DNA from: Thiomicrospira sp. XS5
GTDB lineage: Bacteria; Pseudomonadota; Gammaproteobacteria; Thiomicrospirales; Thiomicrospiraceae
Reading direction: 5' to 3'
DNA length: 64,000 bases
NCBI RefSeq assembly: GCF_001507555.1
Contig: NZ_LQBO01000001.1
Span: 2,356,001 to 2,420,000 of the forward strand
Within the stretch, counting starts at the first letter, position 1. Every line of letters starts with the position of its first letter. Below the pieces are notes generated by a model. The model worked only from the letters and a program-made list of their open reading frames with translations, did no database searches and had not been told where the DNA came from. The position numbers and the translations under genes are program-made. Of the stretch, positions 1-64,000 are shown one piece after another.

Positions 1-1
1 C

Positions 2-577
2 ATACTTCTGTTGATTGCAGGCCTGGTCATTTTCAAGTTCCACAGACTCTCCCTTGAACTGAAAAAAACCAACCACCAACTGGAAGAACTGACCGTCATC
101 GATCAACTCACACAAGTCAAAAACCGCCGTGGGTTACTGGAAAAATCGGCCTATGTGCTCAGCCAAGCGCGCCGAAACGGTTCACCCTGCAGTTTTTTGA
201 TGCTCGACATCGATAACTTCAAACGCATCAACGACAATTACGGCCACCCGGCCGGTGACGCCGCTTTAATCAACCTAGCGAAGATCATTTCAACGAACCG
301 ACGAAAACATGACATCGTCGCTCGTCTCGGGGGCGAAGAATTCGCGATATTGTTGGTGGATACCAATTTGGACGAAGCGGAAAGCATTGCACAGCAAATT
401 CTAAAAGACATTCAGAATTCGGTCATTCAATGCCCGAATAGCCGGACCGAGTTTTCCATCACCGCCAGCATCGGCATTGCCTTAGCCGAAGGCGAACTGG
501 AAACATTTTGGCATAAAGCCGATCAGGCTCTTTATCATGCCAAGTCGAGCGGACGTAATCAAATTTCCATCGCCTAA
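2..577 (+). CDS. Diguanylate cyclase, GGDEF domain (5' partial)
   Basis: The reading frame is open to the window edge, so the N-terminus is missing. The visible part begins with a hydrophobic stretch (ILLLIAGLVIF), probably the last membrane helix, followed by a short linker and a complete GGDEF domain. The signature is GGEEF in RLGGEEFAILL, which is a catalytically competent form. An RxxD motif (RKHD) lies exactly five residues upstream, matching the product-inhibition I-site. It should make cyclic di-GMP from two GTP at the inner membrane. The sensory part cannot be seen. This is the last chromosomal gene before the integrated element. An internal TTG at 11 can mimic a start but is not the real one. 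Confidence 0.9.
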   Translation: MLLLIAGLVIFKFHRLSLELKKTNHQLEELTVIDQLTQVKNRRGLLEKSAYVLSQARRNGSPCSFLMLDIDNFKRINDNYGHPAGDAALINLAKIISTNRRKHDIVARLGGEEFAILLVDTNLDEAESIAQQILKDIQNSVIQCPNSRTEFSITASIGIALAEGELETFWHKADQALYHAKSSGRNQISIA

Positions 578-669
578 ATTGTCTTTATGGTCAACCAGAC
601 GGCAACCAATATTCAGGCCTACGGATGGACCGAAAACAAAGCGAGAAGAGAGAGTCAAATAAAGAAAAA

Positions 670-688
670 TGGCGGGAAAGAGGGATTC
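670..688. repeat. Distal attachment site (copy of tRNA-Ser 3' end)
   Basis: The 19 bases match the tRNA-Ser 3' end at 13114-13133 except for one missing T (tggcgg-gaaagagggattc). The repeat is direct. This is the expected footprint of site-specific integration by a P4-type integrase into a tRNA 3' end. The single-base gap may reflect decay of the distal copy or an imprecise crossover. Confidence 0.85.
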
Positions 689-731
689 TTACACACCCTT
701 TTTTAAGGGCCTGTAAAACAGTAGTCTAAAT

Positions 732-755
732 TTGTGCCCGCTTTTGTGCCCACTT
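732..755. repeat. 24-bp terminal direct repeat, candidate integrase arm site (left)
   Basis: This block is identical to 12969-12992 and holds two tandem TGTGCCC(G/A)C cores (ttgtgcccgc, then ttgtgcccac). It lies 62 bp inside the left attachment site. Repeated short cores close to both ends of an integrated element are what arm-type integrase binding sites look like. The binding role is inference. Confidence 0.55.
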
Positions 756-1320
756 TTTTCATTGCTTGAACCCATTTCACCACTTAATGCCCCACGCACG
801 TTAGCCACCAATCAAATAAAAATGGGGGGTGGCTTTGCCATAAGAAAAAAACCAGCGATTTTTCAGGGGGCCCCTGGGACTTAAAATACTGTGCGGGTGC
901 ATAGAGTCGCGGTAAAACGTTAGGTTTACACTGGGAAATATAGGCAACAAACAATACCTTGCAACACTGGCTCGGCCTAATGAAATTATCATTCTTACTT
1001 TCTGCCACCTCGTTACCAAATTAACGACCGCTATAACCAGCCTTAATTTTTAACGGATCAGTATGAATTCTGGTGGTTACTTTTCGGAATTACTGGCACG
1101 GTAAGGGCGGGTCAAAAGTTTACAGGGTTATTTTTCCAGACCGTAGCCCTAATCACGTATTTATGAATTGAATTTTTTAGGGGGGGGTATCACCTGTGGA
1201 ATACCAGATACCAAAACAGTTGAAAAGCAAAAACCAAAAATACCAAGCCTGTTATTTTTTGATGGGGGTATTGTTCCACCCCACCCGGTTCAACCTTCCT
1301 AATCAATACTAAAAAAACTG
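756..1320. other. Non-coding left flank of the element
   Basis: Two short overlapping minus-strand frames (784-1019) have no recognisable content or convincing ribosome site, and I regard them as spurious. The stretch is rich in G runs (around 822, 866 and 1181) and short GGTATNN..ATACC-like inverted motifs, but I cannot assign a function. Confidence 0.5.
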
Positions 1321-1351
1321 GGGTATCCACATTTTGTGATTAATGCCAACT
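1321..1351. repeat. 31-bp inverted repeat, left arm, flanking higBA
   Basis: The arm begins gggtatccac and pairs with 2037-2067 over 31 bp with two mismatches; the first 21 bp are perfect. The pair encloses exactly one toxin-antitoxin module with its operator. An A-rich AAAAACT string lies just outside each arm, though offset by one base on the left. This could mark a transposed or recombined TA cassette. Confidence 0.75.
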
Positions 1352-1361
1352 CTCGATTAAG

Positions 1362-1397
1362 TATAACGCATTGCGTTATATAACGATATTCGTTATA
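1362..1397 (+). promoter_or_regulatory. Twin palindromic operators of higBA
   Basis: Two near-perfect palindromes of form TATAACG-N5-CGTTATA follow each other (tataacgcattgcgttata at 1362-1380 and tataacgatattcgttata at 1379-1397). They end 8 bp before the toxin ATG. Paired operators of this kind are typical targets for TA autorepression by the antitoxin or TA complex. The AT-rich core probably also contains the promoter. Confidence 0.7.
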
Positions 1398-1405
1398 ATT
1401 AACTC

Positions 1406-1687
1406 ATGATTCAGGCGTTCAAAGACAAAGATACTGAAAAGGTATTTAAAGGCCAGTTTTCCAAAAAGCTACCACAAGCGATTCAACGCAAAGCTCGTAT
1501 GAAGTTGCGTATGCTTGATGCGGCTCTGATTCTGGAGGATTTGCTTATTCCTCCAGCGAATCGTCTGGAGACATTGAGCGGTGACAGAAGCGGCCAACAC
1601 AGCATTCGCATCAACCAGCAGTGGAGAGTGTGCTTTGTTTGGAATAATGGGCAGGTTCAAAACGTTGAGATTGTGGATTACCACTAG
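1406..1687 (+). CDS. higB: HigB-type mRNA interferase toxin
   Basis: This 93-aa protein has the RelE/ParE-superfamily HigB pattern: MIQAFKDKDTEKVFKGQ at the start, LEDLLIPPANRLETLSGDR in the middle, and the closing strand QHSIRINQQWRVCFVW. Length and gene order (toxin before antitoxin) match the HigBA family. HigB toxins cleave ribosome-bound mRNA and are neutralised by the downstream HigA. The gene starts 8 bp after two palindromic operators, and 8 bases separate it from higA. It is enclosed by 31-bp inverted repeats. It probably stabilises the integrated element. Confidence 0.88.
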   Translation: MIQAFKDKDTEKVFKGQFSKKLPQAIQRKARMKLRMLDAALILEDLLIPPANRLETLSGDRSGQHSIRINQQWRVCFVWNNGQVQNVEIVDYH

Positions 1688-1695
1688 GAGGGAAG

Positions 1696-1986
1696 ATGAA
1701 CAGAATTGACAATATCCACCCAGGCGAGATTTTATTAGAAGAATTTTTAGAGCCTTTGGAGATTTCGCAAAATAAACTGGCAAAGGTAATGAAAGTACCG
1801 CCACGCCGCATTAATGAGATAGTTCATGGCAAGCGTTCGATTACTGCGGATACCGCAATACGATTGGGTTTGGCGCTGGGAACCACGGCACAGTTCTGGA
1901 CGAATTTGCAGGCTGCTTATGAATTGGAAGAAGCTAGTTTAGCCAAAGGTGCCGAATTTGTGGCAATTGAACGAATTGTAGCGTAG
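1696..1986 (+). CDS. higA: HigA-type antitoxin, XRE family
   Basis: The 96-aa protein opens with the hallmark HPGEILLEEFLEPLEISQ and carries an Xre helix-turn-helix (QNKLAKVMKVPPRRINEIVHGKR, residues about 25-48). A C-terminal helix (LGTTAQFWTNLQAAYEL) is typical of HigA. It should bind the TATAACG operators upstream and neutralise HigB. The start has a good ribosome site (GGAGGGAAG). The length is normal. Confidence 0.9.
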   Translation: MNRIDNIHPGEILLEEFLEPLEISQNKLAKVMKVPPRRINEIVHGKRSITADTAIRLGLALGTTAQFWTNLQAAYELEEASLAKGAEFVAIERIVA

Positions 1987-2036
1987 AGGCATCAATTCCG
2001 GCCGCAAAAAACCTTAAGTCTAAAACCGCATTTAAT

Positions 2037-2067
2037 AGTTGGTATCAATCACAAAATGTGGATACCC
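2037..2067. repeat. 31-bp inverted repeat, right arm, flanking higBA
   Basis: This is the reverse complement of 1321-1351 with two mismatches. It starts 51 bp after the higA stop codon. Together the arms delimit a 747-bp unit containing operator, toxin and antitoxin. Confidence 0.75.
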
Positions 2068-2110
2068 AAAAACTATGAAGCCTTTTTTTTGTAAACAGTT
2101 ATATTTTTTA

Positions 2111-2223
2111 ACGGTACAAACGGTACAAGCGGTACAAGCCTTTATCCATGCGGGTTTCAAGCCGTACCGTTTACGTTACAAAAACGGTACAAACGGTACA
2201 AGCCTTTATCCATGCGGGTTTCA
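2111..2223. repeat. ACGGTACAA iterons and 30-bp direct repeat (left cluster)
   Basis: Three 9-bp units sit head to tail at 2111-2137 (acggtacaa, acggtacaa, gcggtacaa) and two more at 2184-2201. A longer 30-bp unit ending in ccatgcgggtttca is repeated exactly at 2130-2159 and 2194-2223. An inverted partial copy (gtaccgt) lies at 2164-2170. A matching cluster in opposite orientation is at 11430-11519. Such 9-bp iterons next to a primase/helicase operon could be a replication origin or regulator sites. Confidence 0.7.
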
Positions 2224-2435
2224 GGAAATAAGACAGCAAGCCACGCCCTCGCATGGCCGCGGTTTAACGGTTTAGACCAGTTTTGCGCGCGGTGTTTTCC
2301 CCTTTGGCAAAAACCAAACGGTTGAATATGAGTGTTAATGATTGGCCAGCTTGAATGGCCGGATACAGGGCACTGGATACAACCAGGCCTGCTGGTGACA
2401 ATATGGCGACAACCTAGGCCGCCATGCTTCTGAGA
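2224..2435. other. Intergenic between iterons and helicase 3' end
   Basis: No plausible gene is present. It contains a 9/10 copy of the host palindrome (CCAGGCCTGC, 2384-2393) and GGCC-containing short inverted motifs (ttggccagcttgaatggccgg, split at 2345), possibly the operon terminator. Confidence 0.4.
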
Positions 2436-4226
2436 TTATTCCGAATTGAGAATGGTGGAACGTACCGCATAGCAGGAAGGGCGCTTTCCGGTTTCCACCT
2501 CTGTTGGGGTAACATGCGTTTTTCTATCGGGCTGGTGCTTAAGGTAACCATGTTTTTTTAGCGTGTTGATTGCAAGCTTCCAGCTTATGCCTTTGCAAAC
2601 CTCTGATTTAAAAATGGTTGGGGTAAAATAATAAACGTATTCCATATAGCCATCTTTTCCACCTTCCTCACCACGATACCCAACCCGGTCAAGCGTTCGT
2701 GGTGCATGGTCATCTTTGATACGATTCAAGTCACTAAACCGGCTTTCGCCATAACGTTCAATAAACCCGCGTATCTGGTCCAAAGCCTGCATTTCTTCTT
2801 GTGAATGCTTAATGCTTTTCAGGTTGCTCACCCATGCTTCAAAACAGCCCTTGGTTGCCAGCATGGCTTCGCCAGGTTCCCAGCCAGTTAAACCCAAGCT
2901 GGTTGCCAGTTCACCCCCGGCTGCCACCATAGAAAACCGATTCATTACCCGCCGTACCTGGCTGTTTGCGTCTTCCGGCGTAAACCTTTCCAAAAACTCT
3001 TTCTGAAATACTCGGAAGTCGTCCAGGATCCTACCCAGATTAGCGCTGACTTTTTCCAAATATGCCAACCCAACGGCCCCATAATATTTATTGGTTATTG
3101 CCTGAAGGTAGTCGGCTTGTTCTCGGCTATTGGTAAACCCATCCGTCAAGCAATCAAAAACGCCATGCTCCCCGCTGATTGCATCCATATCAACCAGCCT
3201 TACTTCATGGCCTGCCCGACTCATGCCGCCCGCCTCTGTAATGGCGCTTTTCAAATCCACCTCCCCGGTGGACAAAAACAAAAGCCGCCATTGCTTCGGT
3301 TGAATGTCATTGTGTCTTTGCTTGGCCTGGCCATTCGCCAACATATAAACCGTTTGCCCGATTTCCCGTGGGTTCATTTCGCTCATTTCATCTAACAGTA
3401 ACAGGCAGTCATTATGCTGGTAAGCGGTCATTTCCAACCCGTTAGAAGTCGCACGCCATGTTTTTTTACGCTCATGGCTTCCCCATACCGAACCGGCAGC
3501 ATAAAGCGTTGTGGTCTTACCCTTTGAAGATTCACCCCGAAAGTGGAAGCCGCCCCCTTCAATGCCCAATTTCGACAATAAAGGTGCGGTGAAGGCTGCA
3601 CTGATGGCAAAGGCTATACGAGTGTTTCCAATACCAAATTTGGCCACATTCTCCCGCCATTGCTCCACGGTTCCCGACTGACTAAACCCTAAATTACTGG
3701 GAAAGTCTGTTTGGTATAACACCTCCTTTCCTTCTGTGTTGCCAATGGTGGTATTGGGTAACACATAGCAATCATAAAACCAACCGATCCGGTCCACGCA
3801 AATGGAAATTCCCTTGCCTTCGCAGGATTGGATATATTGTGCTAACAAGTTTTTAGCCTTGCCACTGTTTGAAATGCTTAATCCCATGCTTAAAAGCGTA
3901 CTGTGCAAAGCATCTCCACGACCAGCCAGCAAAGCCATCGGCATAACCCACCGTTTAAGCTTGCCCGCTTTATCGGTAAATTCCAAAACCCGCCCCCAGT
4001 TTTCGCCGTGGCTGTCATGTGTCATAGCCGTAATGTCCAACTTGGAACAAATCCAAATCGGGTTTGCATTATCACTGTGCGGGTCAAGATAGCTTAATCC
4101 GTTCTTACCCACCTGAAACCCTTCTGGCATTCCGTCGGTTTTTAAGTTAGCCAAATCCTGGGCTTTCTGGGCGCTTCTATCCGTCATGGACAACACGTTT
4201 CCCTTGTCATTACCGATTTTGCTCAT
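2436..4226 (-). CDS. DUF927-type superfamily 3-like helicase/ATPase
   Basis: About 596 aa. The start at 4226 gives an ATGA overlap with the primase stop; a further upstream frame start (4250) is less likely. A P-loop is visible as GESSKGKTTTLYA near residue 235 and a Walker B as CLLLLDEMSEM near residue 285. The N-terminal context (GRGDALHSTLLSMGL...) fits the DUF927 domain found in mobile-element helicases. It should unwind DNA at the element's origin together with the adjacent primase. It is the last gene of the operon and faces the iteron cluster. The C-terminal part (about 490-596) resembles no family I recognise but may be a winged-helix DNA-binding region. Confidence 0.8.
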   Translation of the reverse strand: MSKIGNDKGNVLSMTDRSAQKAQDLANLKTDGMPEGFQVGKNGLSYLDPHSDNANPIWICSKLDITAMTHDSHGENWGRVLEFTDKAGKLKRWVMPMALLAGRGDALHSTLLSMGLSISNSGKAKNLLAQYIQSCEGKGISICVDRIGWFYDCYVLPNTTIGNTEGKEVLYQTDFPSNLGFSQSGTVEQWRENVAKFGIGNTRIAFAISAAFTAPLLSKLGIEGGGFHFRGESSKGKTTTLYAAGSVWGSHERKKTWRATSNGLEMTAYQHNDCLLLLDEMSEMNPREIGQTVYMLANGQAKQRHNDIQPKQWRLLFLSTGEVDLKSAITEAGGMSRAGHEVRLVDMDAISGEHGVFDCLTDGFTNSREQADYLQAITNKYYGAVGLAYLEKVSANLGRILDDFRVFQKEFLERFTPEDANSQVRRVMNRFSMVAAGGELATSLGLTGWEPGEAMLATKGCFEAWVSNLKSIKHSQEEMQALDQIRGFIERYGESRFSDLNRIKDDHAPRTLDRVGYRGEEGGKDGYMEYVYYFTPTIFKSEVCKGISWKLAINTLKKHGYLKHQPDRKTHVTPTEVETGKRPSCYAVRSTILNSE

Positions 4227-5365
4227 ACCGTCACCCCCATGCCTGCCCATGGTTGGGAAGATGGATGGCCGTTATCCAATAAAAAACGGTCGTTCCAATC
4301 GGTGCCCGGTTCGTCATCCGCAAAGGCGGGAATCATCACCTCACCATCCACCAAACGCGCCGCTTCAATTGCTTTGACCACCCCAACATTAACACCTGTC
4401 TTTTGTTCGGTGGCCCGGTCGTTATCGCCTGCAATGGTGATTTCCGCCATAGGAAAGCGTACCTTGAACTCTTTGGCCACATCCTTCAGATTACGGGCAT
4501 TAAAGGCGCAAATCACTTCCGCATCCGGGGTGTAATGCGTGGCATAGGTCACGGCGGTGGCCAGGCCTTCGCAAATCACGATTTTCAAGATATGACCATC
4601 AAACCGCACCGGAAAAAAACCGCCCTTGGTTTGCCCGCCTTTCAAAAAGAACTTGCCACCTTTTTCATCAATGTATTGCAGGCTTATCAACTCAAAAAGC
4701 GGATTATCGGAATAGTCCGATACCAGGTTGCGCTCATTGCCATCCCCACCGCTTTCAATAATATTGGGGCTTGCGGTAATGTAATCCGTGGCCTTCATGC
4801 CTTGACGTGGCGTTCTGAAACGGCACACCGGCACCAATAAGGTGTTGTATAGCTGGTACACCCAATTTAAAGCCCGCACTTCATGCTGAATGCCCTTTTT
4901 CACAAAATACGGGTGCATAGGGTTAGCCACAAACGCACGCTCTCTAAGCATCTTCTCGGCGCTTTCCTTGGCAATACGGTAGCCTTGCTCCCGTTGTTGT
5001 CGTTCGGCCTTCTCCTCCTGTTTTCTGGCCGCCTCCCGCCGTTTTTGTTCGGCCTGAAGTCGTTTACGGTCTTCCTTTGATACCGGCGCAAACCGGAAAC
5101 CGTTCTCTTTGGCTTCGTGGACCAGTGAAGCAATGGTGACACCACCACCGGCCTTAATGCTTTTCCAGGTGCTGTTAAAGGCTTGGCGGTCGTAATTGGC
5201 GGCGGCGGCGCTCCAATCCTGCATTATTTCTCGCGCCGAATCGCCAAACTCCGACTTGGCCGCCATTAACATACGTGCCCAGTCATCACGTGGCAGGTCT
5301 GGTGGAATGTATATCAACATTTTTTGCAAGTCCGCCAAATCAATAGGATCAGTGGATTGTTTCAT
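4223..5365 (-). CDS. Toprim-domain primase of mobile element
   Basis: This 380-aa protein has an N-terminal PriCT_2-like region (residues about 20-75, DDWARMLMAAKSEFGD...AFNSTWKSIK). A highly charged coiled-coil linker follows (about 97-140, many R/K/E/Q). The C-terminal Toprim fold shows IVICEGLATAVTY, then TIAGDND and GTDWND, which carry the expected acidic metal ligands. It should make primers for replication of the excised element. It overlaps the upstream 141-aa gene by 17 bp and the helicase by 4 bp, indicating translational coupling. A zinc-binding N-terminal domain typical of DnaG is absent. Confidence 0.82.
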   Translation of the reverse strand: MKQSTDPIDLADLQKMLIYIPPDLPRDDWARMLMAAKSEFGDSAREIMQDWSAAAANYDRQAFNSTWKSIKAGGGVTIASLVHEAKENGFRFAPVSKEDRKRLQAEQKRREAARKQEEKAERQQREQGYRIAKESAEKMLRERAFVANPMHPYFVKKGIQHEVRALNWVYQLYNTLLVPVCRFRTPRQGMKATDYITASPNIIESGGDGNERNLVSDYSDNPLFELISLQYIDEKGGKFFLKGGQTKGGFFPVRFDGHILKIVICEGLATAVTYATHYTPDAEVICAFNARNLKDVAKEFKVRFPMAEITIAGDNDRATEQKTGVNVGVVKAIEAARLVDGEVMIPAFADDEPGTDWNDRFLLDNGHPSSQPWAGMGVTV

Positions 5366-5774
5366 TTTCCCTCCTTGTCAGCACTGCATGGGCCATTACC
5401 AAAAACAACCCCACCGTAAAAAACGCCAGCAAGTCTTTATTGGCACGCACACTGTTTGCCTTTATGTCCGTGCTTTCATATGCGTTTGCAAGTGTCGTAA
5501 GTGAACTGAACAACCTTTCGCCCATTTGCGATTTAGGGGCATTGCCGTCTACATCAAATAGGTGTGGCATTAAATCTTGATTATCTGTTAATTCTTTTGT
5601 TTCCTTGTAACCCGTTAATTTGATAATGGACTGAAAGAATAAGGACACGCCGTCATCAATTGGGTGGGCGCTGCCGATATGGTTTTCCACCAGGCCTGGT
5701 ATATTCATATACGCCGCACGCAAGGTATCAGACCGCATAATCAGGTATTCATAGCCGTTTTCAGTTTGTCGCAT
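5349..5774 (-). CDS. Unknown 141-aa protein with C-terminal membrane helix
   Basis: I do not recognise this family. The protein ends with one clear hydrophobic segment (LLAFFTVGLFLVMAHAVL, residues about 114-131) and a short basic tail, so it may be tail-anchored in the membrane. The soluble part has no evident catalytic motif. It overlaps both neighbours (14 and 17 bp) within the primase operon, so it is almost certainly translated. A CCAGGCCTGG palindrome lies inside the gene (5690-5699). It could act in partition, membrane attachment or host interference; none of these is supported directly. Confidence 0.6.
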   Translation of the reverse strand: MRQTENGYEYLIMRSDTLRAAYMNIPGLVENHIGSAHPIDDGVSLFFQSIIKLTGYKETKELTDNQDLMPHLFDVDGNAPKSQMGERLFSSLTTLANAYESTDIKANSVRANKDLLAFFTVGLFLVMAHAVLTRRENETIH

Positions 5775-6732
5775 AGTTCACCCCCTCTAAATTCAAATCA
5801 AACACAACCGAAGCCCCAAACCCTTTGGATTTATGAAGCCTGCTCGATAAGTCAATCAAGTTCCCCTCCGCTCTTATCGTAAACGCCTCCAACGCTTCTA
5901 TCTGTGCGGTTTCCAAGCCAATAAACTGCGGAATTTTTCCATGCCTGTGGTCCCAGTTACTTACAGAATTTACCAAGCTTGGAAGCTGTTCCAATTTATA
6001 GGCTTCAAAAATGGAAAAGTCCGGGAAGCGTTTTTTCAACATGGCGATATTTTGCAAGCCGCACCCCCAAACAATGGGCACCCCCGAAGGCATGAAGCGG
6101 TGGATATGAGCGCAAGGAGTTGCACCTCTGCAAAATTCAGAACGATACCCCTTAGAAAAGGTACGGTAAGCGCACGCTTCCCAATGGCTTGTGTGGCGGC
6201 TTTTCGCTTCCGGGTCAAGTGGCCAGAACGCCTGGATCAGTTCCGTTGGTGTGGCTCGAACCTCGCCCAGTGTTACACCTTCAGCGGTATAGTCCTCATG
6301 GCACCCAAAAGCCGGACCCGGGGAAATGTCTGCCAGGGTAACGCCTTGTAACCCTTTCAATGCCGGATGGTGTTCATCCTCTAGCACGCTTCCTGAAAAA
6401 TAAGCAACTTCAGCCAGTGCCAGCATTTCACGCTCACGGCGTGCCGTGGCTTCCTCCCGGTATCGTTCGTACTCCGTCGCCCGGTCAACTGAAAACATAT
6501 AATCCTCGGTTTCACCCTCTGCCAAGGTTTCATGCAAAGCGGAAGGTGCCCGAACATATAACCGGCCATCGCCAAAATAAACACCTGTGGCGATTTGATT
6601 ATTCACCGCATAAGCTTGTTTATTGGGGCGCTCAAAAATGAACTGCTGGCCTATTGGCGGGGCTGATAACGGCAACTTAAAGCCGGTAACTTCCTTAACC
6701 GTCTCCATCAAAATTTTGTAATCATTGCTCAT
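5761..6732 (-). CDS. Unknown 323-aa protein in replication operon
   Basis: The family is not recognised. The N-terminal third has beta-rich text (FIFERPNKQAYAVNNQIATGVYFGDGRLYVRAP). A charged helix (EYERYREEATARREREMLALAEVAYF, residues about 86-112) precedes a middle region with several Cys and His residues (GCHEDYTAEG, SHWEACAYRTF, EFCRGATPCAHIHRF) that could bind metal. It overlaps the next gene by 14 bp and follows radC after 10 bp, so it belongs to the alpA-to-helicase operon. The position suggests a replication or stability role, but that is only context. Confidence 0.6.
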   Translation of the reverse strand: MSNDYKILMETVKEVTGFKLPLSAPPIGQQFIFERPNKQAYAVNNQIATGVYFGDGRLYVRAPSALHETLAEGETEDYMFSVDRATEYERYREEATARREREMLALAEVAYFSGSVLEDEHHPALKGLQGVTLADISPGPAFGCHEDYTAEGVTLGEVRATPTELIQAFWPLDPEAKSRHTSHWEACAYRTFSKGYRSEFCRGATPCAHIHRFMPSGVPIVWGCGLQNIAMLKKRFPDFSIFEAYKLEQLPSLVNSVSNWDHRHGKIPQFIGLETAQIEALEAFTIRAEGNLIDLSSRLHKSKGFGASVVFDLNLEGVNYATN

Positions 6733-6742
6733 GTATCACCTC

Positions 6743-7198
6743 TTACATTTTGCCTAAACGGGCTAAAGAACTGGCTTCACCGCCAAAACCAACAATAATG
6801 TGATCCAGCACCTTTATTTCCAGATAACTACAAGCTCTCTTAATGTTGTCAGTAAGATGAATATCCGCATCACTTGGTTTAACACTGCCTCCTGGGTGGT
6901 TATGGGCTAATATCATGGCGGCTGCATTAAGCTCTAATGCGCTCTTAATGATTTCACGTGGATAGACATTAGCTTCGTTAATGGTTCCAGAAAAAAGCCG
7001 TTTTACTTCAATAAACTCATGTTGCTGGTTTAAATACATCACCTCGAAGTGTTCTCTTTCTTCACTTGCCAACCTAGGTTTTAAAAACTCCATAACCTTA
7101 TCAGGATCAGTAAAAGGAATCTTTTCAGCCTTAGCGTGCCGCTCATAAATACGTTTGGCTTGTTCTAAAATTTTGACTTGGTTCTTAGTCATTTCCAT
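6743..7198 (-). CDS. radC: RadC-like JAMM/MPN domain protein
   Basis: The 151-aa protein matches the C-terminal RadC domain with a complete JAMM metal motif: NAAAMILAHNHPGGSVKPSDAD (HxH-x7-SxxD) near residues 90-112. It ends in KVLDHIIVGFGGEASSLARLG, typical of the family. Chromosomal RadC is about 225 aa with an N-terminal helix-hairpin-helix; here only the JAMM part is present, as is common on mobile elements. The function of such short RadCs is not firmly known; DNA processing or anti-restriction has been suggested. The ATG overlaps the upstream stop (TAATG). Confidence 0.85.
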   Translation of the reverse strand: MEMTKNQVKILEQAKRIYERHAKAEKIPFTDPDKVMEFLKPRLASEEREHFEVMYLNQQHEFIEVKRLFSGTINEANVYPREIIKSALELNAAAMILAHNHPGGSVKPSDADIHLTDNIKRACSYLEIKVLDHIIVGFGGEASSLARLGKM

Positions 7199-7488
7199 TA
7201 CGCCGCCCCCTCTGTTTGATTCGATAATTTCAAAAGAGAAACATTCATTTCCAAGGCACCCTGGTCCGCCAAAAAGCCAGCCACACTGTCTAAAGAAGAA
7301 AAGTGCAATGGATGGCCGTCACGCGCTTTTAAGGTGGCGCTTTGGTCTTTGGTCGTAACAACGGAAATAATCCAATAGCCACCGACATAATTGGCTTGAA
7401 AGCCTTTTACAAAAGCGTTATTGGGAAGGGAAATAAACAAACGATAATCCGCAACCATTTGGCGGCGGTTTTGAGAAGTGTTAGGCAT
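7198..7488 (-). CDS. Small unknown protein, paralogue of the preceding gene product
   Basis: The 96-aa protein aligns along its length with the C-terminal 93 residues of the upstream gene. Shared features are (D)YRLFISLPNNAFVKGF versus DYQFSISLPSNAFIREF, GGYWIISVVTTK versus GDYWTVSVATTK, and a C-terminal LADQGALEMNVSLL versus LSDQGATELTVSLL. It is therefore a tandem duplication. No enzymatic motif is visible; it looks like a compact alpha/beta domain. It overlaps the upstream gene by 8 bp and radC by 1 bp. Confidence 0.65.
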   Translation of the reverse strand: MPNTSQNRRQMVADYRLFISLPNNAFVKGFQANYVGGYWIISVVTTKDQSATLKARDGHPLHFSSLDSVAGFLADQGALEMNVSLLKLSNQTEGAA

Positions 7489-8092
7489 TGGCTTGCCCTC
7501 CGATTAAACCCAGTAAGGAAACGGTCAATTCGGTTGCGCCTTGGTCAGATAAGAAACCCGCCACCTTGTCCAGCGTGTCGAAACGCATCGGGCGGCCTTG
7601 GCTTTGAATGGTGGCCAATTGCTCTTTAGTGGTGGCTACGGAAACCGTCCAATAGTCGCCATGGCATGACGCCATAAACTCACGAATAAAGGCATTAGAT
7701 GGTAGAGAAATGGAAAATTGATAGTCGCCCACGGTGCGTAGGCCAAGTGAAATATCAGGCATAGGGTGCCCTCCTAGTGGTTTAGTTAATGTTTGACCAC
7801 CTGAATGAACAGGCAGCCAGGTTTCAACTGTCGCCACTAGACGACTGGACGTATTCCCCGGAACAGGTCTTTTATTCCGTCCTATCAACCCGGCCTCATT
7901 AGTTTTGAGACGTTCGATTGCGCCCGGCTTCCACCAGGCCTGGTGGATTTCGGGCACAAAAAAAGCGCTGTTTACGGCTGCGCATCCTGCCGCTAGTGGT
8001 TTAGTAGTGATTTCAATGGTAGCGGCACTGGGTGCCGATTGCAAGCCTAGATTATTGTAGCTAGTCACACTTACCCCCTTATGCCTTTTCAC
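7481..8092 (-). CDS. Unknown protein: possible Ash-like N-terminus fused to duplicated small domain
   Basis: The open frame is 203 aa. Residues 1-110 (VPEIHQAWWKPGAIERL ... PVPGNTSSRLVATVE ... LTKPLGGHP) remind me of the Ash-type proteins encoded beside alpA in P4-like islands, with low certainty. Residues 111-203 are a paralogue of the following gene. An internal ATG at 7762 has a strong ribosome site (GGAGG, about 9 bp upstream) and would give a free-standing 93-aa protein, so two products may be made. The frame overlaps alpA by 14 bp. A CCAGGCCTGG palindrome lies inside (7934-7943). Confidence 0.55.
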   Translation of the reverse strand: MKRHKGVSVTSYNNLGLQSAPSAATIEITTKPLAAGCAAVNSAFFVPEIHQAWWKPGAIERLKTNEAGLIGRNKRPVPGNTSSRLVATVETWLPVHSGGQTLTKPLGGHPMPDISLGLRTVGDYQFSISLPSNAFIREFMASCHGDYWTVSVATTKEQLATIQSQGRPMRFDTLDKVAGFLSDQGATELTVSLLGLIGGQANA

Positions 8093-8327
8093 GGCTGTTC
8101 AGCCATTGGTCAATCTCCGACTGCCACCAGCCAACTGAGTTCGCCCCCAGCTTGATGGCCTTGGGGAAATTTTCGGTTTTGATCCAGCGGTAAATCGTGG
8201 CCTCGGAAATGCCCAGCATTAAAGCGAGTTCTTTTTTTCGGATAATGCGGTCGTGGCCGCTTGAAGGGATGGCGGGTTCCGCCGGTTTGGGTGGGTTGGC
8301 GTGTAACGCCGTTGGTTGGTTTGTCAT
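8079..8327 (-). CDS. alpA: AlpA-family transcriptional regulator
   Basis: The 82-aa protein has the AlpA helix-turn-helix: RIIRKKELALMLGISEATIYRWIKTENFPKAIKLGANSVGWWQSEIDQWL (residues about 27-77). AlpA-type proteins activate integrase or excision genes in P4-like and CP4-57-like elements, and some act as excisionase-like factors. The first about 25 residues are a low-complexity Pro/Ala-rich extension, so a later start is possible. It is the first gene of the leftward replication operon and so could set both excision and replication. Confidence 0.88.
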   Translation of the reverse strand: MTNQPTALHANPPKPAEPAIPSSGHDRIIRKKELALMLGISEATIYRWIKTENFPKAIKLGANSVGWWQSEIDQWLNSREKA

Positions 8328-8420
8328 TGTTACAACCTCATTTGATTAAATGATTCGCCATGCTATTCGCTTGACTTGGTTGCAAATATAGAAGGTTTTA
8401 ATTAAACAACGAAACGGGAG

Positions 8421-8461
8421 AAATTATTTAATTTTTTCCCAGGATAGGGGAAAAATAATTT
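8421..8461 (-). terminator. AT-rich hairpin after the 302-aa gene
   Basis: An imperfect inverted repeat (aattattta...ttttttccc, then ggggaaaaataatt) with an AGGATA loop lies 16 bp past the stop of the 302-aa gene and upstream of alpA. It probably ends that transcript. Confidence 0.5.
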
Positions 8462-8476
8462 ATTTTATGCCGCTTT

Positions 8477-9385
8477 CTAAACCATTGAATGCTTCTTAAA
8501 AATTTCCATAACTTGGGAATCAATAGAGTCCTCTCCATAATATTCAAGAACAACCCTAACTAGGTTTCTTGTTTCTTCGGGTTTTTCAATAACTTTTCTT
8601 TCAAGGCTCTCTATAGGTGATTCGCCCAACTCACTGTTTTCTTCAAAAAGCTTATTTTTTTCTTCGTCACTCATAGAAATAATCGAGTCAACCGCAGCCA
8701 CTATTCCTGAGTCTATAAATAACTCGCTATCAACCACATTTTTTAAAATATCGTAAAAAAGAGGGTCATCTTTTTTAGTATTCAAGTATTCTTTAAACGA
8801 TATAGGATCATTCATAAACATTGTTTGATAATTTGAATACATTTCTAAAAAGGCTTCTCTTTGTACTTTGAAATATTCGTAGAATTTTTCTTCATCTTTC
8901 TCGAACCGGTTAATAAAACGCTCATAATCACGTCTAATAGTGGATTCAGACTTATTTATCTTTTCTGCAAACTCTCTACATAAACGTGTATATGAATCAC
9001 CTTCTTTAGTGCTTTTAAAGTAAATTTCAATGTATTCTCTTAACCTAAGTGCTTTATTGATTGGAGAACTTGGCCTTCCTCTGCTTTTTTTTGAAATTTG
9101 TTCTTGTTTTTGAACACTCCCCTTTTTAATCAACTTTGATCCAATTTGCCGAATTAAATCCTTACTAGTCGTCGGCGTAGCAAGTAACACACCGTAAGCT
9201 ACCAATAAATCATTTTCTTGATATTTTTCAATATCATCAATATTGCCATTTTTTTTAAACTGCTCGTTCAGTTCATTCACGATTAAATAAGGACTAGCAA
9301 ACTCTTTCTTAACTTCCATAGCTGCTGATTTTGCAATTTTTTCAGTAATTACATCTATAGATGGATACAGTTTTTTTTCTTCCAT
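8477..9385 (-). CDS. Unknown 302-aa AT-rich cargo protein
   Basis: I do not recognise the family. The sequence is helix-rich and charged, with a basic stretch (KKSRGRPSSPINKALRLREY, residues about 100-119) and a segment that looks like a helix-turn-helix (RLCREFAEKINKSESTIRRDYERF, about 134-157). The C-terminal half is acidic. The coding DNA is visibly more AT-rich than its neighbours. It stands alone between TA genes and alpA with its own downstream hairpin, the usual position for late-acquired cargo. A DNA-binding regulator or a defence gene are both conceivable. Confidence 0.65.
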   Translation of the reverse strand: MEEKKLYPSIDVITEKIAKSAAMEVKKEFASPYLIVNELNEQFKKNGNIDDIEKYQENDLLVAYGVLLATPTTSKDLIRQIGSKLIKKGSVQKQEQISKKSRGRPSSPINKALRLREYIEIYFKSTKEGDSYTRLCREFAEKINKSESTIRRDYERFINRFEKDEEKFYEYFKVQREAFLEMYSNYQTMFMNDPISFKEYLNTKKDDPLFYDILKNVVDSELFIDSGIVAAVDSIISMSDEEKNKLFEENSELGESPIESLERKVIEKPEETRNLVRVVLEYYGEDSIDSQVMEIFKKHSMV

Positions 9386-9489
9386 AAGCCCTCCCGGGCA
9401 AAATCCACATTAAATAAAGGTGGCACGGTCAGGCGGGTGGATAGTCCGCTTTTCGATTGGCCGATCTAGGCCGCGCCAGTTCTGTTTTT

Positions 9490-9804
9490 TTAGCCTGTCT
9501 GGTGTGTGTGAATGGTCTGTTCTACTCGACTCAATAGGTTATCCGTTGGCGAATAGTTGGCTCGCTCGATTTTGCCTATATAGGCTTGTGAAACGCCCAT
9601 CAATTCGGCTAGTTGCACTTGTGTTAGGTTGGCCTTTATTCTCATTGCCTTAATGGGGTTGTCGATATAATCCGCCACATTAAACGGAATCATTTCTTCA
9701 TCGTCTGCACCGTCTTGGTGAATGAGTTGCTGGTATTCATCCCACGGAATCACGGCAAATTCTGGGTTTTTGCCAGTTTGGTCATAAATGATCTGTGCGC
9801 TCAT
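9490..9804 (-). CDS. XRE-family antitoxin of a broken TA pair
   Basis: The 104-aa protein has an N-terminal strand-helix segment (IIYDQTGKNPEFAVIPWDEYQQLI) as in antitoxins of RelE-type pairs. An Xre helix-turn-helix follows (ANLTQVQLAELMGVSQAYIGKIERANYSPTDNLLSRVEQ, residues about 58-96). Its ATG overlaps the stop of a truncated toxin frame (ATGA). It is intact although its toxin is not, so it could still repress a promoter or neutralise a related toxin elsewhere. Confidence 0.75.
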   Translation of the reverse strand: MSAQIIYDQTGKNPEFAVIPWDEYQQLIHQDGADDEEMIPFNVADYIDNPIKAMRIKANLTQVQLAELMGVSQAYIGKIERANYSPTDNLLSRVEQTIHTHQTG

Positions 9805-9980
9805 TGGTAAATATCCTTTCTGTGTCCTATCTTCTCTATGCCAATAATCTTTAATTGGTCATCTCTATCAAATAGCACTCGGTATTGTCCAACTCTAAGC
9901 CGGTATTGAGCGGCTGAATGATTGGTTAAGGGCTTTACGTCCAAGGCAGTTCTATTGTAATTTAGTGCGCTGCAAGTTCT
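9801..9980 (-). pseudogene. Truncated RelE-type toxin remnant
   Basis: Translating the minus strand here gives about 59 residues ending AAQYRLRVGQYRVLFDRDD ... IIGIEKIGHRKDIYQ, which is the unmistakable C-terminal half of a RelE toxin. There is no suitable ATG, and an in-frame stop lies just upstream at 9981-9983, inside the neighbouring higA. Normal RelE toxins are about 85-95 aa, so the N-terminal third is missing. The lost part was probably removed when the second higBA module came to abut it. Confidence 0.8.
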
Positions 9981-10249
9981 TTATATAGGCTTGGATTATC
10001 TTCAATACTAGCCAACACCTTGGCAGCCAATCCGGTTGGGTTTCGTCTTTTGGCCTCCCAGCTTTTTATGGTATCCACACTGGTGCCAAGTGCTTGAGCG
10101 AACTCGGATTGGGTAGCATTTAACTTGGCACGTATTGCCTTCACATCTGCCACTTCATAGCGTGTTACCCGCGTAGGCTTTACCTTGCCACGTTCAATGT
10201 TTACCGCCTCTTCCACTGACGCTTTTAATTCATTAAAAAACTCGCTCAT
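9962..10249 (-). CDS. HigA2-type antitoxin, XRE family
   Basis: The 95-aa protein has a HigA-2-like layout: an N-terminal helix (MSEFFNELKASVEEAVNIERGK), then the linker VTRYEVADVKAIRAKLNATQSEFAQALGTSVDTIKSWEAKRRNPTG with an Xre helix-turn-helix (residues about 35-72). It lies 2 bp after the toxin stop. It should neutralise the product of the upstream gene and bind the palindrome at 10586-10598. Confidence 0.85.
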   Translation of the reverse strand: MSEFFNELKASVEEAVNIERGKVKPTRVTRYEVADVKAIRAKLNATQSEFAQALGTSVDTIKSWEAKRRNPTGLAAKVLASIEDNPSLYKELAAH

Positions 10250-10251
10250 TT

Positions 10252-10581
10252 CTACTCTCCATCTAACTGTTTTGCTAGTTGTTTAAGTTGTTTTTTTTCA
10301 GCCGCACTTAAATTATCTTGTTTTGACTTTGGGTAGGCCATTACCAGGTAAATTTTTGTATGGCGAATGTAGTAATAAATAACCCTTACACCACCGCTTT
10401 TTCCTTTTCCGGCTAGAGCCATTCGAACCTTTCGAAAACCACCTGTACCTTGAATCAAGTCTCCTTTTTCGGGCTGCTGAATAAGGTCTACCTGTAATTT
10501 TGTTATGTCTTCATCTGTGGCTATTGAGTCAATTTGTTTTGTGAAAATTGACGTTTCGATAAATTCTATTGCAGCTTTCAT
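10252..10581 (-). CDS. RelE/HigB2-type toxin
   Basis: Starting at the ATG at 10581 the protein is 109 aa (MKAAIEFIETSIFTK...). It carries the HigB-2 pattern GDLIQGTGGFRKVRMALAGKGKSGGVRVIYYYIRHTKIYLVMAYPKSKQDNLS, with basic and aromatic residues expected in the RNase centre. A TTG start seven codons earlier is possible but would overlap the operator. It pairs with the antitoxin gene 2 bp downstream. It is the second TA module of the element. Confidence 0.85.
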   Translation of the reverse strand: MKAAIEFIETSIFTKQIDSIATDEDITKLQVDLIQQPEKGDLIQGTGGFRKVRMALAGKGKSGGVRVIYYYIRHTKIYLVMAYPKSKQDNLSAAEKKQLKQLAKQLDGE

Positions 10582-10585
10582 AATA

Positions 10586-10598
10586 TGTACATTGTACA
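10586..10598 (-). promoter_or_regulatory. TGTACA palindrome upstream of second TA module
   Basis: TGTACA-T-TGTACA is a 13-bp inverted repeat ending 4 bp before the toxin ATG. It is the likely autoregulatory operator. It differs completely from the TATAACG operators of the first module. Confidence 0.55.
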
Positions 10599-10655
10599 CC
10601 AATCTTTAAAAAAGTAAAGAATCCGTAACGCTGTTTTTAATGAATGCATTATGGT

Positions 10656-10860
10656 TCACGCCTCTGTTTTGAATAATGACACCACATCCGCACCGGCTTT
10701 AATGCCGTCTAAATGATTCGCCCAGGCCTGCATCATGTCCGCTCTTTGGGTTAGGTATTCGGCTTTGTTGTAGGTTTCCCTTACCGTATCCTTACCGCCT
10801 TCGTACGCTAGTTGTTTTCGATATGGTCACGATTAAAGCCTTACTCTTTTAACAAGGTGC
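10656..10860 (-). pseudogene. Duplicate 3' fragment of the integrase gene
   Basis: The minus strand encodes ... DTVRETYNKAEYLTQRADMMQAWANHLDGIKAGADVVSLF, nearly identical to the C-terminus of the integrase at 11614. A one-base deletion in the ttgttttcgatatgg segment breaks the frame compared with the intact copy (ttgcttttcgatatgg), and homology fades beyond 10855. About 20 bp downstream of the stop is shared as well. It marks a former tandem element or a duplication that brought in the yggL-like gene. Confidence 0.88.
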
Positions 10861-10898
10861 CAGCATTACGTTAAATTGTATCCAACCTTGATGGCCGG

Positions 10899-11219
10899 CT
10901 AACCATAATAGGCATTGACCAAATCGCTAATTTCGCAATCAGTACAATGCCTCTCTAGCCATTCTTTAACGGCTTGCCTGTCGTCTTCATCTGGGGAACC
11001 GTAGCGCTGCTGAGAGGCTATAAAGCCATCAAAGCGGTCTAATTCACCTCCCCCACCAAACAGCAATCCACGGCGTTCTATAAAGTCCAGAAATGAATCA
11101 ATAAATTCATCATAACTCTGTCCATTCTTGAGAGAGCATTGGGCTTTAACTTCAAACCCATAAACGCTGAATTCATCTAAATAAAGCTTTTTTCTTAGTC
11201 GTCTGCTGCGAGTAGCCAT
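10899..11219 (-). CDS. yggL: YggL family (DUF469) 50S-ribosome-associated protein
   Basis: The 106-aa protein shows the YggL signature: RSRRLRKKLYLDEFSVYGFEVKA at the start, then FIERRGLLFGGGGELDRFDGFI and a C-terminal DDRQAVKEWLERH. E. coli YggL (about 108 aa) binds the 50S subunit. Such a housekeeping-like gene inside an integrated element is unusual. It lies between an integrase fragment (10656-10860) and the intact integrase, so it looks like captured cargo. Whether the chromosome has its own copy cannot be seen here. Confidence 0.85.
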   Translation of the reverse strand: MATRSRRLRKKLYLDEFSVYGFEVKAQCSLKNGQSYDEFIDSFLDFIERRGLLFGGGGELDRFDGFIASQQRYGSPDEDDRQAVKEWLERHCTDCEISDLVNAYYG

Positions 11220-11613
11220 GTGTGTATTTTTTCCTTAGCTTGACTTGTTTCGTGTTCTTTAGCCCATGTTGGCTGAATACCAAATTAAAGGGTGTTAAAA
11301 ATGTTACACCCATTCATTTTTGGCCCTCAATCGTTGCCATTTTGCTGTTTGTTCTGGCCGGGTGATTTTGGCCGGTGGCACATCAAAAAGCTGTTTTCTT
11401 AATGAATTTTACTTAAAATTTGCTAAATCTGTACCGTTTGTACCGTTTTGAAAATAAAAACGGTACGGGCTTAAACCCTTTCTGGGGGCGGCTTGTACCG
11501 CTTGTACCGTTTGTACCGTTGTTTTTAACGAATGTATTATGGTTCACGGCAGAAAAATGCCGGTGAAAAAATGTTACACCTCTCCATTTTTTTGGGGTTT
11601 TATGTCCAGCGGA
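11220..11613. repeat. Intergenic region with TTGTACCGT iterons (right cluster)
   Basis: No gene is present. Two 9-bp units lie at about 11429-11446, one inverted copy (acggtac) at 11459-11466, and three tandem units at 11493-11519 (ttgtaccgc, ttgtaccgt, ttgtaccgt). The orientation is opposite to the 2111-2201 cluster. Two copies of aatgttacacc...ccattttt (around 11299 and 11570) and a small hairpin (ggcagaaaaatgcc, 11550) are also present. The 3' part matches sequence beside the integrase fragment at 10633-10658. Confidence 0.7.
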
Positions 11614-12906
11614 TTATTCATTTTTGGCAAACAGTGGCACCACATCCGCACCAGCTTTAATGCCGTCTAAATGATTCGCCCATGCCTGCATCATGTCCGC
11701 TCTTTGGGTTAGGTATTCGGCTTTGTTGTAGGTTTCCCTTACCGTATCCTTACCGCCTTCGTGCGCCAGTTGCTTTTCGATATGGTCACGATTAAAGCCT
11801 TGTTCGTTTAATAGCGTGCTGGCGGTGTGGCGGAAGCCGTGGGCGGTTTGTCTGCCTTTGAAGCCAATGCGGTGCAGTCCGGCGTTAAGGCTTTGTTCAC
11901 TGATTGGCCGTGCTTTGGTTCTGGGGGATGGGAATACAAAGTCGGTGCCGTCACTGAAGACCAGCATGGATTCAATGAGGGTGCGGGTCTGTTGGCTTAG
12001 GGGCACAATGTGTTCCCGCCCCATTTTCATGCGGTCGGCTTTAATGGTGATGGCCCCGTGTTTCAGGGTGGCCGTGCCCAGCTTTAAATCATCGGTCAGA
12101 TTAATTTCATCCCACCTTAGCCCGGCCAGTTCATTGGGTCTTAAAAAAACATAGGGGGCGAGTTTTAAGGCGGTGGCGGTGCTGATGTCGCCCAGGTAGC
12201 CATCAATGGCGTTCAATAGTTGGTGGAGGTCTCCGCGCTCTGAAATGTGGCTGAAGTTGGTTTTCTTTTGTTTTTGGAAAATGTCATTGGGTAGGTCTCG
12301 CACCGGATCACGTTCACAATGCCCCATGCCGACACCATAGCGGAAAATACGGCTGGCGTACTGGCGGCTTCGTTTGAGAGTTTCCAGTATGCCCTTGGCT
12401 TCGATTTCTTTTAGGGCACGGATAATATCTTTGGGTTTAATGTCTTCGGCGGGCAAATTTCCCAGCAATGGGATCAGGTGGGCTTCCACCCGTTCGCGTA
12501 TGTCTTTGGCGTAACCGATTTTCCAACTGTCACCGCCTTTGCTTTCACTGTTGTGGTGGTGCCATTCTTCAAACAGTTGCCGAAAGGTCAGGCGTTCGGC
12601 CTGGGCTTGCTGGCGTGCCGCTTCTTCAGCCTGTTGGGCTTGCTGTTGCTTTTTGTGGTCGTTGGGGTGAATGCCTTGTTTGACCAGTGCCTTAATGTCG
12701 TCACGGGCTTGCCGGGCTTCGGCCAGTGTCATGTTGGGGTATTCGCCTAGGGTGGCCTTGCTTTCCTTGCCGTTTAACTTGAATCGGTAACGGAAATACT
12801 TTGAACCACTGGGCATCACTTCGACAAATAGCCCGACACCGTCCGTTAGCTTGTAGCGTTTGCTTTGTGTTTTGGCTTTGCGAATTGCTGTATCTGTAAG
12901 CGCCAT
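11614..12906 (-). CDS. int: P4-type tyrosine integrase
   Basis: The start at 12906 (MALTDTAIRKAKTQSKRY) has a GGAG ribosome site and is the family's standard start, giving 430 aa; a longer frame to 12990 runs through repeats and is unlikely. The N-terminal DUF4102 arm-binding domain (residues 1-90, VGLFVEVMPSGSKYFRYRF) is followed by a core-binding helix bundle. The catalytic domain shows Arg in LRPNELAGLRW, HGFRHTAS, and LAHEGGKDTVRETYNKAEYL with His and nucleophilic Tyr. It should integrate and excise the element at tRNA-Ser. It reads away from the tRNA. Confidence 0.95.
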   Translation of the reverse strand: MALTDTAIRKAKTQSKRYKLTDGVGLFVEVMPSGSKYFRYRFKLNGKESKATLGEYPNMTLAEARQARDDIKALVKQGIHPNDHKKQQQAQQAEEAARQQAQAERLTFRQLFEEWHHHNSESKGGDSWKIGYAKDIRERVEAHLIPLLGNLPAEDIKPKDIIRALKEIEAKGILETLKRSRQYASRIFRYGVGMGHCERDPVRDLPNDIFQKQKKTNFSHISERGDLHQLLNAIDGYLGDISTATALKLAPYVFLRPNELAGLRWDEINLTDDLKLGTATLKHGAITIKADRMKMGREHIVPLSQQTRTLIESMLVFSDGTDFVFPSPRTKARPISEQSLNAGLHRIGFKGRQTAHGFRHTASTLLNEQGFNRDHIEKQLAHEGGKDTVRETYNKAEYLTQRADMMQAWANHLDGIKAGADVVPLFAKNE

Positions 12907-12914
12907 ACCATCAA

Positions 12915-12992
12915 CTCCGAAGGGCAAAAAGTGGGCACAAAATGAAACCAGTGGGCACACTCTGCAAATTGTGCCCGCTTTTGTGCCCACTT
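12915..12992. repeat. Right-end candidate integrase arm sites
   Basis: The 24-bp block at 12969-12992 is identical to 732-755 and in the same orientation. Two inverted cores (agtgggcacaaaatg near 12930 and agtgggcacactctg near 12951) lie next to it. The region sits directly upstream of int, so integrase binding here could also repress its own promoter. Confidence 0.55.
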
Positions 12993-13076
12993 AATTATGC
13001 GCTTGGGTGGTATCTGATGCAACCCCATGAAACACTAAAACGACCTAAGTTATTGATTTTATAGAACTGAAGACAT

Positions 13077-13098
13077 AAAAAAAGCGCTTATGAAACGC
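13077..13098 (-). terminator. Terminator of tRNA-Ser
   Basis: Read on the minus strand, AGCG-TTTCATAA-GCGCT is followed by a run of T. It lies 16 bp past the tRNA 3' end, inside the element side of the junction. Confidence 0.55.
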
Positions 13099-13113
13099 TA
13101 TGAATTAAGAATA

Positions 13114-13133
13114 TGGCGGTGAAAGAGGGATTC
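13114..13133. repeat. Proximal attachment site within tRNA-Ser
   Basis: The 3' 20 bases of the tRNA gene recur as a 19-base copy at 670-688. The tRNA copy is complete, so integration kept the gene functional. Confidence 0.85.
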
Positions 13134-13206
13134 GAACCCTCGATGGAGCTACAAACCCCATACTCCCTTAGCAGGGGAGCGCCTTCAGCCTCTCGGCCAT
13201 TTCACC
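13114..13206 (-). tRNA. serV: tRNA-Ser(GCU)
   Basis: The 93-nt gene starts GGTGAAA, which pairs with TTTCACC at the 3' end, and encodes its own CCA. It has a long variable arm, the T-loop GGTTCGAATCC, and the anticodon GCT in a CTGCTAA loop. Its 3' 20 bases serve as the attachment site of the integrated element. The position next to csrA matches the csrA-serV order of gammaproteobacteria. Confidence 0.97.
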
Positions 13207-13326
13207 GTATCGATTCGGATTAAAAGAACTTTAATCCTGCTGTTTGTGGCGCGTATGATACCTTGATTTAAGGTGCTTGTAAACAGAGTTTGGCGGATTG
13301 ACGTCAATTTTTTGAATACGTTCGAA

Positions 13327-13548
13327 TCACTCTGCAACTGCAACCTTAGCTTCGGCGATCGGGGCCGCTTCTTGTTGGGCTTCCGGAGCTTCTTTTTCCT
13401 TGATCAGCAATTCTTCGCGCTGAATTTGAACCTCTTTTGGCGCCTCAATTCCCAAACGAACTTGGCCGCTTTTTAAACCCACTACGGTCAACTTGATATT
13501 GTCGCCAATGATAAGTGTTTCTCCAACACGTCGTGTTAATACCAGCAT
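13327..13548 (-). CDS. csrA: Carbon storage regulator CsrA
   Basis: The first about 47 residues follow CsrA closely ([24 protein letters not shown] ... [15 protein letters not shown]). They include the N-terminal Leu/Arg residues and the conserved Arg in QREE that contacts GGA motifs in RNA. The protein is 73 aa because of an acidic/Ala-rich tail ([23 protein letters not shown]), longer than the usual 60-65 aa. CsrA dimers bind mRNA leaders and control translation. It lies downstream of lysC and next to tRNA-Ser. Confidence 0.97.
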
Positions 13549-13675
13549 GACTCAATCCCTTTGTTATGCGTATTTCAAAGGGTATAGTTTAAACTTATTA
13601 AACCCCAAATTCTATTTATATTTCTTATCGTAGTGATAAAGCCAGACTAATAAGGTTTACTTATTCCGGGCAATA

Positions 13676-13700
13676 AAAAACCCGGATAAACCGGGTTTCT
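13676..13700 (-). terminator. lysC terminator
   Basis: A CCCGG-ATAAA-CCGGG hairpin with flanking A/T runs lies 20 bp after the lysC stop codon. Confidence 0.8.
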
Positions 13701-13717
13701 TTTAAAACAACATTGAA

Positions 13718-14944
13718 TTACTTGTCCAGTTCAAAGGCTTCGTGTAATGCCTGAACCGCTTCTTCCAAATATTCTTCACCAATCACCACTGAAATTTTGA
13801 TTTCCGTGGTCCCGATCATTTGAATATTGATGTTATGATCTGCCAGAGTTTTAAACATGGTGCTGGCGATACCGGAATGCGACTTCATACCCACACCGAC
13901 CATCGACAGTTTTGCAATGGTATCGTCACAAATAATCTCACGCACGCCCAATTCCATCGCATGTTTTTCCAGGACTTTTTTAGCGGTATGCAAATCGCCA
14001 CGCGCCACCGTAAAGGTAAAGTCAGTGGTGCCGTCGACACTCTGGTTTTGGATAATCATGTCGATTTCGATATTGGCATCGGAAATCGGTCCCAGAATCT
14101 GGAAGGCCACACCCGGCTTATCCGGCACACCCAATACCATCAATTTCGCTTCATCACGGCTGAAGGCTATGCCGGATATTAAAGGTTTTTCCATATCTAA
14201 ATCCTCAAAATCTTCTTCCGAGATGAGAAGTGTCCCACCCCCTTCTTTCATAGACGACAAGACGCGCAACGGCACTTTATATTTGCTGGCAAATTCCACC
14301 GAGCGAATCTGCAACACTTTCGCCCCCAAACTGGCGAGTTCCAACATTTCATCAAAGGTAACCACATCCAACCGTTTGGCTTCCGGCACCACTCGCGGAT
14401 CGGTGGTGTAAACCCCGTCCACATCGGTGTAAATCTGGCACTCATCCGCTTGCAAAGCTGCGGCCAAGGCCACGGCCGTGGTATCGGAACCGCCACGTCC
14501 CAGCGTGGTAATATCACCATCTGGCGTCACGCCCTGGAAACCGGCAACCACAACCACTTTCCCCTGAGTTAATTGCCCTTTGATCTTATCGGAATCAATA
14601 TCTTCAATACGCGCCTTGGAGTGAATATCATTGGTCTTGATCGGCACTTGCCAGCCGGTGTAGGAAACGGCATCGTAACCATTCTGCTGCAACGCCATGC
14701 TCAGCAACGCAATGGTGACCTGCTCCCCCGTTGTCAGCAACACATCCATTTCCCGGCGGGAAGGCTGCTCTTGAATTTCATGTGCCAGCGCGGTCAGCCG
14801 GTTTGTTTCTCCACTCATGGCGGAGACCGCAACGACGAGCTGATGCCCTTCGTCCACAAATTTCGCGACCTTTTTCGCGACATTCTGGATACGCTCGACA
14901 TTCCCGACCGACGTCCCACCATATTTTTGAACAATTAATGCCAT
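13718..14944 (-). CDS. lysC: Aspartate kinase
   Basis: The 408-aa enzyme opens with MALIVQKYGGTSVGNVERIQ (kinase signature) and has the two C-terminal ACT domains of the alpha/beta-type aspartokinase (residues about 265-405; LMVLGVPDKPGVAFQILGPIS, LSMVGVGMKSHSGIASTMF). It phosphorylates aspartate as the first step to Lys, Thr and Met, and is normally feedback-inhibited through the ACT domains. An internal Met (MEKPLISGIAF) could start a separate beta subunit as in related enzymes, but that is not proven. A terminator separates it from alaS. Confidence 0.96.
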   Translation of the reverse strand: MALIVQKYGGTSVGNVERIQNVAKKVAKFVDEGHQLVVAVSAMSGETNRLTALAHEIQEQPSRREMDVLLTTGEQVTIALLSMALQQNGYDAVSYTGWQVPIKTNDIHSKARIEDIDSDKIKGQLTQGKVVVVAGFQGVTPDGDITTLGRGGSDTTAVALAAALQADECQIYTDVDGVYTTDPRVVPEAKRLDVVTFDEMLELASLGAKVLQIRSVEFASKYKVPLRVLSSMKEGGGTLLISEEDFEDLDMEKPLISGIAFSRDEAKLMVLGVPDKPGVAFQILGPISDANIEIDMIIQNQSVDGTTDFTFTVARGDLHTAKKVLEKHAMELGVREIICDDTIAKLSMVGVGMKSHSGIASTMFKTLADHNINIQMIGTTEIKISVVIGEEYLEEAVQALHEAFELDK

Positions 14945-15018
14945 CTATGATTTTGCCTTCTTAACGAAACCATGTTTTCCCATCTTAACGCCGTAAATCG
15001 ACTTGCCTCAAGTCAAAA

Positions 15019-15050
15019 AACCGCACAGGGCCAAACGCCCATGTGCGGTT
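15019..15050 (-). terminator. alaS terminator
   Basis: Read on the minus strand, an ACCGCACA/TGTGCGGT stem with an inner GGGC/GCCC pair ends in six T. It separates alaS from lysC. Confidence 0.8.
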
Positions 15051-15137
15051 AATCTTGAAGGTTTCAGTCGCTTATCAAACGATTCCGATAGGGTTGTTGA
15101 TTGAAACCAAGGGTAACGGCATCTTTGCCGTTTTCGA

Positions 15138-15147
15138 CCAGGCCTGG
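15138..15147. repeat. CCAGGCCTGG palindrome (alaS-lysC intergenic)
   Basis: This is an exact copy of the 10-bp palindrome that recurs across the window. Here it has no T tract of its own, and the alaS terminator lies about 90 bp further on. Confidence 0.9.
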
Positions 15148-15194
15148 CCGATACCAGCCCGAATATTTCATACATTTTCTATGAAACACTCGGG

Positions 15195-17789
15195 TTAAGC
15201 TTTGCTCGCCACCCACTCTTTTACGGAAGCTAAGGCTTCCTTTAATTTGCTCGGATCTTTACCGCCGGCCTGCGCCATATCCGGACGCCCGCCGCCTTTA
15301 CCGCCCACTTGTTGCGCGACGTGATTTACCAGCTCACCGGCTTTCCATTGCGACGTCAGGGCTTTGCTCACGCCCGCCACCAAACTGACTTTTTCGCCGT
15401 CCACTGCGGCCAACACGATGGCGGCCGGTTCCAGCTTATCCTTCAGCTTATCCAGCGTTTCACGCAAGGTGTTGACGTCGGCGCCTTCCAATTGAGCCGC
15501 CAAGACATTGACCTCGCCTACCTTCTCAACAGCGTTTGCCAAATCATCCCCTTGCGAAGAGGCCATTTTCGACTGCAGCTGCTTCAACTGTTTTTCCAGC
15601 TCTTTCTGGTCGTTGACCAATTGCGTCACTTTTGCATCGACTTGCGCCTTATCGGTTTTCAAACGTCCGGCGATGTCCAACAACACCTGCTCTGTATCGT
15701 AAATGGTTTGCCAAGCGGCTTCCCCGGTGACCGCTTCGATACGACGCACGCCGGAGGCAATGCCGCTTTCCGACGTAATGCGGAAAGGCCCGATTTCACC
15801 GGTTGAGTTGACGTGGGTACCGCCACACAGTTCGATGGAGAAATCCCCCATATCGACGACGCGAACCACATCACCGTATTTTTCACCGAACAACGCCATG
15901 GCGCCTTTTGCCTTAGCCGATTCGATGTCCATTTCTTCCATCTGCACGTCGGCGTTCAACATAATGTTGTGGTTCACCAGTTGCTCAATTTCCAATAACT
16001 GTTCCGCGGAAATCGGTTCGAAATGCGAAAAGTCGAAACGCAATCTTTCCGGCTGCACCAATGAGCCTTTCTGCCCCACGTGCGTGCCCAAGACTTGACG
16101 CAAAGCGGCGTGCAACAAATGCGTGGCCGAGTGGTTTCGTTCCGAGGCGCGGCGCGCTTTGGTGTTGATGTGGGCATGAATCGTTTGACCGACACTGATC
16201 GCGCCAGCGGTCACCTTACCAATATGCAGGAAAGTACCGCCCTGCTTTTGACAACCGTCGACGTGGAAACTGTTCATGCCTTCGGTCAAGCTGCCTTGGT
16301 CGCCGACCTGACCACCGGACTCGGCATAAAACGGCGTGGTATCGAGAATCACGATACCTTCCTGCCCTTCGTCCAAACGCTCCACTGATTCCTGCCCAGC
16401 GAAAATCGCCATCACCTTGGCATTGGCTTCGTCCTGGTCGTAACCGGCAAACTCGGTCGGTTCGTTGTAATCCACTTTATGCTGGCCTTGCGAGGCAAAG
16501 TTGCTGGCCGAGCGGGCGCGGGCGCGCTGCGCTTCCATCTCTTTTTCAAACCCGGCTTCATCTACCGACAACTGGCGTTCACGCGCCACATCCGCCGTCA
16601 AATCCAACGGGAAACCATAGGTGTCGTACAATTTAAACGCCGTTGACCCGCTAATGACTGTGCCATCCAGTTGAGCAATATCCTCTTCCAGGATTTTCAT
16701 GCCGTTTTCGAGGGTTTCAGCAAAGCGCTCCTCTTCCAGCTTCAAGGCGCGTTCAACATTGGCCTGTTCTTTCACCAATTCCGGATAGGCTTCACCCATC
16801 TGCTCAACCAAGGTCGGCACCAAGCGATAGAAGAAAACATCTTTTTGACCCAGTTTGTAACCGTGGCGAATCGCGCGACGGATAATACGACGCAGCACAT
16901 AACCGCGGCCTTCATTGGACGGCAGTACACCATCAACAATCATAAAGGCACAAGAACGGATATGGTCGGCAATCACACGTAAGGAACTGTTGCTCAGGTC
17001 TTTTTCACCGGTCAACTCGGCCGCTTTGGCGACAATCGCCTGGAACAGATCAATGTCGTAGTTGTTATGCACCTTCTGCATGACGGCGGCCAAACGCTCT
17101 AAGCCCATACCGGTATCCACCGACGGTTTCGGCAATGGCGTCAAAGTGCCGTCTTCGGAACGGTCGAATTGCATAAATACCAGGTTCCAGATTTCGATGT
17201 AACGGTCACCGTCTTCATCCGGCGAGCCTGGAGGCCCACCAGCCACGTCCGGACCGTGGTCGTAGAAAATTTCCGAGCAAGGCCCGCAAGGCCCGGTATC
17301 GCCCATTGACCAGAAGTTGTCCTTGGCGCCGCAACGTGAGAAGCGCTCGGCACTGACGCCCATGTCTTTCAACCAGATGTCTTCGGCTTCCTGGTCTTCT
17401 TCAAACACCGTGACCCAGAGTTTGTCTTCCGGCAACCCCAATTCTTCGGTCAGGAACTGCCAAGCATACTGGATGGCTTCGCGCTTGAAATAATCGCCAA
17501 AACTAAAGTTCCCCAGCATTTCAAAAAAGGTATGGTGGCGCGCCGTGTAGCCGACATTTTCCAAGTCGTTGTGCTTGCCCCCGGCACGAATACAGCGTTG
17601 CACGCTGGTCGCACGAGAGTAATCACGGGGCTCCTGGCCCAAAAAGGTTTCTTTAAACTGTACCATCCCGGCATTGGTGAACAACAATGTCGGATCGTTG
17701 CCGGGCACGACAGGGCTGGAATGCACGGCGGTATGGCCTTGCTTTACAAAAAAGTCTAAAAACGCTTTTCTGAGTTCTGCACTGGTCAT
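15195..17789 (-). CDS. alaS: Alanyl-tRNA synthetase
   Basis: The 864-aa protein has the expected full length. The class II catalytic core is at the N-terminus ([41 protein letters not shown]). The editing domain carries the [11 protein letters not shown] and CGGTH zinc-type motifs (about residues 555-665). The C-terminal C-Ala domain ends with [16 protein letters not shown]. It charges tRNA-Ala and hydrolyses mischarged Ser/Gly-tRNA. It follows recX in the same direction. Confidence 0.98.
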
Positions 17790-17990
17790 ATAACTAAAGT
17801 TCCTAAAGTCAAAAATCGGGTCTAAAATTCAAGTTCCATTTCACACGCACCCGGTGACAGACAATCCGTAACCGCCGGGCTTCCTGCCCGGCGAGGGGGT
17901 CAACTGTTCAAAGTGCATGCTGGTCAGGCGGCTTGTCCTGACCGTATTATTATCGTGTTTAATGCTGGTTTTTAAGCTTACTTCGCCATC

Positions 17991-18476
17991 TTAAGCGTGG
18001 CGAAAGGCTTTCCAAATCTGGGACTGGGAAAAACCGCGCGATTGCAGAAAACGCATCCGCCGCGCCTGTTCTTTCGCCTGCGATGGTTTGGCGGTGTCGC
18101 CGTATTTTCGTTCCAATGCCAAGGTCGCGATATCGGCCCAATCGGAATCGTCCATCGCCAGATAGGCTTCCACCAAATCCTGGCGATCGGTGCGCATCTG
18201 CAAGGCCTGCTTGATCTTATAGGGCCCCTGCTGCTTTTCCATCGCTTGCCGGACATAGGCTTCGACATACCGCTCATCCGATAACCAACGGTGCTCTTCG
18301 CACTTATCTAATACGATATCCACCAGGCCTGGGTAATCTTCGGATAGCGGGAATTTCTGCGATAACTTATACCCTAATTCCTTACGGCCATGCTCTCGCA
18401 GTGACAATAAATACACCGCGCGCGCTTCCATTTCCTGTGCCAGCGTTTGGGCCTCTTCCGAGTCCAAAGAATCCAT
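17991..18476 (-). CDS. recX: RecA regulator RecX
   Basis: The 161-aa protein has the three-helix RecX repeats: ARAVYLLSLREHGRKELGYKL, VDIVLDKCEEHRWLSDERYVEAYVRQ, and a C-terminal RRMRFLQSRGFSQSQIWKAFRH. It sits directly behind recA (26 bp), as is usual, and should limit RecA filament extension. A CCAGGCCTGG palindrome lies in the coding sequence (18323-18332). Confidence 0.93.
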   Translation of the reverse strand: MDSLDSEEAQTLAQEMEARAVYLLSLREHGRKELGYKLSQKFPLSEDYPGLVDIVLDKCEEHRWLSDERYVEAYVRQAMEKQQGPYKIKQALQMRTDRQDLVEAYLAMDDSDWADIATLALERKYGDTAKPSQAKEQARRMRFLQSRGFSQSQIWKAFRHA

Positions 18477-18502
18477 ACGTCGTTGGGCTCCCTGTTACAA
18501 GA

Positions 18503-19540
18503 TCAGGCTTCGGCTTCATCCCCTTCCGGAGCGTCCTTCGATGACGCCGGTTTGGGCATCAAACGTTCTTTCAATTCTTTTTGAAGGGTTTCGGAAATCT
18601 CCGGATTATCTTTCAAGAACTGGCGGACATTGTCTTTGCCTTGACCGATTTTTTGCCCTTCATAGCTGTACCAGGCCCCGGCCTTATCAATCAATTTTTC
18701 CTTCACGCCCAAATCAATGATTTCACCTTCACGGGAAATCCCTTGGCCGTACAGAATATCGAATTCCACTTGTTTAAACGGCGGAGACACCTTGTTTTTC
18801 ACCACTTTCACGCGGGTTTCGTTCCCCAAGATTTCTTCGCCTTTCTTAATCGCACCGATACGGCGGATGTCCAAACGCACCGATGAATAGAATTTCAAGG
18901 CATTACCACCGGTGGTGGTTTCCGGGTTACCGAACATAACGCCGATTTTCATACGAATCTGGTTGATGAAGATGACCAACGTATTGGTGCGTTTGATATT
19001 CGCAGTCAGCTTACGCAACGCCTGCGACATCAAACGGGCTTGCAAGCCCATGTGGGAATCGCCCATGTCACCTTCAATTTCCGCTTTCGGCGTCAAGGCG
19101 GCCACCGAGTCGACAATCACAATATCCACGGCACCGGAACGCACCAACGAATCGGTAATTTCCAACGCCTGCTCGCCTGTATCCGGCTGGGACACCAACA
19201 GGTTATCCACGTCCACGCCCAGCTTCTGAGCGTAAATCGGATCCAAAGCGTGCTCGGCATCGACAAAGGCTGCGGTGCCGCCCGCTTTCTGCATTTCGGC
19301 AATCGCATGCAACGTCAACGTGGTTTTACCGGAGGATTCCGGGCCGTAAATCTCAACAACACGACCGCGCGGCAAACCACCGATGCCCAAGGCAATATCC
19401 AGGCCCAAGGAACCGGTCGAAACGGCGTCAATGTCACGCGCGACACCTTGGTCGCCCATGCGCATGATGGAACCTTTACCAAATTGTTTTTCAATTTGTC
19501 CTAACGCCGCTTCGAGCGCTTTACGCTTATTCTCATCCAT
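18503..19540 (-). CDS. recA: Recombinase RecA
   Basis: The start at 19540 ([29 protein letters not shown]) is the family start, giving 345 aa; the open frame extends upstream but not convincingly. Walker A is GPESSGKTT, loop L1 is [25 protein letters not shown], and loop L2 lies around [19 protein letters not shown]. It promotes strand exchange and SOS induction. No clear CTGT-N8-ACAG LexA box is visible upstream, so SOS control here is uncertain. A possible -10 (GATAAT) is present near 19694. Confidence 0.98.
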
Positions 19541-19786
19541 TAACATCACCGTCTTTTCGTTACATCCGATACCGAAGGCCGCCGGAGCCGACTTCAGAAC
19601 CATTCAAATTACATTAAAAAACCCTTGCTTTCCTTTTCCCGCAAACGCAATTTGCGAAAAAAACAAAGGCAAAGGTTGAAATTTTATTGGGGCATGATTA
19701 TCCCATAATTCCGTCGATTTAACACTTTTTTTATCGGCTGTCATCACCAATGGAGTTTCCGAAAAAAATCCACAAAAACCGAACGT

Positions 19787-20287
19787 TCAGCCTTCTTTGA
19801 GCAAACGCAGTACACCTTGCAAAGCTTCAACGGTGCAAGCCAGCCGAACCGCATTGCGATCCCCGTCAAAATGATAGAGTTTGGAGACGATTTCGTTATG
19901 CCCTTGCATCGCCCAGGAGATCCAGACCGTGCCCACCGGCTTATCCGGCGTACCGCCACCCGGCCCGGCAATACCGCTGCAGGCGATACTGATGGCGGCG
20001 TGCGATTCCTGCAGAGCCCCAACCACCATTTCCTCAACACATTCCTGACTGACCGCCCCCTTGTGCTGCAAAGTCACTTCCTTGACCCCCAGCATTTCAT
20101 GTTTCGACTCATAACTGTAGGTCACAAACGCCCGATCAAACCAGGCCGTGCTGCCGGCGACACTGGTCAAGGCCTCGGCAATCAAACCACCGGTACAGGA
20201 TTCCGCCGTCACGATCAACTTATCGCGCTGTTTCAGGGCGTCACCCACCTCGGCCACCAAGGATTCAAGGCTCGAACGGCTCATCAT
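19787..20287 (-). CDS. pncC: Nicotinamide-nucleotide amidase (CinA C-terminal family)
   Basis: The 166-aa protein has the PncC/CinA-C motifs [32 protein letters not shown] and [26 protein letters not shown]. It deamidates NMN to NaMN in NAD recycling. It lies upstream of recA, as in many gammaproteobacteria, and is divergent from mutS. Confidence 0.94.
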
Positions 20288-20472
20288 TAAAGGGCTCCTT
20301 ATTGATAGAAAGTGTTTTATCGATTAGCATACCTTTTTTTACACATTTTTTACAGTGGCGACGCTGGCGAAATCTCACTTTCTGCCATTCACACATGGCA
20401 TTTCCGCTAAAATATTCGCCCAACGAACCCCCGACAGAAACTTCAACCAACCGGAACCGACCGCAAACAATT

Positions 20473-23094
20473 ATGGCCGAAAAAACCACCCACACTCCCA
20501 TGATGCAACAATACCTGGCGGTTAAAGACGAGCATCCAGGTCATTTGCTGTTCTATCGCATGGGCGATTTTTACGAACTCTTCTACGACGACGCCGTCAA
20601 AGCGGCCGAACTGCTGGAAATCACCCTCACCGCACGCGGTAAATCCGGCGGCCAACCGATTCCGATGGCGGGGATTCCGCACCATTCTGCGGACGGCTAT
20701 CTCGCCAAGCTGGTCAAACTCGGCGAGTCCGTCGCCATTTGCGAACAAATTGGCGACCCGGCGACGTCCAAAGGCCCTGTGGAACGCAAGGTGGTGCGCA
20801 TCATCACGCCAGGCACCTTGGTGGAAGACGCTCTATTGGAAGACAAGTCGGAAAACCTGCTGGCGGCCATCACCGAAATCGACGGTGCCTATGGCTTGGC
20901 CTATCTGGATGTGGCCAGCGGCCGTTTCGAAGCCACCCAGCTTGACGATGGCGTACAACTGGCCGCCGAAGTCGAGCGCCTGAAACCGGCGGAAATCATT
21001 TTGCCCGACGACCCGTTGCTGGAACAGAACCTGCCGGAAGCGGTTCAAAAACGCCCAGGCCTGGTGCGTTATCCGGCGTGGCACTTTGACGTCGACGCCT
21101 GCCGCAAACGCCTGACCGACCATTTCGGCACCCAGGACTTGGTGGCGTTCGGTTGTGAACAGCTGCCGACCATTATCGCTGCCACCGGCACCATTCTGCA
21201 TTACGCTCGCGCCATGCTGCAAAGCGACTTAGAGCATGTGTTCAGCCTGCAAACCTACCGCACCGACGATGCCTTGGTGCTGGATGCCATGAGCCGTCGC
21301 AACCTTGAACTGGACACCAACCTCAACGGCGGCAAACACCATACACTGTTTTCGATTCTCGATAACGCCACCACCGCCATGGGCAGCCGCTTGATGAACC
21401 GCTGGCTGAATCAGCCGTTGCGCAATCGCGACATCCTCAACGCCCGTCTGGACGCCATCGACGATTTGATTGCGCAACACAGCACCGACGATTTCCACCA
21501 GATTTTGAAGCCTATCGGGGATTTGGAACGTATTCTGAGCCGGGTCTCGCTTTATTCCGCCCGCCCCCGCGACCTGTTGCACCTTGGCCGTTCCCTCAAC
21601 CAGTTGCCGGAACTGCAAGCCTTACTGGCGAATCAAGCCGCCGAAAAATGGCAACACATCGCCCAGCGCCTTGGCGAATACCCGGAACTGGCCGCACAAC
21701 TGGATAAAGCGCTGGTGGAAAACCCACCCATGGTCATGCGTGATGGCGGCGTTTTCGACGAAGGTTACGACGCCGAACTCGATGAACTCCGCAACTTGAA
21801 AAACGAGGCCGGAGATTATCTGCTGGCACTGGAAGAACGTGAAAAAGAGCGCACCGGCATTCAAACCCTGAAAGTCGGTTACAACCGCGTGCACGGTTAT
21901 TACATCGAAGTCAGCAAACAACAGTCCGACAAAGTGCCGGCCGATTACGTCCGCCGCCAAACCTTGAAAGCCCAGGAACGTTACATCACACCCGAACTGA
22001 AAGGCTTTGAAGACAAGGTCCTCAGTGCTAACGAAAAAGCCCTGGCACGCGAAAAATGGTTGTACCAGCAATTATTAGAGCGCCTCAACGAGGACTTGAA
22101 AACCTTACAACAAACCGCCGCCGCATTGGCGGAAACCGATGTGCTCAATGCGCTGGCCCGTCAGGCCATTGCCCTGAATTTAACCCGCCCGGTTCTGACC
22201 GACGAACCCGGATTGGATATTCAACAAGGCCGCCATTTGACGGTCGAAGCCTTGTCCGACCAACCGTTTATCCCCAACGACGCCTGTTTCGACGACGCCC
22301 GTCGCCTGCAGATCATCACCGGGCCGAACATGGGCGGTAAATCCACCTTCATGCGCCAGACCGCGTTGATTGCCATCATGGCCTACATGGGCAGTTTCGT
22401 CCCGGCGGAGTCGGCGACCTTAGGGCCCATCGACCGCATTTTCACCCGCATCGGGGCGTCGGATGACCTGACGTCCGGGCGTTCGACCTTTATGGTGGAA
22501 ATGACTGAAACCGCCAATATCCTGCACCACGCTACGCCGGAATCCTTGATTCTAATGGACGAAGTCGGCCGGGGAACCTCCACTTTCGACGGCTTGGCAC
22601 TGGCTTGGGCCATTGCCGAACAGATGGCGCAAAGCATTCAGGGTTACTGCTTGTTCGCGACCCATTATTTCGAGTTGACCACCTTGGCGGAACAGTTCAA
22701 CAACACCGTCAACATTCACCTGAATGCCATCGAACATCAGGACAAAATCGTCTTTATGCACCAAGTGCAGGAAGGTCCGGCATCGCAAAGTTACGGTTTG
22801 CAAGTCGCTGCTTTGGCCGGGGTGCCGAATGAGGTGATTCGAAAAGCGAAAACTCACCTGCATCGTCTGGAAAATCAAACCGCGGCGCAAAGCGGACACT
22901 CGGTCACCGCCTCCGGTGCAGATGAAACGCCCGTGCAACAGTTCGACCTGTTTGCGGCCGGACCGGCCAACCCGAAAGAAATCGAAGACTTGCTGGACGA
23001 GCTGGGAGACTTGAAAGTCGACGACCTCACCCCCAGAAAAGCGCTGGATAAATTATATGAATTGACCGATATCGTAAAAGAGTTTCGAGGATAA
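20473..23094 (+). CDS. mutS: DNA mismatch repair ATPase MutS
   Basis: The start at 20473 ([37 protein letters not shown]) gives 873 aa, with the Phe-x-Glu mismatch-reading motif in domain I ([19 protein letters not shown]). The ATPase has [17 protein letters not shown] and [17 protein letters not shown]. The C-terminal tail ([33 protein letters not shown]) matches the tetramerisation helix. The open frame reaches back to 20302 but lacks similarity there. It contains CCAGGCCTGG at 21055-21064. Confidence 0.98.
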
Positions 23095-23100
23095 CCGATT

Positions 23101-23964
23101 ATGGAAGCGATGATTATTGACGTCACCCAAGAAAATTTCAATGAAATGGTGGTAAACAACTCCATGCACGTGCCAGTGCTGGTGGACTTCTGGGCACCTT
23201 GGTGCGGCCCGTGTAAACAAGTGATGCCGATGCTGGAAAAATTGGCCAACGACTTGGCCGGACAATTCATCCTGGCCAAAATCAATACCGAAGAACAGGA
23301 AGAGCTGGCGAACCATTTTCAAATTCGCAGCATCCCCAGTTTCAAGATTTTTCACCAAGGCCATGTGGTGGAAGAACTGCAAGGCGGCCAACCCTTGTCC
23401 GCCTTCCAAGAAGCCCTGAACCCCTATCTAAAGCCGGACGAATCCGAAGACCTGCGTGCCCAGGCGCAGCAAGCCTTTTCCGAAGGCGATTACGACCGCG
23501 CCATGCAACTGCTGGGCCAGGCCTCACAAGCCAACCCCAATAACTATCGAATTCACCTCGACCTGGCGAAGATGTACTTTCAACGCGGCCATGTGGACGA
23601 GGCGAAGCAATTGCTGGAAAAATTGCCGGACGAAGCCAAAGAGTCCGGCGAAGGCAAATCCCTGCTGGCCCTGTTCAAATTCAGCCAGATGGTGGCCGAA
23701 GCGCCGGACATCGAGACCGTGCAGAAAAACCTGCAAACCAATCCCGACGACCCGGAAGCCCTTTACCACCTGGCCGGTTATTTGATGCTGCACCAGCAAG
23801 TCGAAGAAGCCATGAACTGTTTATTGAAACTCTTCACCGTGGATCGCGACTTCCGCGACGGCATCGCCAAAACCACTCTGCTGGAAATTTTCGACCTGCT
23901 GCATAAAGAACACCCACAGTTGGTGAACGCCTATCGCCGTAAACTGCAAAACCTATTGTTTTAA
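23101..23964 (+). CDS. cnoX: Thioredoxin-TPR chaperedoxin, CnoX/YbbN-like
   Basis: Residues 1-110 are a thioredoxin fold with an intact WCGPC active site (VDFWAPWCGPCKQVMPML). Residues about 115-287 are TPR-like helices (LRAQAQQAFSEGDYDRAMQLLGQASQANPNNYRIHLDLAKMYFQRGHVDEAKQLL). E. coli CnoX has SQHC instead of CGPC and is redox-inactive as an oxidoreductase, so this copy may keep disulfide chemistry. It protects proteins from chlorine or oxidative stress and hands them to GroEL or DnaK. It starts 6 bp after mutS. Confidence 0.9.
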   Translation: MEAMIIDVTQENFNEMVVNNSMHVPVLVDFWAPWCGPCKQVMPMLEKLANDLAGQFILAKINTEEQEELANHFQIRSIPSFKIFHQGHVVEELQGGQPLSAFQEALNPYLKPDESEDLRAQAQQAFSEGDYDRAMQLLGQASQANPNNYRIHLDLAKMYFQRGHVDEAKQLLEKLPDEAKESGEGKSLLALFKFSQMVAEAPDIETVQKNLQTNPDDPEALYHLAGYLMLHQQVEEAMNCLLKLFTVDRDFRDGIAKTTLLEIFDLLHKEHPQLVNAYRRKLQNLLF

Positions 23965-23978
23965 AGGCTAAACGACAC

Positions 23979-24833
23979 ATGACACTGACACAAGAAACCC
24001 TACGACAAACCCCCGTATTCGGCATTGCAGGCAACTTTGCCGAACACTTGAACCAAGCCGGTGAAGACGCTGACTTCGTCGAGGTCAAAACCGAAGACGA
24101 CAAGGCGCCCAAAGGCATGTTCCCGATTTACATTCCCGGCCATCCGTCTTTTCTCGGCACCTACCCGCTCTCCAACGAACGTATCCAGGCCGATTTTTCG
24201 CACCCGATCAACGTGCAAATGGAACCGGAAATCTGCGTGCTGTTCGATGTGGTTTACAATGACGACGGTGACATCACCCAATTGAGTGCCAAGGCTTTTT
24301 CGGCGTTCAACGATTGTTCCATTCGCCGCCCCAACGCCACTAAAATCAGCCAGAAGAAAAACTGGGGTGAATCCTGCACCGGCATTTCCAACCAATGGGT
24401 GGAAATCGACCGTTTCGATAAAGGCGGGATTCTCGACCACTACCACATCACCTCCTTCCTGAAACGCGCCGACGACGTCGAAGCCTATGGCATGGACAGC
24501 CCGGTATTGGGCTACAACTATTTTTACCGTACCTTAAAAGACTGGATGGTGAAAACCTTCAACCAACAAACCGATTTTGGACCCTTGGAACAGTTATCGC
24601 CGATGTTGGCGGAAGCTGGCCACCCAAAGCAAATCATCGTCACCCTTGGCGCCACGCGCTACACGCCGTTTGGTGAAACCGGGTATTTGAAAGCCGGCGA
24701 CCGCATCGGCGTCTTTGTGTACGATAAAAATGCCGTCAGCGAAGCCGAAGTGGAAACCTACTTCAAAAACGATACTTTACCGGCGAACTTTAAAGGGTCG
24801 GCCCTGATTCAATCGGTCACCGACACCGAATAA
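23979..24833 (+). CDS. DUF5718-like protein, possibly fumarylacetoacetase-fold
   Basis: The 284-aa protein begins QTPVFGIAGNFAEHLNQAGEDADF and contains CTGISNQWVEIDRF, LDHYHITSFLKRADDV and a late LGATRYTPFGETGYLKAGDRIGVFVYD. I associate these with the DUF5718 family, whose core recalls fumarylacetoacetate hydrolases. Function is unknown. It lies 14 bp downstream of the cnoX-like gene, so the two are probably co-transcribed. A perfect palindromic terminator follows. Confidence 0.6.
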   Translation: MTLTQETLRQTPVFGIAGNFAEHLNQAGEDADFVEVKTEDDKAPKGMFPIYIPGHPSFLGTYPLSNERIQADFSHPINVQMEPEICVLFDVVYNDDGDITQLSAKAFSAFNDCSIRRPNATKISQKKNWGESCTGISNQWVEIDRFDKGGILDHYHITSFLKRADDVEAYGMDSPVLGYNYFYRTLKDWMVKTFNQQTDFGPLEQLSPMLAEAGHPKQIIVTLGATRYTPFGETGYLKAGDRIGVFVYDKNAVSEAEVETYFKNDTLPANFKGSALIQSVTDTE

Positions 24834-24853
24834 CGCCCCAAGCCCATTTCCCG

Positions 24854-24877
24854 AAAACGCCCAGGCCTGGGCGTTTT
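24854..24877. terminator. Perfect 24-bp palindrome terminator centred on CCAGGCCTGG
   Basis: AAAACGC and GCGTTTT flank CCAGGCCTGG (24861-24870), giving an unbroken dyad followed by T. It ends the mutS-cnoX-DUF5718 transcript. Confidence 0.85.
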
Positions 24878-25034
24878 TAAAAAAGCATTTCGCAAACCGA
24901 TTTTAAGGTTTACTTTTCTTTCAAAAGCCGTCAAAATTCGCCACAAGACCGCCGAAACTCTCCCGGCGATTCCCGGCCTGGGCATGTCGCCCGGAAACCG
25001 CCTAAACATCGCCCCGAATCCTGAGGACGTCACT

Positions 25035-26081
25035 ATGAACATCGGTTTTATCTTCGAAGACTGGGACACCATCACCCCGGCTAAAAACTCCACCATCCGC
25101 ATTATCAAGGAATGCCTGGAGCGCGGCCATAAGGTGTCGATCCTGTACCCAAGCAACTTGACGGTGCGCAACAACGTTACCCATGGTTACGTGAAACGCA
25201 TACTGCCGATGGAGAAGATTCCCGACAACATCTTGCAGTTCTACAAGAAGGTCAAGTTCGAACAGAAAATGATGCCGTTGCACGGGCTGGATGCAATTAT
25301 GGTGCGCCGTGATCCGCCGATCGATTCCATGGTGTTCAACTTCCTCGACTCAGTCAAAAGCGAAGTGGTCATCATCAACGATATCGACGGCATCCGTAAA
25401 GCCAACAATAAGCTGTACACCACCACCTTCAACGACCCGAACAACAGGTTTTTGCCGATTACGCATGTGTCCAAAAACAAGGAATACATTCGTCAGATGA
25501 TTGACGACATGCCGGGTGACAAAGTCATTTTGAAGCCGTTGAACGCGTCCGGCGGGCACGGCGTCATCGTGTTGGAGAAAAACGCCCAGACCAGTATCAA
25601 CTCCATTCTGGACTTTTACATCCACACCCAGGAGAAAAGCTACGTCATCGTGCAGGAATACATCGAAGGTGCGGAAGAAGGCGACGTGCGTGTACTGATG
25701 CTCAACGGTAAATTCATCGGCGCTTACAACCGCAAACCCCCGGAAGGCGACGTACGCGCCAATATTCAGGTCGGCGGCACGGCACACAAATACAAAATGA
25801 CCGAATCGCAAATGGCGATTTGCCGCAAAATCGGGCCAAAATTGGCGGCGGACGGCCTCTATTTCGTCGGTGTCGATATGATCGGCGACAAGATTCTGGA
25901 AGTGAATGTGTTAAACCCGGGCGGCATTACCAATATCAATGCGCTGAACAAGCTGAAACTGCATAAGAACGTGGTCGATTTCATCGAAGAAAAAGTCCAC
26001 GAAAAGGAAGAGAAACGTGCGGAGCTGGAATTCCTACTGAAACGTCTCAGTGAATTCCGCCAATCCGATAAGAATGATTAA
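25035..26081 (+). CDS. gshB: ATP-grasp ligase, glutathione-synthetase-like
   Basis: Start at 25035 (MNIGFIFEDWDTITPAKNSTIRI), giving 348 aa. It shares the GshB landmarks: IMVRRDPPIDSMVF, INDIDGIRKANNKLYTTTF, the ATP-grasp KVILKPLNASGGHGVIVLEK, EGDVRVLMLNGKFIGAYNRKPPEGDVRANIQVGGTA and GVDMIGDKILEVNVLNPGGI. It should join an amino acid to a gamma-glutamyl-type peptide, as in glutathione synthesis. The protein is about 30 residues longer at the C-terminus than E. coli GshB, with a charged coiled-coil tail. No gshA is nearby. Confidence 0.8.
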   Translation: MNIGFIFEDWDTITPAKNSTIRIIKECLERGHKVSILYPSNLTVRNNVTHGYVKRILPMEKIPDNILQFYKKVKFEQKMMPLHGLDAIMVRRDPPIDSMVFNFLDSVKSEVVIINDIDGIRKANNKLYTTTFNDPNNRFLPITHVSKNKEYIRQMIDDMPGDKVILKPLNASGGHGVIVLEKNAQTSINSILDFYIHTQEKSYVIVQEYIEGAEEGDVRVLMLNGKFIGAYNRKPPEGDVRANIQVGGTAHKYKMTESQMAICRKIGPKLAADGLYFVGVDMIGDKILEVNVLNPGGITNINALNKLKLHKNVVDFIEEKVHEKEEKRAELEFLLKRLSEFRQSDKND

Positions 26082-26132
26082 CCCGCAAGGGATGACTCTT
26101 AATGACACTTAGCCATACTTAACGGTTCTCCC

Positions 26133-26160
26133 GTACTTTGACCAGGCCTGGTCAAAGTAC
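26133..26160. terminator. Perfect 28-bp palindrome between convergent genes
   Basis: GTACTTTGA and its complement TCAAAGTAC flank CCAGGCCTGG (26142-26151) without mismatch. Outer arms TTAACGGTT (around 26119) and AACCGTTAA (around 26164) can extend the stem. It sits between the gshB-like gene and dgkA, which converge. Confidence 0.75.
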
Positions 26161-26168
26161 CCAAACCG

Positions 26169-26549
26169 TTAAAATAAACTCCAATGCAAGTGGGAGATGA
26201 TCAACGTCGACCAAACCAGCAGGCACAACCCCATCATCACAAACACGGCGGCCGACCCCATGTCTTTCGCCAAACCGGACAGCTCGTGCCATTCCTGACC
26301 GTGGCGATCCACCACCATTTCCACGGCGGTGTTCAATAACTCCACCACCAATAGCAAAATCACCGAACCGATTAATAAAATAAATTCCACCGCATCGTTC
26401 GACAGCCACATAGCAATCGGCGTTAACACCGCCAATAACACCAGCTCCTGCCGGAAGGCCGCTTCGTTTTGATAACAGGCTTTAATGCCTTGCCAGGAAT
26501 ACCCGGCCGCTTTAACAATGCGAACCAAACCTCTGTGCCCGGGCTTCAT
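26169..26549 (-). CDS. dgkA: Diacylglycerol kinase
   Basis: The 126-aa membrane protein has three hydrophobic helices and the DgkA catalytic helix signature (ILLLVVELLNTAVEMVVDRHGQEWHELSGLAKDMGSAAVF), including the conserved ELLNTAVE and AKDMGSAAV residues. It phosphorylates diacylglycerol to recycle it into phospholipids. It is transcribed in tandem with the upstream phosphoesterase gene (25 bp gap). Confidence 0.95.
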   Translation of the reverse strand: MKPGHRGLVRIVKAAGYSWQGIKACYQNEAAFRQELVLLAVLTPIAMWLSNDAVEFILLIGSVILLLVVELLNTAVEMVVDRHGQEWHELSGLAKDMGSAAVFVMMGLCLLVWSTLIISHLHWSLF

Positions 26550-26574
26550 CCAATACTCCTTGAATGCTCAGCCG

Positions 26575-27429
26575 TTACGCGGCGTTGGTCTGGTGACTGA
26601 TTTCCACCCATTGCAACAGCTTCATCTCGCCGTCGCGGGTTTCCACAATCGCGGTGCAGGATTCCACCCAGTCGCCACAGTTGAGGTATTCCACCCCGTT
26701 GATTTCACGGATTTCCGGATGATGGATATGACCGCAAATCACCCCCTTGTAACCCTGTTTTTTACAGTCGTCCACCACCGCTTCTTCATAGGCCGAAATG
26801 AACGACACCGCCGATTTGACCTTTTGTTTGATAAACGCCGACAAGGACCAGTAGCCCATGCCGAACTTATGACGAATGCGATTGAAATAACGGTTGATGA
26901 CCACCAGGCTTTCGTAGCCCCAGTCGCCGATCACCGCCAACCATTTCTGGGTTTGGATAACGCTGTCGTATTTATCACCGTGCACCACCAGCAACTTTTC
27001 GCCGCTGGTAGTCACGTGCACCGCTTCATCGGTCAGGCGAATATTGCCAAAATCGACACCGGAATAACGGCGTAGAAAATCATCGTGATTACCGGTCACA
27101 AACACCACTTCGGTGCCGCGCTTGGCTTTGGTGAGAATGCGACGAATCACATTGGTGTGTTCCTGTGGCCAGAAAATGCGTTTTTTCAAACGCCAGCCAT
27201 CAATGATGTCACCCACCAGATAGAGTTTGTCGCATTGATTGTACTTGAGGAATTCGGAAAGAAACTCGGCTTTCGCGCCTTTCGAGCCCAGATGTACGTC
27301 GGAAATGAATATGCTTCGGTAGTTCGACATCTGGTGATTGTTTTCCGCAACAATCACATCGTCCGCTTCAATGGATTCCATCCAATCCGGCATGATCGCT
27401 AAAGGCGTGTCTTTCATTTTCCATCCCAT
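26575..27429 (-). CDS. Metallophosphoesterase, UDP-2,3-diacylglucosamine hydrolase-like
   Basis: The about 284-aa enzyme has the calcineurin-type motifs SDVHLGS, GDIIDGW, TGNHDD, HGDKYD and GHIHHPEI. The family includes LpxH (lipid A synthesis), but this longer subtype with the insertion YESLVVINRYFNRIRHKFGMGYWSLSAFIKQKVK is common beside glycosyltransferases. Start 27429 has an AAGG site; 27417 and 27465 are alternatives. The neighbours dgkA and GT4 enzymes fit an envelope lipid or glycolipid role. Confidence 0.8.
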   Translation of the reverse strand: MGWKMKDTPLAIMPDWMESIEADDVIVAENNHQMSNYRSIFISDVHLGSKGAKAEFLSEFLKYNQCDKLYLVGDIIDGWRLKKRIFWPQEHTNVIRRILTKAKRGTEVVFVTGNHDDFLRRYSGVDFGNIRLTDEAVHVTTSGEKLLVVHGDKYDSVIQTQKWLAVIGDWGYESLVVINRYFNRIRHKFGMGYWSLSAFIKQKVKSAVSFISAYEEAVVDDCKKQGYKGVICGHIHHPEIREINGVEYLNCGDWVESCTAIVETRDGEMKLLQWVEISHQTNAA

Positions 27430-27465
27430 CGTTAACCTTGTTTCGAGCAAGTTTAAAGGGGGCAC

Positions 27466-27770
27466 TTGATGGATACATGACGCTTTAATGACAATTAAAT
27501 GACTGAAAAAACAGCGTTTTTCACATTAAGTTCATACTGGCGTCAACAAACCAATCTAAGGTAATCCCAAGACTTTCATATAGAGAGCCTTGCACGAGTG
27601 GGGCGCGAGGAAAAAATGAGATAAAAATTTTCTGAATTAGGCGGAAAATGAAGCTAATAGCTGGCTATTAACGAGTTTTTCAACGACATTCAGGAAGGTT
27701 TTAGCCATTTTTAGCCGTGAATCCATCTCGTGCAAGGCTCTCATAACATAAAACAGCAGCGTCCGACGAT
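27466..27770. other. Divergent intergenic region holding a MITE-like insert
   Basis: The 305-bp gap separates the phosphoesterase and the first glycosyltransferase. More than half of it is a 160-bp inverted-repeat-bounded insert (27583-27742). The promoter of the rightward glycosyltransferase may therefore lie inside or be split by the insert. A small hairpin (aaaaacagcgttttt, 27507) is near the left gene. Confidence 0.6.
27583..27742. mobile_element. 160-bp MITE-like element with 16-bp perfect terminal inverted repeats
   Basis: The left end gagagccttgcacgag (27583-27598) and the right end ctcgtgcaaggctctc (27727-27742) are exact reverse complements. The flanking bases are ATA on both sides, a possible 3-bp target duplication. 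There is no coding capacity. The end sequence resembles those of IS5-group or related insertion sequences, so it is probably a non-autonomous derivative moved by a transposase elsewhere in the genome. Confidence 0.8.
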
Positions 27771-28889
27771 ATGAACACACCCGATTCCGCCGCCAGCACC
27801 GCCGAACCTCTCGCACAAGTGTCTTTCAACACGCGTCGCATTCAGCGTCTTTCGCTGATTACCGATGCCTGGCAACCGCAGGTAAACGGCGTGGTCACCA
27901 CTTTATCGCAATTGGTCGCCCACCTGCGTCAGCAAGGCATTGAGGTCGACGTCATCCACCCCAACGATTACGATTGCGTGCCCTTACCGACCTACCCGGA
28001 AATTCCGTTGGTTTGGCGTGCGCGCGGATTGGAAAAACGCTTGCTGGACTTCCACCCCAATGCCATCCACATCGCCACCGAAGGGGCTTTAGGCTGGAAG
28101 GCGCGTCGTATTGCCCGCAAACACGGTTTGCCTTTTACCACGGCGTATCACACCAAGTACCCGGAATACATCCATGAACGCTTTCCGGTGCCGACGGACT
28201 GGGTGTATAAGATCATGCGCCGCTTTCACACCCCGGCGCAAAACACCTTTGTTCCGGGCGACTCCATTTTGACCGAGCTGCAAAACCGCCATTTTCAACA
28301 CGTGGTGCTGATGACGCGCGGCGTGGATACCGAAGTATTCAACCCAACCCGCGCCCAGTCTTCCAAAGACGACACGCCGATGTACCTCTACGTCGGACGC
28401 ATTGCGCCGGAGAAAAACCTCGCCGCTTTTTTGGATTTAGAGTTGCCCGGCCGCAAGGTGGTGGTCGGCAAAGGGCCGGACTTGGAAAAACTCCAGCAGA
28501 CTTACCCCGACGTTGAATTTACCGGCCCCAAATACGGCGCCGAACTGGCGCAATACTACGCTTCGGCCACGGTGTTCGTGTTTCCCTCCCTAACCGACAC
28601 CTTCGGCGTGGTCAATCTGGAAGCCATCGCGTGCGGCACGCCGGTGGCCGCCTTTCCGGTCACCGGACCCAAAGACATCATTACCGAAGGCGTCAACGGC
28701 GTGCTGAACTGGGATTTGAAAGCGGCCATCGAGCAGGCCGCGCAACTGAAACCAAACCCAAACAAGATTGCGCAATCCATTCCGCAGTACACTTGGCAAG
28801 GTGCGGCGCAACAATTCGTCGACCACCTGGCATTCATTGAACAGACTGATTCCCACCAACCGGCAGACAAGACCGTCAAAATCTCTTAG
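27771..28889 (+). CDS. GT4 glycosyltransferase (first of two)
   Basis: The 372-aa protein has a GT-B fold layout. An N-terminal acceptor domain (LSLITDAWQPQVNGVVTTLSQLVAHL) leads to a C-terminal nucleotide-sugar domain with MYLYVGRIAPEKNLAAFLDL and the E-x7-E type motif FPSLTDTFGVVNLEAIACGTPVAAFPVTGPKDII. The closest style is mannosyl- or glucosyltransferases acting on diacylglycerol-type lipids. With dgkA and the phosphoesterase nearby, a glycolipid is a reasonable guess. The N-terminal 20 residues are variable, so the start could be later. Confidence 0.85.
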   Translation: MNTPDSAASTAEPLAQVSFNTRRIQRLSLITDAWQPQVNGVVTTLSQLVAHLRQQGIEVDVIHPNDYDCVPLPTYPEIPLVWRARGLEKRLLDFHPNAIHIATEGALGWKARRIARKHGLPFTTAYHTKYPEYIHERFPVPTDWVYKIMRRFHTPAQNTFVPGDSILTELQNRHFQHVVLMTRGVDTEVFNPTRAQSSKDDTPMYLYVGRIAPEKNLAAFLDLELPGRKVVVGKGPDLEKLQQTYPDVEFTGPKYGAELAQYYASATVFVFPSLTDTFGVVNLEAIACGTPVAAFPVTGPKDIITEGVNGVLNWDLKAAIEQAAQLKPNPNKIAQSIPQYTWQGAAQQFVDHLAFIEQTDSHQPADKTVKIS

Positions 28890-28936
28890 AATAAACCCAA
28901 AATCGTTCTGCGAAACCGTTTATCGAGGGAAATACC

Positions 28937-29263
28937 GTGCCGAAAAATAAAGCCTTATTGTTGTTGGTCGTTGCCTGGTTCATGGGCCTGATTGGTCTCG
29001 TGATGGGGCTGGTGTTCGAACCTTTGTGGTTTGCCCGCTTCGGCAGTTTGGTGGTGCTGTTTTCCGTGATGAGCGAATTCAGCCTGCTACAGGTCGAGCT
29101 GCGCACTCTTTACGGTCGCCTGGATCAAATCAATGCGGAAGACGATATTCCCGACCTCAGTCCTTCGAAATGGCACCGCAAGAAATTTCGCATGACCCAT
29201 GTCACCATCATTATCGGCACCTTGATCTGGGGCTTCGGCGATTTAATGCTACCGCCATATTGA
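28937..29263 (+). CDS. Small membrane protein, unknown
   Basis: The 108-aa frame starts with GTG, supported by a GAGGGAAA ribosome site. Hydrophobic segments are residues about 5-28 and 31-50 (a hairpin), with a final one at 88-105 (HVTIIIGTLIWGFGDLMLP). The loop between is charged. No family is recognised. It lies between two glycosyltransferase genes in the same direction. Confidence 0.65.
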   Translation: MPKNKALLLLVVAWFMGLIGLVMGLVFEPLWFARFGSLVVLFSVMSEFSLLQVELRTLYGRLDQINAEDDIPDLSPSKWHRKKFRMTHVTIIIGTLIWGFGDLMLPPY

Positions 29264-29294
29264 ATCACGCCTCACGCCCGGCCATCGAATCCTC

Positions 29295-29318
29295 AAATCC
29301 GCCAGGCCTGGTGAATTT
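29295..29318 (+). terminator. CCAGGCCTGG hairpin after the small membrane protein gene
   Basis: AAAT-C-CG and TGA-ATTT extend CCAGGCCTGG (29302-29311) into a nearly complete stem with a short T run. Confidence 0.6.
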
Positions 29319-29450
29319 TACAAGAACAGCCGTCGTCAATCAGGCGTTCACACCAAACTGTCATAAAGGCTTCAATAAGCTGTCATCCTACAATTGAAGG
29401 CGCTTTTTAGAATAAAACCTTTCATCCACATAAAAGATTAAGGAACGACG

Positions 29451-30602
29451 ATGAAGGTCTGCCTTTTTACCGATACGCTCGGAGATTTAAACGGCGTCTC
29501 GCGCTTTATTCAAGACATGGGCGAACAAGCCGCACAACACTCCGACGAAGACTTTGACCTGCAAATCGTCACCGCCACCGCCAAACCCATTCCCGATACG
29601 CCCTACATCCATAACCTGCCCTGCCGTTTCCGCCTTCCGATGCCGTTTTATCAGGAGCTAGACTTGGTGTACCCGAATACCCGCGCCATCCGCCATTTTC
29701 TGGAAAGCTATCAACCGGACCATGTCCACATTTCCACTCCCGGTCCATTCGGATGGGCGGCCAAACGTCAGGCGGAAAAGCAGGGATTACCGCTATTCGG
29801 TACTTACCACACCGACTTTCCGGCCTATCTGTACGACCTGACCCGTTCCCACTGGGTGAAAAAACAAACCGACAACACCATGGCGAAATTCTACCGAGCC
29901 TTCCAGCATGTTTTTGCTCGCTCGGATGCCTATCTCGGCATTATGCAGCAGGATTTGAAACTGCCGAGAGAACGCATTCCCACGCTGTTCCCCGGCACCA
30001 ATCTGACCAAATTCCACCCCAAACACCAACGCCGCCAGGTCTGGTCGGATTTCGACTTGGAGCCACAGCGCTTAAAGGTGTTGTATGTTGGCCGCATCAA
30101 TATCGAAAAGAACGTGCCGTTTCTGCTGGAGACCTGGCAAGCGTTGTTGGCGGAATTCCCCGACCTGCCGGCCGACTTGATTCTGGTTGGCGAAGGCCGT
30201 TTCCGCAAGTGGGCACCGAAAATGAAACCGCATCACATCCATTTCCTCGGGCCGATTCGCGATGCCCAAACGCTTTCCGAACTCTATGCCTCCTCGGATT
30301 TGTTCGTCTTCCCGTCCGTCACCGACACTTTGGGACAGGTCATTATGGAAGCCCAGGCCAGCGGCTTGGGCTGTCTGGTCTCGAATGTCGGCGGCCCGCA
30401 AACGCTGATCGATCCGAACCAAACCGGTCAGGTGCTCGAAGCCAATCACTTGGAAACTTGGAAGAACGCCTTACACGAAGCTTTGACGAAGGATGACATT
30501 CGCCGTCAATGGGCACAGAATAGTCGACCGAATATCGAGCAATATGATATTGTTAAATCTTTCCGACAATTTCGAGCGACACATCTGACAAGCGAGGTCT
30601 GA
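29451..30602 (+). CDS. GT4 glycosyltransferase (second of two)
   Basis: The 383-aa protein begins MKVCLFTDTLGDLNGVSRFIQDM and carries KVLYVGRINIEKNVPFLLETW, the donor site region ILVGEGRFRKWAP, and the E-x7-E type FPSVTDTLGQVIMEAQASGLGCLVSNVGGP. The middle part (HISTPGPFGWAAKRQAEKQGLPLFGTYHTDFPAYLYDLT) matches the first GT in spacing (HIATEGALGWKARRIARKHGLPFTTAYHTKYPEYIHE). The two are divergent paralogues, probably acting in successive steps on one lipid. Confidence 0.85.
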   Translation: MKVCLFTDTLGDLNGVSRFIQDMGEQAAQHSDEDFDLQIVTATAKPIPDTPYIHNLPCRFRLPMPFYQELDLVYPNTRAIRHFLESYQPDHVHISTPGPFGWAAKRQAEKQGLPLFGTYHTDFPAYLYDLTRSHWVKKQTDNTMAKFYRAFQHVFARSDAYLGIMQQDLKLPRERIPTLFPGTNLTKFHPKHQRRQVWSDFDLEPQRLKVLYVGRINIEKNVPFLLETWQALLAEFPDLPADLILVGEGRFRKWAPKMKPHHIHFLGPIRDAQTLSELYASSDLFVFPSVTDTLGQVIMEAQASGLGCLVSNVGGPQTLIDPNQTGQVLEANHLETWKNALHEALTKDDIRRQWAQNSRPNIEQYDIVKSFRQFRATHLTSEV

Positions 30603-30639
30603 TACCAAGCCGAGCTTGCAGCACTTTAACCGAAGAATT

Positions 30640-31548
30640 ATGCCCCGACCGTTAAAATCCCCGCAACACAAAAACCAACTGAAAGGCGAAGCCTACAGTC
30701 TGGCGCTGTCCATTCTGGAAGCGCATTTTCCGATTTTCGCATTTTTCACTGTCTCCGCGCTCGGTGCGCTGCACGCCTATTTTTACAGTTTGCTGGTGGC
30801 CACGGTCGTGCTCATCATCTGGTTTCTGGCGCGCGGCAAGCGCCACGAACTCAAACGCACCGAAGCGTATAAAAACCTGGCGCTGACCAGCCTGTTTCTC
30901 ACCACCCTGTTCGCATTGGTGTTTCTGGCGTTGCAAACCACTTCGCCGAGCCACGTGGCCATTATTCTGTTCCTGCAAGTGTTGTTCAGCTACCTGTTTC
31001 TCGGTCGCCGTCCGGGGGAAACGCTGGACCGCACGCACCTGATCGGCGTCATACTCATGACCGGCGGGGCCATGATCGTGCTGTTCCCGGATAAATTCAC
31101 CCTGGTTTTGGGCGACGGTCTGGCTTTGCTGGCGGCGGCCATCGCACCGATTGCCAACTTTTTCCAAAAACGCGCCCGCGCTCAGGTCTCTTCCGAAACC
31201 ATCCTGATGACGCGCAGCCTCATCGCCCTGCCGTTCGTCTACCTTTTGGCCGTGACCTTCGAAACCACGCCCAGTTGGGCGGCGATTGAAGCGCAATGGC
31301 TCTGGCTGTTCCTGACCGGTTTTCTGGTGTTTTTCATTTCGAAAATTTTCTGGGTCGAGGCCTTGCACCTGTTGCCCATCACCAAGGTGAATGCGCTGTT
31401 TGCCTTCTCGCCGCTGCTCACCTTAGTGTTGGCGTATTTTTACTTGAACGAAGTCCCGACCTGGTCGCAAATTCTCGGCGGATTACCGATTATCATCGGC
31501 AGTTATTTCATTACCCAAAAACCGAAACCGGCCAAGCCGAAACGCTAA
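30640..31548 (+). CDS. EamA/DMT-family transporter
   Basis: The about 302-aa protein has ten hydrophobic segments in two EamA halves (FPIFAFFTVSALGALHAYFYSLLVATVVLIIWFLA; second half WLWLFLTGFLVFFISKIFWVEALHLLPITKVNALFAFSPLLTLVLAYFYLNEVPTWSQILG). This is typical of drug/metabolite exporters. The substrate cannot be told. Start 30640 is preferred over 30616 because similarity begins there. A basic tail (KPKPAKPKR) stays in the cytoplasm. Confidence 0.85.
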   Translation: MPRPLKSPQHKNQLKGEAYSLALSILEAHFPIFAFFTVSALGALHAYFYSLLVATVVLIIWFLARGKRHELKRTEAYKNLALTSLFLTTLFALVFLALQTTSPSHVAIILFLQVLFSYLFLGRRPGETLDRTHLIGVILMTGGAMIVLFPDKFTLVLGDGLALLAAAIAPIANFFQKRARAQVSSETILMTRSLIALPFVYLLAVTFETTPSWAAIEAQWLWLFLTGFLVFFISKIFWVEALHLLPITKVNALFAFSPLLTLVLAYFYLNEVPTWSQILGGLPIIIGSYFITQKPKPAKPKR

Positions 31549-31549
31549 C

Positions 31550-31577
31550 GAAAAATCCCCAGGCCTGGCTGTTTTTC
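31550..31577 (+). terminator. Imperfect hairpin on CCAGGCCTGG after the transporter gene
   Basis: GAAAAAT and GTTTTTC bracket CCAGGCCTGG (31559-31568) with two mismatched positions, then more T and C. It acts as a probable rho-independent terminator. Confidence 0.6.
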
Positions 31578-31622
31578 GCTAAGTAGAAGTGCTACACTTG
31601 CTATAAATGGATTTACCTTTAA

Positions 31623-31638
31623 AATAAGAATCATTATT
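31623..31638 (+). promoter_or_regulatory. Candidate Fur box upstream of DUF4136 lipoprotein
   Basis: aataagaatcattatt matches 13 of 16 positions of the Fur consensus core AATGATAATCATTATC. It lies 20 bp before the lipoprotein ATG. Iron control is only a hypothesis. Confidence 0.35.
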
Positions 31639-31658
31639 ACTTGAAAGAGACCCACCTT

Positions 31659-32225
31659 ATGAAAAAGACACTTTGGACATTATTACTGGTTTTCGGTTTG
31701 AGCGGTTGTTCTACCGTTCAGGTCAGTGACGATTACGATACCAGCACGGATTTCAGTCAGCTGAAAACCTATGATTGGTTACCGGTAGCCGATCAGGTCA
31801 AGCCGACTGCGGCAGAATTCGAAAAGAAAAACCCGCTCATCGCCGAACGCATTCAAAAAGCCGTTCTAGCCAATATGAACGCCAAAGGTTACCAATTCGT
31901 GTCCGAACAGCCGAATGCCTACATCACCTACCATGTCGGCGTCAGCTCTAAAATTCGCTCCACACCGGTCACCACGTCAATCGGCTTTGGCACCGGGTTT
32001 TACGGTGGCTACGGCGGTTTAGGCGTGCAAACCGGTTCCGATATCGAAGAATATCAGCAAGGCAAAGTGGTTCTGGACATTCTGGACAGCAACAAAAAAC
32101 TGGTCTGGCGCGGCATCAGCACCTCGGATGTCGATCAACATGCCGATCCGAAAGAAATCACCGAACAGGTGAATGAAATCGTACAAAAACTGCTGGCGCA
32201 ATATCCGCCGAAAAAAGCCAAATAA
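31659..32225 (+). CDS. DUF4136 lipoprotein
   Basis: Start at 31659 (MKKTLWTLLLVFGLSGCSTVQVSDDYD) gives a lipoprotein signal with lipobox LSGC. The mature part has the DUF4136 pattern (DFSQLKTYDWLP ... IQKAVLANMNAKGYQF ... ADAYITYHVG-like region, LVWRGISTSDVDQHADPKEITEQVNEIVQKLLAQYPP). The function of DUF4136 is unknown. A Gly/Tyr-rich segment (GFGTGFYGGYGGLG) lies in the middle. The longer frame from TTG at 31641 is not needed. Confidence 0.85.
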   Translation: MKKTLWTLLLVFGLSGCSTVQVSDDYDTSTDFSQLKTYDWLPVADQVKPTAAEFEKKNPLIAERIQKAVLANMNAKGYQFVSEQPNAYITYHVGVSSKIRSTPVTTSIGFGTGFYGGYGGLGVQTGSDIEEYQQGKVVLDILDSNKKLVWRGISTSDVDQHADPKEITEQVNEIVQKLLAQYPPKKAK

Positions 32226-32249
32226 GCGCTCACGCTTATTGCCAATAAA

Positions 32250-32277
32250 AAAGCCGTTCCAAGGAACGGCTTTTTTT
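32250..32277. terminator. Bidirectional terminator
   Basis: GCCGTTCC-AA-GGAACGGC between A and T runs serves both the DUF4136 gene and the convergent ABC-F gene. Confidence 0.9.
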
Positions 32278-32322
32278 ATGCCTGACACATTTCAAAGACA
32301 GGCTGATTGATCGCAACCGAAC

Positions 32323-33909
32323 TTATTCATTTTCGGCCAGGTACGACTCGTAATCACCGTGATAGACTTCAACGCCATCCGACGTCATCACCATCAAGCG
32401 CGTGGCCAAAGAGGAAACGAATTCGCGGTCATGGGAGACGAAAATGACCGTGCCTTCGAAGTCTTCCAACGCCTGGTTCAAAGACTCAATGGATTCCATG
32501 TCCAAGTGGTTGGTCGGTTCGTCCATAATCAGAATATTCGGCTTCTGTAACATCAGCTTACCGAACAACATGCGCCCTTGCTCTCCACCGGACAACACCT
32601 TCACCGACTTATCGATTTCCTTCTGGGAAAACAGCATTTTGCCCAATACCGAACGCACGGCCTGCTCGTCGTCTTCCGGCTGCTTCCATTGCGACATCCA
32701 ATCCAACAGATTCAAATCTTCTTCAAATTCGTGTGCATGGTCCTGCGCATAGTAGCCGATCTGATTGTTTTCCGACCACTTAATCGTCCCGGCATCGATA
32801 TCGGTGTCGCCGACCAGCGTTTTCAGGAAAGTGGTTTTCCCGATGCCGTTCGGCCCGATGACCGCCATCTTTTCGCCAGCTTCCAACATCAAGTTCAAGT
32901 CCTTGAAAATCGTCAAGTCATCGTAAGATTTGGTCAAATGCTCGATTTCCAATGCCAGGCGGAACAGCTTCTTGTCCTGTTCGAAACGAATGAACGGATT
33001 CACCCGGCTGGACGGCTTCACTTCTTCCAACTCGATTTTATCAATCTGTTTCAAGCGTGATGTGGCCTGCTTGGCTTTGGACGCGTTGGCCGAGAAGCGG
33101 CTGACAAAGGATTTCAGTTCATTGATTTGCGCTTTTTTCTTGGCGTTATCGGCCAACAAACGTTCACGCGCCTGAGTGGACGCAAACATGTATTGGTCGT
33201 AATTGCCCGGATAGACACGCAGCTCGCCGTAGTCCAAATCCGCCATATGGGTACAGACCGAGTTCAAGAAGTGACGGTCATGCGAGATGATGATCATGGT
33301 GCTTTTACGTTCGTTCAACACGCCTTCCAACCAGCGGATGGTGTTGATGTCGAGGTTGTTGGTCGGTTCGTCCAGCAACAGGATGTCCGGATCCGCGAAC
33401 AGCGCTTGTGCCAACAATACCCGCAGCTTCCAGCCCGGCGCGATTTCCGACATGGGCCCGAAATGTTGTTCCACCGGAATCTCCAAGCCCAATAGCAATT
33501 CGCCGGCGCGGGATTCGGCGGTGTAACCGTCCATTTCACCAAACGCCACTTCCAGGTCGGCGACTTTGATGCCGTCTTCTTCGGACATTTCCGGCAAGCT
33601 GTAAATGCGATCGCGCTCTTGCTTGACCTCCCACAGCGCGGCATCCCCCATAATCACGGTATCGATTACGCTGAACTCTTCATACGCGAACTGATCCTGA
33701 CGCAGTTTCCCCAATACATCATCCGGGTCGAGGCTGACATTCCCGCTGGTCGGTTCCAAATCGCCGCCCAGGATTTTCATAAAGGTGGATTTCCCGCAAC
33801 CGTTGGCGCCGATCAAGCCGTAACGATTTCCGTCGCCGAATTTGACGCTGATGTTTTCGAAAAGCGGCTTTTCGCCGAATTGCATGGTGATGTTCGCGGT
33901 TGAAATCAA
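32323..33909 (-). CDS. ybiT: ABC-F ATPase, YbiT-like
   Basis: The 528-aa protein has two ABC domains without membrane segments: [10 protein letters not shown] (Walker A1), [11 protein letters not shown], then [26 protein letters not shown] and [11 protein letters not shown]. The charged P-site linker lies between (about residues 240-310). Length and order match YbiT among the ABC-F translation factors that act at the ribosomal E site. The first domain's signature is replaced by [15 protein letters not shown]. Confidence 0.92.
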
Positions 33910-34000
33910 AATGGGTATCCTTTTAGGAAGCTGGAATCAAAAAATCGGCTTTCAAACCGAACGTAAAAAGAAGGCGCTATTGTGGCATAAAACGCCACAA

Positions 34001-34024
34001 AAAACGACCAGGCCTGGCGGTTTT
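34001..34024. repeat. CCAGGCCTGG hairpin in divergent promoter region
   Basis: AAAAC and GGTTTT extend the palindrome at 34008-34017 with two mismatches. It lies between the divergent ybiT and ldhA-like genes, where a terminator would not be expected for either. This suggests a role other than termination. Confidence 0.75.
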
Positions 34025-34055
34025 CGATTGTTTGGCATTGTTTTAAAAGGGTCAC

Positions 34056-34086
34056 TTGACAGTCCTAAAACCCCTTATGCTATAGT
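34056..34086 (+). promoter_or_regulatory. Sigma-70-type promoter of ldhA-like gene
   Basis: TTGACA at 34056 is followed 17 bp later by GCTATA (or 19 bp by TATAGT). The ATG lies about 32 bp downstream. Confidence 0.5.
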
Positions 34087-34117
34087 GGTTACTTATCCAC
34101 ACAAATGGAACCCTGCC

Positions 34118-35119
34118 ATGAACGTCGCCTTTTTCAGCACCACCAAAACCGACAAAGCCCTCTTTGAAAGACTGTCTCCGGATTATCCGGTCGATCTCGA
34201 TTATTTCGACGTCCACCTCAACGAAAAGACCGTGCCTTTGGCGAAAGGTTATCGCGCGGTGTGTGTGTTCGTCAACGACACCCTTTCACGTCCGGTCATC
34301 GAACAATTGGCAGCCGGCGGCACCGAACTGATCGCACTGCGTTGCGCCGGTTTCAATAACGTCGACCGTGACGCGGCTCGCGAACACAAACTCACCGTCT
34401 TACGTGTGCCGGCTTATTCGCCGATGGCCGTCGCGGAGCACGCTTTGGCCTTGATGATGAGCTTGAACCGCAAAACCTATCGCTCTTACATCCGGGTGCG
34501 TGATGGCAACTTCACTCTGGAAGGCTTACTCGGTTTCGATATGTTCCGTAAAACCGCCGGTATCATCGGCACCGGTCGTATCGGTCTGGAAATGACCCGT
34601 ATCCTCACCGGCATAGGCTTAAACGTTCTGGCATACGACCCCTACCCGAATCAACAGGCCGAAGAGTATGGCGCCGAATACGTTGAACTGGATGAGCTTT
34701 ACCGGCAAAGCGACATCATCACCTTGCACGTGCCGTTGGTGCCGGAAACCCATCACATGATCGACGCAACCGCCTTGAGTAAAATGAAAGACGGTGTCAT
34801 GCTGATCAACACCAGTCGCGGTGCTTTGACCGATGCCGATGCGCTGGTACAAGGCGTGAAAGACCGCAAGATCGGTTATCTGGGCATTGATGTCTATGAA
34901 CAGGAAGAAAACCTGTTTTTCGAAGACCACTCCGAAGAAATCATTGATGACGATACCTTCGAACGCCTGGTGACCTTGCCGAATGTATTGATTACCGCGC
35001 ACCAAGCTTATTTCACCGCCGAAGCGTTGGATAACATCGGTCAGACCACACTCGAAAACATTCAGGATTTCGAACGCAATGACATCGATAAAAGTCGCTG
35101 CGTATTATGTGAACCCTAA
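34118..35119 (+). CDS. ldhA: D-2-hydroxyacid dehydrogenase, D-lactate dehydrogenase-like
   Basis: Start 34118 (MNVAFFSTTKTDKALFERL) gives 333 aa. The NAD-binding fold is TAGIIGTGRIGLEMTRILTGIGLNVLAYDPYP. The active site Arg lies in LINTSRGALTDADAL, Glu in DVYEQEENLFFEDHS, and His in VLITAHQAYFTAEAL, as in fermentative D-lactate dehydrogenases (LdhA). It would reduce pyruvate to D-lactate with NADH. The upstream open frame to 33842 overlaps ybiT and is not coding. Confidence 0.9.
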   Translation: MNVAFFSTTKTDKALFERLSPDYPVDLDYFDVHLNEKTVPLAKGYRAVCVFVNDTLSRPVIEQLAAGGTELIALRCAGFNNVDRDAAREHKLTVLRVPAYSPMAVAEHALALMMSLNRKTYRSYIRVRDGNFTLEGLLGFDMFRKTAGIIGTGRIGLEMTRILTGIGLNVLAYDPYPNQQAEEYGAEYVELDELYRQSDIITLHVPLVPETHHMIDATALSKMKDGVMLINTSRGALTDADALVQGVKDRKIGYLGIDVYEQEENLFFEDHSEEIIDDDTFERLVTLPNVLITAHQAYFTAEALDNIGQTTLENIQDFERNDIDKSRCVLCEP

Positions 35120-35149
35120 TGGTTTTCACGCGGCTTCGAAACCCCATAA

Positions 35150-35188
35150 AAAAAGCCCCGGGCCGACCATCGACCCGGGGCTTTTTTA
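35150..35188. terminator. GC-rich bidirectional terminator
   Basis: AAGCCCCGGGCCGA and its complement in TCGACCCGGGGCTT form a long stem between A and T runs, ending ldhA and htpG. Confidence 0.9.
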
Positions 35189-35222
35189 TGGTTTTTTATT
35201 TCGAAAAGGTTCAGCCAAACGA

Positions 35223-37115
35223 TCAGATCACTTCACTTAGCAAGGCATTCATGCGTTTGATGAAATCCGCCGGATTTTCCAAATGATCCCCTTCCGCCAA
35301 TTGCGCTTGCTCCAGCAGGAACAAGGACCATTCTTTGATTTTGGCCTCATCGTCCAAAGCATCCAGTTGTTTCACCAAGGCATGTTCCGGGTTCAACTTC
35401 AATACCGGGTTTTGTTTCGGCATGGCCTGCCCCATTTGCTCCAGCATACGCGCCATATGCGCGGAAACATCACCGTCCGCGGGCACCACACAAGCAGGTG
35501 AATCCGTCAAACGATGGGTGATTTTAACGTCGGAGACGGCGTCTTCAATCGCTTTTTTCACTTTTTCGGTCAAGGCTTCACGCGCTTGTTTATCTTCTTC
35601 CGACAAATCCTTCTCGGCTTCGTCTTCGAATTCTTTCAAATCTGCCGCCGTGACGGATTTGAGCTGTTTGCCTTCGAATTCGGTCAAGTGCGACACCAAC
35701 CACTCGTCAATACGGTCGGTCATCAACAAGACTTCAATGCCTTTCTTACGGAACATTTCCAAATGTGGGCTGCCGGAAGCCGCCGCATAAGTTTCCGCGG
35801 TGATGAAATAAATGGCTTCCTGGTCGTCCGCCATGCGATCGACGTAATCCTGCAACGACACACGCTGCGTCGGACCGGAGGATTCATGCGTGGACGAGAA
35901 GCGCAACAGCTTGGCGATTTTTTCGCGGTTGGCGAAATCTTCGATAATCCCTTCTTTCATGACATTACCGAACTGATCCCAGAAGATGTCGTAATCGGTT
36001 TTGTCATCGGCCTTAGCCATTTTGTCCAACTGGTCTAGCACACGCTTCACCGAAGCGGAACGGATTTTATCGACCACTCGGTTACTTTGCAGAATTTCAC
36101 GCGACACATTCAACGGTAAATCGTTGGAATCAATAACGCCGCGGACGAAACGCAGATAGCTCGGCATCAAGTGTTCAGCGTCGTCCATAATGAAGACACG
36201 CTTCACATACAGCTTCAAGCCATAACGGCGATCACGGTCGTACAAGTCGAACGGTGCACGTTTCGGAATGTACAGCAAAGAAGTGTATTCCAAAGTCCCT
36301 TCCACTTTATTGTGCAGGTGAGCCAACGGGCTTTCATAATCGTGTGACACCGTCTGATAGAAGTTATTGTAATCTTCATCGGACAATTCGGATTTAGGCT
36401 GCGTCCAAATGGCGGTGGCTTTGTTGACCTGCTCCAGCGTTTTCTCACCGGTTTCCTTACCTTCGTCATCGGTTTCCGCCTGCCACATCTTAATCGGGAA
36501 ATTGATGTGGTCGGAATAAGTCGTAATAATGTGTTTCAAACGGAAGTCGTCCAGAAACTCGTCCATGTCTTCTTTCAGGTGCAGGACGATTTCGGTGCCT
36601 TTGACGTCTTTTTCGACGGTTTCCAAAGTGTATTCACCTTCACCGGCCGATTCCCAACGGGTGCCTTCCGCTTTATCGTCACCCGCCTTACGGGTCGTCA
36701 GCGTGACTTTGTCGGCGACAATGAATGAAGAGTAAAAGCCGACCCCAAATTGACCGATCAAATGACTGTCTTTGGCTTGGTCACCGGTCAGGCTTTCCAG
36801 GAATTTTTTGGTGCCGGAATTGGCGATGGTCCCGATATTGGCGATGACTTCGTCGCGGGTCATGCCGATACCGTTATCAATAATGGATACGGTACGGGCG
36901 TCTTTATCAAAACCGACTTGAATCGCTAACTCGGATTCACCTTCAGACAAGGCATCGTTGGAGACCGACTCGAAACGCAGTTTATCCAAGGCATCGGACG
37001 CATTGGACACCAGCTCTCTCAAGAAAATTTCTTTATTACTGTAAAGGGCATGAATCATCAGTTTCAGCAACTGATTCACTTCGGTTTGGAACGCATGAGT
37101 TTCCGTATGGCTCAT
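35223..37115 (-). CDS. htpG: Hsp90-family chaperone HtpG
   Basis: The 630-aa protein has the GHKL ATPase motifs [24 protein letters not shown] and [11 protein letters not shown]. The middle-domain catalytic Arg region is [16 protein letters not shown], followed by the C-terminal dimerisation domain. It remodels client proteins with DnaK in the cytosol. A sigma-32-type promoter lies about 75 bp upstream (37191-37219), supporting heat induction. Confidence 0.97.
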
Positions 37116-37190
37116 TTAAAGCTTCTCCTTCATTGAGGTTAGTCTTTTGTTTTTTTGTGGCGGGTTGATTCAACCCAAAAGTTAGGGATT

Positions 37191-37219
37191 AAATAGGGCC
37201 AGGCCTGGTATATTTCAAG
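37191..37219 (-). promoter_or_regulatory. Putative sigma-32 promoter of htpG with CCAGGCCTGG spacer
   Basis: On the minus strand CTTGAAA (37219-37213) is followed by 14 bp and then CCCTATTT (37198-37191), close to the heat-shock consensus CTTGAAA-N14-CCCCATNT. Ten of the 14 spacer bases are the palindrome CCAGGCCTGG (37199-37208). Confidence 0.7.
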
Positions 37220-37264
37220 GGCTGAATGCATGTTTTTTTCATGACCGGGTACTGAAACCAAAAA

Positions 37265-37288
37265 AAGCGCTCAAAGAGCGCTTTTTTA
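37265..37288. terminator. Terminator of secreted unknown gene
   Basis: AAGCGCTC-AAA-GAGCGCTT with flanking A and T runs lies about 25 bp after the stop of the gene at 37312. Confidence 0.9.
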
Positions 37289-37311
37289 ACGTATCGAAAG
37301 GGATTGGAAAA

Positions 37312-38205
37312 TTATTCGTTTCCAGCCACAATCTCCAAAGATTCCTTGATTTCATCCGGTGCATTGGCAATAGACATAAAGCTACCGGACCCCATCATGG
37401 ACAGGCTTGGCCAGTTAATAGCGATACGGAACTTGCCGTTCAACGCCAAGGCTTCGTCTCCATTAACCAACAATTCATATGGCAAATGCGCCGCATGAGA
37501 ATGCCCTTCCCCATCGATTTGCGTCAGAATATTTTTATCCGCGCCTTCGGTTTTGGAGAAGGCCACACCGAATACGGTCATGTCTTTGCCCGGGATATCG
37601 ATGCGATACACTTGCGTCACCCCGCCACGTCCAGCTTTCAAACCGGCTTCAATGGTGTTCACCCCTTCCTGATAAGAATCGAACGCCTGAATCTCATCCA
37701 CATCGTCAAAGTACGGCATCATGAACTTGTAGTGGTATTCGCGCAACTCGTCCGCCGTGAGGGGTTTTTCCGCACCGAAGCCTTTTTGGTTGCCCAGGGC
37801 TTTTTCCATCGCAGCTTGTACCGGCTGGATATCGCCTTTCATACGATACACATTCCACATATAGGTCGGATTGGTGTAAGACACCTCGGTCTGGCTACCA
37901 CGTTTGACCACGGAAACACGTTCCATGGCACCAAAGCCGCCGTTTTTAGACAAGCCGGCCAGGTTTTTCAACGCATCGTTGGTCACCACAATGACTTCAC
38001 TGTCGGCATTCGGTTTATAACTACCAACCACTTCAAAACCATTTTCGGTTAGGGCTTGCTTGGTTTTATCCACCGTCGCGGAAACACTGTCTCCAGACGA
38101 GGAACCCAAAATAAACGGCATATAGCCGGCGGCCATGGCCGATGTCGCCGAAGCCAATAACGACACCGCCAGAGAAGCGGTCAAAAAGAGGGATTTAAAT
38201 TTCAT
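37312..38205 (-). CDS. Exported protein of unknown function, DUF302-like
   Basis: The 297-aa protein has a Sec signal (MKFKSLFLTASLAVSLLASATSAMA, cleavage after AMA). The region about 40-120 (VDKTKQALTENGFEVVGSYKPNADSEVIVVTNDALKNLA) recalls the DUF302 fold without full confidence. The C-terminal half ends in a helix-rich segment with no metal motif. It is monocistronic, flanked by terminators on its 3' side. It is probably periplasmic. Confidence 0.65.
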   Translation of the reverse strand: MKFKSLFLTASLAVSLLASATSAMAAGYMPFILGSSSGDSVSATVDKTKQALTENGFEVVGSYKPNADSEVIVVTNDALKNLAGLSKNGGFGAMERVSVVKRGSQTEVSYTNPTYMWNVYRMKGDIQPVQAAMEKALGNQKGFGAEKPLTADELREYHYKFMMPYFDDVDEIQAFDSYQEGVNTIEAGLKAGRGGVTQVYRIDIPGKDMTVFGVAFSKTEGADKNILTQIDGEGHSHAAHLPYELLVNGDEALALNGKFRIAINWPSLSMMGSGSFMSIANAPDEIKESLEIVAGNE

Positions 38206-38354
38206 GAGCGATCCATTTATATTGTTAAATTTACGGAGTCATCATTGTTATCAATTTTCCGTAAGAATTAAAATTCAATTTATTTATGCTTAAATTAAGA
38301 AATTGCTAAAACTCTAATATGTTTTGAATCGCCTCTCTTCTGACCCGTAAAAAC

Positions 38355-38381
38355 GCAAAAACGCCTTAAAAGGCGTTTTGT
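38355..38381. terminator. Terminator downstream of che genes
   Basis: AAAACGCCTT-AA-AAGGCGTTTT is a near-perfect dyad 30 bp after the CheZ-like gene. Confidence 0.8.
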
Positions 38382-38410
38382 GTAAAAGACGGTACCAGAA
38401 AGCTCAGCAA

Positions 38411-38977
38411 TCAGAAAAATTCGATTTCTTCCTCTTCTTCTTCGGATTCGGCCATACGATCACGCATGCGGCCTTTCATCACATCAATCGCTTCATCGGC
38501 CGGCATTCCCTGGTCGAAAATCAATTCGAACAGTTCTTCCTCTTCTCGCATGGTGGTGCCCTTACGCACTTCCGACTTAAAGGCTTCCCATTGCGCTTCG
38601 TCTTTGGCGTGCATTTCATGCGACACAATTTCCGCCAGGCCTGACAAACCGTGCGAGACATGATTTAAGCGCTGGCTCAGTTTGTCGTAAAACTGGAATG
38701 CAATAATCGCCTGTTGCATTTTTAACGCTAAATCACCCGTTTGAGTCAGAAGTGATTGGTTATGCTCTTCGATACCTGCCACATCGGTGGACATTTCGGC
38801 AATTTTTTTACTGGATCGCTCAATGTCTTCGATGTGCTGAGACATATAAGAAAACGAATCGATCAAAGTATTGACCGAATTATCCCCATCCGTAATCGAC
38901 AACTCGATTTGAGCCACGGATAAATTTAAAACCATAATGGTTTCTTGAACTTCTTTGGCGCCTAATGCGAACGACAT
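38411..38977 (-). CDS. CheZ-like putative CheY-P phosphatase
   Basis: The 188-aa helical protein lies downstream of cheA. A long helix carries MQQAIIAFQFYDKLSQRLNHVSHGL (about residues 88-112). Its D-K-L-S-Q has the D-x3-Q spacing of the CheZ catalytic pair (DLTGQ in E. coli, preceded by DFQ). The C-terminus is an acidic stretch ending IEFF, reminiscent of the CheY-binding tail of CheZ (DDLLDSLGF). I infer a phosphatase for phosphorylated CheY. A general helical chemotaxis accessory protein is the alternative. The N-terminal part contains repeated heptad-like hydrophobics. Confidence 0.6.
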   Translation of the reverse strand: MSFALGAKEVQETIMVLNLSVAQIELSITDGDNSVNTLIDSFSYMSQHIEDIERSSKKIAEMSTDVAGIEEHNQSLLTQTGDLALKMQQAIIAFQFYDKLSQRLNHVSHGLSGLAEIVSHEMHAKDEAQWEAFKSEVRKGTTMREEEELFELIFDQGMPADEAIDVMKGRMRDRMAESEEEEEEIEFF

Positions 38978-39036
38978 AATTCCCTCTGGTCTGTCTTTGT
39001 TATTTTTATAATGGAAGGGACTTGCCCTTCCCGCGG

Positions 39037-41136
39037 TTATGCCGCATTGGAATGAAGGTTACCGCCTTTATGAGATGAGAGTGTTTCGGTGATGTCCAAA
39101 ATCAGCGAAACCGTCCCGTCGCCCAAAATGGTTGCGCCGGCAATGCTGCTGATTTTCATGAAGTTGCTTTCCATGCTCTTAATCACGACTTGCTGTTGTC
39201 CCAGCAGGTCATCCACGAAGATCCCGGCGCGACGGCCGCCGTCTTCGACAACCACTAGCAGCCCTTCTTCCAGGTCGGTACGCGCATCGGCAATGCCAAG
39301 CTTGTCATGCAAACGAATCACCGGAATGTAGCTGTCTCGCAGTTTGTACAATTCGGTCTGGCCGGCGATGCCTTTAACAAGCGATTTGTCGACCTGGATG
39401 GATTCGACAATCGACACCAGCGGGAATACATAGGTTTCGGAACCGACTTTCGCCAACTGGCCATCCAAAATAGCCAAGGTCAACGGTAGACGAATGGTGA
39501 AGACACTGCCTTTTCCTTCTTCCGTTTTCACTTCTACGGAACCGCCCAAGCCACGGATATTACGACGGACGACGTCCATCCCCACACCGCGCCCGGAAAC
39601 ATCACTGATCACATCGGCGGTTGAGAAGCCTGGGTGGAAAATCAGGTCGATGATTTCTTCGTCGCTCATTTTCACGTCTTCGTCAATCACGCCTTTTTCA
39701 ATGGCTTTTTGACGAATGCGATCCGCATGAATCCCAGCGCCGTCATCGGTAATTTGAATCAGAATATTGCCACCCTGGTGGAAAGCGGCCATTTTCACGG
39801 TACCGGTTTCCGGTTTTCCGGCCGCCAAACGCACATCCGGCGCTTCCACACCGTGGTCAATGGAGTTACGCACAATATGCACCAGCGGATCGGTCAAGGC
39901 TTCCAACATGGTTTTATCCAGCTCGGTTCCTTCCCCTTCCATGACCAAGTCGATTTTTTTGCCCAGTTTTTGGCTAACATCATGCACGATACGCGGCATA
40001 CGGTTAAACGCAAAACTCACCGGCAACATACGGATATTCATCACACTTTCCTGCAAGTCTCGCGTGTGACGTTCCAGGTGGGTCAACCCTTCTTTCAATT
40101 TATCCGCCCAATCCGACGTTCCGCCTTCATTTTGTTCAGCCTGCTCACCAAACTGACTCAGCATGGACTGGGTGATGACCAGTTCCCCAACCAAATTCAC
40201 CAATTGATCGATTTTGCTCAAATCGACACGAATCGAACTGTCTTGTTTCGGGGCTGGCGCAGCGGCTTTAGCGGCCGGCTTCTTAGCCGTCACGGCGGAC
40301 TTGGCGGCCGCTTTCGGAGCCGCTTCTGGAGCGGGCGCCGCGGCTTCAACCGGTTGTTCAATAGGCGCTTCTTCAGCCGCTTCTTCAGCCGGTGCTTCGG
40401 CCGCAGGCGGTGTGATGACAACTTCGGCGCCATCCCCATCAATCCATTCAAAGACCTCTTTGACGTCTTCTTCATTGATATTGTCACCGGACAAATGCAG
40501 CGTCCATTTCAGGAATAACTCTTCAGGGTTTAATTCGGCAGCGTCTCCCGGCAGCTCGGAATCATCTACGGTCACCTCAACGGTGCCCAGAGTTTCCAGT
40601 TCACGGAAAATACGAATCGGTTCATTACCGGTTTGCAATAATTCTTTTTCAGGAATGACTTCAATAGTCCAAACACCGCCGCCGACCGGCGCGGATGTTG
40701 GGGTTTCGGCTGCAACTTCTTCGGCCGGCGCGGAGGCATCACCGGAAGCACCATTGCTGAGAATGTTTTCGAGTGCTTTCTGAACCTCGGACGCGACGGC
40801 ATCGTCGATTTCTTCGTGGTTTTGCAGACGAGTCATCATGTCTCGCAACACATCCACCGCTTGTAACATCACGTCTGTCGCTTCTTGAGTGACATCACGG
40901 CGCCCGTCACGCATTTCATCCAGTAAGGTTTCCAGAACGTGGGTGAAGTCGATGATTTCATTAAACCCGAAGGTACCGCTCCCGCCTTTGATGGAGTGGG
41001 CTGCACGGAAAATTTCATTGATTTTTTCATTGTCCGGCGTGCCGGGTTCCAGCTCCAGCAGCCCGGCCTCCATCACGTCCAACCCTTCAAAACTTTCTTC
41101 CAGGTAGGTTTGTCGAAACGTTTCCATCATGTCCAT
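39037..41136 (-). CDS. cheA: Chemotaxis histidine kinase CheA
   Basis: The 699-aa protein shows the HPt domain with phospho-His (FRAAHSIKGGSGTFGF, about residue 47). A CheA-associated insert and a long Ala/Pro/Glu linker (about 240-300) follow. Then come the dimerisation helices (LSKIDQLVNLVGELVITQSML), the HATPase (VHIVRNSIDHGVE, DDGAGI, GRGVGMDVVRRNI) and the C-terminal CheW-like domain. It phosphorylates CheY on receptor signals. It follows cheD by 10 bp and precedes the CheZ-like gene by 59 bp. Confidence 0.96.
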   Translation of the reverse strand: MDMMETFRQTYLEESFEGLDVMEAGLLELEPGTPDNEKINEIFRAAHSIKGGSGTFGFNEIIDFTHVLETLLDEMRDGRRDVTQEATDVMLQAVDVLRDMMTRLQNHEEIDDAVASEVQKALENILSNGASGDASAPAEEVAAETPTSAPVGGGVWTIEVIPEKELLQTGNEPIRIFRELETLGTVEVTVDDSELPGDAAELNPEELFLKWTLHLSGDNINEEDVKEVFEWIDGDGAEVVITPPAAEAPAEEAAEEAPIEQPVEAAAPAPEAAPKAAAKSAVTAKKPAAKAAAPAPKQDSSIRVDLSKIDQLVNLVGELVITQSMLSQFGEQAEQNEGGTSDWADKLKEGLTHLERHTRDLQESVMNIRMLPVSFAFNRMPRIVHDVSQKLGKKIDLVMEGEGTELDKTMLEALTDPLVHIVRNSIDHGVEAPDVRLAAGKPETGTVKMAAFHQGGNILIQITDDGAGIHADRIRQKAIEKGVIDEDVKMSDEEIIDLIFHPGFSTADVISDVSGRGVGMDVVRRNIRGLGGSVEVKTEEGKGSVFTIRLPLTLAILDGQLAKVGSETYVFPLVSIVESIQVDKSLVKGIAGQTELYKLRDSYIPVIRLHDKLGIADARTDLEEGLLVVVEDGGRRAGIFVDDLLGQQQVVIKSMESNFMKISSIAGATILGDGTVSLILDITETLSSHKGGNLHSNAA

Positions 41137-41146
41137 AGCGGTATCC

Positions 41147-41722
41147 TCAGAACAGTTCTACATCACCCTCAACAGGCTTCGATCCAATATTATTAATATA
41201 ACGGCTTTCTTCAGCAGCCAATGTCTGGTTGTGCATCGCATTCAGGCGTCTGACCCGAACCCGTCCCGAATTCGGGTAATATAAAATCTTTCTCGGATAA
41301 ACATCTCCGATGTCTTGAGAAACAATTTTAAAGCCTTCCGTATAAATGTAATCAAACGCAAAGCCAATATTGTACCAACCGATATTGGTGGTGGAGCTCA
41401 TAATACGCCCGCCACCGAACAACTTAAACTCCAGACGCTCCCGTTTCGCCCCGACATTCAACAAGGCATTGACCAGGTTTTCCATGGCGTAGTTGCCATA
41501 ACGATTGGCATCGGAGAGCTCGGAAGCACCGGTGGCGTTTTTATCCACCGGCAACATAAAATGATTCATCCCGCCGACGCCCGTGACCGGATCCCGGACG
41601 CAAGCTGAGATACAAGACCCCAAAACCGTTTCAATCCGCTCGTTTTCTCGTGTTACGTAAAACTCGCCCGGTAAAATTTTGTAGGTTGTAATGCCCTCGG
41701 CTGGATCCACACTTTTTTGCAT
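41147..41722 (-). CDS. cheD: Chemoreceptor glutamine deamidase CheD
   Basis: The 191-aa protein has the CheD catalytic Cys in VLGSCISACVRD and the His in GGMNHFMLP, with LFGGGRIM later. It deamidates receptor glutamines and in some bacteria also binds CheC or CheY-P. It is the first gene of the cheD-cheA-cheZ-like cluster. CheR, CheB and CheW are not in the window. Confidence 0.93.
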   Translation of the reverse strand: MQKSVDPAEGITTYKILPGEFYVTRENERIETVLGSCISACVRDPVTGVGGMNHFMLPVDKNATGASELSDANRYGNYAMENLVNALLNVGAKRERLEFKLFGGGRIMSSTTNIGWYNIGFAFDYIYTEGFKIVSQDIGDVYPRKILYYPNSGRVRVRRLNAMHNQTLAAEESRYINNIGSKPVEGDVELF

Positions 41723-41823
41723 AATTCGGTCAAACCCGTCTGCGATACTTGTTGTTTTTATAGCTGTAATACTCGCATTTATTCAAAAAAGTGGCAAGTA
41801 TTACTTGCATAATTTTATGGTTT

Positions 41824-42330
41824 TTACCGGGCTTGCCGGGCTTGTTTTTGCGCTTGGCGCCGTTTTTTGAAAAAACGACTCAGCATTTCGCCGGTTTCGT
41901 TCGCCAAGACCCCGCTTGTCACCGTCATCTGATGATTTAAGTGCTCATGTTGCACCAAATTCATTAAGGAACCGGCCGAACCGGTGCGAGGATCGCTTGC
42001 ACCAAACACCAATCGCTTGATACGGGCATGCACCAGCGCACTGGCACACATCGGGCAAGGTTCCAAAGTAACGTAAAGAGTTGAATCAACCAGTCGGTAA
42101 TTCTGCCAGGCCTGGCCAGCCGCGCGCAACGCGACGACTTCGGCATGGGCGGTGGGATCATGAGATTGAATGGTTTGGTTCCAGCCTTCGGCCACCAGTT
42201 GGTGTTGATACACTAACACAGCGCCGACGGGCACTTCGCCCTGGCTTTCCGCTTTTTCGGCCAAGGTGATGGCATGTTGCATCCAAAACCGATCCTGCTC
42301 GGCTTGGGATAAAGAATCAGGACACAACAT
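41824..42330 (-). CDS. tadA: tRNA adenosine(34) deaminase
   Basis: The 168-aa enzyme has the zinc and proton-shuttle motif HAEVVALRAAGQ and the PCPMCASALVHARI motif, then LVFGASDPRTGSAGSLMNL. It converts A34 to inosine in tRNA-Arg(ACG). It lies just after guaA (18 bp). CCAGGCCTGG occurs at 42106-42115 inside the coding region. Confidence 0.95.
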   Translation of the reverse strand: MLCPDSLSQAEQDRFWMQHAITLAEKAESQGEVPVGAVLVYQHQLVAEGWNQTIQSHDPTAHAEVVALRAAGQAWQNYRLVDSTLYVTLEPCPMCASALVHARIKRLVFGASDPRTGSAGSLMNLVQHEHLNHQMTVTSGVLANETGEMLSRFFKKRRQAQKQARQAR

Positions 42331-42348
42331 GAATCGAATCGGTCAGAC

Positions 42349-43929
42349 TTATTCCCACTCGATGGTCGCCGGTGGCTTACTGGAGATATCGTAAGTCACT
42401 CGGGTAATGCGTGGAATTTCATTAATGATACGGTTGGACACCTTTTCCAAAAACTCGTATGGCAAGTGCGCCCAACGCGCGGTCATGAAATCGATGGTTT
42501 CAACGGCTCGAAGCGACACGACATAATCGTAACGACGCGCATCGCCCACCACACCAACGGACTTCACCGGTAAGAACACGGTAAACGCCTGCGAGGTTTT
42601 GTCGTACAAATCCGCCGCTCTCAGTTCTTCAATGAAGATGTGATCGGCCAAACGTAGAATGTCGGCGTATTCTTTTTTGACTTCGCCCAGAATTCGAACC
42701 CCCAAGCCTGGCCCAGGGAATGGATGACGGTACACCATATCGGACGGCAAGCCCAGTGCAACCCCCAGCTTACGGACCTCGTCCTTGAACAATTCGCGCA
42801 GCGGCTCCAACAACTCCAGCGCCATGTCTTCCGGCAAGCCGCCGACATTGTGGTGGGACTTGATAACTTTGGCTTTACCGGTTTTCGACCCGGCCGACTC
42901 AATCACATCTGGATAAATGGTGCCTTGGGCCAACCATTTCACACTGGTCAGCTTACCGGCTTCCTGATCGAAAATTTCAATAAAGGAATGCCCAATGATT
43001 TTGCGTTTCTTTTCCGGGTCGGCTTCGCCTTTTAAAGCGTCCATAAAATAGTCTTCCGCATCGACACGAATGACCTTAATGCCCATGTTCTCGGCAAACA
43101 TCGCCATGACCTGGTCACCTTCCTGATGGCGCAACAAACCGTGGTCCACGAAAACACAAGTAAGCTGGTCGCCGATGGCTTTGTGCAACAACGCGGCCAC
43201 CACAGAGGAATCCACGCCGCCGGACAGGCCAAGCAAAACTTCGTCGGAACCGACTTGTTCACGAATGCGCTCCACGCTGTCGTCAATAATGTTTTCAGTG
43301 GTCCAAAGTTTCTCACAGCCGCACAAATCAATGATGAAACGCTCGATAACACGCTGGCCTTGTTTGGTATGCGTCACTTCCGGGTGGAATTGAATGCCGT
43401 AGAAACGCTTGTCTTCATTCGCCATCCCGGCCACCGGGCAATTCGGCGTAGACGCCATCAGTTTGAACCCGTCCGGCATGACATCGACACGATCCCCGTG
43501 CGACATCCAAACATCCAGCATGCCATGCCCTTCCGGCGTCACATGATCTTCAATGTCTTTCAGCAAATCGGTATGGCCACGAGCGCGTACCTGAGCGTAA
43601 CCGTATTCATGTTCGTTAGCATGAATCACCTTTCCGCCCAGTTGTTCGGCCATGGTCTGCATCCCATAACAGATCCCCAATACCGGCACCCCTAAATCGA
43701 AAACCATTTTCGGTGCCACCGGCGCATCGTCGCCGATAACCGTTTCCGGTCCACCGGATAAAATAATGCCTTTGGCACCAAAATCGGCAATAACCTTCTC
43801 TTCGACATCCCAGGGTTCCACTTCACAATACACACCGATTTCTCGAATGCGTCGGGCAATCAGCTGAGTATATTGTGAACCGAAATCCAGAATTAAAATC
43901 CGATCTTGATGAATATTGTTTTGTGACAT
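42349..43929 (-). CDS. guaA: GMP synthase (glutamine-hydrolysing)
   Basis: The 526-aa enzyme contains the class I amidotransferase nucleophile in [20 protein letters not shown] and His/Glu in FHPEVTHT. The ATP-pyrophosphatase loop is [17 protein letters not shown]. The C-terminus ends [18 protein letters not shown] as expected. It converts XMP to GMP. It is paired with guaB upstream (80 bp gap). Confidence 0.98.
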
Positions 43930-44009
43930 ATCTAGGGGGTATCCAACTAAAAACTAACGAAAAATAGACAATTTAAGCGGTTGCTGCGCGCCTGAGGCGC
44001 GCAAATCGG

Positions 44010-45811
<1,802 letters not shown>

Positions 45812-46147
45812 ATGAAAAAATTATTTGTGAGTGCTGCTGTTGTTGCCACTATGTCGCTAGCCGCATGTTCAACAAACCAGACTAAAGACCTGACTTCTTA
45901 CGACGACATTATCAGTGAAGCGGCATCCATTCATGCTGAAGCTGCTAAAGACGGTTATGTTTGGAAGCAGAAAAAGATGAAAAAAGCGTATGTTGATCAC
46001 TACATTGCACTTGCCGAAGAAGCCAAGAAAAAAGGCGACGACGCAACGGCGATGAAATATGCAAAAGAAGCACTTAAATCCGCAAACGCTGAAGTGAATC
46101 AAGAAGTGAAATACGCGGACATCCAACCAGGTTGGATTAAAAAATAA
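45812..46147 (+). CDS. Small helical lipoprotein, unknown
   Basis: The 111-aa protein has a lipoprotein signal (MKKLFVSAAVVATMSLAACSTNQ, lipobox LAAC). The mature part is Ala/Lys-rich and helical (YIALAEEAKKKGDDATAMKYAKEALKSANAEVNQEV), perhaps one TPR-like hairpin. The ribosome site GGAGG is strong, and codon use suggests high expression. A structural outer-membrane lipoprotein role is possible. The gene is followed by a perfect palindromic terminator. Confidence 0.8.
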   Translation: MKKLFVSAAVVATMSLAACSTNQTKDLTSYDDIISEAASIHAEAAKDGYVWKQKKMKKAYVDHYIALAEEAKKKGDDATAMKYAKEALKSANAEVNQEVKYADIQPGWIKK

Positions 46148-46171
46148 GCTTGGTACTTAGCCGAACTGAAT

Positions 46172-46201
46172 AAAAAAACCGCCAGGCCTGGCGGTTTTTT
46201 T
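46172..46201. terminator. Perfect 30-bp palindromic terminator centred on CCAGGCCTGG
   Basis: Seven A, CCG, CCAGGCCTGG (46182-46191), CGG and seven T form a flawless dyad. It serves the lipoprotein gene and the convergent CbiM-like gene. Confidence 0.92.
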
Positions 46202-46226
46202 ATGTCTCACATTTCTCGATCTTGAA

Positions 46227-46892
46227 TTATTTGCCATTCAAATACTGCTCATCGGTAAAGCAACTGACCCATTCAGGCTTCATCAGAACCAGCGCCAGAA
46301 TCAACATGCCGTTCACAAACCCTTCCGGAATCGCCATCAACGGAATATACGGGATAAACGAGCGCTCTAACGTCTCCAATGTCTGCACCCCGCTGAACCC
46401 CATCACCGCAGCCGCCACCAATAGCGACACGACAGAACTGATCCCTGCTGCAAAAAAACCGTTTAACAGCACAAACACAAAAAAATTACGATCCAGGTAT
46501 TTATACGCCAGAATCGCAATCCACCATACGATCAAAATCGGAATCACCCCCATCATGACCATATTCAGCCCATAGGCCATCCAACCGGCATTCCCGAGAA
46601 TCGTCACGCCCAGTAGCGCTACGCTCATGCACAAAATGGCAAACTGCGCGCCAAACATCAAGGTCGTCAAAGCGGCCAGTAACAAATGAAAGGTAATACC
46701 GCTCCCCAGAGAGGCACCGGAATTCCACAGTAGCAAAACGATGACGGTCATGCCCAAAAAAACATGCTGTGCTTCTCTATCCTGAATTTTGTACCAAGGC
46801 GCGGTCCGCACCGCCCAAAACAAAGCCGCGGCGCACAGCAAGCCACCGCTGGCCAGCCATCCCCACGCCAATCCCGCATCTTGCAAATTCAT
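46227..46892 (-). CDS. CbiM-like energy-coupling factor membrane protein
   Basis: The 221-aa protein has about seven hydrophobic helices (GLAWGWLASGGLLCAAALFWAV; VFLGMTVIVLLLWNSG; FHLLLAALTTLMFGAQFAIL; and others). The end pattern AIPEGFVNGMLILALVLMKPEW is shared with CbiM-type substrate components of cobalt/nickel ECF transporters. No ATPase or T component is adjacent, so it may work alone or with distant partners. The substrate is unknown. Confidence 0.7.
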   Translation of the reverse strand: MNLQDAGLAWGWLASGGLLCAAALFWAVRTAPWYKIQDREAQHVFLGMTVIVLLLWNSGASLGSGITFHLLLAALTTLMFGAQFAILCMSVALLGVTILGNAGWMAYGLNMVMMGVIPILIVWWIAILAYKYLDRNFFVFVLLNGFFAAGISSVVSLLVAAAVMGFSGVQTLETLERSFIPYIPLMAIPEGFVNGMLILALVLMKPEWVSCFTDEQYLNGK

Positions 46893-47013
46893 ATTGCCCC
46901 CTGTACCACCTTCGGTCGTTTCTGGCCATCCGGCCTCTTTTCAACAAACTTTACTGAGAAAAGTCGTTAAATCGATTATTATTTTACCCTCGCAAAATCA
47001 ACCTGGGGTCAAA

Positions 47014-47427
47014 ATGCGTCCTTTTAAAATCATTTTTGCCTTTTTATACGACTTACTGTTGCTGTGTGCCGTCTGGTTTGTCGCCGCCATTCCGTTTGTT
47101 ATCTGGCAAGGGCCGGGCTTTGAGAAAGAGGCCGTCAAACTCGTGGCCTTTCAAGTGTACTTACTGGCCGTCACCTATGTCTACCTCACTTATTTCTGGG
47201 TGCTCAACGGTCAAACGCCCGGCTTACGCGTCTGGCACCTGCAAATCTTGCGTCAAGACGGTTACATCATGACTCGCCACAATGCCAATCTGCGTTTTTT
47301 AACCGGCATACTGCTCTTTCCCATCGGCTGGATCGGTCTATTCGTTGGTCCCCAAAAGCAAACTTTGCAGGATTTACTCGCACAGACTAAAATAGTGCCC
47401 ACTCAAAAAACGGAATCCAATCAATGA
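47014..47427 (+). CDS. RDD-family membrane protein
   Basis: Start 47014 (MRPFKIIFAFLYDLLLLCAVWFVAAIPFVIW) gives 137 aa. The first helix contains the conserved Asp of RDD domains (FLYDLLLL). Later comes WVLNGQTPGLRVWHLQIL and a third helix (FLTGILLFPIGWIGLFVGP), then the RDD-type closing QTLQDLLAQTKIV. Its stop overlaps the serB start (ATGA), so the two are coupled. Confidence 0.88.
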   Translation: MRPFKIIFAFLYDLLLLCAVWFVAAIPFVIWQGPGFEKEAVKLVAFQVYLLAVTYVYLTYFWVLNGQTPGLRVWHLQILRQDGYIMTRHNANLRFLTGILLFPIGWIGLFVGPQKQTLQDLLAQTKIVPTQKTESNQ

Positions 47428-48248
47428 CGATCATCATTCATGAAAACGCTCTCACTTACGAGCAAAGCAAAGAGCTGTCTCGCACCTTCGGCACCCCGGA
47501 AAAAAACCAAAATCATTTCCGAATTTACACCGATCAAGTCGACCTGGATAAACTAAAAAGCCTGTCCGACAAATGGCAGATGGACATGAACGTTCTGCCG
47601 GAAACCTTTGACCCAACCGACGTCAAACTGGTCATCAGTGACATGGACTCCACCTTGATCGGCATCGAGTGCGTTGACGAAATTGCCGATATGATGAACA
47701 TCAAACCACAAGTCGCGGAAATCACTGAAGCCGCTATGCGCGGTGAATTGAATTTCGAAACGTCATTAACGCAACGCGTTCAGCTATTGAACGGTTTGGA
47801 AACATCGGCCCTACAGACAGTATACGACGAACGGTTATTTTTAAACCCCGGTGCGGAGACTTGGTTAAGCGGCCTCAAAGAATCTAAAATTGCATTTGCG
47901 CTGGTATCCGGCGGCTTCACCTTTTTCACGGAACGCCTACAAAAAGAACTCGATATCGATTTCTCGCGCGCCAATGTATTGGAAGAGGAAAACGGGCGTT
48001 TGACCGGAAAAGTCAAAGGCAGCATTGTCGGTGCGCAAGCCAAAGCCGACTTTCTACAGGAGTTATGCGACCAGCTCGGCATCTCCTTGAATCAAACCAT
48101 TGCCATCGGCGATGGTGCCAATGACTTATTAATGATGAAAGAAGCTGGGCTCAGCATCGCTTATCACGCAAAGCCAAAGGTACAGATCCAATCGAATGTC
48201 GCGATCAACTATGGTGGCCTGGACAAAGTACTGGATTTTATCGGCTAA
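47424..48248 (+). CDS. serB: Phosphoserine phosphatase
   Basis: The 274-aa HAD enzyme has the nucleophile motif VISDMDSTLIGIECVDEIAD (about residue 70), the motif II Ser in FALVSGGFTFFTERLQKEL, and the closing AIGDGANDLLMMKEAGL. It makes serine from phosphoserine. The N-terminal 65 residues form a small variable domain without an evident ACT signature. It is translationally coupled to the RDD gene. Confidence 0.95.
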   Translation: MTIIIHENALTYEQSKELSRTFGTPEKNQNHFRIYTDQVDLDKLKSLSDKWQMDMNVLPETFDPTDVKLVISDMDSTLIGIECVDEIADMMNIKPQVAEITEAAMRGELNFETSLTQRVQLLNGLETSALQTVYDERLFLNPGAETWLSGLKESKIAFALVSGGFTFFTERLQKELDIDFSRANVLEEENGRLTGKVKGSIVGAQAKADFLQELCDQLGISLNQTIAIGDGANDLLMMKEAGLSIAYHAKPKVQIQSNVAINYGGLDKVLDFIG

Positions 48249-48288
48249 CCCAGCCTGACTCTCAGGCTTGTTGGTTTTACCCGATATA

Positions 48289-48318
48289 AAAAAGCCCAAC
48301 GATGGTTGGGCTTTTTTA
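48289..48318. terminator. Bidirectional terminator
   Basis: AAGCCCAACGATGGTTGGGCTT between A and T runs separates the convergent serB and MBL-fold hydrolase genes. Confidence 0.9.
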
Positions 48319-48338
48319 TTCGATCCGTTTATTCGGGA

Positions 48339-49343
48339 TTAGAACAAGTTCTGTTCATATTCCTGTACGGCGACCACCACATATTTTCCTAGCGTGGATT
48401 CATACCCCGGCCATTTGCTGGCGGTATTCTTCATAAACGGCTCTTCCATCAGCTTCGGTTTAATTTCGAAATCCGACATGCCTTCGTCATAGTATTCACC
48501 GGTTTTGTTATAGACCACTTCACAGAAGGTTTTAAAGTCCGTAATCAGTTTCTGACCGTCGTGCTTACCGTGCCCCGGAATGAATTGTTTCGCCGGCAAC
48601 GCCGCCAACTGATCCATCGCATCCATCGATCCCAAGTAAGAGCCGTCCGCCATATTGGCAATGCGGCGCATCATCATATCACCGGAATAAACCGTTTGAT
48701 CTTCCACCACTTCCACCGCCAAGTCGGCCACGGTGTGGACTTTGCCAAAGTGATGAATTTTCAAAGTTGTATCGCCAACTTTCATCACTTCGCCACCCTT
48801 CAACACGTTTGTTGGGCTGGTCGCGACCGTACCGCTGATGGCGTTATCGGTATTACGTTGCATGAAACCGATCCAGAATTCACCGGAGCCGTTCTTAATC
48901 TGATCAATCACTTCCTGGTGAGAGTAGATTTCCACATCCGGGTTGGCTTCAACAAACGCATGATTCCCTAACCAGTGATCGCCATGGAAGTGGGTGTTAA
49001 TCACCTTAATGACCGGCTTGTCGGTGACCGTTTTAATTTGACGTAAAATCATCTCACCGATTTGCACCGACCCACCGGTATCGATCACAACCACCCCTTC
49101 CGAGGTCACAATAAAGCCCGGGTTACTGAAAAAACCAAAGTTTTGCGGTGATGGTTCCGGGTCTTGAGCCAACAGGTAATAACAGCGATCCGACACTTTC
49201 GTCACCGGCACATCCGGAACGGCAGGACCACGAAAAGCCATTTCATCACTGGCATATAAAGGCTTCAGCGCAGACATACCGACCAAACCGGCCGTCAAGC
49301 CAAAAGCGCTTTTGAATAAATCACGACGTCCCATTGAACTCAT
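48339..49343 (-). CDS. Tat-exported metallo-beta-lactamase-fold hydrolase, SoxH-like
   Basis: The 334-aa protein starts with a twin-arginine-type signal (MGRRDLFKSAFGLTAGLVGMSAL; RR-x-LFK). The metal motif is NTHFHGDHWLGNH, with later ligands in HTVADLAVEV...YSGDMM and IPGHGKHDG. This exported MBL group includes SoxH and quinoprotein-associated hydrolases in sulfur- and methanol-oxidising bacteria. The substrate is unknown. Confidence 0.82.
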   Translation of the reverse strand: MSSMGRRDLFKSAFGLTAGLVGMSALKPLYASDEMAFRGPAVPDVPVTKVSDRCYYLLAQDPEPSPQNFGFFSNPGFIVTSEGVVVIDTGGSVQIGEMILRQIKTVTDKPVIKVINTHFHGDHWLGNHAFVEANPDVEIYSHQEVIDQIKNGSGEFWIGFMQRNTDNAISGTVATSPTNVLKGGEVMKVGDTTLKIHHFGKVHTVADLAVEVVEDQTVYSGDMMMRRIANMADGSYLGSMDAMDQLAALPAKQFIPGHGKHDGQKLITDFKTFCEVVYNKTGEYYDEGMSDFEIKPKLMEEPFMKNTASKWPGYESTLGKYVVVAVQEYEQNLF

Positions 49344-49570
49344 ATCGTCTTCCTTTTGTTCTTTTACAATTCGATTTTCGAAGGGTGGCTATTATAATCA
49401 ATGCTTTTTACAACTGCCATTGATGTTTTTTATCGCCATTTCTCTCCAAACCACCACATTTATCACCCGCTTCCTTCGGGATTCAAGGTTTCTTAAAAAT
49501 TTTCGATGGCTTATCTTATATAATGCTTGCGTTAAAGAATTCAACCTTACTCGAAAAATTGGCAAATATT

Positions 49571-50008
49571 ATGGAACTATTGAAATCCTACCTTGATATC
49601 ACCGTATTCAGCTTACTGGGGCTGATGAGCTTTATCATGGTATGGCTCACCATCGAACGTAAACTGTTTTTTTCCCGCTTAGACCTTTCCCAGTTCGACA
49701 GTTTGGAAGCGCTCAAAATCGCCACCACCAATAACCTGACCACCATCGCCAGCATCGGCTCCAATGCACCTTATGTGGGTTTATTGGGCACCGTTCTCGG
49801 CATTCTGGTGACCTTTTATGAACTGGGCCTCAATAACCAAATCGAAACCGGACAAATCATGATGGGCTTGGCATTGGCCTTAAAAGCCACCGCCGGCGGC
49901 ATTGCCCTGGCGATTCCCAGCATCATCATCTACAACGGACTACTCCGAAAAGTGGACACCATTGAGTTGGAATATCTGGCGATGCAAAAACGCTCAAACC
50001 CAGCCTAA
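49571..50008 (+). CDS. exbB: TonB-system energiser ExbB
   Basis: Start 49571 (MELLKSYLDITVFSLLGLMSFIMVWLTIERKLFF) gives 145 aa, the short type-2 ExbB size. The three helices and the pore-lining motif IASIGSNAPYVGLLGTVLGILVTF ... ATAGGIALAIPSIIIYNGL are intact. It conducts protons to drive TonB. It heads the exbB-exbD-tonB operon; a TATAAT lies near 49518. A longer frame from 49523 is unlikely. Confidence 0.93.
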   Translation: MELLKSYLDITVFSLLGLMSFIMVWLTIERKLFFSRLDLSQFDSLEALKIATTNNLTTIASIGSNAPYVGLLGTVLGILVTFYELGLNNQIETGQIMMGLALALKATAGGIALAIPSIIIYNGLLRKVDTIELEYLAMQKRSNPA

Positions 50009-50026
50009 ACCATTGGAATTCAAGCC

Positions 50027-50413
50027 ATGAAACGTTTTGACCAAATCAATGTCATCCCGATGATTGACGTCATGCTGGTGTTGCTGGCGATCGTGCTGAC
50101 CTCGGCCAGCTTCATCGTACAAGATAAGCTCGGCATCGACCTGCCCGAAACCCAGGAAACTCAGAGTTATCAACCGCCCGAAACCATTGACATCCGCCTG
50201 GCCATTGATGCGGATAATCGGTTTTATCTAAACGACAACGCGATTGCATTGACCGAACTGGAAAGTGCTTTATTGGCCGCCGATCCGGACAAACCCATCG
50301 AAATTCGGGTCGATCGCGCCACCGATTTTGGTTACTTCACCCAATTAATCGACCTGCTGAAAAAACACCAACTACACAACCTGAACATTCTGACAAGGAA
50401 ACAGAATGGCTAA
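50027..50413 (+). CDS. exbD: TonB-system energiser ExbD
   Basis: The 128-aa protein has one N-terminal helix with the key Asp ([25 protein letters not shown]) and a periplasmic domain ending [19 protein letters not shown]. It pairs with ExbB to harvest the proton gradient. It overlaps tonB by 8 bp. Confidence 0.95.
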
Positions 50414-51239
50414 ACCAGGCCGCTTGGCATTTTTCATCACCTTGACCCTTTACACGGTGCTGGGCGCCTTTTTGTGGAAATCACTGAAAACACCTGCGCT
50501 GGAAACCCAATTGGCGCCGGTGGAAGTGACCACCGCCATGTTCCAGTCTGTACCGGAACCTAAGCCGGAACCCAAACCGGAACCCAAACCGGAACCCAAA
50601 CCGGAACCCAAACCGGAACCTAAACCGGAACCTAAACCGGAACCCAAACCGGAACCCAAACCGGAACCTAAACCGGAACCTAAACCGGAACCTAAACCGG
50701 AACCTAAACCGGAACCTAAACCGGAACCTAAACCGGAACCTAAACCGGAACCTAAACCGGAACCCAAACCGGAACCCAAACCGGAACCCAAACCGGAACC
50801 TAAGCCGGAACCTAAGCCGGAACCCAAACCGGAACCTAAGCCGGAAGCGGCATTACCTCAAACACCGCCACCGACCTCTCCTCCGGCGAAAGAGCTGGCG
50901 CCGCAACCGCCGAAATATTCGGTGGCCGAACGCATCAAAGCCGAAGAACGCTATATGGCGGAACTCAATCAACGGCTGGCGATGCTGGCGCAAGAGCATT
51001 ACCCACGTCGTGCCAAACGTCGCCACCAGCAAGGCATGGTGACACTGCGTTTCACCTTGCATGCCGACGGACGCATTACTGAAGAATCCATCGCCACACC
51101 CAGCCGCTATGGGCTTTTGAACGACGCCACCTTGGACATCATCCGAACTTCACTCAAGCATCGTTACAAACCGTTTCCGGAAGAAATGGGCACCTCGCCG
51201 AGAGTCATTGAAGTGCCGATTGAATACATTTTGCGTTAG
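50406..51239 (+). CDS. tonB: TonB with 24 tandem PEPK repeats
   Basis: The 277-aa protein has an N-terminal anchor ([18 protein letters not shown]), a Pro/Glu/Lys spacer of 24 exact PEPK units (about residues 50-145), then a Pro-rich bridge. The TonB C-terminal domain ([48 protein letters not shown]) ends in VPIEYILR. The rigid spacer should let it cross the periplasm to outer-membrane receptors. The DNA repeat is 288 bp and prone to length change. Confidence 0.94.
50553..50840 (+). repeat. 24 x 12-bp tandem repeat in tonB
   Basis: The unit is CCGGAACCYAAR, encoding PEPK. Variation is almost only at the third-codon positions (CCC/CCT, AAA/AAG), in blocks that suggest recent expansion. Each unit is in frame, so length changes keep the protein intact. 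Confidence 0.97.
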
Positions 51240-51319
51240 CGTAAAGTAGTTCACGGCCAAGGCTGGTTTCAGTCGACATTTTTGATAAAATGACGTTTCG
51301 CAAAAATTGAGTGGACACT

Positions 51320-51751
51320 ATGAATTATCAACCCGCCGAAAAATCGATTGCCGACGTCCAAGCCGACTTGGTCAAACGCTTCACCCATTTCGACAACTGG
51401 AAAGACCGTTACAAATACCTGATCGACATGGGCAAAGTGTTGCAGAAAATGCCGGACGAATACAAAACCGAAGACAATCGTATTCATGGCTGTCAATCGC
51501 AGGTCTGGATTCACATCGAAGAAAAAGACGGCGTGCTTTATATGGATGCCATGTCCGATGCCGCCATCGTTTCCGGCCTCATTGCCTTGTTGTTGAAAAT
51601 TTATAACGGCCGCACACCTAAAGAAATCAAAGAAGCGCCGCTCGACTTCCTGGCCGACATCGGTTTATTGCAACATTTGTCCGCCAACCGCTCCACCGGT
51701 TTGTATCACATGATCAAACGCATCCAATCGGAAGCCTCGGCTCGCCTGTAA
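51320..51751 (+). CDS. sufE: Sulfur acceptor protein SufE
   Basis: Start 51320 (MNYQPAEKSIADVQADLVKRF) gives 143 aa. The reactive Cys is in NRIHGCQSQVWIHIE, and the fold closes with ADIGLLQHLSANRSTGLYHMIKRIQ. It takes persulfide from a SufS-type cysteine desulfurase for Fe-S cluster assembly. No other suf genes are in the window. Confidence 0.95.
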   Translation: MNYQPAEKSIADVQADLVKRFTHFDNWKDRYKYLIDMGKVLQKMPDEYKTEDNRIHGCQSQVWIHIEEKDGVLYMDAMSDAAIVSGLIALLLKIYNGRTPKEIKEAPLDFLADIGLLQHLSANRSTGLYHMIKRIQSEASARL

Positions 51752-51770
51752 TCTCAAAGACCACTTTTCA

Positions 51771-51780
51771 CCAGGCCTGG
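51771..51780. repeat. CCAGGCCTGG palindrome after sufE
   Basis: Exact copy, 20 bp after the sufE stop. The arms outside the 10-mer barely pair, and a separate terminator follows 30 bp later, so here the motif is not needed for termination. Confidence 0.9.
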
Positions 51781-51807
51781 CCATTTTCAGCAAAACCAGC
51801 GGATAAT

Positions 51808-51836
51808 AAAAAAGGGCTCTCAGAGCCCTTTTTTAA
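51808..51836. terminator. Bidirectional terminator
   Basis: AAAGGGCTCT-CAG-AGCCCTTT between A and T runs separates the convergent sufE and adhesin genes. Confidence 0.9.
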
Positions 51837-51881
51837 TGCCTTGACGCTTAATCTTTCAAGCGCACAATTTTCGAAGAAATA

Positions 51882-54800
51882 TCAGTCATTGATGTTTTCG
51901 TTATAATTATCGATAAAGTCCGATTTCGACATATCGTTAACAATAACCTCAAGTTGCTGATCGTTTTTGGTGTTGGATGAATCATCGATGACTTGCTGGT
52001 CATCTTCATCGCCTTCATCATTAGCGAAGTTCAAATAGGTTTCTAGATTGGCAGCTTCCAAATCAATGGGATCTTTTAAAACTTCTGATAAATCAATCGT
52101 ATCCACACCTTCTTCGTCCTGATTGGATCCAGTCGCTCCAAATGTATCAAAACTATCGGTCTGCTCATCAGAGCCAATGTCTTCGGCCAACACATCATCA
52201 CCTTCACCAGCGAGCAAGAAGCCTGCCCCATCTTGGGATTCGGCAAATTCATCAATTTCCGATTCATTCACTACAGGCTCGACCGCATCAGAAATCGCTT
52301 CATCTGCAATCTGCTCCTCATCAAGCTCCAGACCGTTTTCACCAATCATGGCTAGTGCTTCGTCCACGGAATCAGCGGCGGCCACGTTATCAAGCAGCTC
52401 GAAATCGCCCGCTTCCAAATCGGAATGGGTAATGAGCATTTCTTGCACGTGGCTCATGGCATCTTCCAAACTCACCGGTGCGACACCCGCAGCCGCCAAG
52501 GCGGTGGTGACATCGTCCATGCTTGCAGAAGACAAGTTCAGCGTGGTATTAGCCAAAACGTTGCGCGCCTGTTCGGAAATCTGTAAACCGTCCGCCGTGT
52601 TGCCTTCACTGTCCAGCGACTGTAGGAAGACCGCCATTTTCTGAACATATTCATCAGATAGATTGGTCAATTCCACATCCGCCAAATCTTGCAGGAAGAG
52701 AATCCCGACGTCCAGATCACTGGCCGTGGCCGTACCCAGCACCACACCGCCAATGCTGAAGGTCACGCTGTCGCCTTCGCGGTATTCAAACGCGCCTTCG
52801 GCATCGGTCAAGCCCGACAAACCGGAGGTGGTTTGATAGCCCATGCCTTCAATAATACCGTCGATAATCACGGCACTCATCACGGCTGGGTCACCCAAAC
52901 CACCATTCGATTGATCAATATTGTCGTATATCTCTTCAACCGTGTCGGTGCCATCGTTAAAGGTCAGACTTTTCACTCCACTTGGCAAGACATATTGAAC
53001 ACCGCCTTTTTCGATGGTAATGGAACCATTGTAAACGCCATTATTAAAGGAACCGCCATTACTGAACTGGATAGCATAATCCCCCGAATTACCCGGAAGA
53101 GTCATCGTGGTGTTGGAACCTGTCGTTTTAAAATCAAACGTTGCCCAATCTGTCCAGGAAGACTCACTGTCAGTCGGGTTGGCCGGATCCACCGTTTTGG
53201 CTCGCACATCCAAGCCATCGTCATAACCAGAATACAGCATTTCAACATTATTGATCTGGTCGTAAGCCACGCCTTCCAGGGTATAAACCCCGCCACTGAA
53301 AGACGCGTCCAGCCAAGGGCCATCGCTCAGTCGGAACAGCATACCTTCTTCTAACGCAGGGCTGCCGGAAGCGGCTTTGACTTCAACGGTCATGGTTTCG
53401 GAGCCATCCACATCAACCATATTGGCATTGAGTTTCAAGTCCATCCAATCGAAGGCATCGCCAAACGTCAGGGTTGGGTCAATGGTCAGACCATCCGCCA
53501 TTGGGTTAAAGGTGACATCAAAATCGTAATCTTCATTGGTGGTTTGATTACCGTCTGAAAGACCGAACAGGTTCAACAACACTTCGTCCAGATTACCACT
53601 CCAGTTTTGAGGTGCTTGAATCCATATTTCCTGCGGAATTTGACCATTATCCAACGGAACCAGCCACTGGTTGAAGTTCACCAGTTCACTGTCGCCGTTC
53701 GGGTTCAACTCGAAGGTACCTGCATAGGTTTCACTTTGCCCGATATTGGTAGCCATCGTGAGATTGTTTGGATCGGCACCGTAGAAGATCAGGAGGCCAT
53801 TCGGGATTTTATCCAGTGTCATACTGCCAATGGATTCGGATGGGTCGGTTAGATTTCCACCAAAGTCCATTTTAATACGGTTAAGATCCGTTCCCGTGGA
53901 TTCGTCACCAGAAACATCATTGGCTTGGCCGTTCTCCAAACCGTCAATCACCGGGATGACCTGGATGGTAGCGGACTCCGTTGAATCTTGCACAGCTGTA
54001 TCATGCACACCAGTGTCCCAACCATGCCCTTCTTTGTTTTGAACCAACACATCAAAGCTCACATCACCATGACGGTTCTCACCCGGTTTAAAGGTAAAGT
54101 CAATGGCATCGCCCATCGAATAACCGGATACATCCACCACAAAATAATCACTGCCGTTGATGTTTTCAATCGCGGCCAGTTTTGCGCCGTTATACCAAAG
54201 CTCACCTTCTGCCGTTTCACCCGCTTCATAATTTTCTGAGAACTTGATATAAAGCTTGTCATTAATAATATCCGTTACCTGATCTGCGGTATTGGATAAC
54301 GTTACCGTGAAATCGGTATCGGTATCTTCCTGGGTATCACTGGCGTTAATCGCGATGGTCATATCATCCGTAACCGGCAAAATATGTTCGGCATAATTCA
54401 CCGTATTACCTTGATGGAAAGTACCATTATGATTTGTCGCAATGGTGGCGGTAAATGTCATGGACTGCGAAAAATTATCGCTATCATTGACATTTTCCGG
54501 TGGTGTAATAGTGACACCGGACAACGCCGTTTCCGCATCGGCCGCATTACCATTACCGGTAATGACATAACGCACCACCCCACCTTCTTCATAGGAATAG
54601 TCATAACCTGCAATAGAAGCACCGGACGGTAAATCGGTGATGGTAATCGCATAGCTACCGCTATCATTACCACCATTATTCTCAACATTTAGGGCACTGC
54701 CCAAGTTAAAGTCCGTATCCTCCAGAATCTCCAGCGGTTGTGTGCTCAGCTCAAATTGCGGCGGTGTCCCTGTTCCTGTGCCTGGGTTATAGCTATTATC

Positions 54801-57800
54801 GGCTTCTAGAGTAAAGGTCACCGTATCGCTTTCTAAACTGGCACCTGTATCTTGGTTAAAGGCTTCAATGGAAATGTTACGTGTTTCAAAATCCGCGCCG
54901 TCATTGACTTTAAATTCGATGTTCTGAGTGTGACCATTCGCATCGTTAAGGGCTTGATCGGCAATATCCAATACCCAAATGCCGTTATGCGGACTGCCAG
55001 CATAACCATAATAGGTTCCGCCAACCACTTCAACACCCATGGGTACACCGGTAATGACATACTGCACCGCGCTTTCCGAGCCGTCTTGGTCGGGCGTGGT
55101 TAAAGTCACCGGAACGCTAAAGATGGTATTGGATTGCTCAACCGTGACGGTATTGCCGGAAACACTGTAACCCATGCCGTCTGCAATAGTGTCTTCACTC
55201 GCCGTTGGGGTATCCGTGACGGCATTAATGGTTAAGTTGTAATTGAAAGTACCATCCTTAGTATCAAAAGTATTTTGAGAGGTTTCTGTGTCTTTCACCG
55301 TATAACCGACTTCAAAGGTAAAGTCACCAGCACCAATATCATGCTCAGTGGTATTTTTGGCGTAGATGCTATCGGCCTGAGCGGCCGTTAGAACATAGTA
55401 ATCCGTACCACTAATATTAGTTTTCGCCAGGCCTGATAATGGATTTGAGCCATTACTGTCCATATAAAGCATAAAATCTTTTCCATCGACATCCGATGCT
55501 TTAATCCGAACCTGTTCAAGCGTTTCATTCGTATCACCGTTTTGATGATTAATGCCTAAATCCACTTTAAACAAGACATCTTCCTTACCAGAACTGCTGT
55601 CGTTTACAGTAGCTTCCGCCGTTGGGCTAACAAAGATTTTCACTGTATCGATAAAGTGGGTTTTGCTGTCGCCTTCACGCTCGGTGGTGACATACTTTAA
55701 GTCGAATGTCGCTTCACCACTGAAGTTGGCTGGGGTGGTGATTTTGACATTTGCCAAATCATCGGCTAAGAAAGTCCATTTCCCAGCACCAATCATCGAA
55801 GCGCCTTCCACACCAAACCCGCTGGGCAGATTACTGATGACCACCGATAGCGTTTCGGAATCGCTGTCATAGGAATCTAAACTGTTCGGCGTTTGATAGA
55901 CATCTTTTAAATCGAATTTATTGCCTTGGCCATCTAAGTCTGTATTTTCATTCAGAACTAAATTGTAATCACTTCCAGCATTCCCGTTAATATCAAACCC
56001 TTTCAGCTCAGTACCGACCGGCACATCCGCCACGCCTTTGACAATGACATCAATGTCTTTATCCGTGCCTAACCAAGCGGATGTATTTGTGACAGGACTG
56101 CCATTAATTGTGACGGTATCCACGGTTTGGGAGTTGACTTTCAGTGTATATTCCAAGTCACTATTGTGAGGCGGAATAAAATAAAGCGGTGCATTATTAT
56201 CAAAGTCATTAATAATAATTTCGCCCGCATTGATACTTTGTGCAACACCGGCATAATAAATCGCCGCACCAACCGGAATATCCGCAATTCGCACATTAAA
56301 GGCTTCCGAACCATCGGTATCGCTGGTGCTGACGTTAATATCCAATGGGATGCCGTTTTCAGGAGCATCAATAGCATCACTTTTAGCATCCATGTTGCCG
56401 CCCGAACGACCGGCATCTTCTAAACCAATTGACTGTTTAACTTGGATAGTGGCCAAATCAGCTTCAGGGTTAACATCCACATTAAAATACACCACTTGAG
56501 TTTGCACATCCGTTGTATGAGAACTGTCACTGTCCGTATCTTGCACACGCAACGTTACTGTCGCTTCCACTTCACCAGCGAAGTGTTCCGGCAGCTTCAT
56601 GCTGAAATCCGGATCTAGAATGTAATCTGCATCCCAGAACCAGATGGTCGCTTCACCGGAAGCATCGGCTGTCGCCGAATGGCTACCTAGTGTAATGACG
56701 GTTCCTTCCGGAACATTTTCGAATGTGTAGGACATGTTTTCAGAACCGTCCAAATCCACAATACCGCCCGCCGTGGCCGTTAAGATTCCTTTTAAGTCAA
56801 TGGCACCATCACCTTCCGTTAAGCTATTATGGGTAAAGGTATCGTTTATTCTATGCGTTTGTGAAATGGAACCATTTGTAGCAGTATCAAATTCTAGCGC
56901 AATATCGTCCGTCACCGCTTTGACTTCCACATGGAAGGTTTTATTGGTGGTGGAACCATTAATGCCGACCGTTTGCGAATCCGGCTGTTTATTGCCACTA
57001 GCATCCACTTCATAAGAGGTCACAGACATTTTGATGTCAATATCATTATGAGCCTGAGCTACAGGATTAACCTTTAAGGCTTCAAATTCCAACTTTGTCA
57101 TCTGAATATGGCTGGCATCAGCAGTGAAGTTATCAATCGTATCTTGAGTATGATCACCATCACTTAATAGAATATAAAGCTTATTGCCGGTGCCACCACT
57201 GGTCCAAAGCGGGTTGTCACTAGCGTCTAAAATTTGAACGCCATCAGCCATATTACTTAATGAAATCAAGCCCAGTTTTTCAGGGTAGTCCCAATCGGTT
57301 GCACCGTTCGCATTATTTTTATCGATATCATCTGTTACGACTGGCGCTTTCAGGTTAATGGTAACCGCTGTATCTTCCCAGGTTTCGGCACCGCCATCCG
57401 AAATAGTCGGCGCATCGGATTTTGGCGTAACGCTGATGGAGACACTAGCCGAAGCGGTATCACCATCGGTATCACTGGCACCGGCATAAGAGAACCCAGC
57501 CGTATCACCGCTATAATTTCCAATCGGGGTAAAGGTCAGCGTTCCGTTACCGTTATTGGTTAAGGTACCGACAATATCGTCGCCATCAGCATCATAGATA
57601 TCAATAGTAGTGTTATCAGTTGTATTCAGCGTAGTAGTTGTACCGGCATTATTATTAATTTCAATCTCACCATTTAAGAAGGATTCATCACTGATCACAA
57701 TTAATTTAGAACCGTCTTCATCTACGGCGATGGTTTGATTCGTGCCAACTGGCAGAGAGTCATTCACTGTGACCGTAAAATTTTGCACCTGACTCGTTTG

Positions 57801-60800
57801 ACCCTGATCTTGAATTTTATAACCGAAGGTTAAAACAACATCGTCATCGGAATTCACGTCTGGGTGGTCGATATTTTCAAACTGGGTATAAGTGTAGTTG
57901 TCGTCCCCACCGCCAGCATTGTTTTTGTTTAGGGTGATTTCAAATACCTTACGATTATCCGCACTGGTCGCTATGATTTTGCCTTCAGTATCGTAATTAA
58001 ACGAAATCGCTTGACCATTCGAGGTTAGTGTTACAGGGGAATCATCATCAAAATCTTTCACTGTCACATTGGTATCAAATAGCAATTTATAAGCGTTATC
58101 GCCTGTTGGCGCATAAACATTCAAAGATTCAGAATCCGTAATGATATTGGGTGAAGCGGTTACATCAAAATCATCTTCATCGACATAGACATTATCGGGC
58201 ACACCCAAAGTCACGCCATCTTGAATGGTGCCGGTCACACTGGTGAAGTTACCGTCTTTATCGCCAATCGCGATGTTTTCAAAGCTATCCTGAGCTTGCA
58301 CCACATCGGTTATCGTTAACTGATAAACCTCATCTGGATTTTCACGTGTAAAGTCGTCTATTGTTTTATTGATAATCGACAGTTTATAGATACCATCCTC
58401 TTTAGGGGTGTTTTTATCCAGTGTCACGGTAATCGAATTATTTTCATTGTACTGGTTTGAGCCATTAACAAAATCAGCACTCCCGACTGTTCCAAATTGC
58501 GTGGCATACGTCAGAGTAATGGTTAAAGCTTCACCATCTGGAATGATTACGGCTTGACCATCTTTATCCACCAACTGTACATAATGATTAAGATCATTCC
58601 CCTCAATTGCGGTGTCATTGTTGATGATTTTGACATAGACGGTATCATCTTTATCATAAGAACCATTGGTCGGATCATCATTACCCGTTGAATCGTCATC
58701 CTGTTTTTCTTTTGCTGGGTTGTCGGTAATCGTTGAGACCACTTCATCATGAATAATATCAATGTTCGGTAATTCATAGGGCGTATTTTGTGGATTGGAA
58801 ATCGTAACCGTGAAGCTTTCATTACCTTCAGCGAAATAGTCGTCTTTAGCATCGACTTCGAATTTTTGGCCGATGGTGACGGTTGCACTGTTCGCCGTGT
58901 AATCATCCGTAGTACCGTTATCGGGTGTGGCGCCATAGACCACATCCACTGTGCCGCCTTGTGTGGCCAGCGGTTTACCATCTTCATCTACGGCCACCGC
59001 TACGTAATACAGCTTGTCGCCTTCGGGAGTGATATTGGTGTTTTGGTTAACATCAACCTTGCCATTACCATCTAAAGGAATATCTCCTGCTGAATTGGTT
59101 ACAACCAATACAATCCTGGTATAGTCTGGATCGGTTTCGATTTGGTTACCCGGGCTATCATCGTGAATCGTGGTGTTCACGTCTTTACGATTACCGTCCT
59201 TGTCGCCAATGACCGTATTTTCAAACTCGTTGGTATCGACTTGAGTAATGGCCAGTTTGTAGTCTTCATCGCCCTCGGCGTAATAGTCGTCGTTGGTCGC
59301 CACGGTGAAGGTGTTGCTGGAACCATCGGCTGGAATCATTACGGTGATGGTGTCGCCATTGCTGTGTTCTGTGTCAGTATTATCCGTGTCAACATTACTA
59401 TAAGTCACAGTAACATTCGTGGCTTGCGTGACTTTGACCTCATTACCGTCTTTATCAATTAATTTAACGGTGTATTCTGTAGTAGTGTCGCCTTCCTTAA
59501 CACTGTCAGGCCCGGTAATAATCGCATAAACCGTATCTTCTTCACCGTAACTTTCACCGTTACCTGGGTTATCTGGATCGGCTGGCTCGTTTGGCGTACC
59601 AGGCGATCCATTTTCAGGGTTATTAACCGGGTTATCTTGAATCGTACCATCTGCCGTGATTTCATCACTCGGAGCACCATTATCAACCGTGTGCGGAACA
59701 ATACTTTCAAAAGCACCTCCCGTATCCGTCACGTCAGAAATCGTAATTTGCAGTTGCTCGTTGCCTTCAGCATAGTAGTCGTCGATGGTCGACACGGTGA
59801 ACTCTTGTGAACTGTTGCCCTCCGTAATAGTAACAACATCATCAGGCGTGTAGTCGGTATCCTTGGTAGCAGGTGAATTGCCCAGGCCTGCATACATTAA
59901 CGAGACATCAATAGCCCCCCCCACCGGAACCGATACTTCAGCACCACTAGCATCTACAATGGTGAGTTTGTATTTTAAATCGCCACTTTCCGCCACCGTG
60001 TCTGTAACCGGTTCGATTTTGACAAACATTTTAGGTTCAGTATCTTTGATAGTCGTTGTCACAGGTACGGTGTCGATTTCAACCGTTTCATAACCACCTT
60101 GCGCCACTGGTGCATAAGAACTGGCATTCAAGATAACGGTATAGATTTCATTATCATCTGATTCCGTATCGGTAAAGGTCGCGGTATTAAAACTCTGCCC
60201 TAATGTAATAGTTTGACCATTATTGACAAAATCCTGAGAACCATCCACGGCCGTTTGCGTGCCAGCACCCTGGGCGCCATTCGCCCCATTTCCGTCATTA
60301 AAGGTGACTGTTACTTGACCTAACTGGTTAGCTAACCGAGTGCTGTCATTAAAGGTGGTGGTGTCTGCTTCAAATGCATAAGCAATATAGTTGGCATTTG
60401 AGCCTTCATCGACGGAATTGGCCTGCAGATAGTTGCCACTACCATCTTTCAACACATTACCATTGGCATCGGCTGCAAACAATTTAATCATGATCACTTC
60501 TTGATTCAGTTCAACCGAATCGCTTGGATCATTTGGTGTGCCTGGCTGCGAGTCGTCAATAATGGTTGTGACCACTGGGGTGGTGTCGTGGATGACGTTT
60601 TCGTATTTGGCCGCTTCGGTGTAGGTGTCATCGACAATGGCGACATTGAAGGTTTCGCCCGAGTCAGCTAAATAGTCGTCCAGTGCGTCGGCACTGAAAA
60701 CGGTGTTGAGTGTTACAGTCTGATCTTGTCCTTCAAAATCCAGCTCACCATCGGCCGCTGTGCCGGTTCTGACGGCGGTATCGTCTGTAAAGACGACATC

Positions 60801-62042
60801 GACATTACCTGTGGCATCGGCGATTTCATTGCCGTTGGGGTCGAGCAGGATGACTTTATAGTAGGCGGTTTCACCCTCAGGAATTGTCGCTGGGTCGATT
60901 TCATTGCCATTGGCATCGGTTGGGATCAGTTTCAGGGTGACGCTGTCCATATCCGGTTCAATACCGTCTGTGCCGTCGTTTGGTGTGCCTGGTTGCGAGT
61001 CATCTATAATGGTGGTGGTGACAGGGGTATCGTCAACCAATATCTCGTCAAAGGTTTCATCCATATCAAGTGTATCTTCAACAATTTCGGCAAGATAGGT
61101 TTCACCATTATCGGCTAGGTAATCGTCTACCGTATCCACATCAAAAGCTTCACCTAGTGTGACGGTTATGCTTTCGTTAATATAGTCTTGCGTTCCATCG
61201 TCACGCGTGCCGCTTGCTGTTTGATCCACAAAACGAACCGTCACAGTTCCTGTAACAGGAATTTCTTGACCTTCATTATCAAATGCTACGACAACATAAC
61301 TTGGCTGAAGCCCTTCTGGAACTTGATTGGCCTCAACACGGTTGCCATCTGCATCCAATGCGAACAACTTGATTAACACATTGTTAGACGCTTCATCTCG
61401 ACCGTTATTTGACTGTTCGCCTTCTTCGTTGGGAATTTGCGGGTCGTTATTTTCGGGTATTACAGGCGTTTCCGATTCAATCGGCAAGGTGTTCAAAACC
61501 AAGTCGTCTTCTTCCTCACCTTCATCTTCAACATCCTGAGCAGCATCATAAAACTCAGCCGTGGTATCGTACCCAGCGGTAACCTCCCCGACTAAGGCAA
61601 TACGTTCATTGACAGCACCACCATCATTTGATGAGCTCACTGGTTCAGGTTCTTCTTGCGCATTCATTGACTTAGATCGCGCCTCCAAAACAGCTGACAC
61701 TTCAGGAGGCAACTCGGAACCAGCCTGCTCCAATTCATCAACATTTCCATCCAAAATGGCTTGTTGTAGCGTTTCAAAAGTGGTCACTTGATCCGCAGTC
61801 ATGGCATTTAGTGAATTAACAGGGATGACACCATTATCCAACACCATGCGGCTATCACGACCTAACGCGATAATATTACCGTCTATCAATTGAAGTGAAA
61901 CAGCACTATCCGCTCCGGTTATGACAACTTCATTTGGAAAAAGCTTTCCGCCACTTTCTACCATACGAACTTCATTTGTTTCAGTATTAACTACTTGCAC
62001 AACGCCTTCTGTACTGATTACTTCACCAATCGAAATTGCCAT
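51882..62042 (-). CDS. Giant type I-secreted adhesin (3386 aa)
   Basis: The N-terminus (MAISIGEVISTEGVVQVVN ... GADSAVSLQLIDGNIIALGRDSRMVLDNG) is the retention-type module of LapA/BapA-like adhesins. Calx-beta/Ig-like repeats cover about 220-1300, with IIDDSQPGTPND linkers near 340 and 490. A VCBS/T1SS-143-like section runs about 1310-1460, then cadherin-like units (SDAPTISDGGAETWEDTAV). Near 3070 is a TTSGLSGLTDAEGAFEYREGDSVTFSIGG domain, and near 3280 a single degenerate RTX unit (AGEGDDVLA). The tail GVDTIDLSEVLK (about 3312) suits type I export. It should mediate attachment or biofilm. No secretion or LapD/LapG genes are nearby. Confidence 0.88.
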   Translation of the reverse strand: MAISIGEVISTEGVVQVVNTETNEVRMVESGGKLFPNEVVITGADSAVSLQLIDGNIIALGRDSRMVLDNGVIPVNSLNAMTADQVTTFETLQQAILDGNVDELEQAGSELPPEVSAVLEARSKSMNAQEEPEPVSSSNDGGAVNERIALVGEVTAGYDTTAEFYDAAQDVEDEGEEEDDLVLNTLPIESETPVIPENNDPQIPNEEGEQSNNGRDEASNNVLIKLFALDADGNRVEANQVPEGLQPSYVVVAFDNEGQEIPVTGTVTVRFVDQTASGTRDDGTQDYINESITVTLGEAFDVDTVDDYLADNGETYLAEIVEDTLDMDETFDEILVDDTPVTTTIIDDSQPGTPNDGTDGIEPDMDSVTLKLIPTDANGNEIDPATIPEGETAYYKVILLDPNGNEIADATGNVDVVFTDDTAVRTGTAADGELDFEGQDQTVTLNTVFSADALDDYLADSGETFNVAIVDDTYTEAAKYENVIHDTTPVVTTIIDDSQPGTPNDPSDSVELNQEVIMIKLFAADANGNVLKDGSGNYLQANSVDEGSNANYIAYAFEADTTTFNDSTRLANQLGQVTVTFNDGNGANGAQGAGTQTAVDGSQDFVNNGQTITLGQSFNTATFTDTESDDNEIYTVILNASSYAPVAQGGYETVEIDTVPVTTTIKDTEPKMFVKIEPVTDTVAESGDLKYKLTIVDASGAEVSVPVGGAIDVSLMYAGLGNSPATKDTDYTPDDVVTITEGNSSQEFTVSTIDDYYAEGNEQLQITISDVTDTGGAFESIVPHTVDNGAPSDEITADGTIQDNPVNNPENGSPGTPNEPADPDNPGNGESYGEEDTVYAIITGPDSVKEGDTTTEYTVKLIDKDGNEVKVTQATNVTVTYSNVDTDNTDTEHSNGDTITVMIPADGSSNTFTVATNDDYYAEGDEDYKLAITQVDTNEFENTVIGDKDGNRKDVNTTIHDDSPGNQIETDPDYTRIVLVVTNSAGDIPLDGNGKVDVNQNTNITPEGDKLYYVAVAVDEDGKPLATQGGTVDVVYGATPDNGTTDDYTANSATVTIGQKFEVDAKDDYFAEGNESFTVTISNPQNTPYELPNIDIIHDEVVSTITDNPAKEKQDDDSTGNDDPTNGSYDKDDTVYVKIINNDTAIEGNDLNHYVQLVDKDGQAVIIPDGEALTITLTYATQFGTVGSADFVNGSNQYNENNSITVTLDKNTPKEDGIYKLSIINKTIDDFTRENPDEVYQLTITDVVQAQDSFENIAIGDKDGNFTSVTGTIQDGVTLGVPDNVYVDEDDFDVTASPNIITDSESLNVYAPTGDNAYKLLFDTNVTVKDFDDDSPVTLTSNGQAISFNYDTEGKIIATSADNRKVFEITLNKNNAGGGDDNYTYTQFENIDHPDVNSDDDVVLTFGYKIQDQGQTSQVQNFTVTVNDSLPVGTNQTIAVDEDGSKLIVISDESFLNGEIEINNNAGTTTTLNTTDNTTIDIYDADGDDIVGTLTNNGNGTLTFTPIGNYSGDTAGFSYAGASDTDGDTASASVSISVTPKSDAPTISDGGAETWEDTAVTINLKAPVVTDDIDKNNANGATDWDYPEKLGLISLSNMADGVQILDASDNPLWTSGGTGNKLYILLSDGDHTQDTIDNFTADASHIQMTKLEFEALKVNPVAQAHNDIDIKMSVTSYEVDASGNKQPDSQTVGINGSTTNKTFHVEVKAVTDDIALEFDTATNGSISQTHRINDTFTHNSLTEGDGAIDLKGILTATAGGIVDLDGSENMSYTFENVPEGTVITLGSHSATADASGEATIWFWDADYILDPDFSMKLPEHFAGEVEATVTLRVQDTDSDSSHTTDVQTQVVYFNVDVNPEADLATIQVKQSIGLEDAGRSGGNMDAKSDAIDAPENGIPLDINVSTSDTDGSEAFNVRIADIPVGAAIYYAGVAQSINAGEIIINDFDNNAPLYFIPPHNSDLEYTLKVNSQTVDTVTINGSPVTNTSAWLGTDKDIDVIVKGVADVPVGTELKGFDINGNAGSDYNLVLNENTDLDGQGNKFDLKDVYQTPNSLDSYDSDSETLSVVISNLPSGFGVEGASMIGAGKWTFLADDLANVKITTPANFSGEATFDLKYVTTEREGDSKTHFIDTVKIFVSPTAEATVNDSSSGKEDVLFKVDLGINHQNGDTNETLEQVRIKASDVDGKDFMLYMDSNGSNPLSGLAKTNISGTDYYVLTAAQADSIYAKNTTEHDIGAGDFTFEVGYTVKDTETSQNTFDTKDGTFNYNLTINAVTDTPTASEDTIADGMGYSVSGNTVTVEQSNTIFSVPVTLTTPDQDGSESAVQYVITGVPMGVEVVGGTYYGYAGSPHNGIWVLDIADQALNDANGHTQNIEFKVNDGADFETRNISIEAFNQDTGASLESDTVTFTLEADNSYNPGTGTGTPPQFELSTQPLEILEDTDFNLGSALNVENNGGNDSGSYAITITDLPSGASIAGYDYSYEEGGVVRYVITGNGNAADAETALSGVTITPPENVNDSDNFSQSMTFTATIATNHNGTFHQGNTVNYAEHILPVTDDMTIAINASDTQEDTDTDFTVTLSNTADQVTDIINDKLYIKFSENYEAGETAEGELWYNGAKLAAIENINGSDYFVVDVSGYSMGDAIDFTFKPGENRHGDVSFDVLVQNKEGHGWDTGVHDTAVQDSTESATIQVIPVIDGLENGQANDVSGDESTGTDLNRIKMDFGGNLTDPSESIGSMTLDKIPNGLLIFYGADPNNLTMATNIGQSETYAGTFELNPNGDSELVNFNQWLVPLDNGQIPQEIWIQAPQNWSGNLDEVLLNLFGLSDGNQTTNEDYDFDVTFNPMADGLTIDPTLTFGDAFDWMDLKLNANMVDVDGSETMTVEVKAASGSPALEEGMLFRLSDGPWLDASFSGGVYTLEGVAYDQINNVEMLYSGYDDGLDVRAKTVDPANPTDSESSWTDWATFDFKTTGSNTTMTLPGNSGDYAIQFSNGGSFNNGVYNGSITIEKGGVQYVLPSGVKSLTFNDGTDTVEEIYDNIDQSNGGLGDPAVMSAVIIDGIIEGMGYQTTSGLSGLTDAEGAFEYREGDSVTFSIGGVVLGTATASDLDVGILFLQDLADVELTNLSDEYVQKMAVFLQSLDSEGNTADGLQISEQARNVLANTTLNLSSASMDDVTTALAAAGVAPVSLEDAMSHVQEMLITHSDLEAGDFELLDNVAAADSVDEALAMIGENGLELDEEQIADEAISDAVEPVVNESEIDEFAESQDGAGFLLAGEGDDVLAEDIGSDEQTDSFDTFGATGSNQDEEGVDTIDLSEVLKDPIDLEAANLETYLNFANDEGDEDDQQVIDDSSNTKNDQQLEVIVNDMSKSDFIDNYNENIND

Positions 62043-62167
62043 AACCGACTCCTGATTGTTTACCTTGTTAATTTTATGTACCCATAAGCTTAACGAATAA
62101 AAAAATAATTCCTATTGTCCCTAGGGTCACTTTTACGTGTTTTTGATAAAAAATAATCGGAAATAAA

Positions 62168-62191
62168 AAAGCCCTCGGAGCGAGGGCTTTT
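62168..62191. terminator. Terminator of htpX
   Basis: AAGCCCTCGGAGCGAGGGCTT is a strong hairpin 25 bp after the htpX stop, upstream of the adhesin gene. Confidence 0.88.
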
Positions 62192-62215
62192 AGAAAAAAA
62201 ATTTTTGATTGAAGA

Positions 62216-63112
62216 TCAGGCGATTTTCAATTGCTCTTGGCTGGTCGCACGCAAAGCGGCAATACGATCTTCCAAAGGCGGATGCGAACGGAACAGATCA
62301 CCAAAGCTGGACGCTTTGGCAGAAATCCCGAAGGCCGCCATTTGATCCGGCAATTCACCCGGCTGCATGGTTTGCAAACGTTGCAGGGCTGCAATCATGT
62401 TTTCTTTACCGGCCAAGTAAGCGCCGCCGTTGTCGGCATGGAATTCACGCTTACGCGAGAACCACATAGCGACAATACTGGCTAAAATGCCAAACAGAAT
62501 CTGCGCCACAATATCCACCACAATAAACGCCAAGCTGTGGCCTTCACTTTCGTTTTTAAGCACCACTCGGTCCACAACGTACGCCACAATTTTGGCAAAG
62601 AAAATGACAAAGGTGTTTAGCACGCCTTGCAACAACGCCATGGTGACCATGTCGCCGTTAGCGATGTGCGCGACTTCGTGCCCCAATACCGCTTCGACTT
62701 CGTTTTGACGCATATTGCGCAACAAACCGGTCGATACCGCAACCAAAGCCGAATTTTTGGTCATCCCGGTGGCAAAAGCGTTTGGCTCCGGCGAGTCGTA
62801 AATCGCGACTTCCGGCATGCCGATCCCGGCTTTTTCCGCTTGACGACGCACGGTTTCCATCAACCATTGCTCATCGGCGTTACGAGGCTGCTCGATGACT
62901 TGCGCGCCCACCGACATTTTCGCCAGCCACTTGGACATGGCCAGGGAAACAAACGAACCTGCAAAACCGAAAATGGCCGCAAAGGCAAACAGGTTACCCA
63001 GGTCCAGATTCGTGCCCTGCATATAATTGCCGACACCTAACAAATTCATCGTAATCATGGCCACAGCCAAAACCGCGATGTTTGTTAATAAAAATAAACC
63101 GATTCGTTTCAT
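62216..63112 (-). CDS. htpX: Membrane zinc metalloprotease HtpX
   Basis: The 298-aa protein has two N-terminal helices, the zinc site [17 protein letters not shown] (HExxH), two further helices ([41 protein letters not shown]) and the third ligand region [16 protein letters not shown]. It degrades misfolded membrane proteins under stress. A sigma-32-like promoter lies upstream (63195-63222). Confidence 0.96.
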
Positions 63113-63194
63113 TCAAAACCTCCAATGGTTACCAAATCGTCTGTTGTTGAGAGTCCAATCACTGTTTTAACACATTAACTGTAGATAATGACTA

Positions 63195-63222
63195 ATATAA
63201 GGTTTTTTTATAGAGTTTCAAG
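63195..63222 (-). promoter_or_regulatory. Putative sigma-32 promoter of htpX
   Basis: On the minus strand CTTGAAA (63222-63216), a 13-bp spacer and CCTTATAT (63202-63195) resemble the heat-shock consensus. The ATG is about 83 bp downstream. Confidence 0.5.
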
Positions 63223-63283
63223 CGAATTTTAGACAAGATTCAAACTGCCTTAATCTTTTCACATTTCCGCCCACCTAAAATAA

Positions 63284-63307
63284 AAAACCGCCAGGCCTGG
63301 CGGTTTT
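63284..63307. terminator. Perfect 24-bp palindromic terminator centred on CCAGGCCTGG
   Basis: AAAACCG and CGGTTTT flank the palindrome (63291-63300). It lies 7 bp after the gatB stop. Confidence 0.88.
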
Positions 63308-63314
63308 GATGATT

Positions 63315-64000
63315 TTAAGACTGTAGCTTCTCTTTCAGTATCTGATTGACCTGAGCCGGATTGGCTTGACCTTGCGAAGCTTTCATCACCTGCCCGACAA
63401 AGAAACCGAACATCTTTTCCTGGCCGCCTTTATAGGCCTCCACTTGAGATGGGTTGTTCGCCAAGACGTCATCAACCATCGCCTCAATCGCTGAGGAATC
63501 GGTGATTTGTTTAAGGCCTTTCTGCTCGATAATCGCATCGGCGTCACCCTCGCCCGCCCAAATCGCATCGAATACCTGCTTAGCAATCTTACCGGAAATG
63601 GTCTGATCCTGAATACGTGCAATCAAACCGGCCAACTGCGCGGCGGAAACCGGCGAGTCGGCAATATCCATGTCGTTTTGGTTCAGCGCTTTCGACAGTT
63701 CGCCCATCACCCAGTTGGCAGACACTTTGGGTTCATTGGTTTCCGCCAACACAGCTTCAAAATATTCCGCCATGGCGCGTGAACCGGTTAAGAACGCCGC
63801 ATCGTAATCCGACAACCCGAAATCCGCGACGTACCGTTGACGCTTAGCCTCCGGTAATTCCGGCATCTCGGCGCGAATCGACTCAATGTCTTCGTCGCTA
63901 ATCACCACTGGCAATAAATCCGGGCATGGGAAGTAGCGGTAATCGTTGGCCTCTTCCTTTTCGCGCATGGAGCGGGTTTCGTTTTTATCGGCGTCATACA
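63315..64000 (-). CDS. gatB: Aspartyl/glutamyl-tRNA amidotransferase subunit B (5' partial)
   Basis: The frame continues past the window edge. It shows the GatB core ([33 protein letters not shown]) and the C-terminal YqeY-like domain (about the last 150 residues, [19 protein letters not shown] ... [12 protein letters not shown] ... [24 protein letters not shown]). GatB supplies glutamine-derived ammonia chemistry for Gln-tRNA/Asn-tRNA formation with GatA and GatC, which are outside the window. The Cys in YFPCPDLLP replaces the more usual Asp or Glu. Confidence 0.96.

Follow-up and report, generated by a model that had tools for sequence, protein, structure and literature searches.

Spacer palindrome of an htpG heat-shock promoter in Thiomicrospira sp. 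XS5 as one of 677 copies of a motif that may be a DNA-uptake-signal-like tag

The closest described counterparts of the motif reported here are the uptake sequences of Haemophilus and other Pasteurellaceae (USS), those of the Neisseriaceae (DUS) and the highly iterated palindrome HIP1 of cyanobacteria, for each of which we draw on extracts of the papers cited. USS occur in many near-exact copies, have a short GC core with A/T tracts and fall into species subtypes (PMC7811141, PMC12616744); the DUS dialects comprise altered versions in related species, with intragenic copies and inverted terminator pairs (PMC3630211); and HIP1 (GCGATCGC) is a GC-rich palindrome present in very many copies, for which relatives have alternative palindromes (PMC4390886). 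According to the extract of PMC7811141 (2020), a strong preference for uptake sequences is shown by species of two families. The motif built around CCAGGCCTGG in Thiomicrospira sp. XS5 shares these characteristics, but it differs from the USS, which are commoner (1,465 occurrences of the 9-bp core in H. influenzae, by the extract of PMC7811141), are non-palindromic and are unrelated in sequence. It differs from the DUS in its sequence and its bacterial hosts, and in being palindromic in most species. To our knowledge, the DUS receptor ComP has no known counterpart for this motif. From the analysis below, we put at roughly 55% the probability that it is a genome-wide recognition tag resembling DNA uptake signals, in a third family.

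The window, by which we mean the whole stretch of 64,000 nucleotides that was analysed, contains htpG and its upstream region. An initial annotation had proposed that CTTGAAA, 14 bp and CCCTATTT form a heat-shock promoter of this gene, that CCAGGCCTGG fills 10 of the 14 spacer bases next to the -10 element, and that a protein bound to this palindrome would control heat-shock transcription. The features concerned are as follows.

35223-37115, minus strand: htpG (HSP90 chaperone; PRK05218, PF00183; NCBIfam), frame start at 37115
37213-37219, minus strand: -35 element CTTGAAA of the sigma-32-type htpG promoter, from sequence; kept upstream of htpG in relatives
37199-37212, minus strand: 14-bp spacer of the htpG promoter, from sequence
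37191-37198, minus strand: -10 element CCCTATTT of the htpG promoter, from sequence; conserved
37199-37208, no strand assigned: CCAGGCCTGG, the spacer copy abutting the -10 element, one of 677 copies in the genome

Both the layout and the position of the palindrome, which is exact at 37199-37208, are present in the sequence as proposed, and the promoter is conserved in relatives. Thirty family loci, chosen as the best matches among 57 genomes that have htpG, were examined: 29 have CTTGAA no more than 170 bp upstream of the gene, and 22 match the full -35/-10 pattern used. The one locus without CTTGAA in this range is that of G002, in which the promoter, together with the palindrome, sits farther from the gene; about 150 bp of extra DNA separates the palindrome-bearing sigma-32 promoter from htpG in that genome, and its HtpG is 98% identical to that of the window. 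Because CTTGAA and the -10 element are conserved before htpG in relatives, the assignment of the promoter to the sigma-32 type, judged against the E. coli-type consensus, is well supported. It resembles such promoters in its CTTGAAA and CC-rich -10 elements, about 13-14 bp apart and conserved in the family, and differs in that its spacer is filled by an iterated motif in this genome (G000) and a few others. No Rfam family reached its gathering score in 36900-37500.

The palindrome occurs throughout the genome. There are 677 copies of CCAGGCCTGG in 2.63 Mb, with none of the reversed control pattern, and 15 exact copies in the window, where exact and one-mismatch matches together number 24 against a shuffle mean of 1.31. 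A sample of 464 kb, consisting of 20 stretches of 20 kb and the window, contains 112 copies, 63 of them entirely within open frames and 49 intergenic; as determined with a simple mask of ORFs, the intergenic share is 4.48 times the intergenic base fraction. This ratio is 4.36 in G005, 3.26 in G033, 4.69 in G013 and, for its own version of the motif, 3.83 in G031; against this trend, enrichment in G026 is just 1.33. Each of the 20 stretches holds 1 to 9 copies, and strong regional bias is absent; the spacing of sites seemed more regular than random, but it was gauged within 20-kb pieces and is not relied on. The second scaffold, C2, has 26 copies against 26.7 expected, and the depletion of the motif sought as a mark of foreign DNA was not seen there.

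The motif is about 26 bp long, with CCAGGCCTGG as its core and an A/T tract on each side, approximately 4 to 8 bases out; the consensus half-site is about AAAAWYNR-CCAGG, and the motif is palindromic in this species. One-off variants are found mainly at the outer base pair (C to G, 48 against 1.2 expected; C to T, 11 against 1.4), and those within CAGGCCTG are mostly near expectation, the largest exception being CCAGACCTGG (8 against 1.0). In 21 of the 112 copies the palindrome is longer by at least 6 bp, giving terminator-like hairpins, most of them leading into tracts of A and T. The palindrome is extended by 1.88 on average, and by 0.60 if flanks are exchanged at random among sites.

In the htpG promoter, motif and promoter elements coincide: the AAA of the -35 element CTTGAAA doubles as one A/T tract of the motif, and the TATTT of the -10 element CCCTATTT as the other. 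A search of 58 family genomes found the palindrome core within a sigma-32-type promoter at five places in four genomes, namely in the htpG spacers of G000, G002, G021 and G025 and at a fifth place, also in G021. The metagenome-assembled genome L019 has the palindrome at htpG too, with a slightly different -10 element, and the register is identical in all of these core-bearing promoters. The second promoter of G021 (G021:C2:38057-38083) is sigma-32-like and stands upstream of a DnaJ/CbpA-like gene, its translation being judged by eye. The genus is probably Hydrogenovibrio in the wide sense, as the named htpG loci closest to that of the window belong to Hydrogenovibrio and Thiomicrospira. Within the genus the spacer copy is common only to G000 and G002, and sister genomes retain the htpG promoter without the palindrome; in G005 and G006 the motif sits upstream of the -35 element rather than in the spacer, and in G031 that genome's own version lies directly against the -35 element on its upstream side.

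Flank scores built from other copies of the motif were obtained for palindrome-free htpG promoters. The four that were chosen for their 14-bp spacer (G009, G056, G070 and G077) all fall at the 99.1-99.3th percentile when compared with every position and at the 98.4-98.7th when compared with intergenic positions, and across the 26 palindrome-free promoters with CTTGAA the median percentile is 0.94 for all positions and 0.91 for intergenic ones, the fit being weaker outside the 14-bp spacing. At 14 bp, the AAA of the -35 element and the TAT(TT) of the -10 element are spaced as the A/T tracts are in the motif itself. The presence of flanking A/T tracts in sigma-32 elements 14 bp apart is the probable reason why the htpG spacer was colonised. 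With these tracts in place at the right spacing, a tag would form easily while both elements and their spacing were kept, and for a drive that spreads the motif such spacers would be easy targets, in which the -35, the -10 and the distance between them stay unaltered. Pre-adaptation of the flanks in this way can account for the recurrence of the register without a heat-shock regulator.

These data also bear on the regulatory proposal, in which a dedicated protein on the spacer palindrome would block or shape sigma-32 transcription of htpG. The palindrome does lie between the -35 and -10 elements, and its register recurs at htpG in five genomes and at the cbpA-like promoter of G021, as such an operator might have it; but the genome holds 677 copies, most sampled copies are inside open frames, nine of the 11 genus genomes lack the core in such a spacer by the promoter-pattern search, and the register has the explanation just given. 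Since the palindrome is genome-wide, its presence in one promoter does not in itself amount to a regulatory signal. Copy number across the genome and the mostly coding sampled copies rule out a dedicated heat-shock operator as the main reading, and we consider one very improbable. The protein-mediated control claimed by the initial annotation is accordingly the part of it that we do not uphold, in view of the copy number, the 63 of 112 sampled copies wholly within open frames, the occurrence of the core in such a spacer in just two of 11 genus genomes and the palindrome-free htpG promoter of the sister genomes. If the motif is an uptake tag, the htpG copy would be a passenger in a heat-shock promoter and not its operator, and any effect of the palindrome on htpG a by-product; a secondary effect on transcription is conceivable, given that other lineages show the palindrome in this register too.

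Relatives carry different versions of the motif. Over the order, 62 genomes (all of one family) contain between 0 and 856 copies of the palindrome. Seven of the 11 genomes in the genus have 367-677 copies of CCAGGCCTGG, and the remaining four, G001, G004, G008 and G010, are nearly without it (0, 0, 0 and 1). ACCGGCCGGT is present in 1025 copies in G031 and in at most 20 in each of the other 54 genomes; samples of G021 and G025 are rich in AACAGGCCTG and in ACAGGCCTGT, that is, in a ACAGGCCTGT-like version. The 15-mer ATCTRCCAGGYTGGG, which is asymmetric, occurs 339 times in G001, 289 times in G010 and 288 times in G004, and at most once in each of 52 others. In samples of G001 and G010 the abundant form is CCAGGTTGGG, and in those of G004 it is CCAGGCTGGG, mostly preceded by AAAATCT and an A or G. 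The left half of the asymmetric version, A tract included, equals the palindromic half-site at the same spacing, and in all three genomes the asymmetric versions form inverted pairs. A lone copy of the G004-type asymmetric version lies at G000:C2:1547-1561, on a scaffold whose palindrome density is otherwise usual. Neither the palindromic 10-mer nor the asymmetric 15-mer was found in G008 by count search. G018 has three copies of the palindrome, and a clear dispersed version was not found in the 100 kb sampled from it, so that some relatives may carry none; AGGTTTATAA occurs in G018 at 16 places, in three of the five stretches sampled.

Individual sites in the window were compared with those of relatives. 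They are listed here with two adjoining genes; the copies and the hairpin have no strand assigned.

5690-5699: exact copy within an open frame
7934-7943: exact copy within an open frame
15138-15147: exact intergenic copy
18323-18332: copy within recX, about codon 50; same-codon versions in G002, G009, G007, G001 and G004 (G010 could not be anchored)
21055-21064: copy within mutS, about codon 253; G010, G001 and G004 have asymmetric versions in this place
24861-24870: intergenic copy; inverted asymmetric pairs nearby in G010, G001 and G004, none in G009 and G007
26142-26151: exact intergenic copy
29302-29311: exact copy within an open frame
31559-31568: copy right after a gene end; asymmetric version nearby in G010, G001 and G004, none in G009 and G007
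32323-33909: ybiT (PRK15064 ABC-F), divergent from the ldhA-like gene
34008-34017: copy in the divergent gap between ybiT and the ldhA-like gene; motif copy there in six of six relatives compared
34118-35119: ldhA-like D-2-hydroxyacid dehydrogenase gene, divergent from ybiT
42106-42115: exact copy within an open frame
46172-46201: terminator-like hairpin AAAAAAACCG-CCAGGCCTGG-CGGTTTTTTT around the copy at 46182 (fold -20.1 kcal/mol, z -4.58)
51771-51780: exact intergenic copy
63291-63300: hairpin-forming copy shortly downstream of the gatB frame; G010, G001 and G004 have asymmetric versions there

The second copy that the initial annotation had placed in the divergent ybiT/ldhA region, at 34008, is real and lies between ybiT and the ldhA-like gene, where G002, G009 and G007 have the same motif and G010, G001 and G004 have asymmetric versions. 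By synteny with the window, palindrome sites are matched, at the same position or close to it, by asymmetric versions in recX (G001, G004) and mutS (G010, G001, G004); in these three genomes this also holds for the sites that follow genes w26 and w33, the one downstream of gatB and the one on the upstream side of the ldhA-like gene. The same three have no counterpart of the sites at w42, w45/w46, w53/w54 and htpG, among others, and at the place of the 46182 copy they have a terminator-like sequence without the motif. A consensus terminator scan did not list the hairpin around that copy. In mutS some of the motif bases are partly held in place by the protein sequence (R-P-x-L-V, as judged by eye), a constraint that intergenic sites do not have. 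The recX-recA-mutS region (17991-23094) has position-conserved copies in recX and mutS; uptake sequences favour genome-maintenance genes. Elsewhere in the window, at 51882-62042, an open frame of 3386 amino acids matches no Pfam family at E 1e-5, and its roughly 10 kb contain no exact copy of the palindrome.

A G000 site in an aligned stretch was counted as coinciding when a site of the other genome lay within 60 bp of it, and random placement was matched for coding or intergenic class. Coincidence was found for four of seven sites in G010, five of nine in G001 and five of nine in G004, all with asymmetric versions (random means 0.38, 0.43 and 0.43), and for 12 of 13 in G002, five of 12 in G009 and five of nine in G007, all palindromic (random means 1.28, 0.44 and 0.68). 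For each of the six genomes, no more than 0.03% of 3000 random draws attained the observed value. G005 was left out of this comparison, only htpG being mapped in its 60 kb.

The conservation of places is difficult to reconcile with a dispersed mobile repeat of the REP or MITE kind. Such an element would yield hundreds of copies, and inverted pairs like those of G001, G010 and G004 could be taken as its product, but copies lie at the same codon in conserved genes whose flanking sequence remains alignable, and the versions differ in place and not through insertion; we find this origin hardly credible. The observations are in better accord with a global DNA-binding or chromosome-organising protein of high abundance, a dimer of which would sit on the palindrome and bend the A/T tracts at selected, co-evolving sites: the core is symmetric and flanked by A/T tracts, each sampled 20-kb stretch contains 1 to 9 copies, and positions are conserved. 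However, three sister genomes use an asymmetric version, and the near-exactness of the copies, the small number of one-off variants in the core and the many copies in open frames suggest drive rather than tolerance. We therefore regard a protein of this kind as unlikely.

A further explanation is a HIP1-like palindrome linked to a methyltransferase and made by methylation-directed mismatch repair. The motif is indeed a GC-rich iterated palindrome that is replaced by another palindrome in a relative, and its one-off variants cluster at the outer base, as the extract of PMC4390886 describes for HIP1. The methylation-linked iteration model for cyanobacteria, as set out there (PMC4390886), would need a methyltransferase shared by the genomes here. 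None of PF00145, PF01555 and PF02086 is common to the carriers: among the seven palindrome-rich genomes of the genus, PF00145 was found in three (G002; G003, as two short fragments; and G009), PF01555 in three (G002, G003 and, as a partial match below the cut-off, G006) and PF02086 in two (G000 and G007), whereas G005, with 599 copies, has none of them. In addition, the length of the motif (18-26 bp), its A tracts and its asymmetric versions do not resemble those of a methylation site, and the alternatives found in relatives are not always palindromic as those of HIP1 are, being asymmetric in G001, G010 and G004, often at the same places. These differences make a methylation-driven origin decidedly improbable.

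The reading of the motif as an uptake-signal-like tag is the one that best accommodates these observations in our judgement. With DUS and USS it shares dispersed near-exact copies far beyond chance, in coding and intergenic DNA alike, species versions comparable to dialects, and inverted pairs or terminator-like hairpins as predicted from sequence; a conserved core with A/T tracts is a further likeness to the USS. Since versions are rewritten in place, a trans-acting reader of the motif is suggested. Such a reader, most likely the pilus/ComEC DNA-uptake machine, would prefer tagged DNA. As DNA imported with this preference recombined, the tag would be propagated and kept up, and if the specificity of the reader changed, old sites would be rewritten to the new version. 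ComEC (PF03772) is present in all 11 genus genomes and in 49 of the 55 searched, equally in genomes without a known version of the motif, and its presence therefore does not discriminate. The FimT/PpdA-type minor pilin family PF12019 was found in none of the 11 genus genomes, and simple prepilin-motif scans of the 464-kb sample of G000 found none. It counts against an uptake function that the DUS and USS cores quoted in the extracts of the papers cited above are non-palindromic, as do the undiminished density of the motif on C2 and the low intergenic enrichment in G026.

No earlier account of the motif appeared among the matches listed in the open PMC literature, and the matches listed for the string CCAGGCCTGG included no title on bacterial genome repeats. 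In the extract of PMC6501319, on Hydrogenovibrio, there is no uptake sequence, and the sole match to 'palindrom' belongs to the CRISPR abbreviation. That Hydrogenovibrio, Thiomicrorhabdus and their relatives possess a third, independent code for recognition of self-DNA, mostly palindromic and rewritten in place, in some cases into an asymmetric form, is a proposal to which we would give even odds.

For the interpretation of promoters, the htpG locus is a caution: a spacer may contain a perfect palindrome that is no more than a passenger. If the uptake-tag reading is true, a third family, that of the sulfur oxidisers Hydrogenovibrio and Thiomicrorhabdus, would be added to those with uptake sequences, and preference for self-DNA would have evolved again elsewhere. 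The switch of versions at conserved positions would then be a natural experiment in the joint change of receptor and tag, and the sites of close relatives would record the history of a change in receptor specificity.
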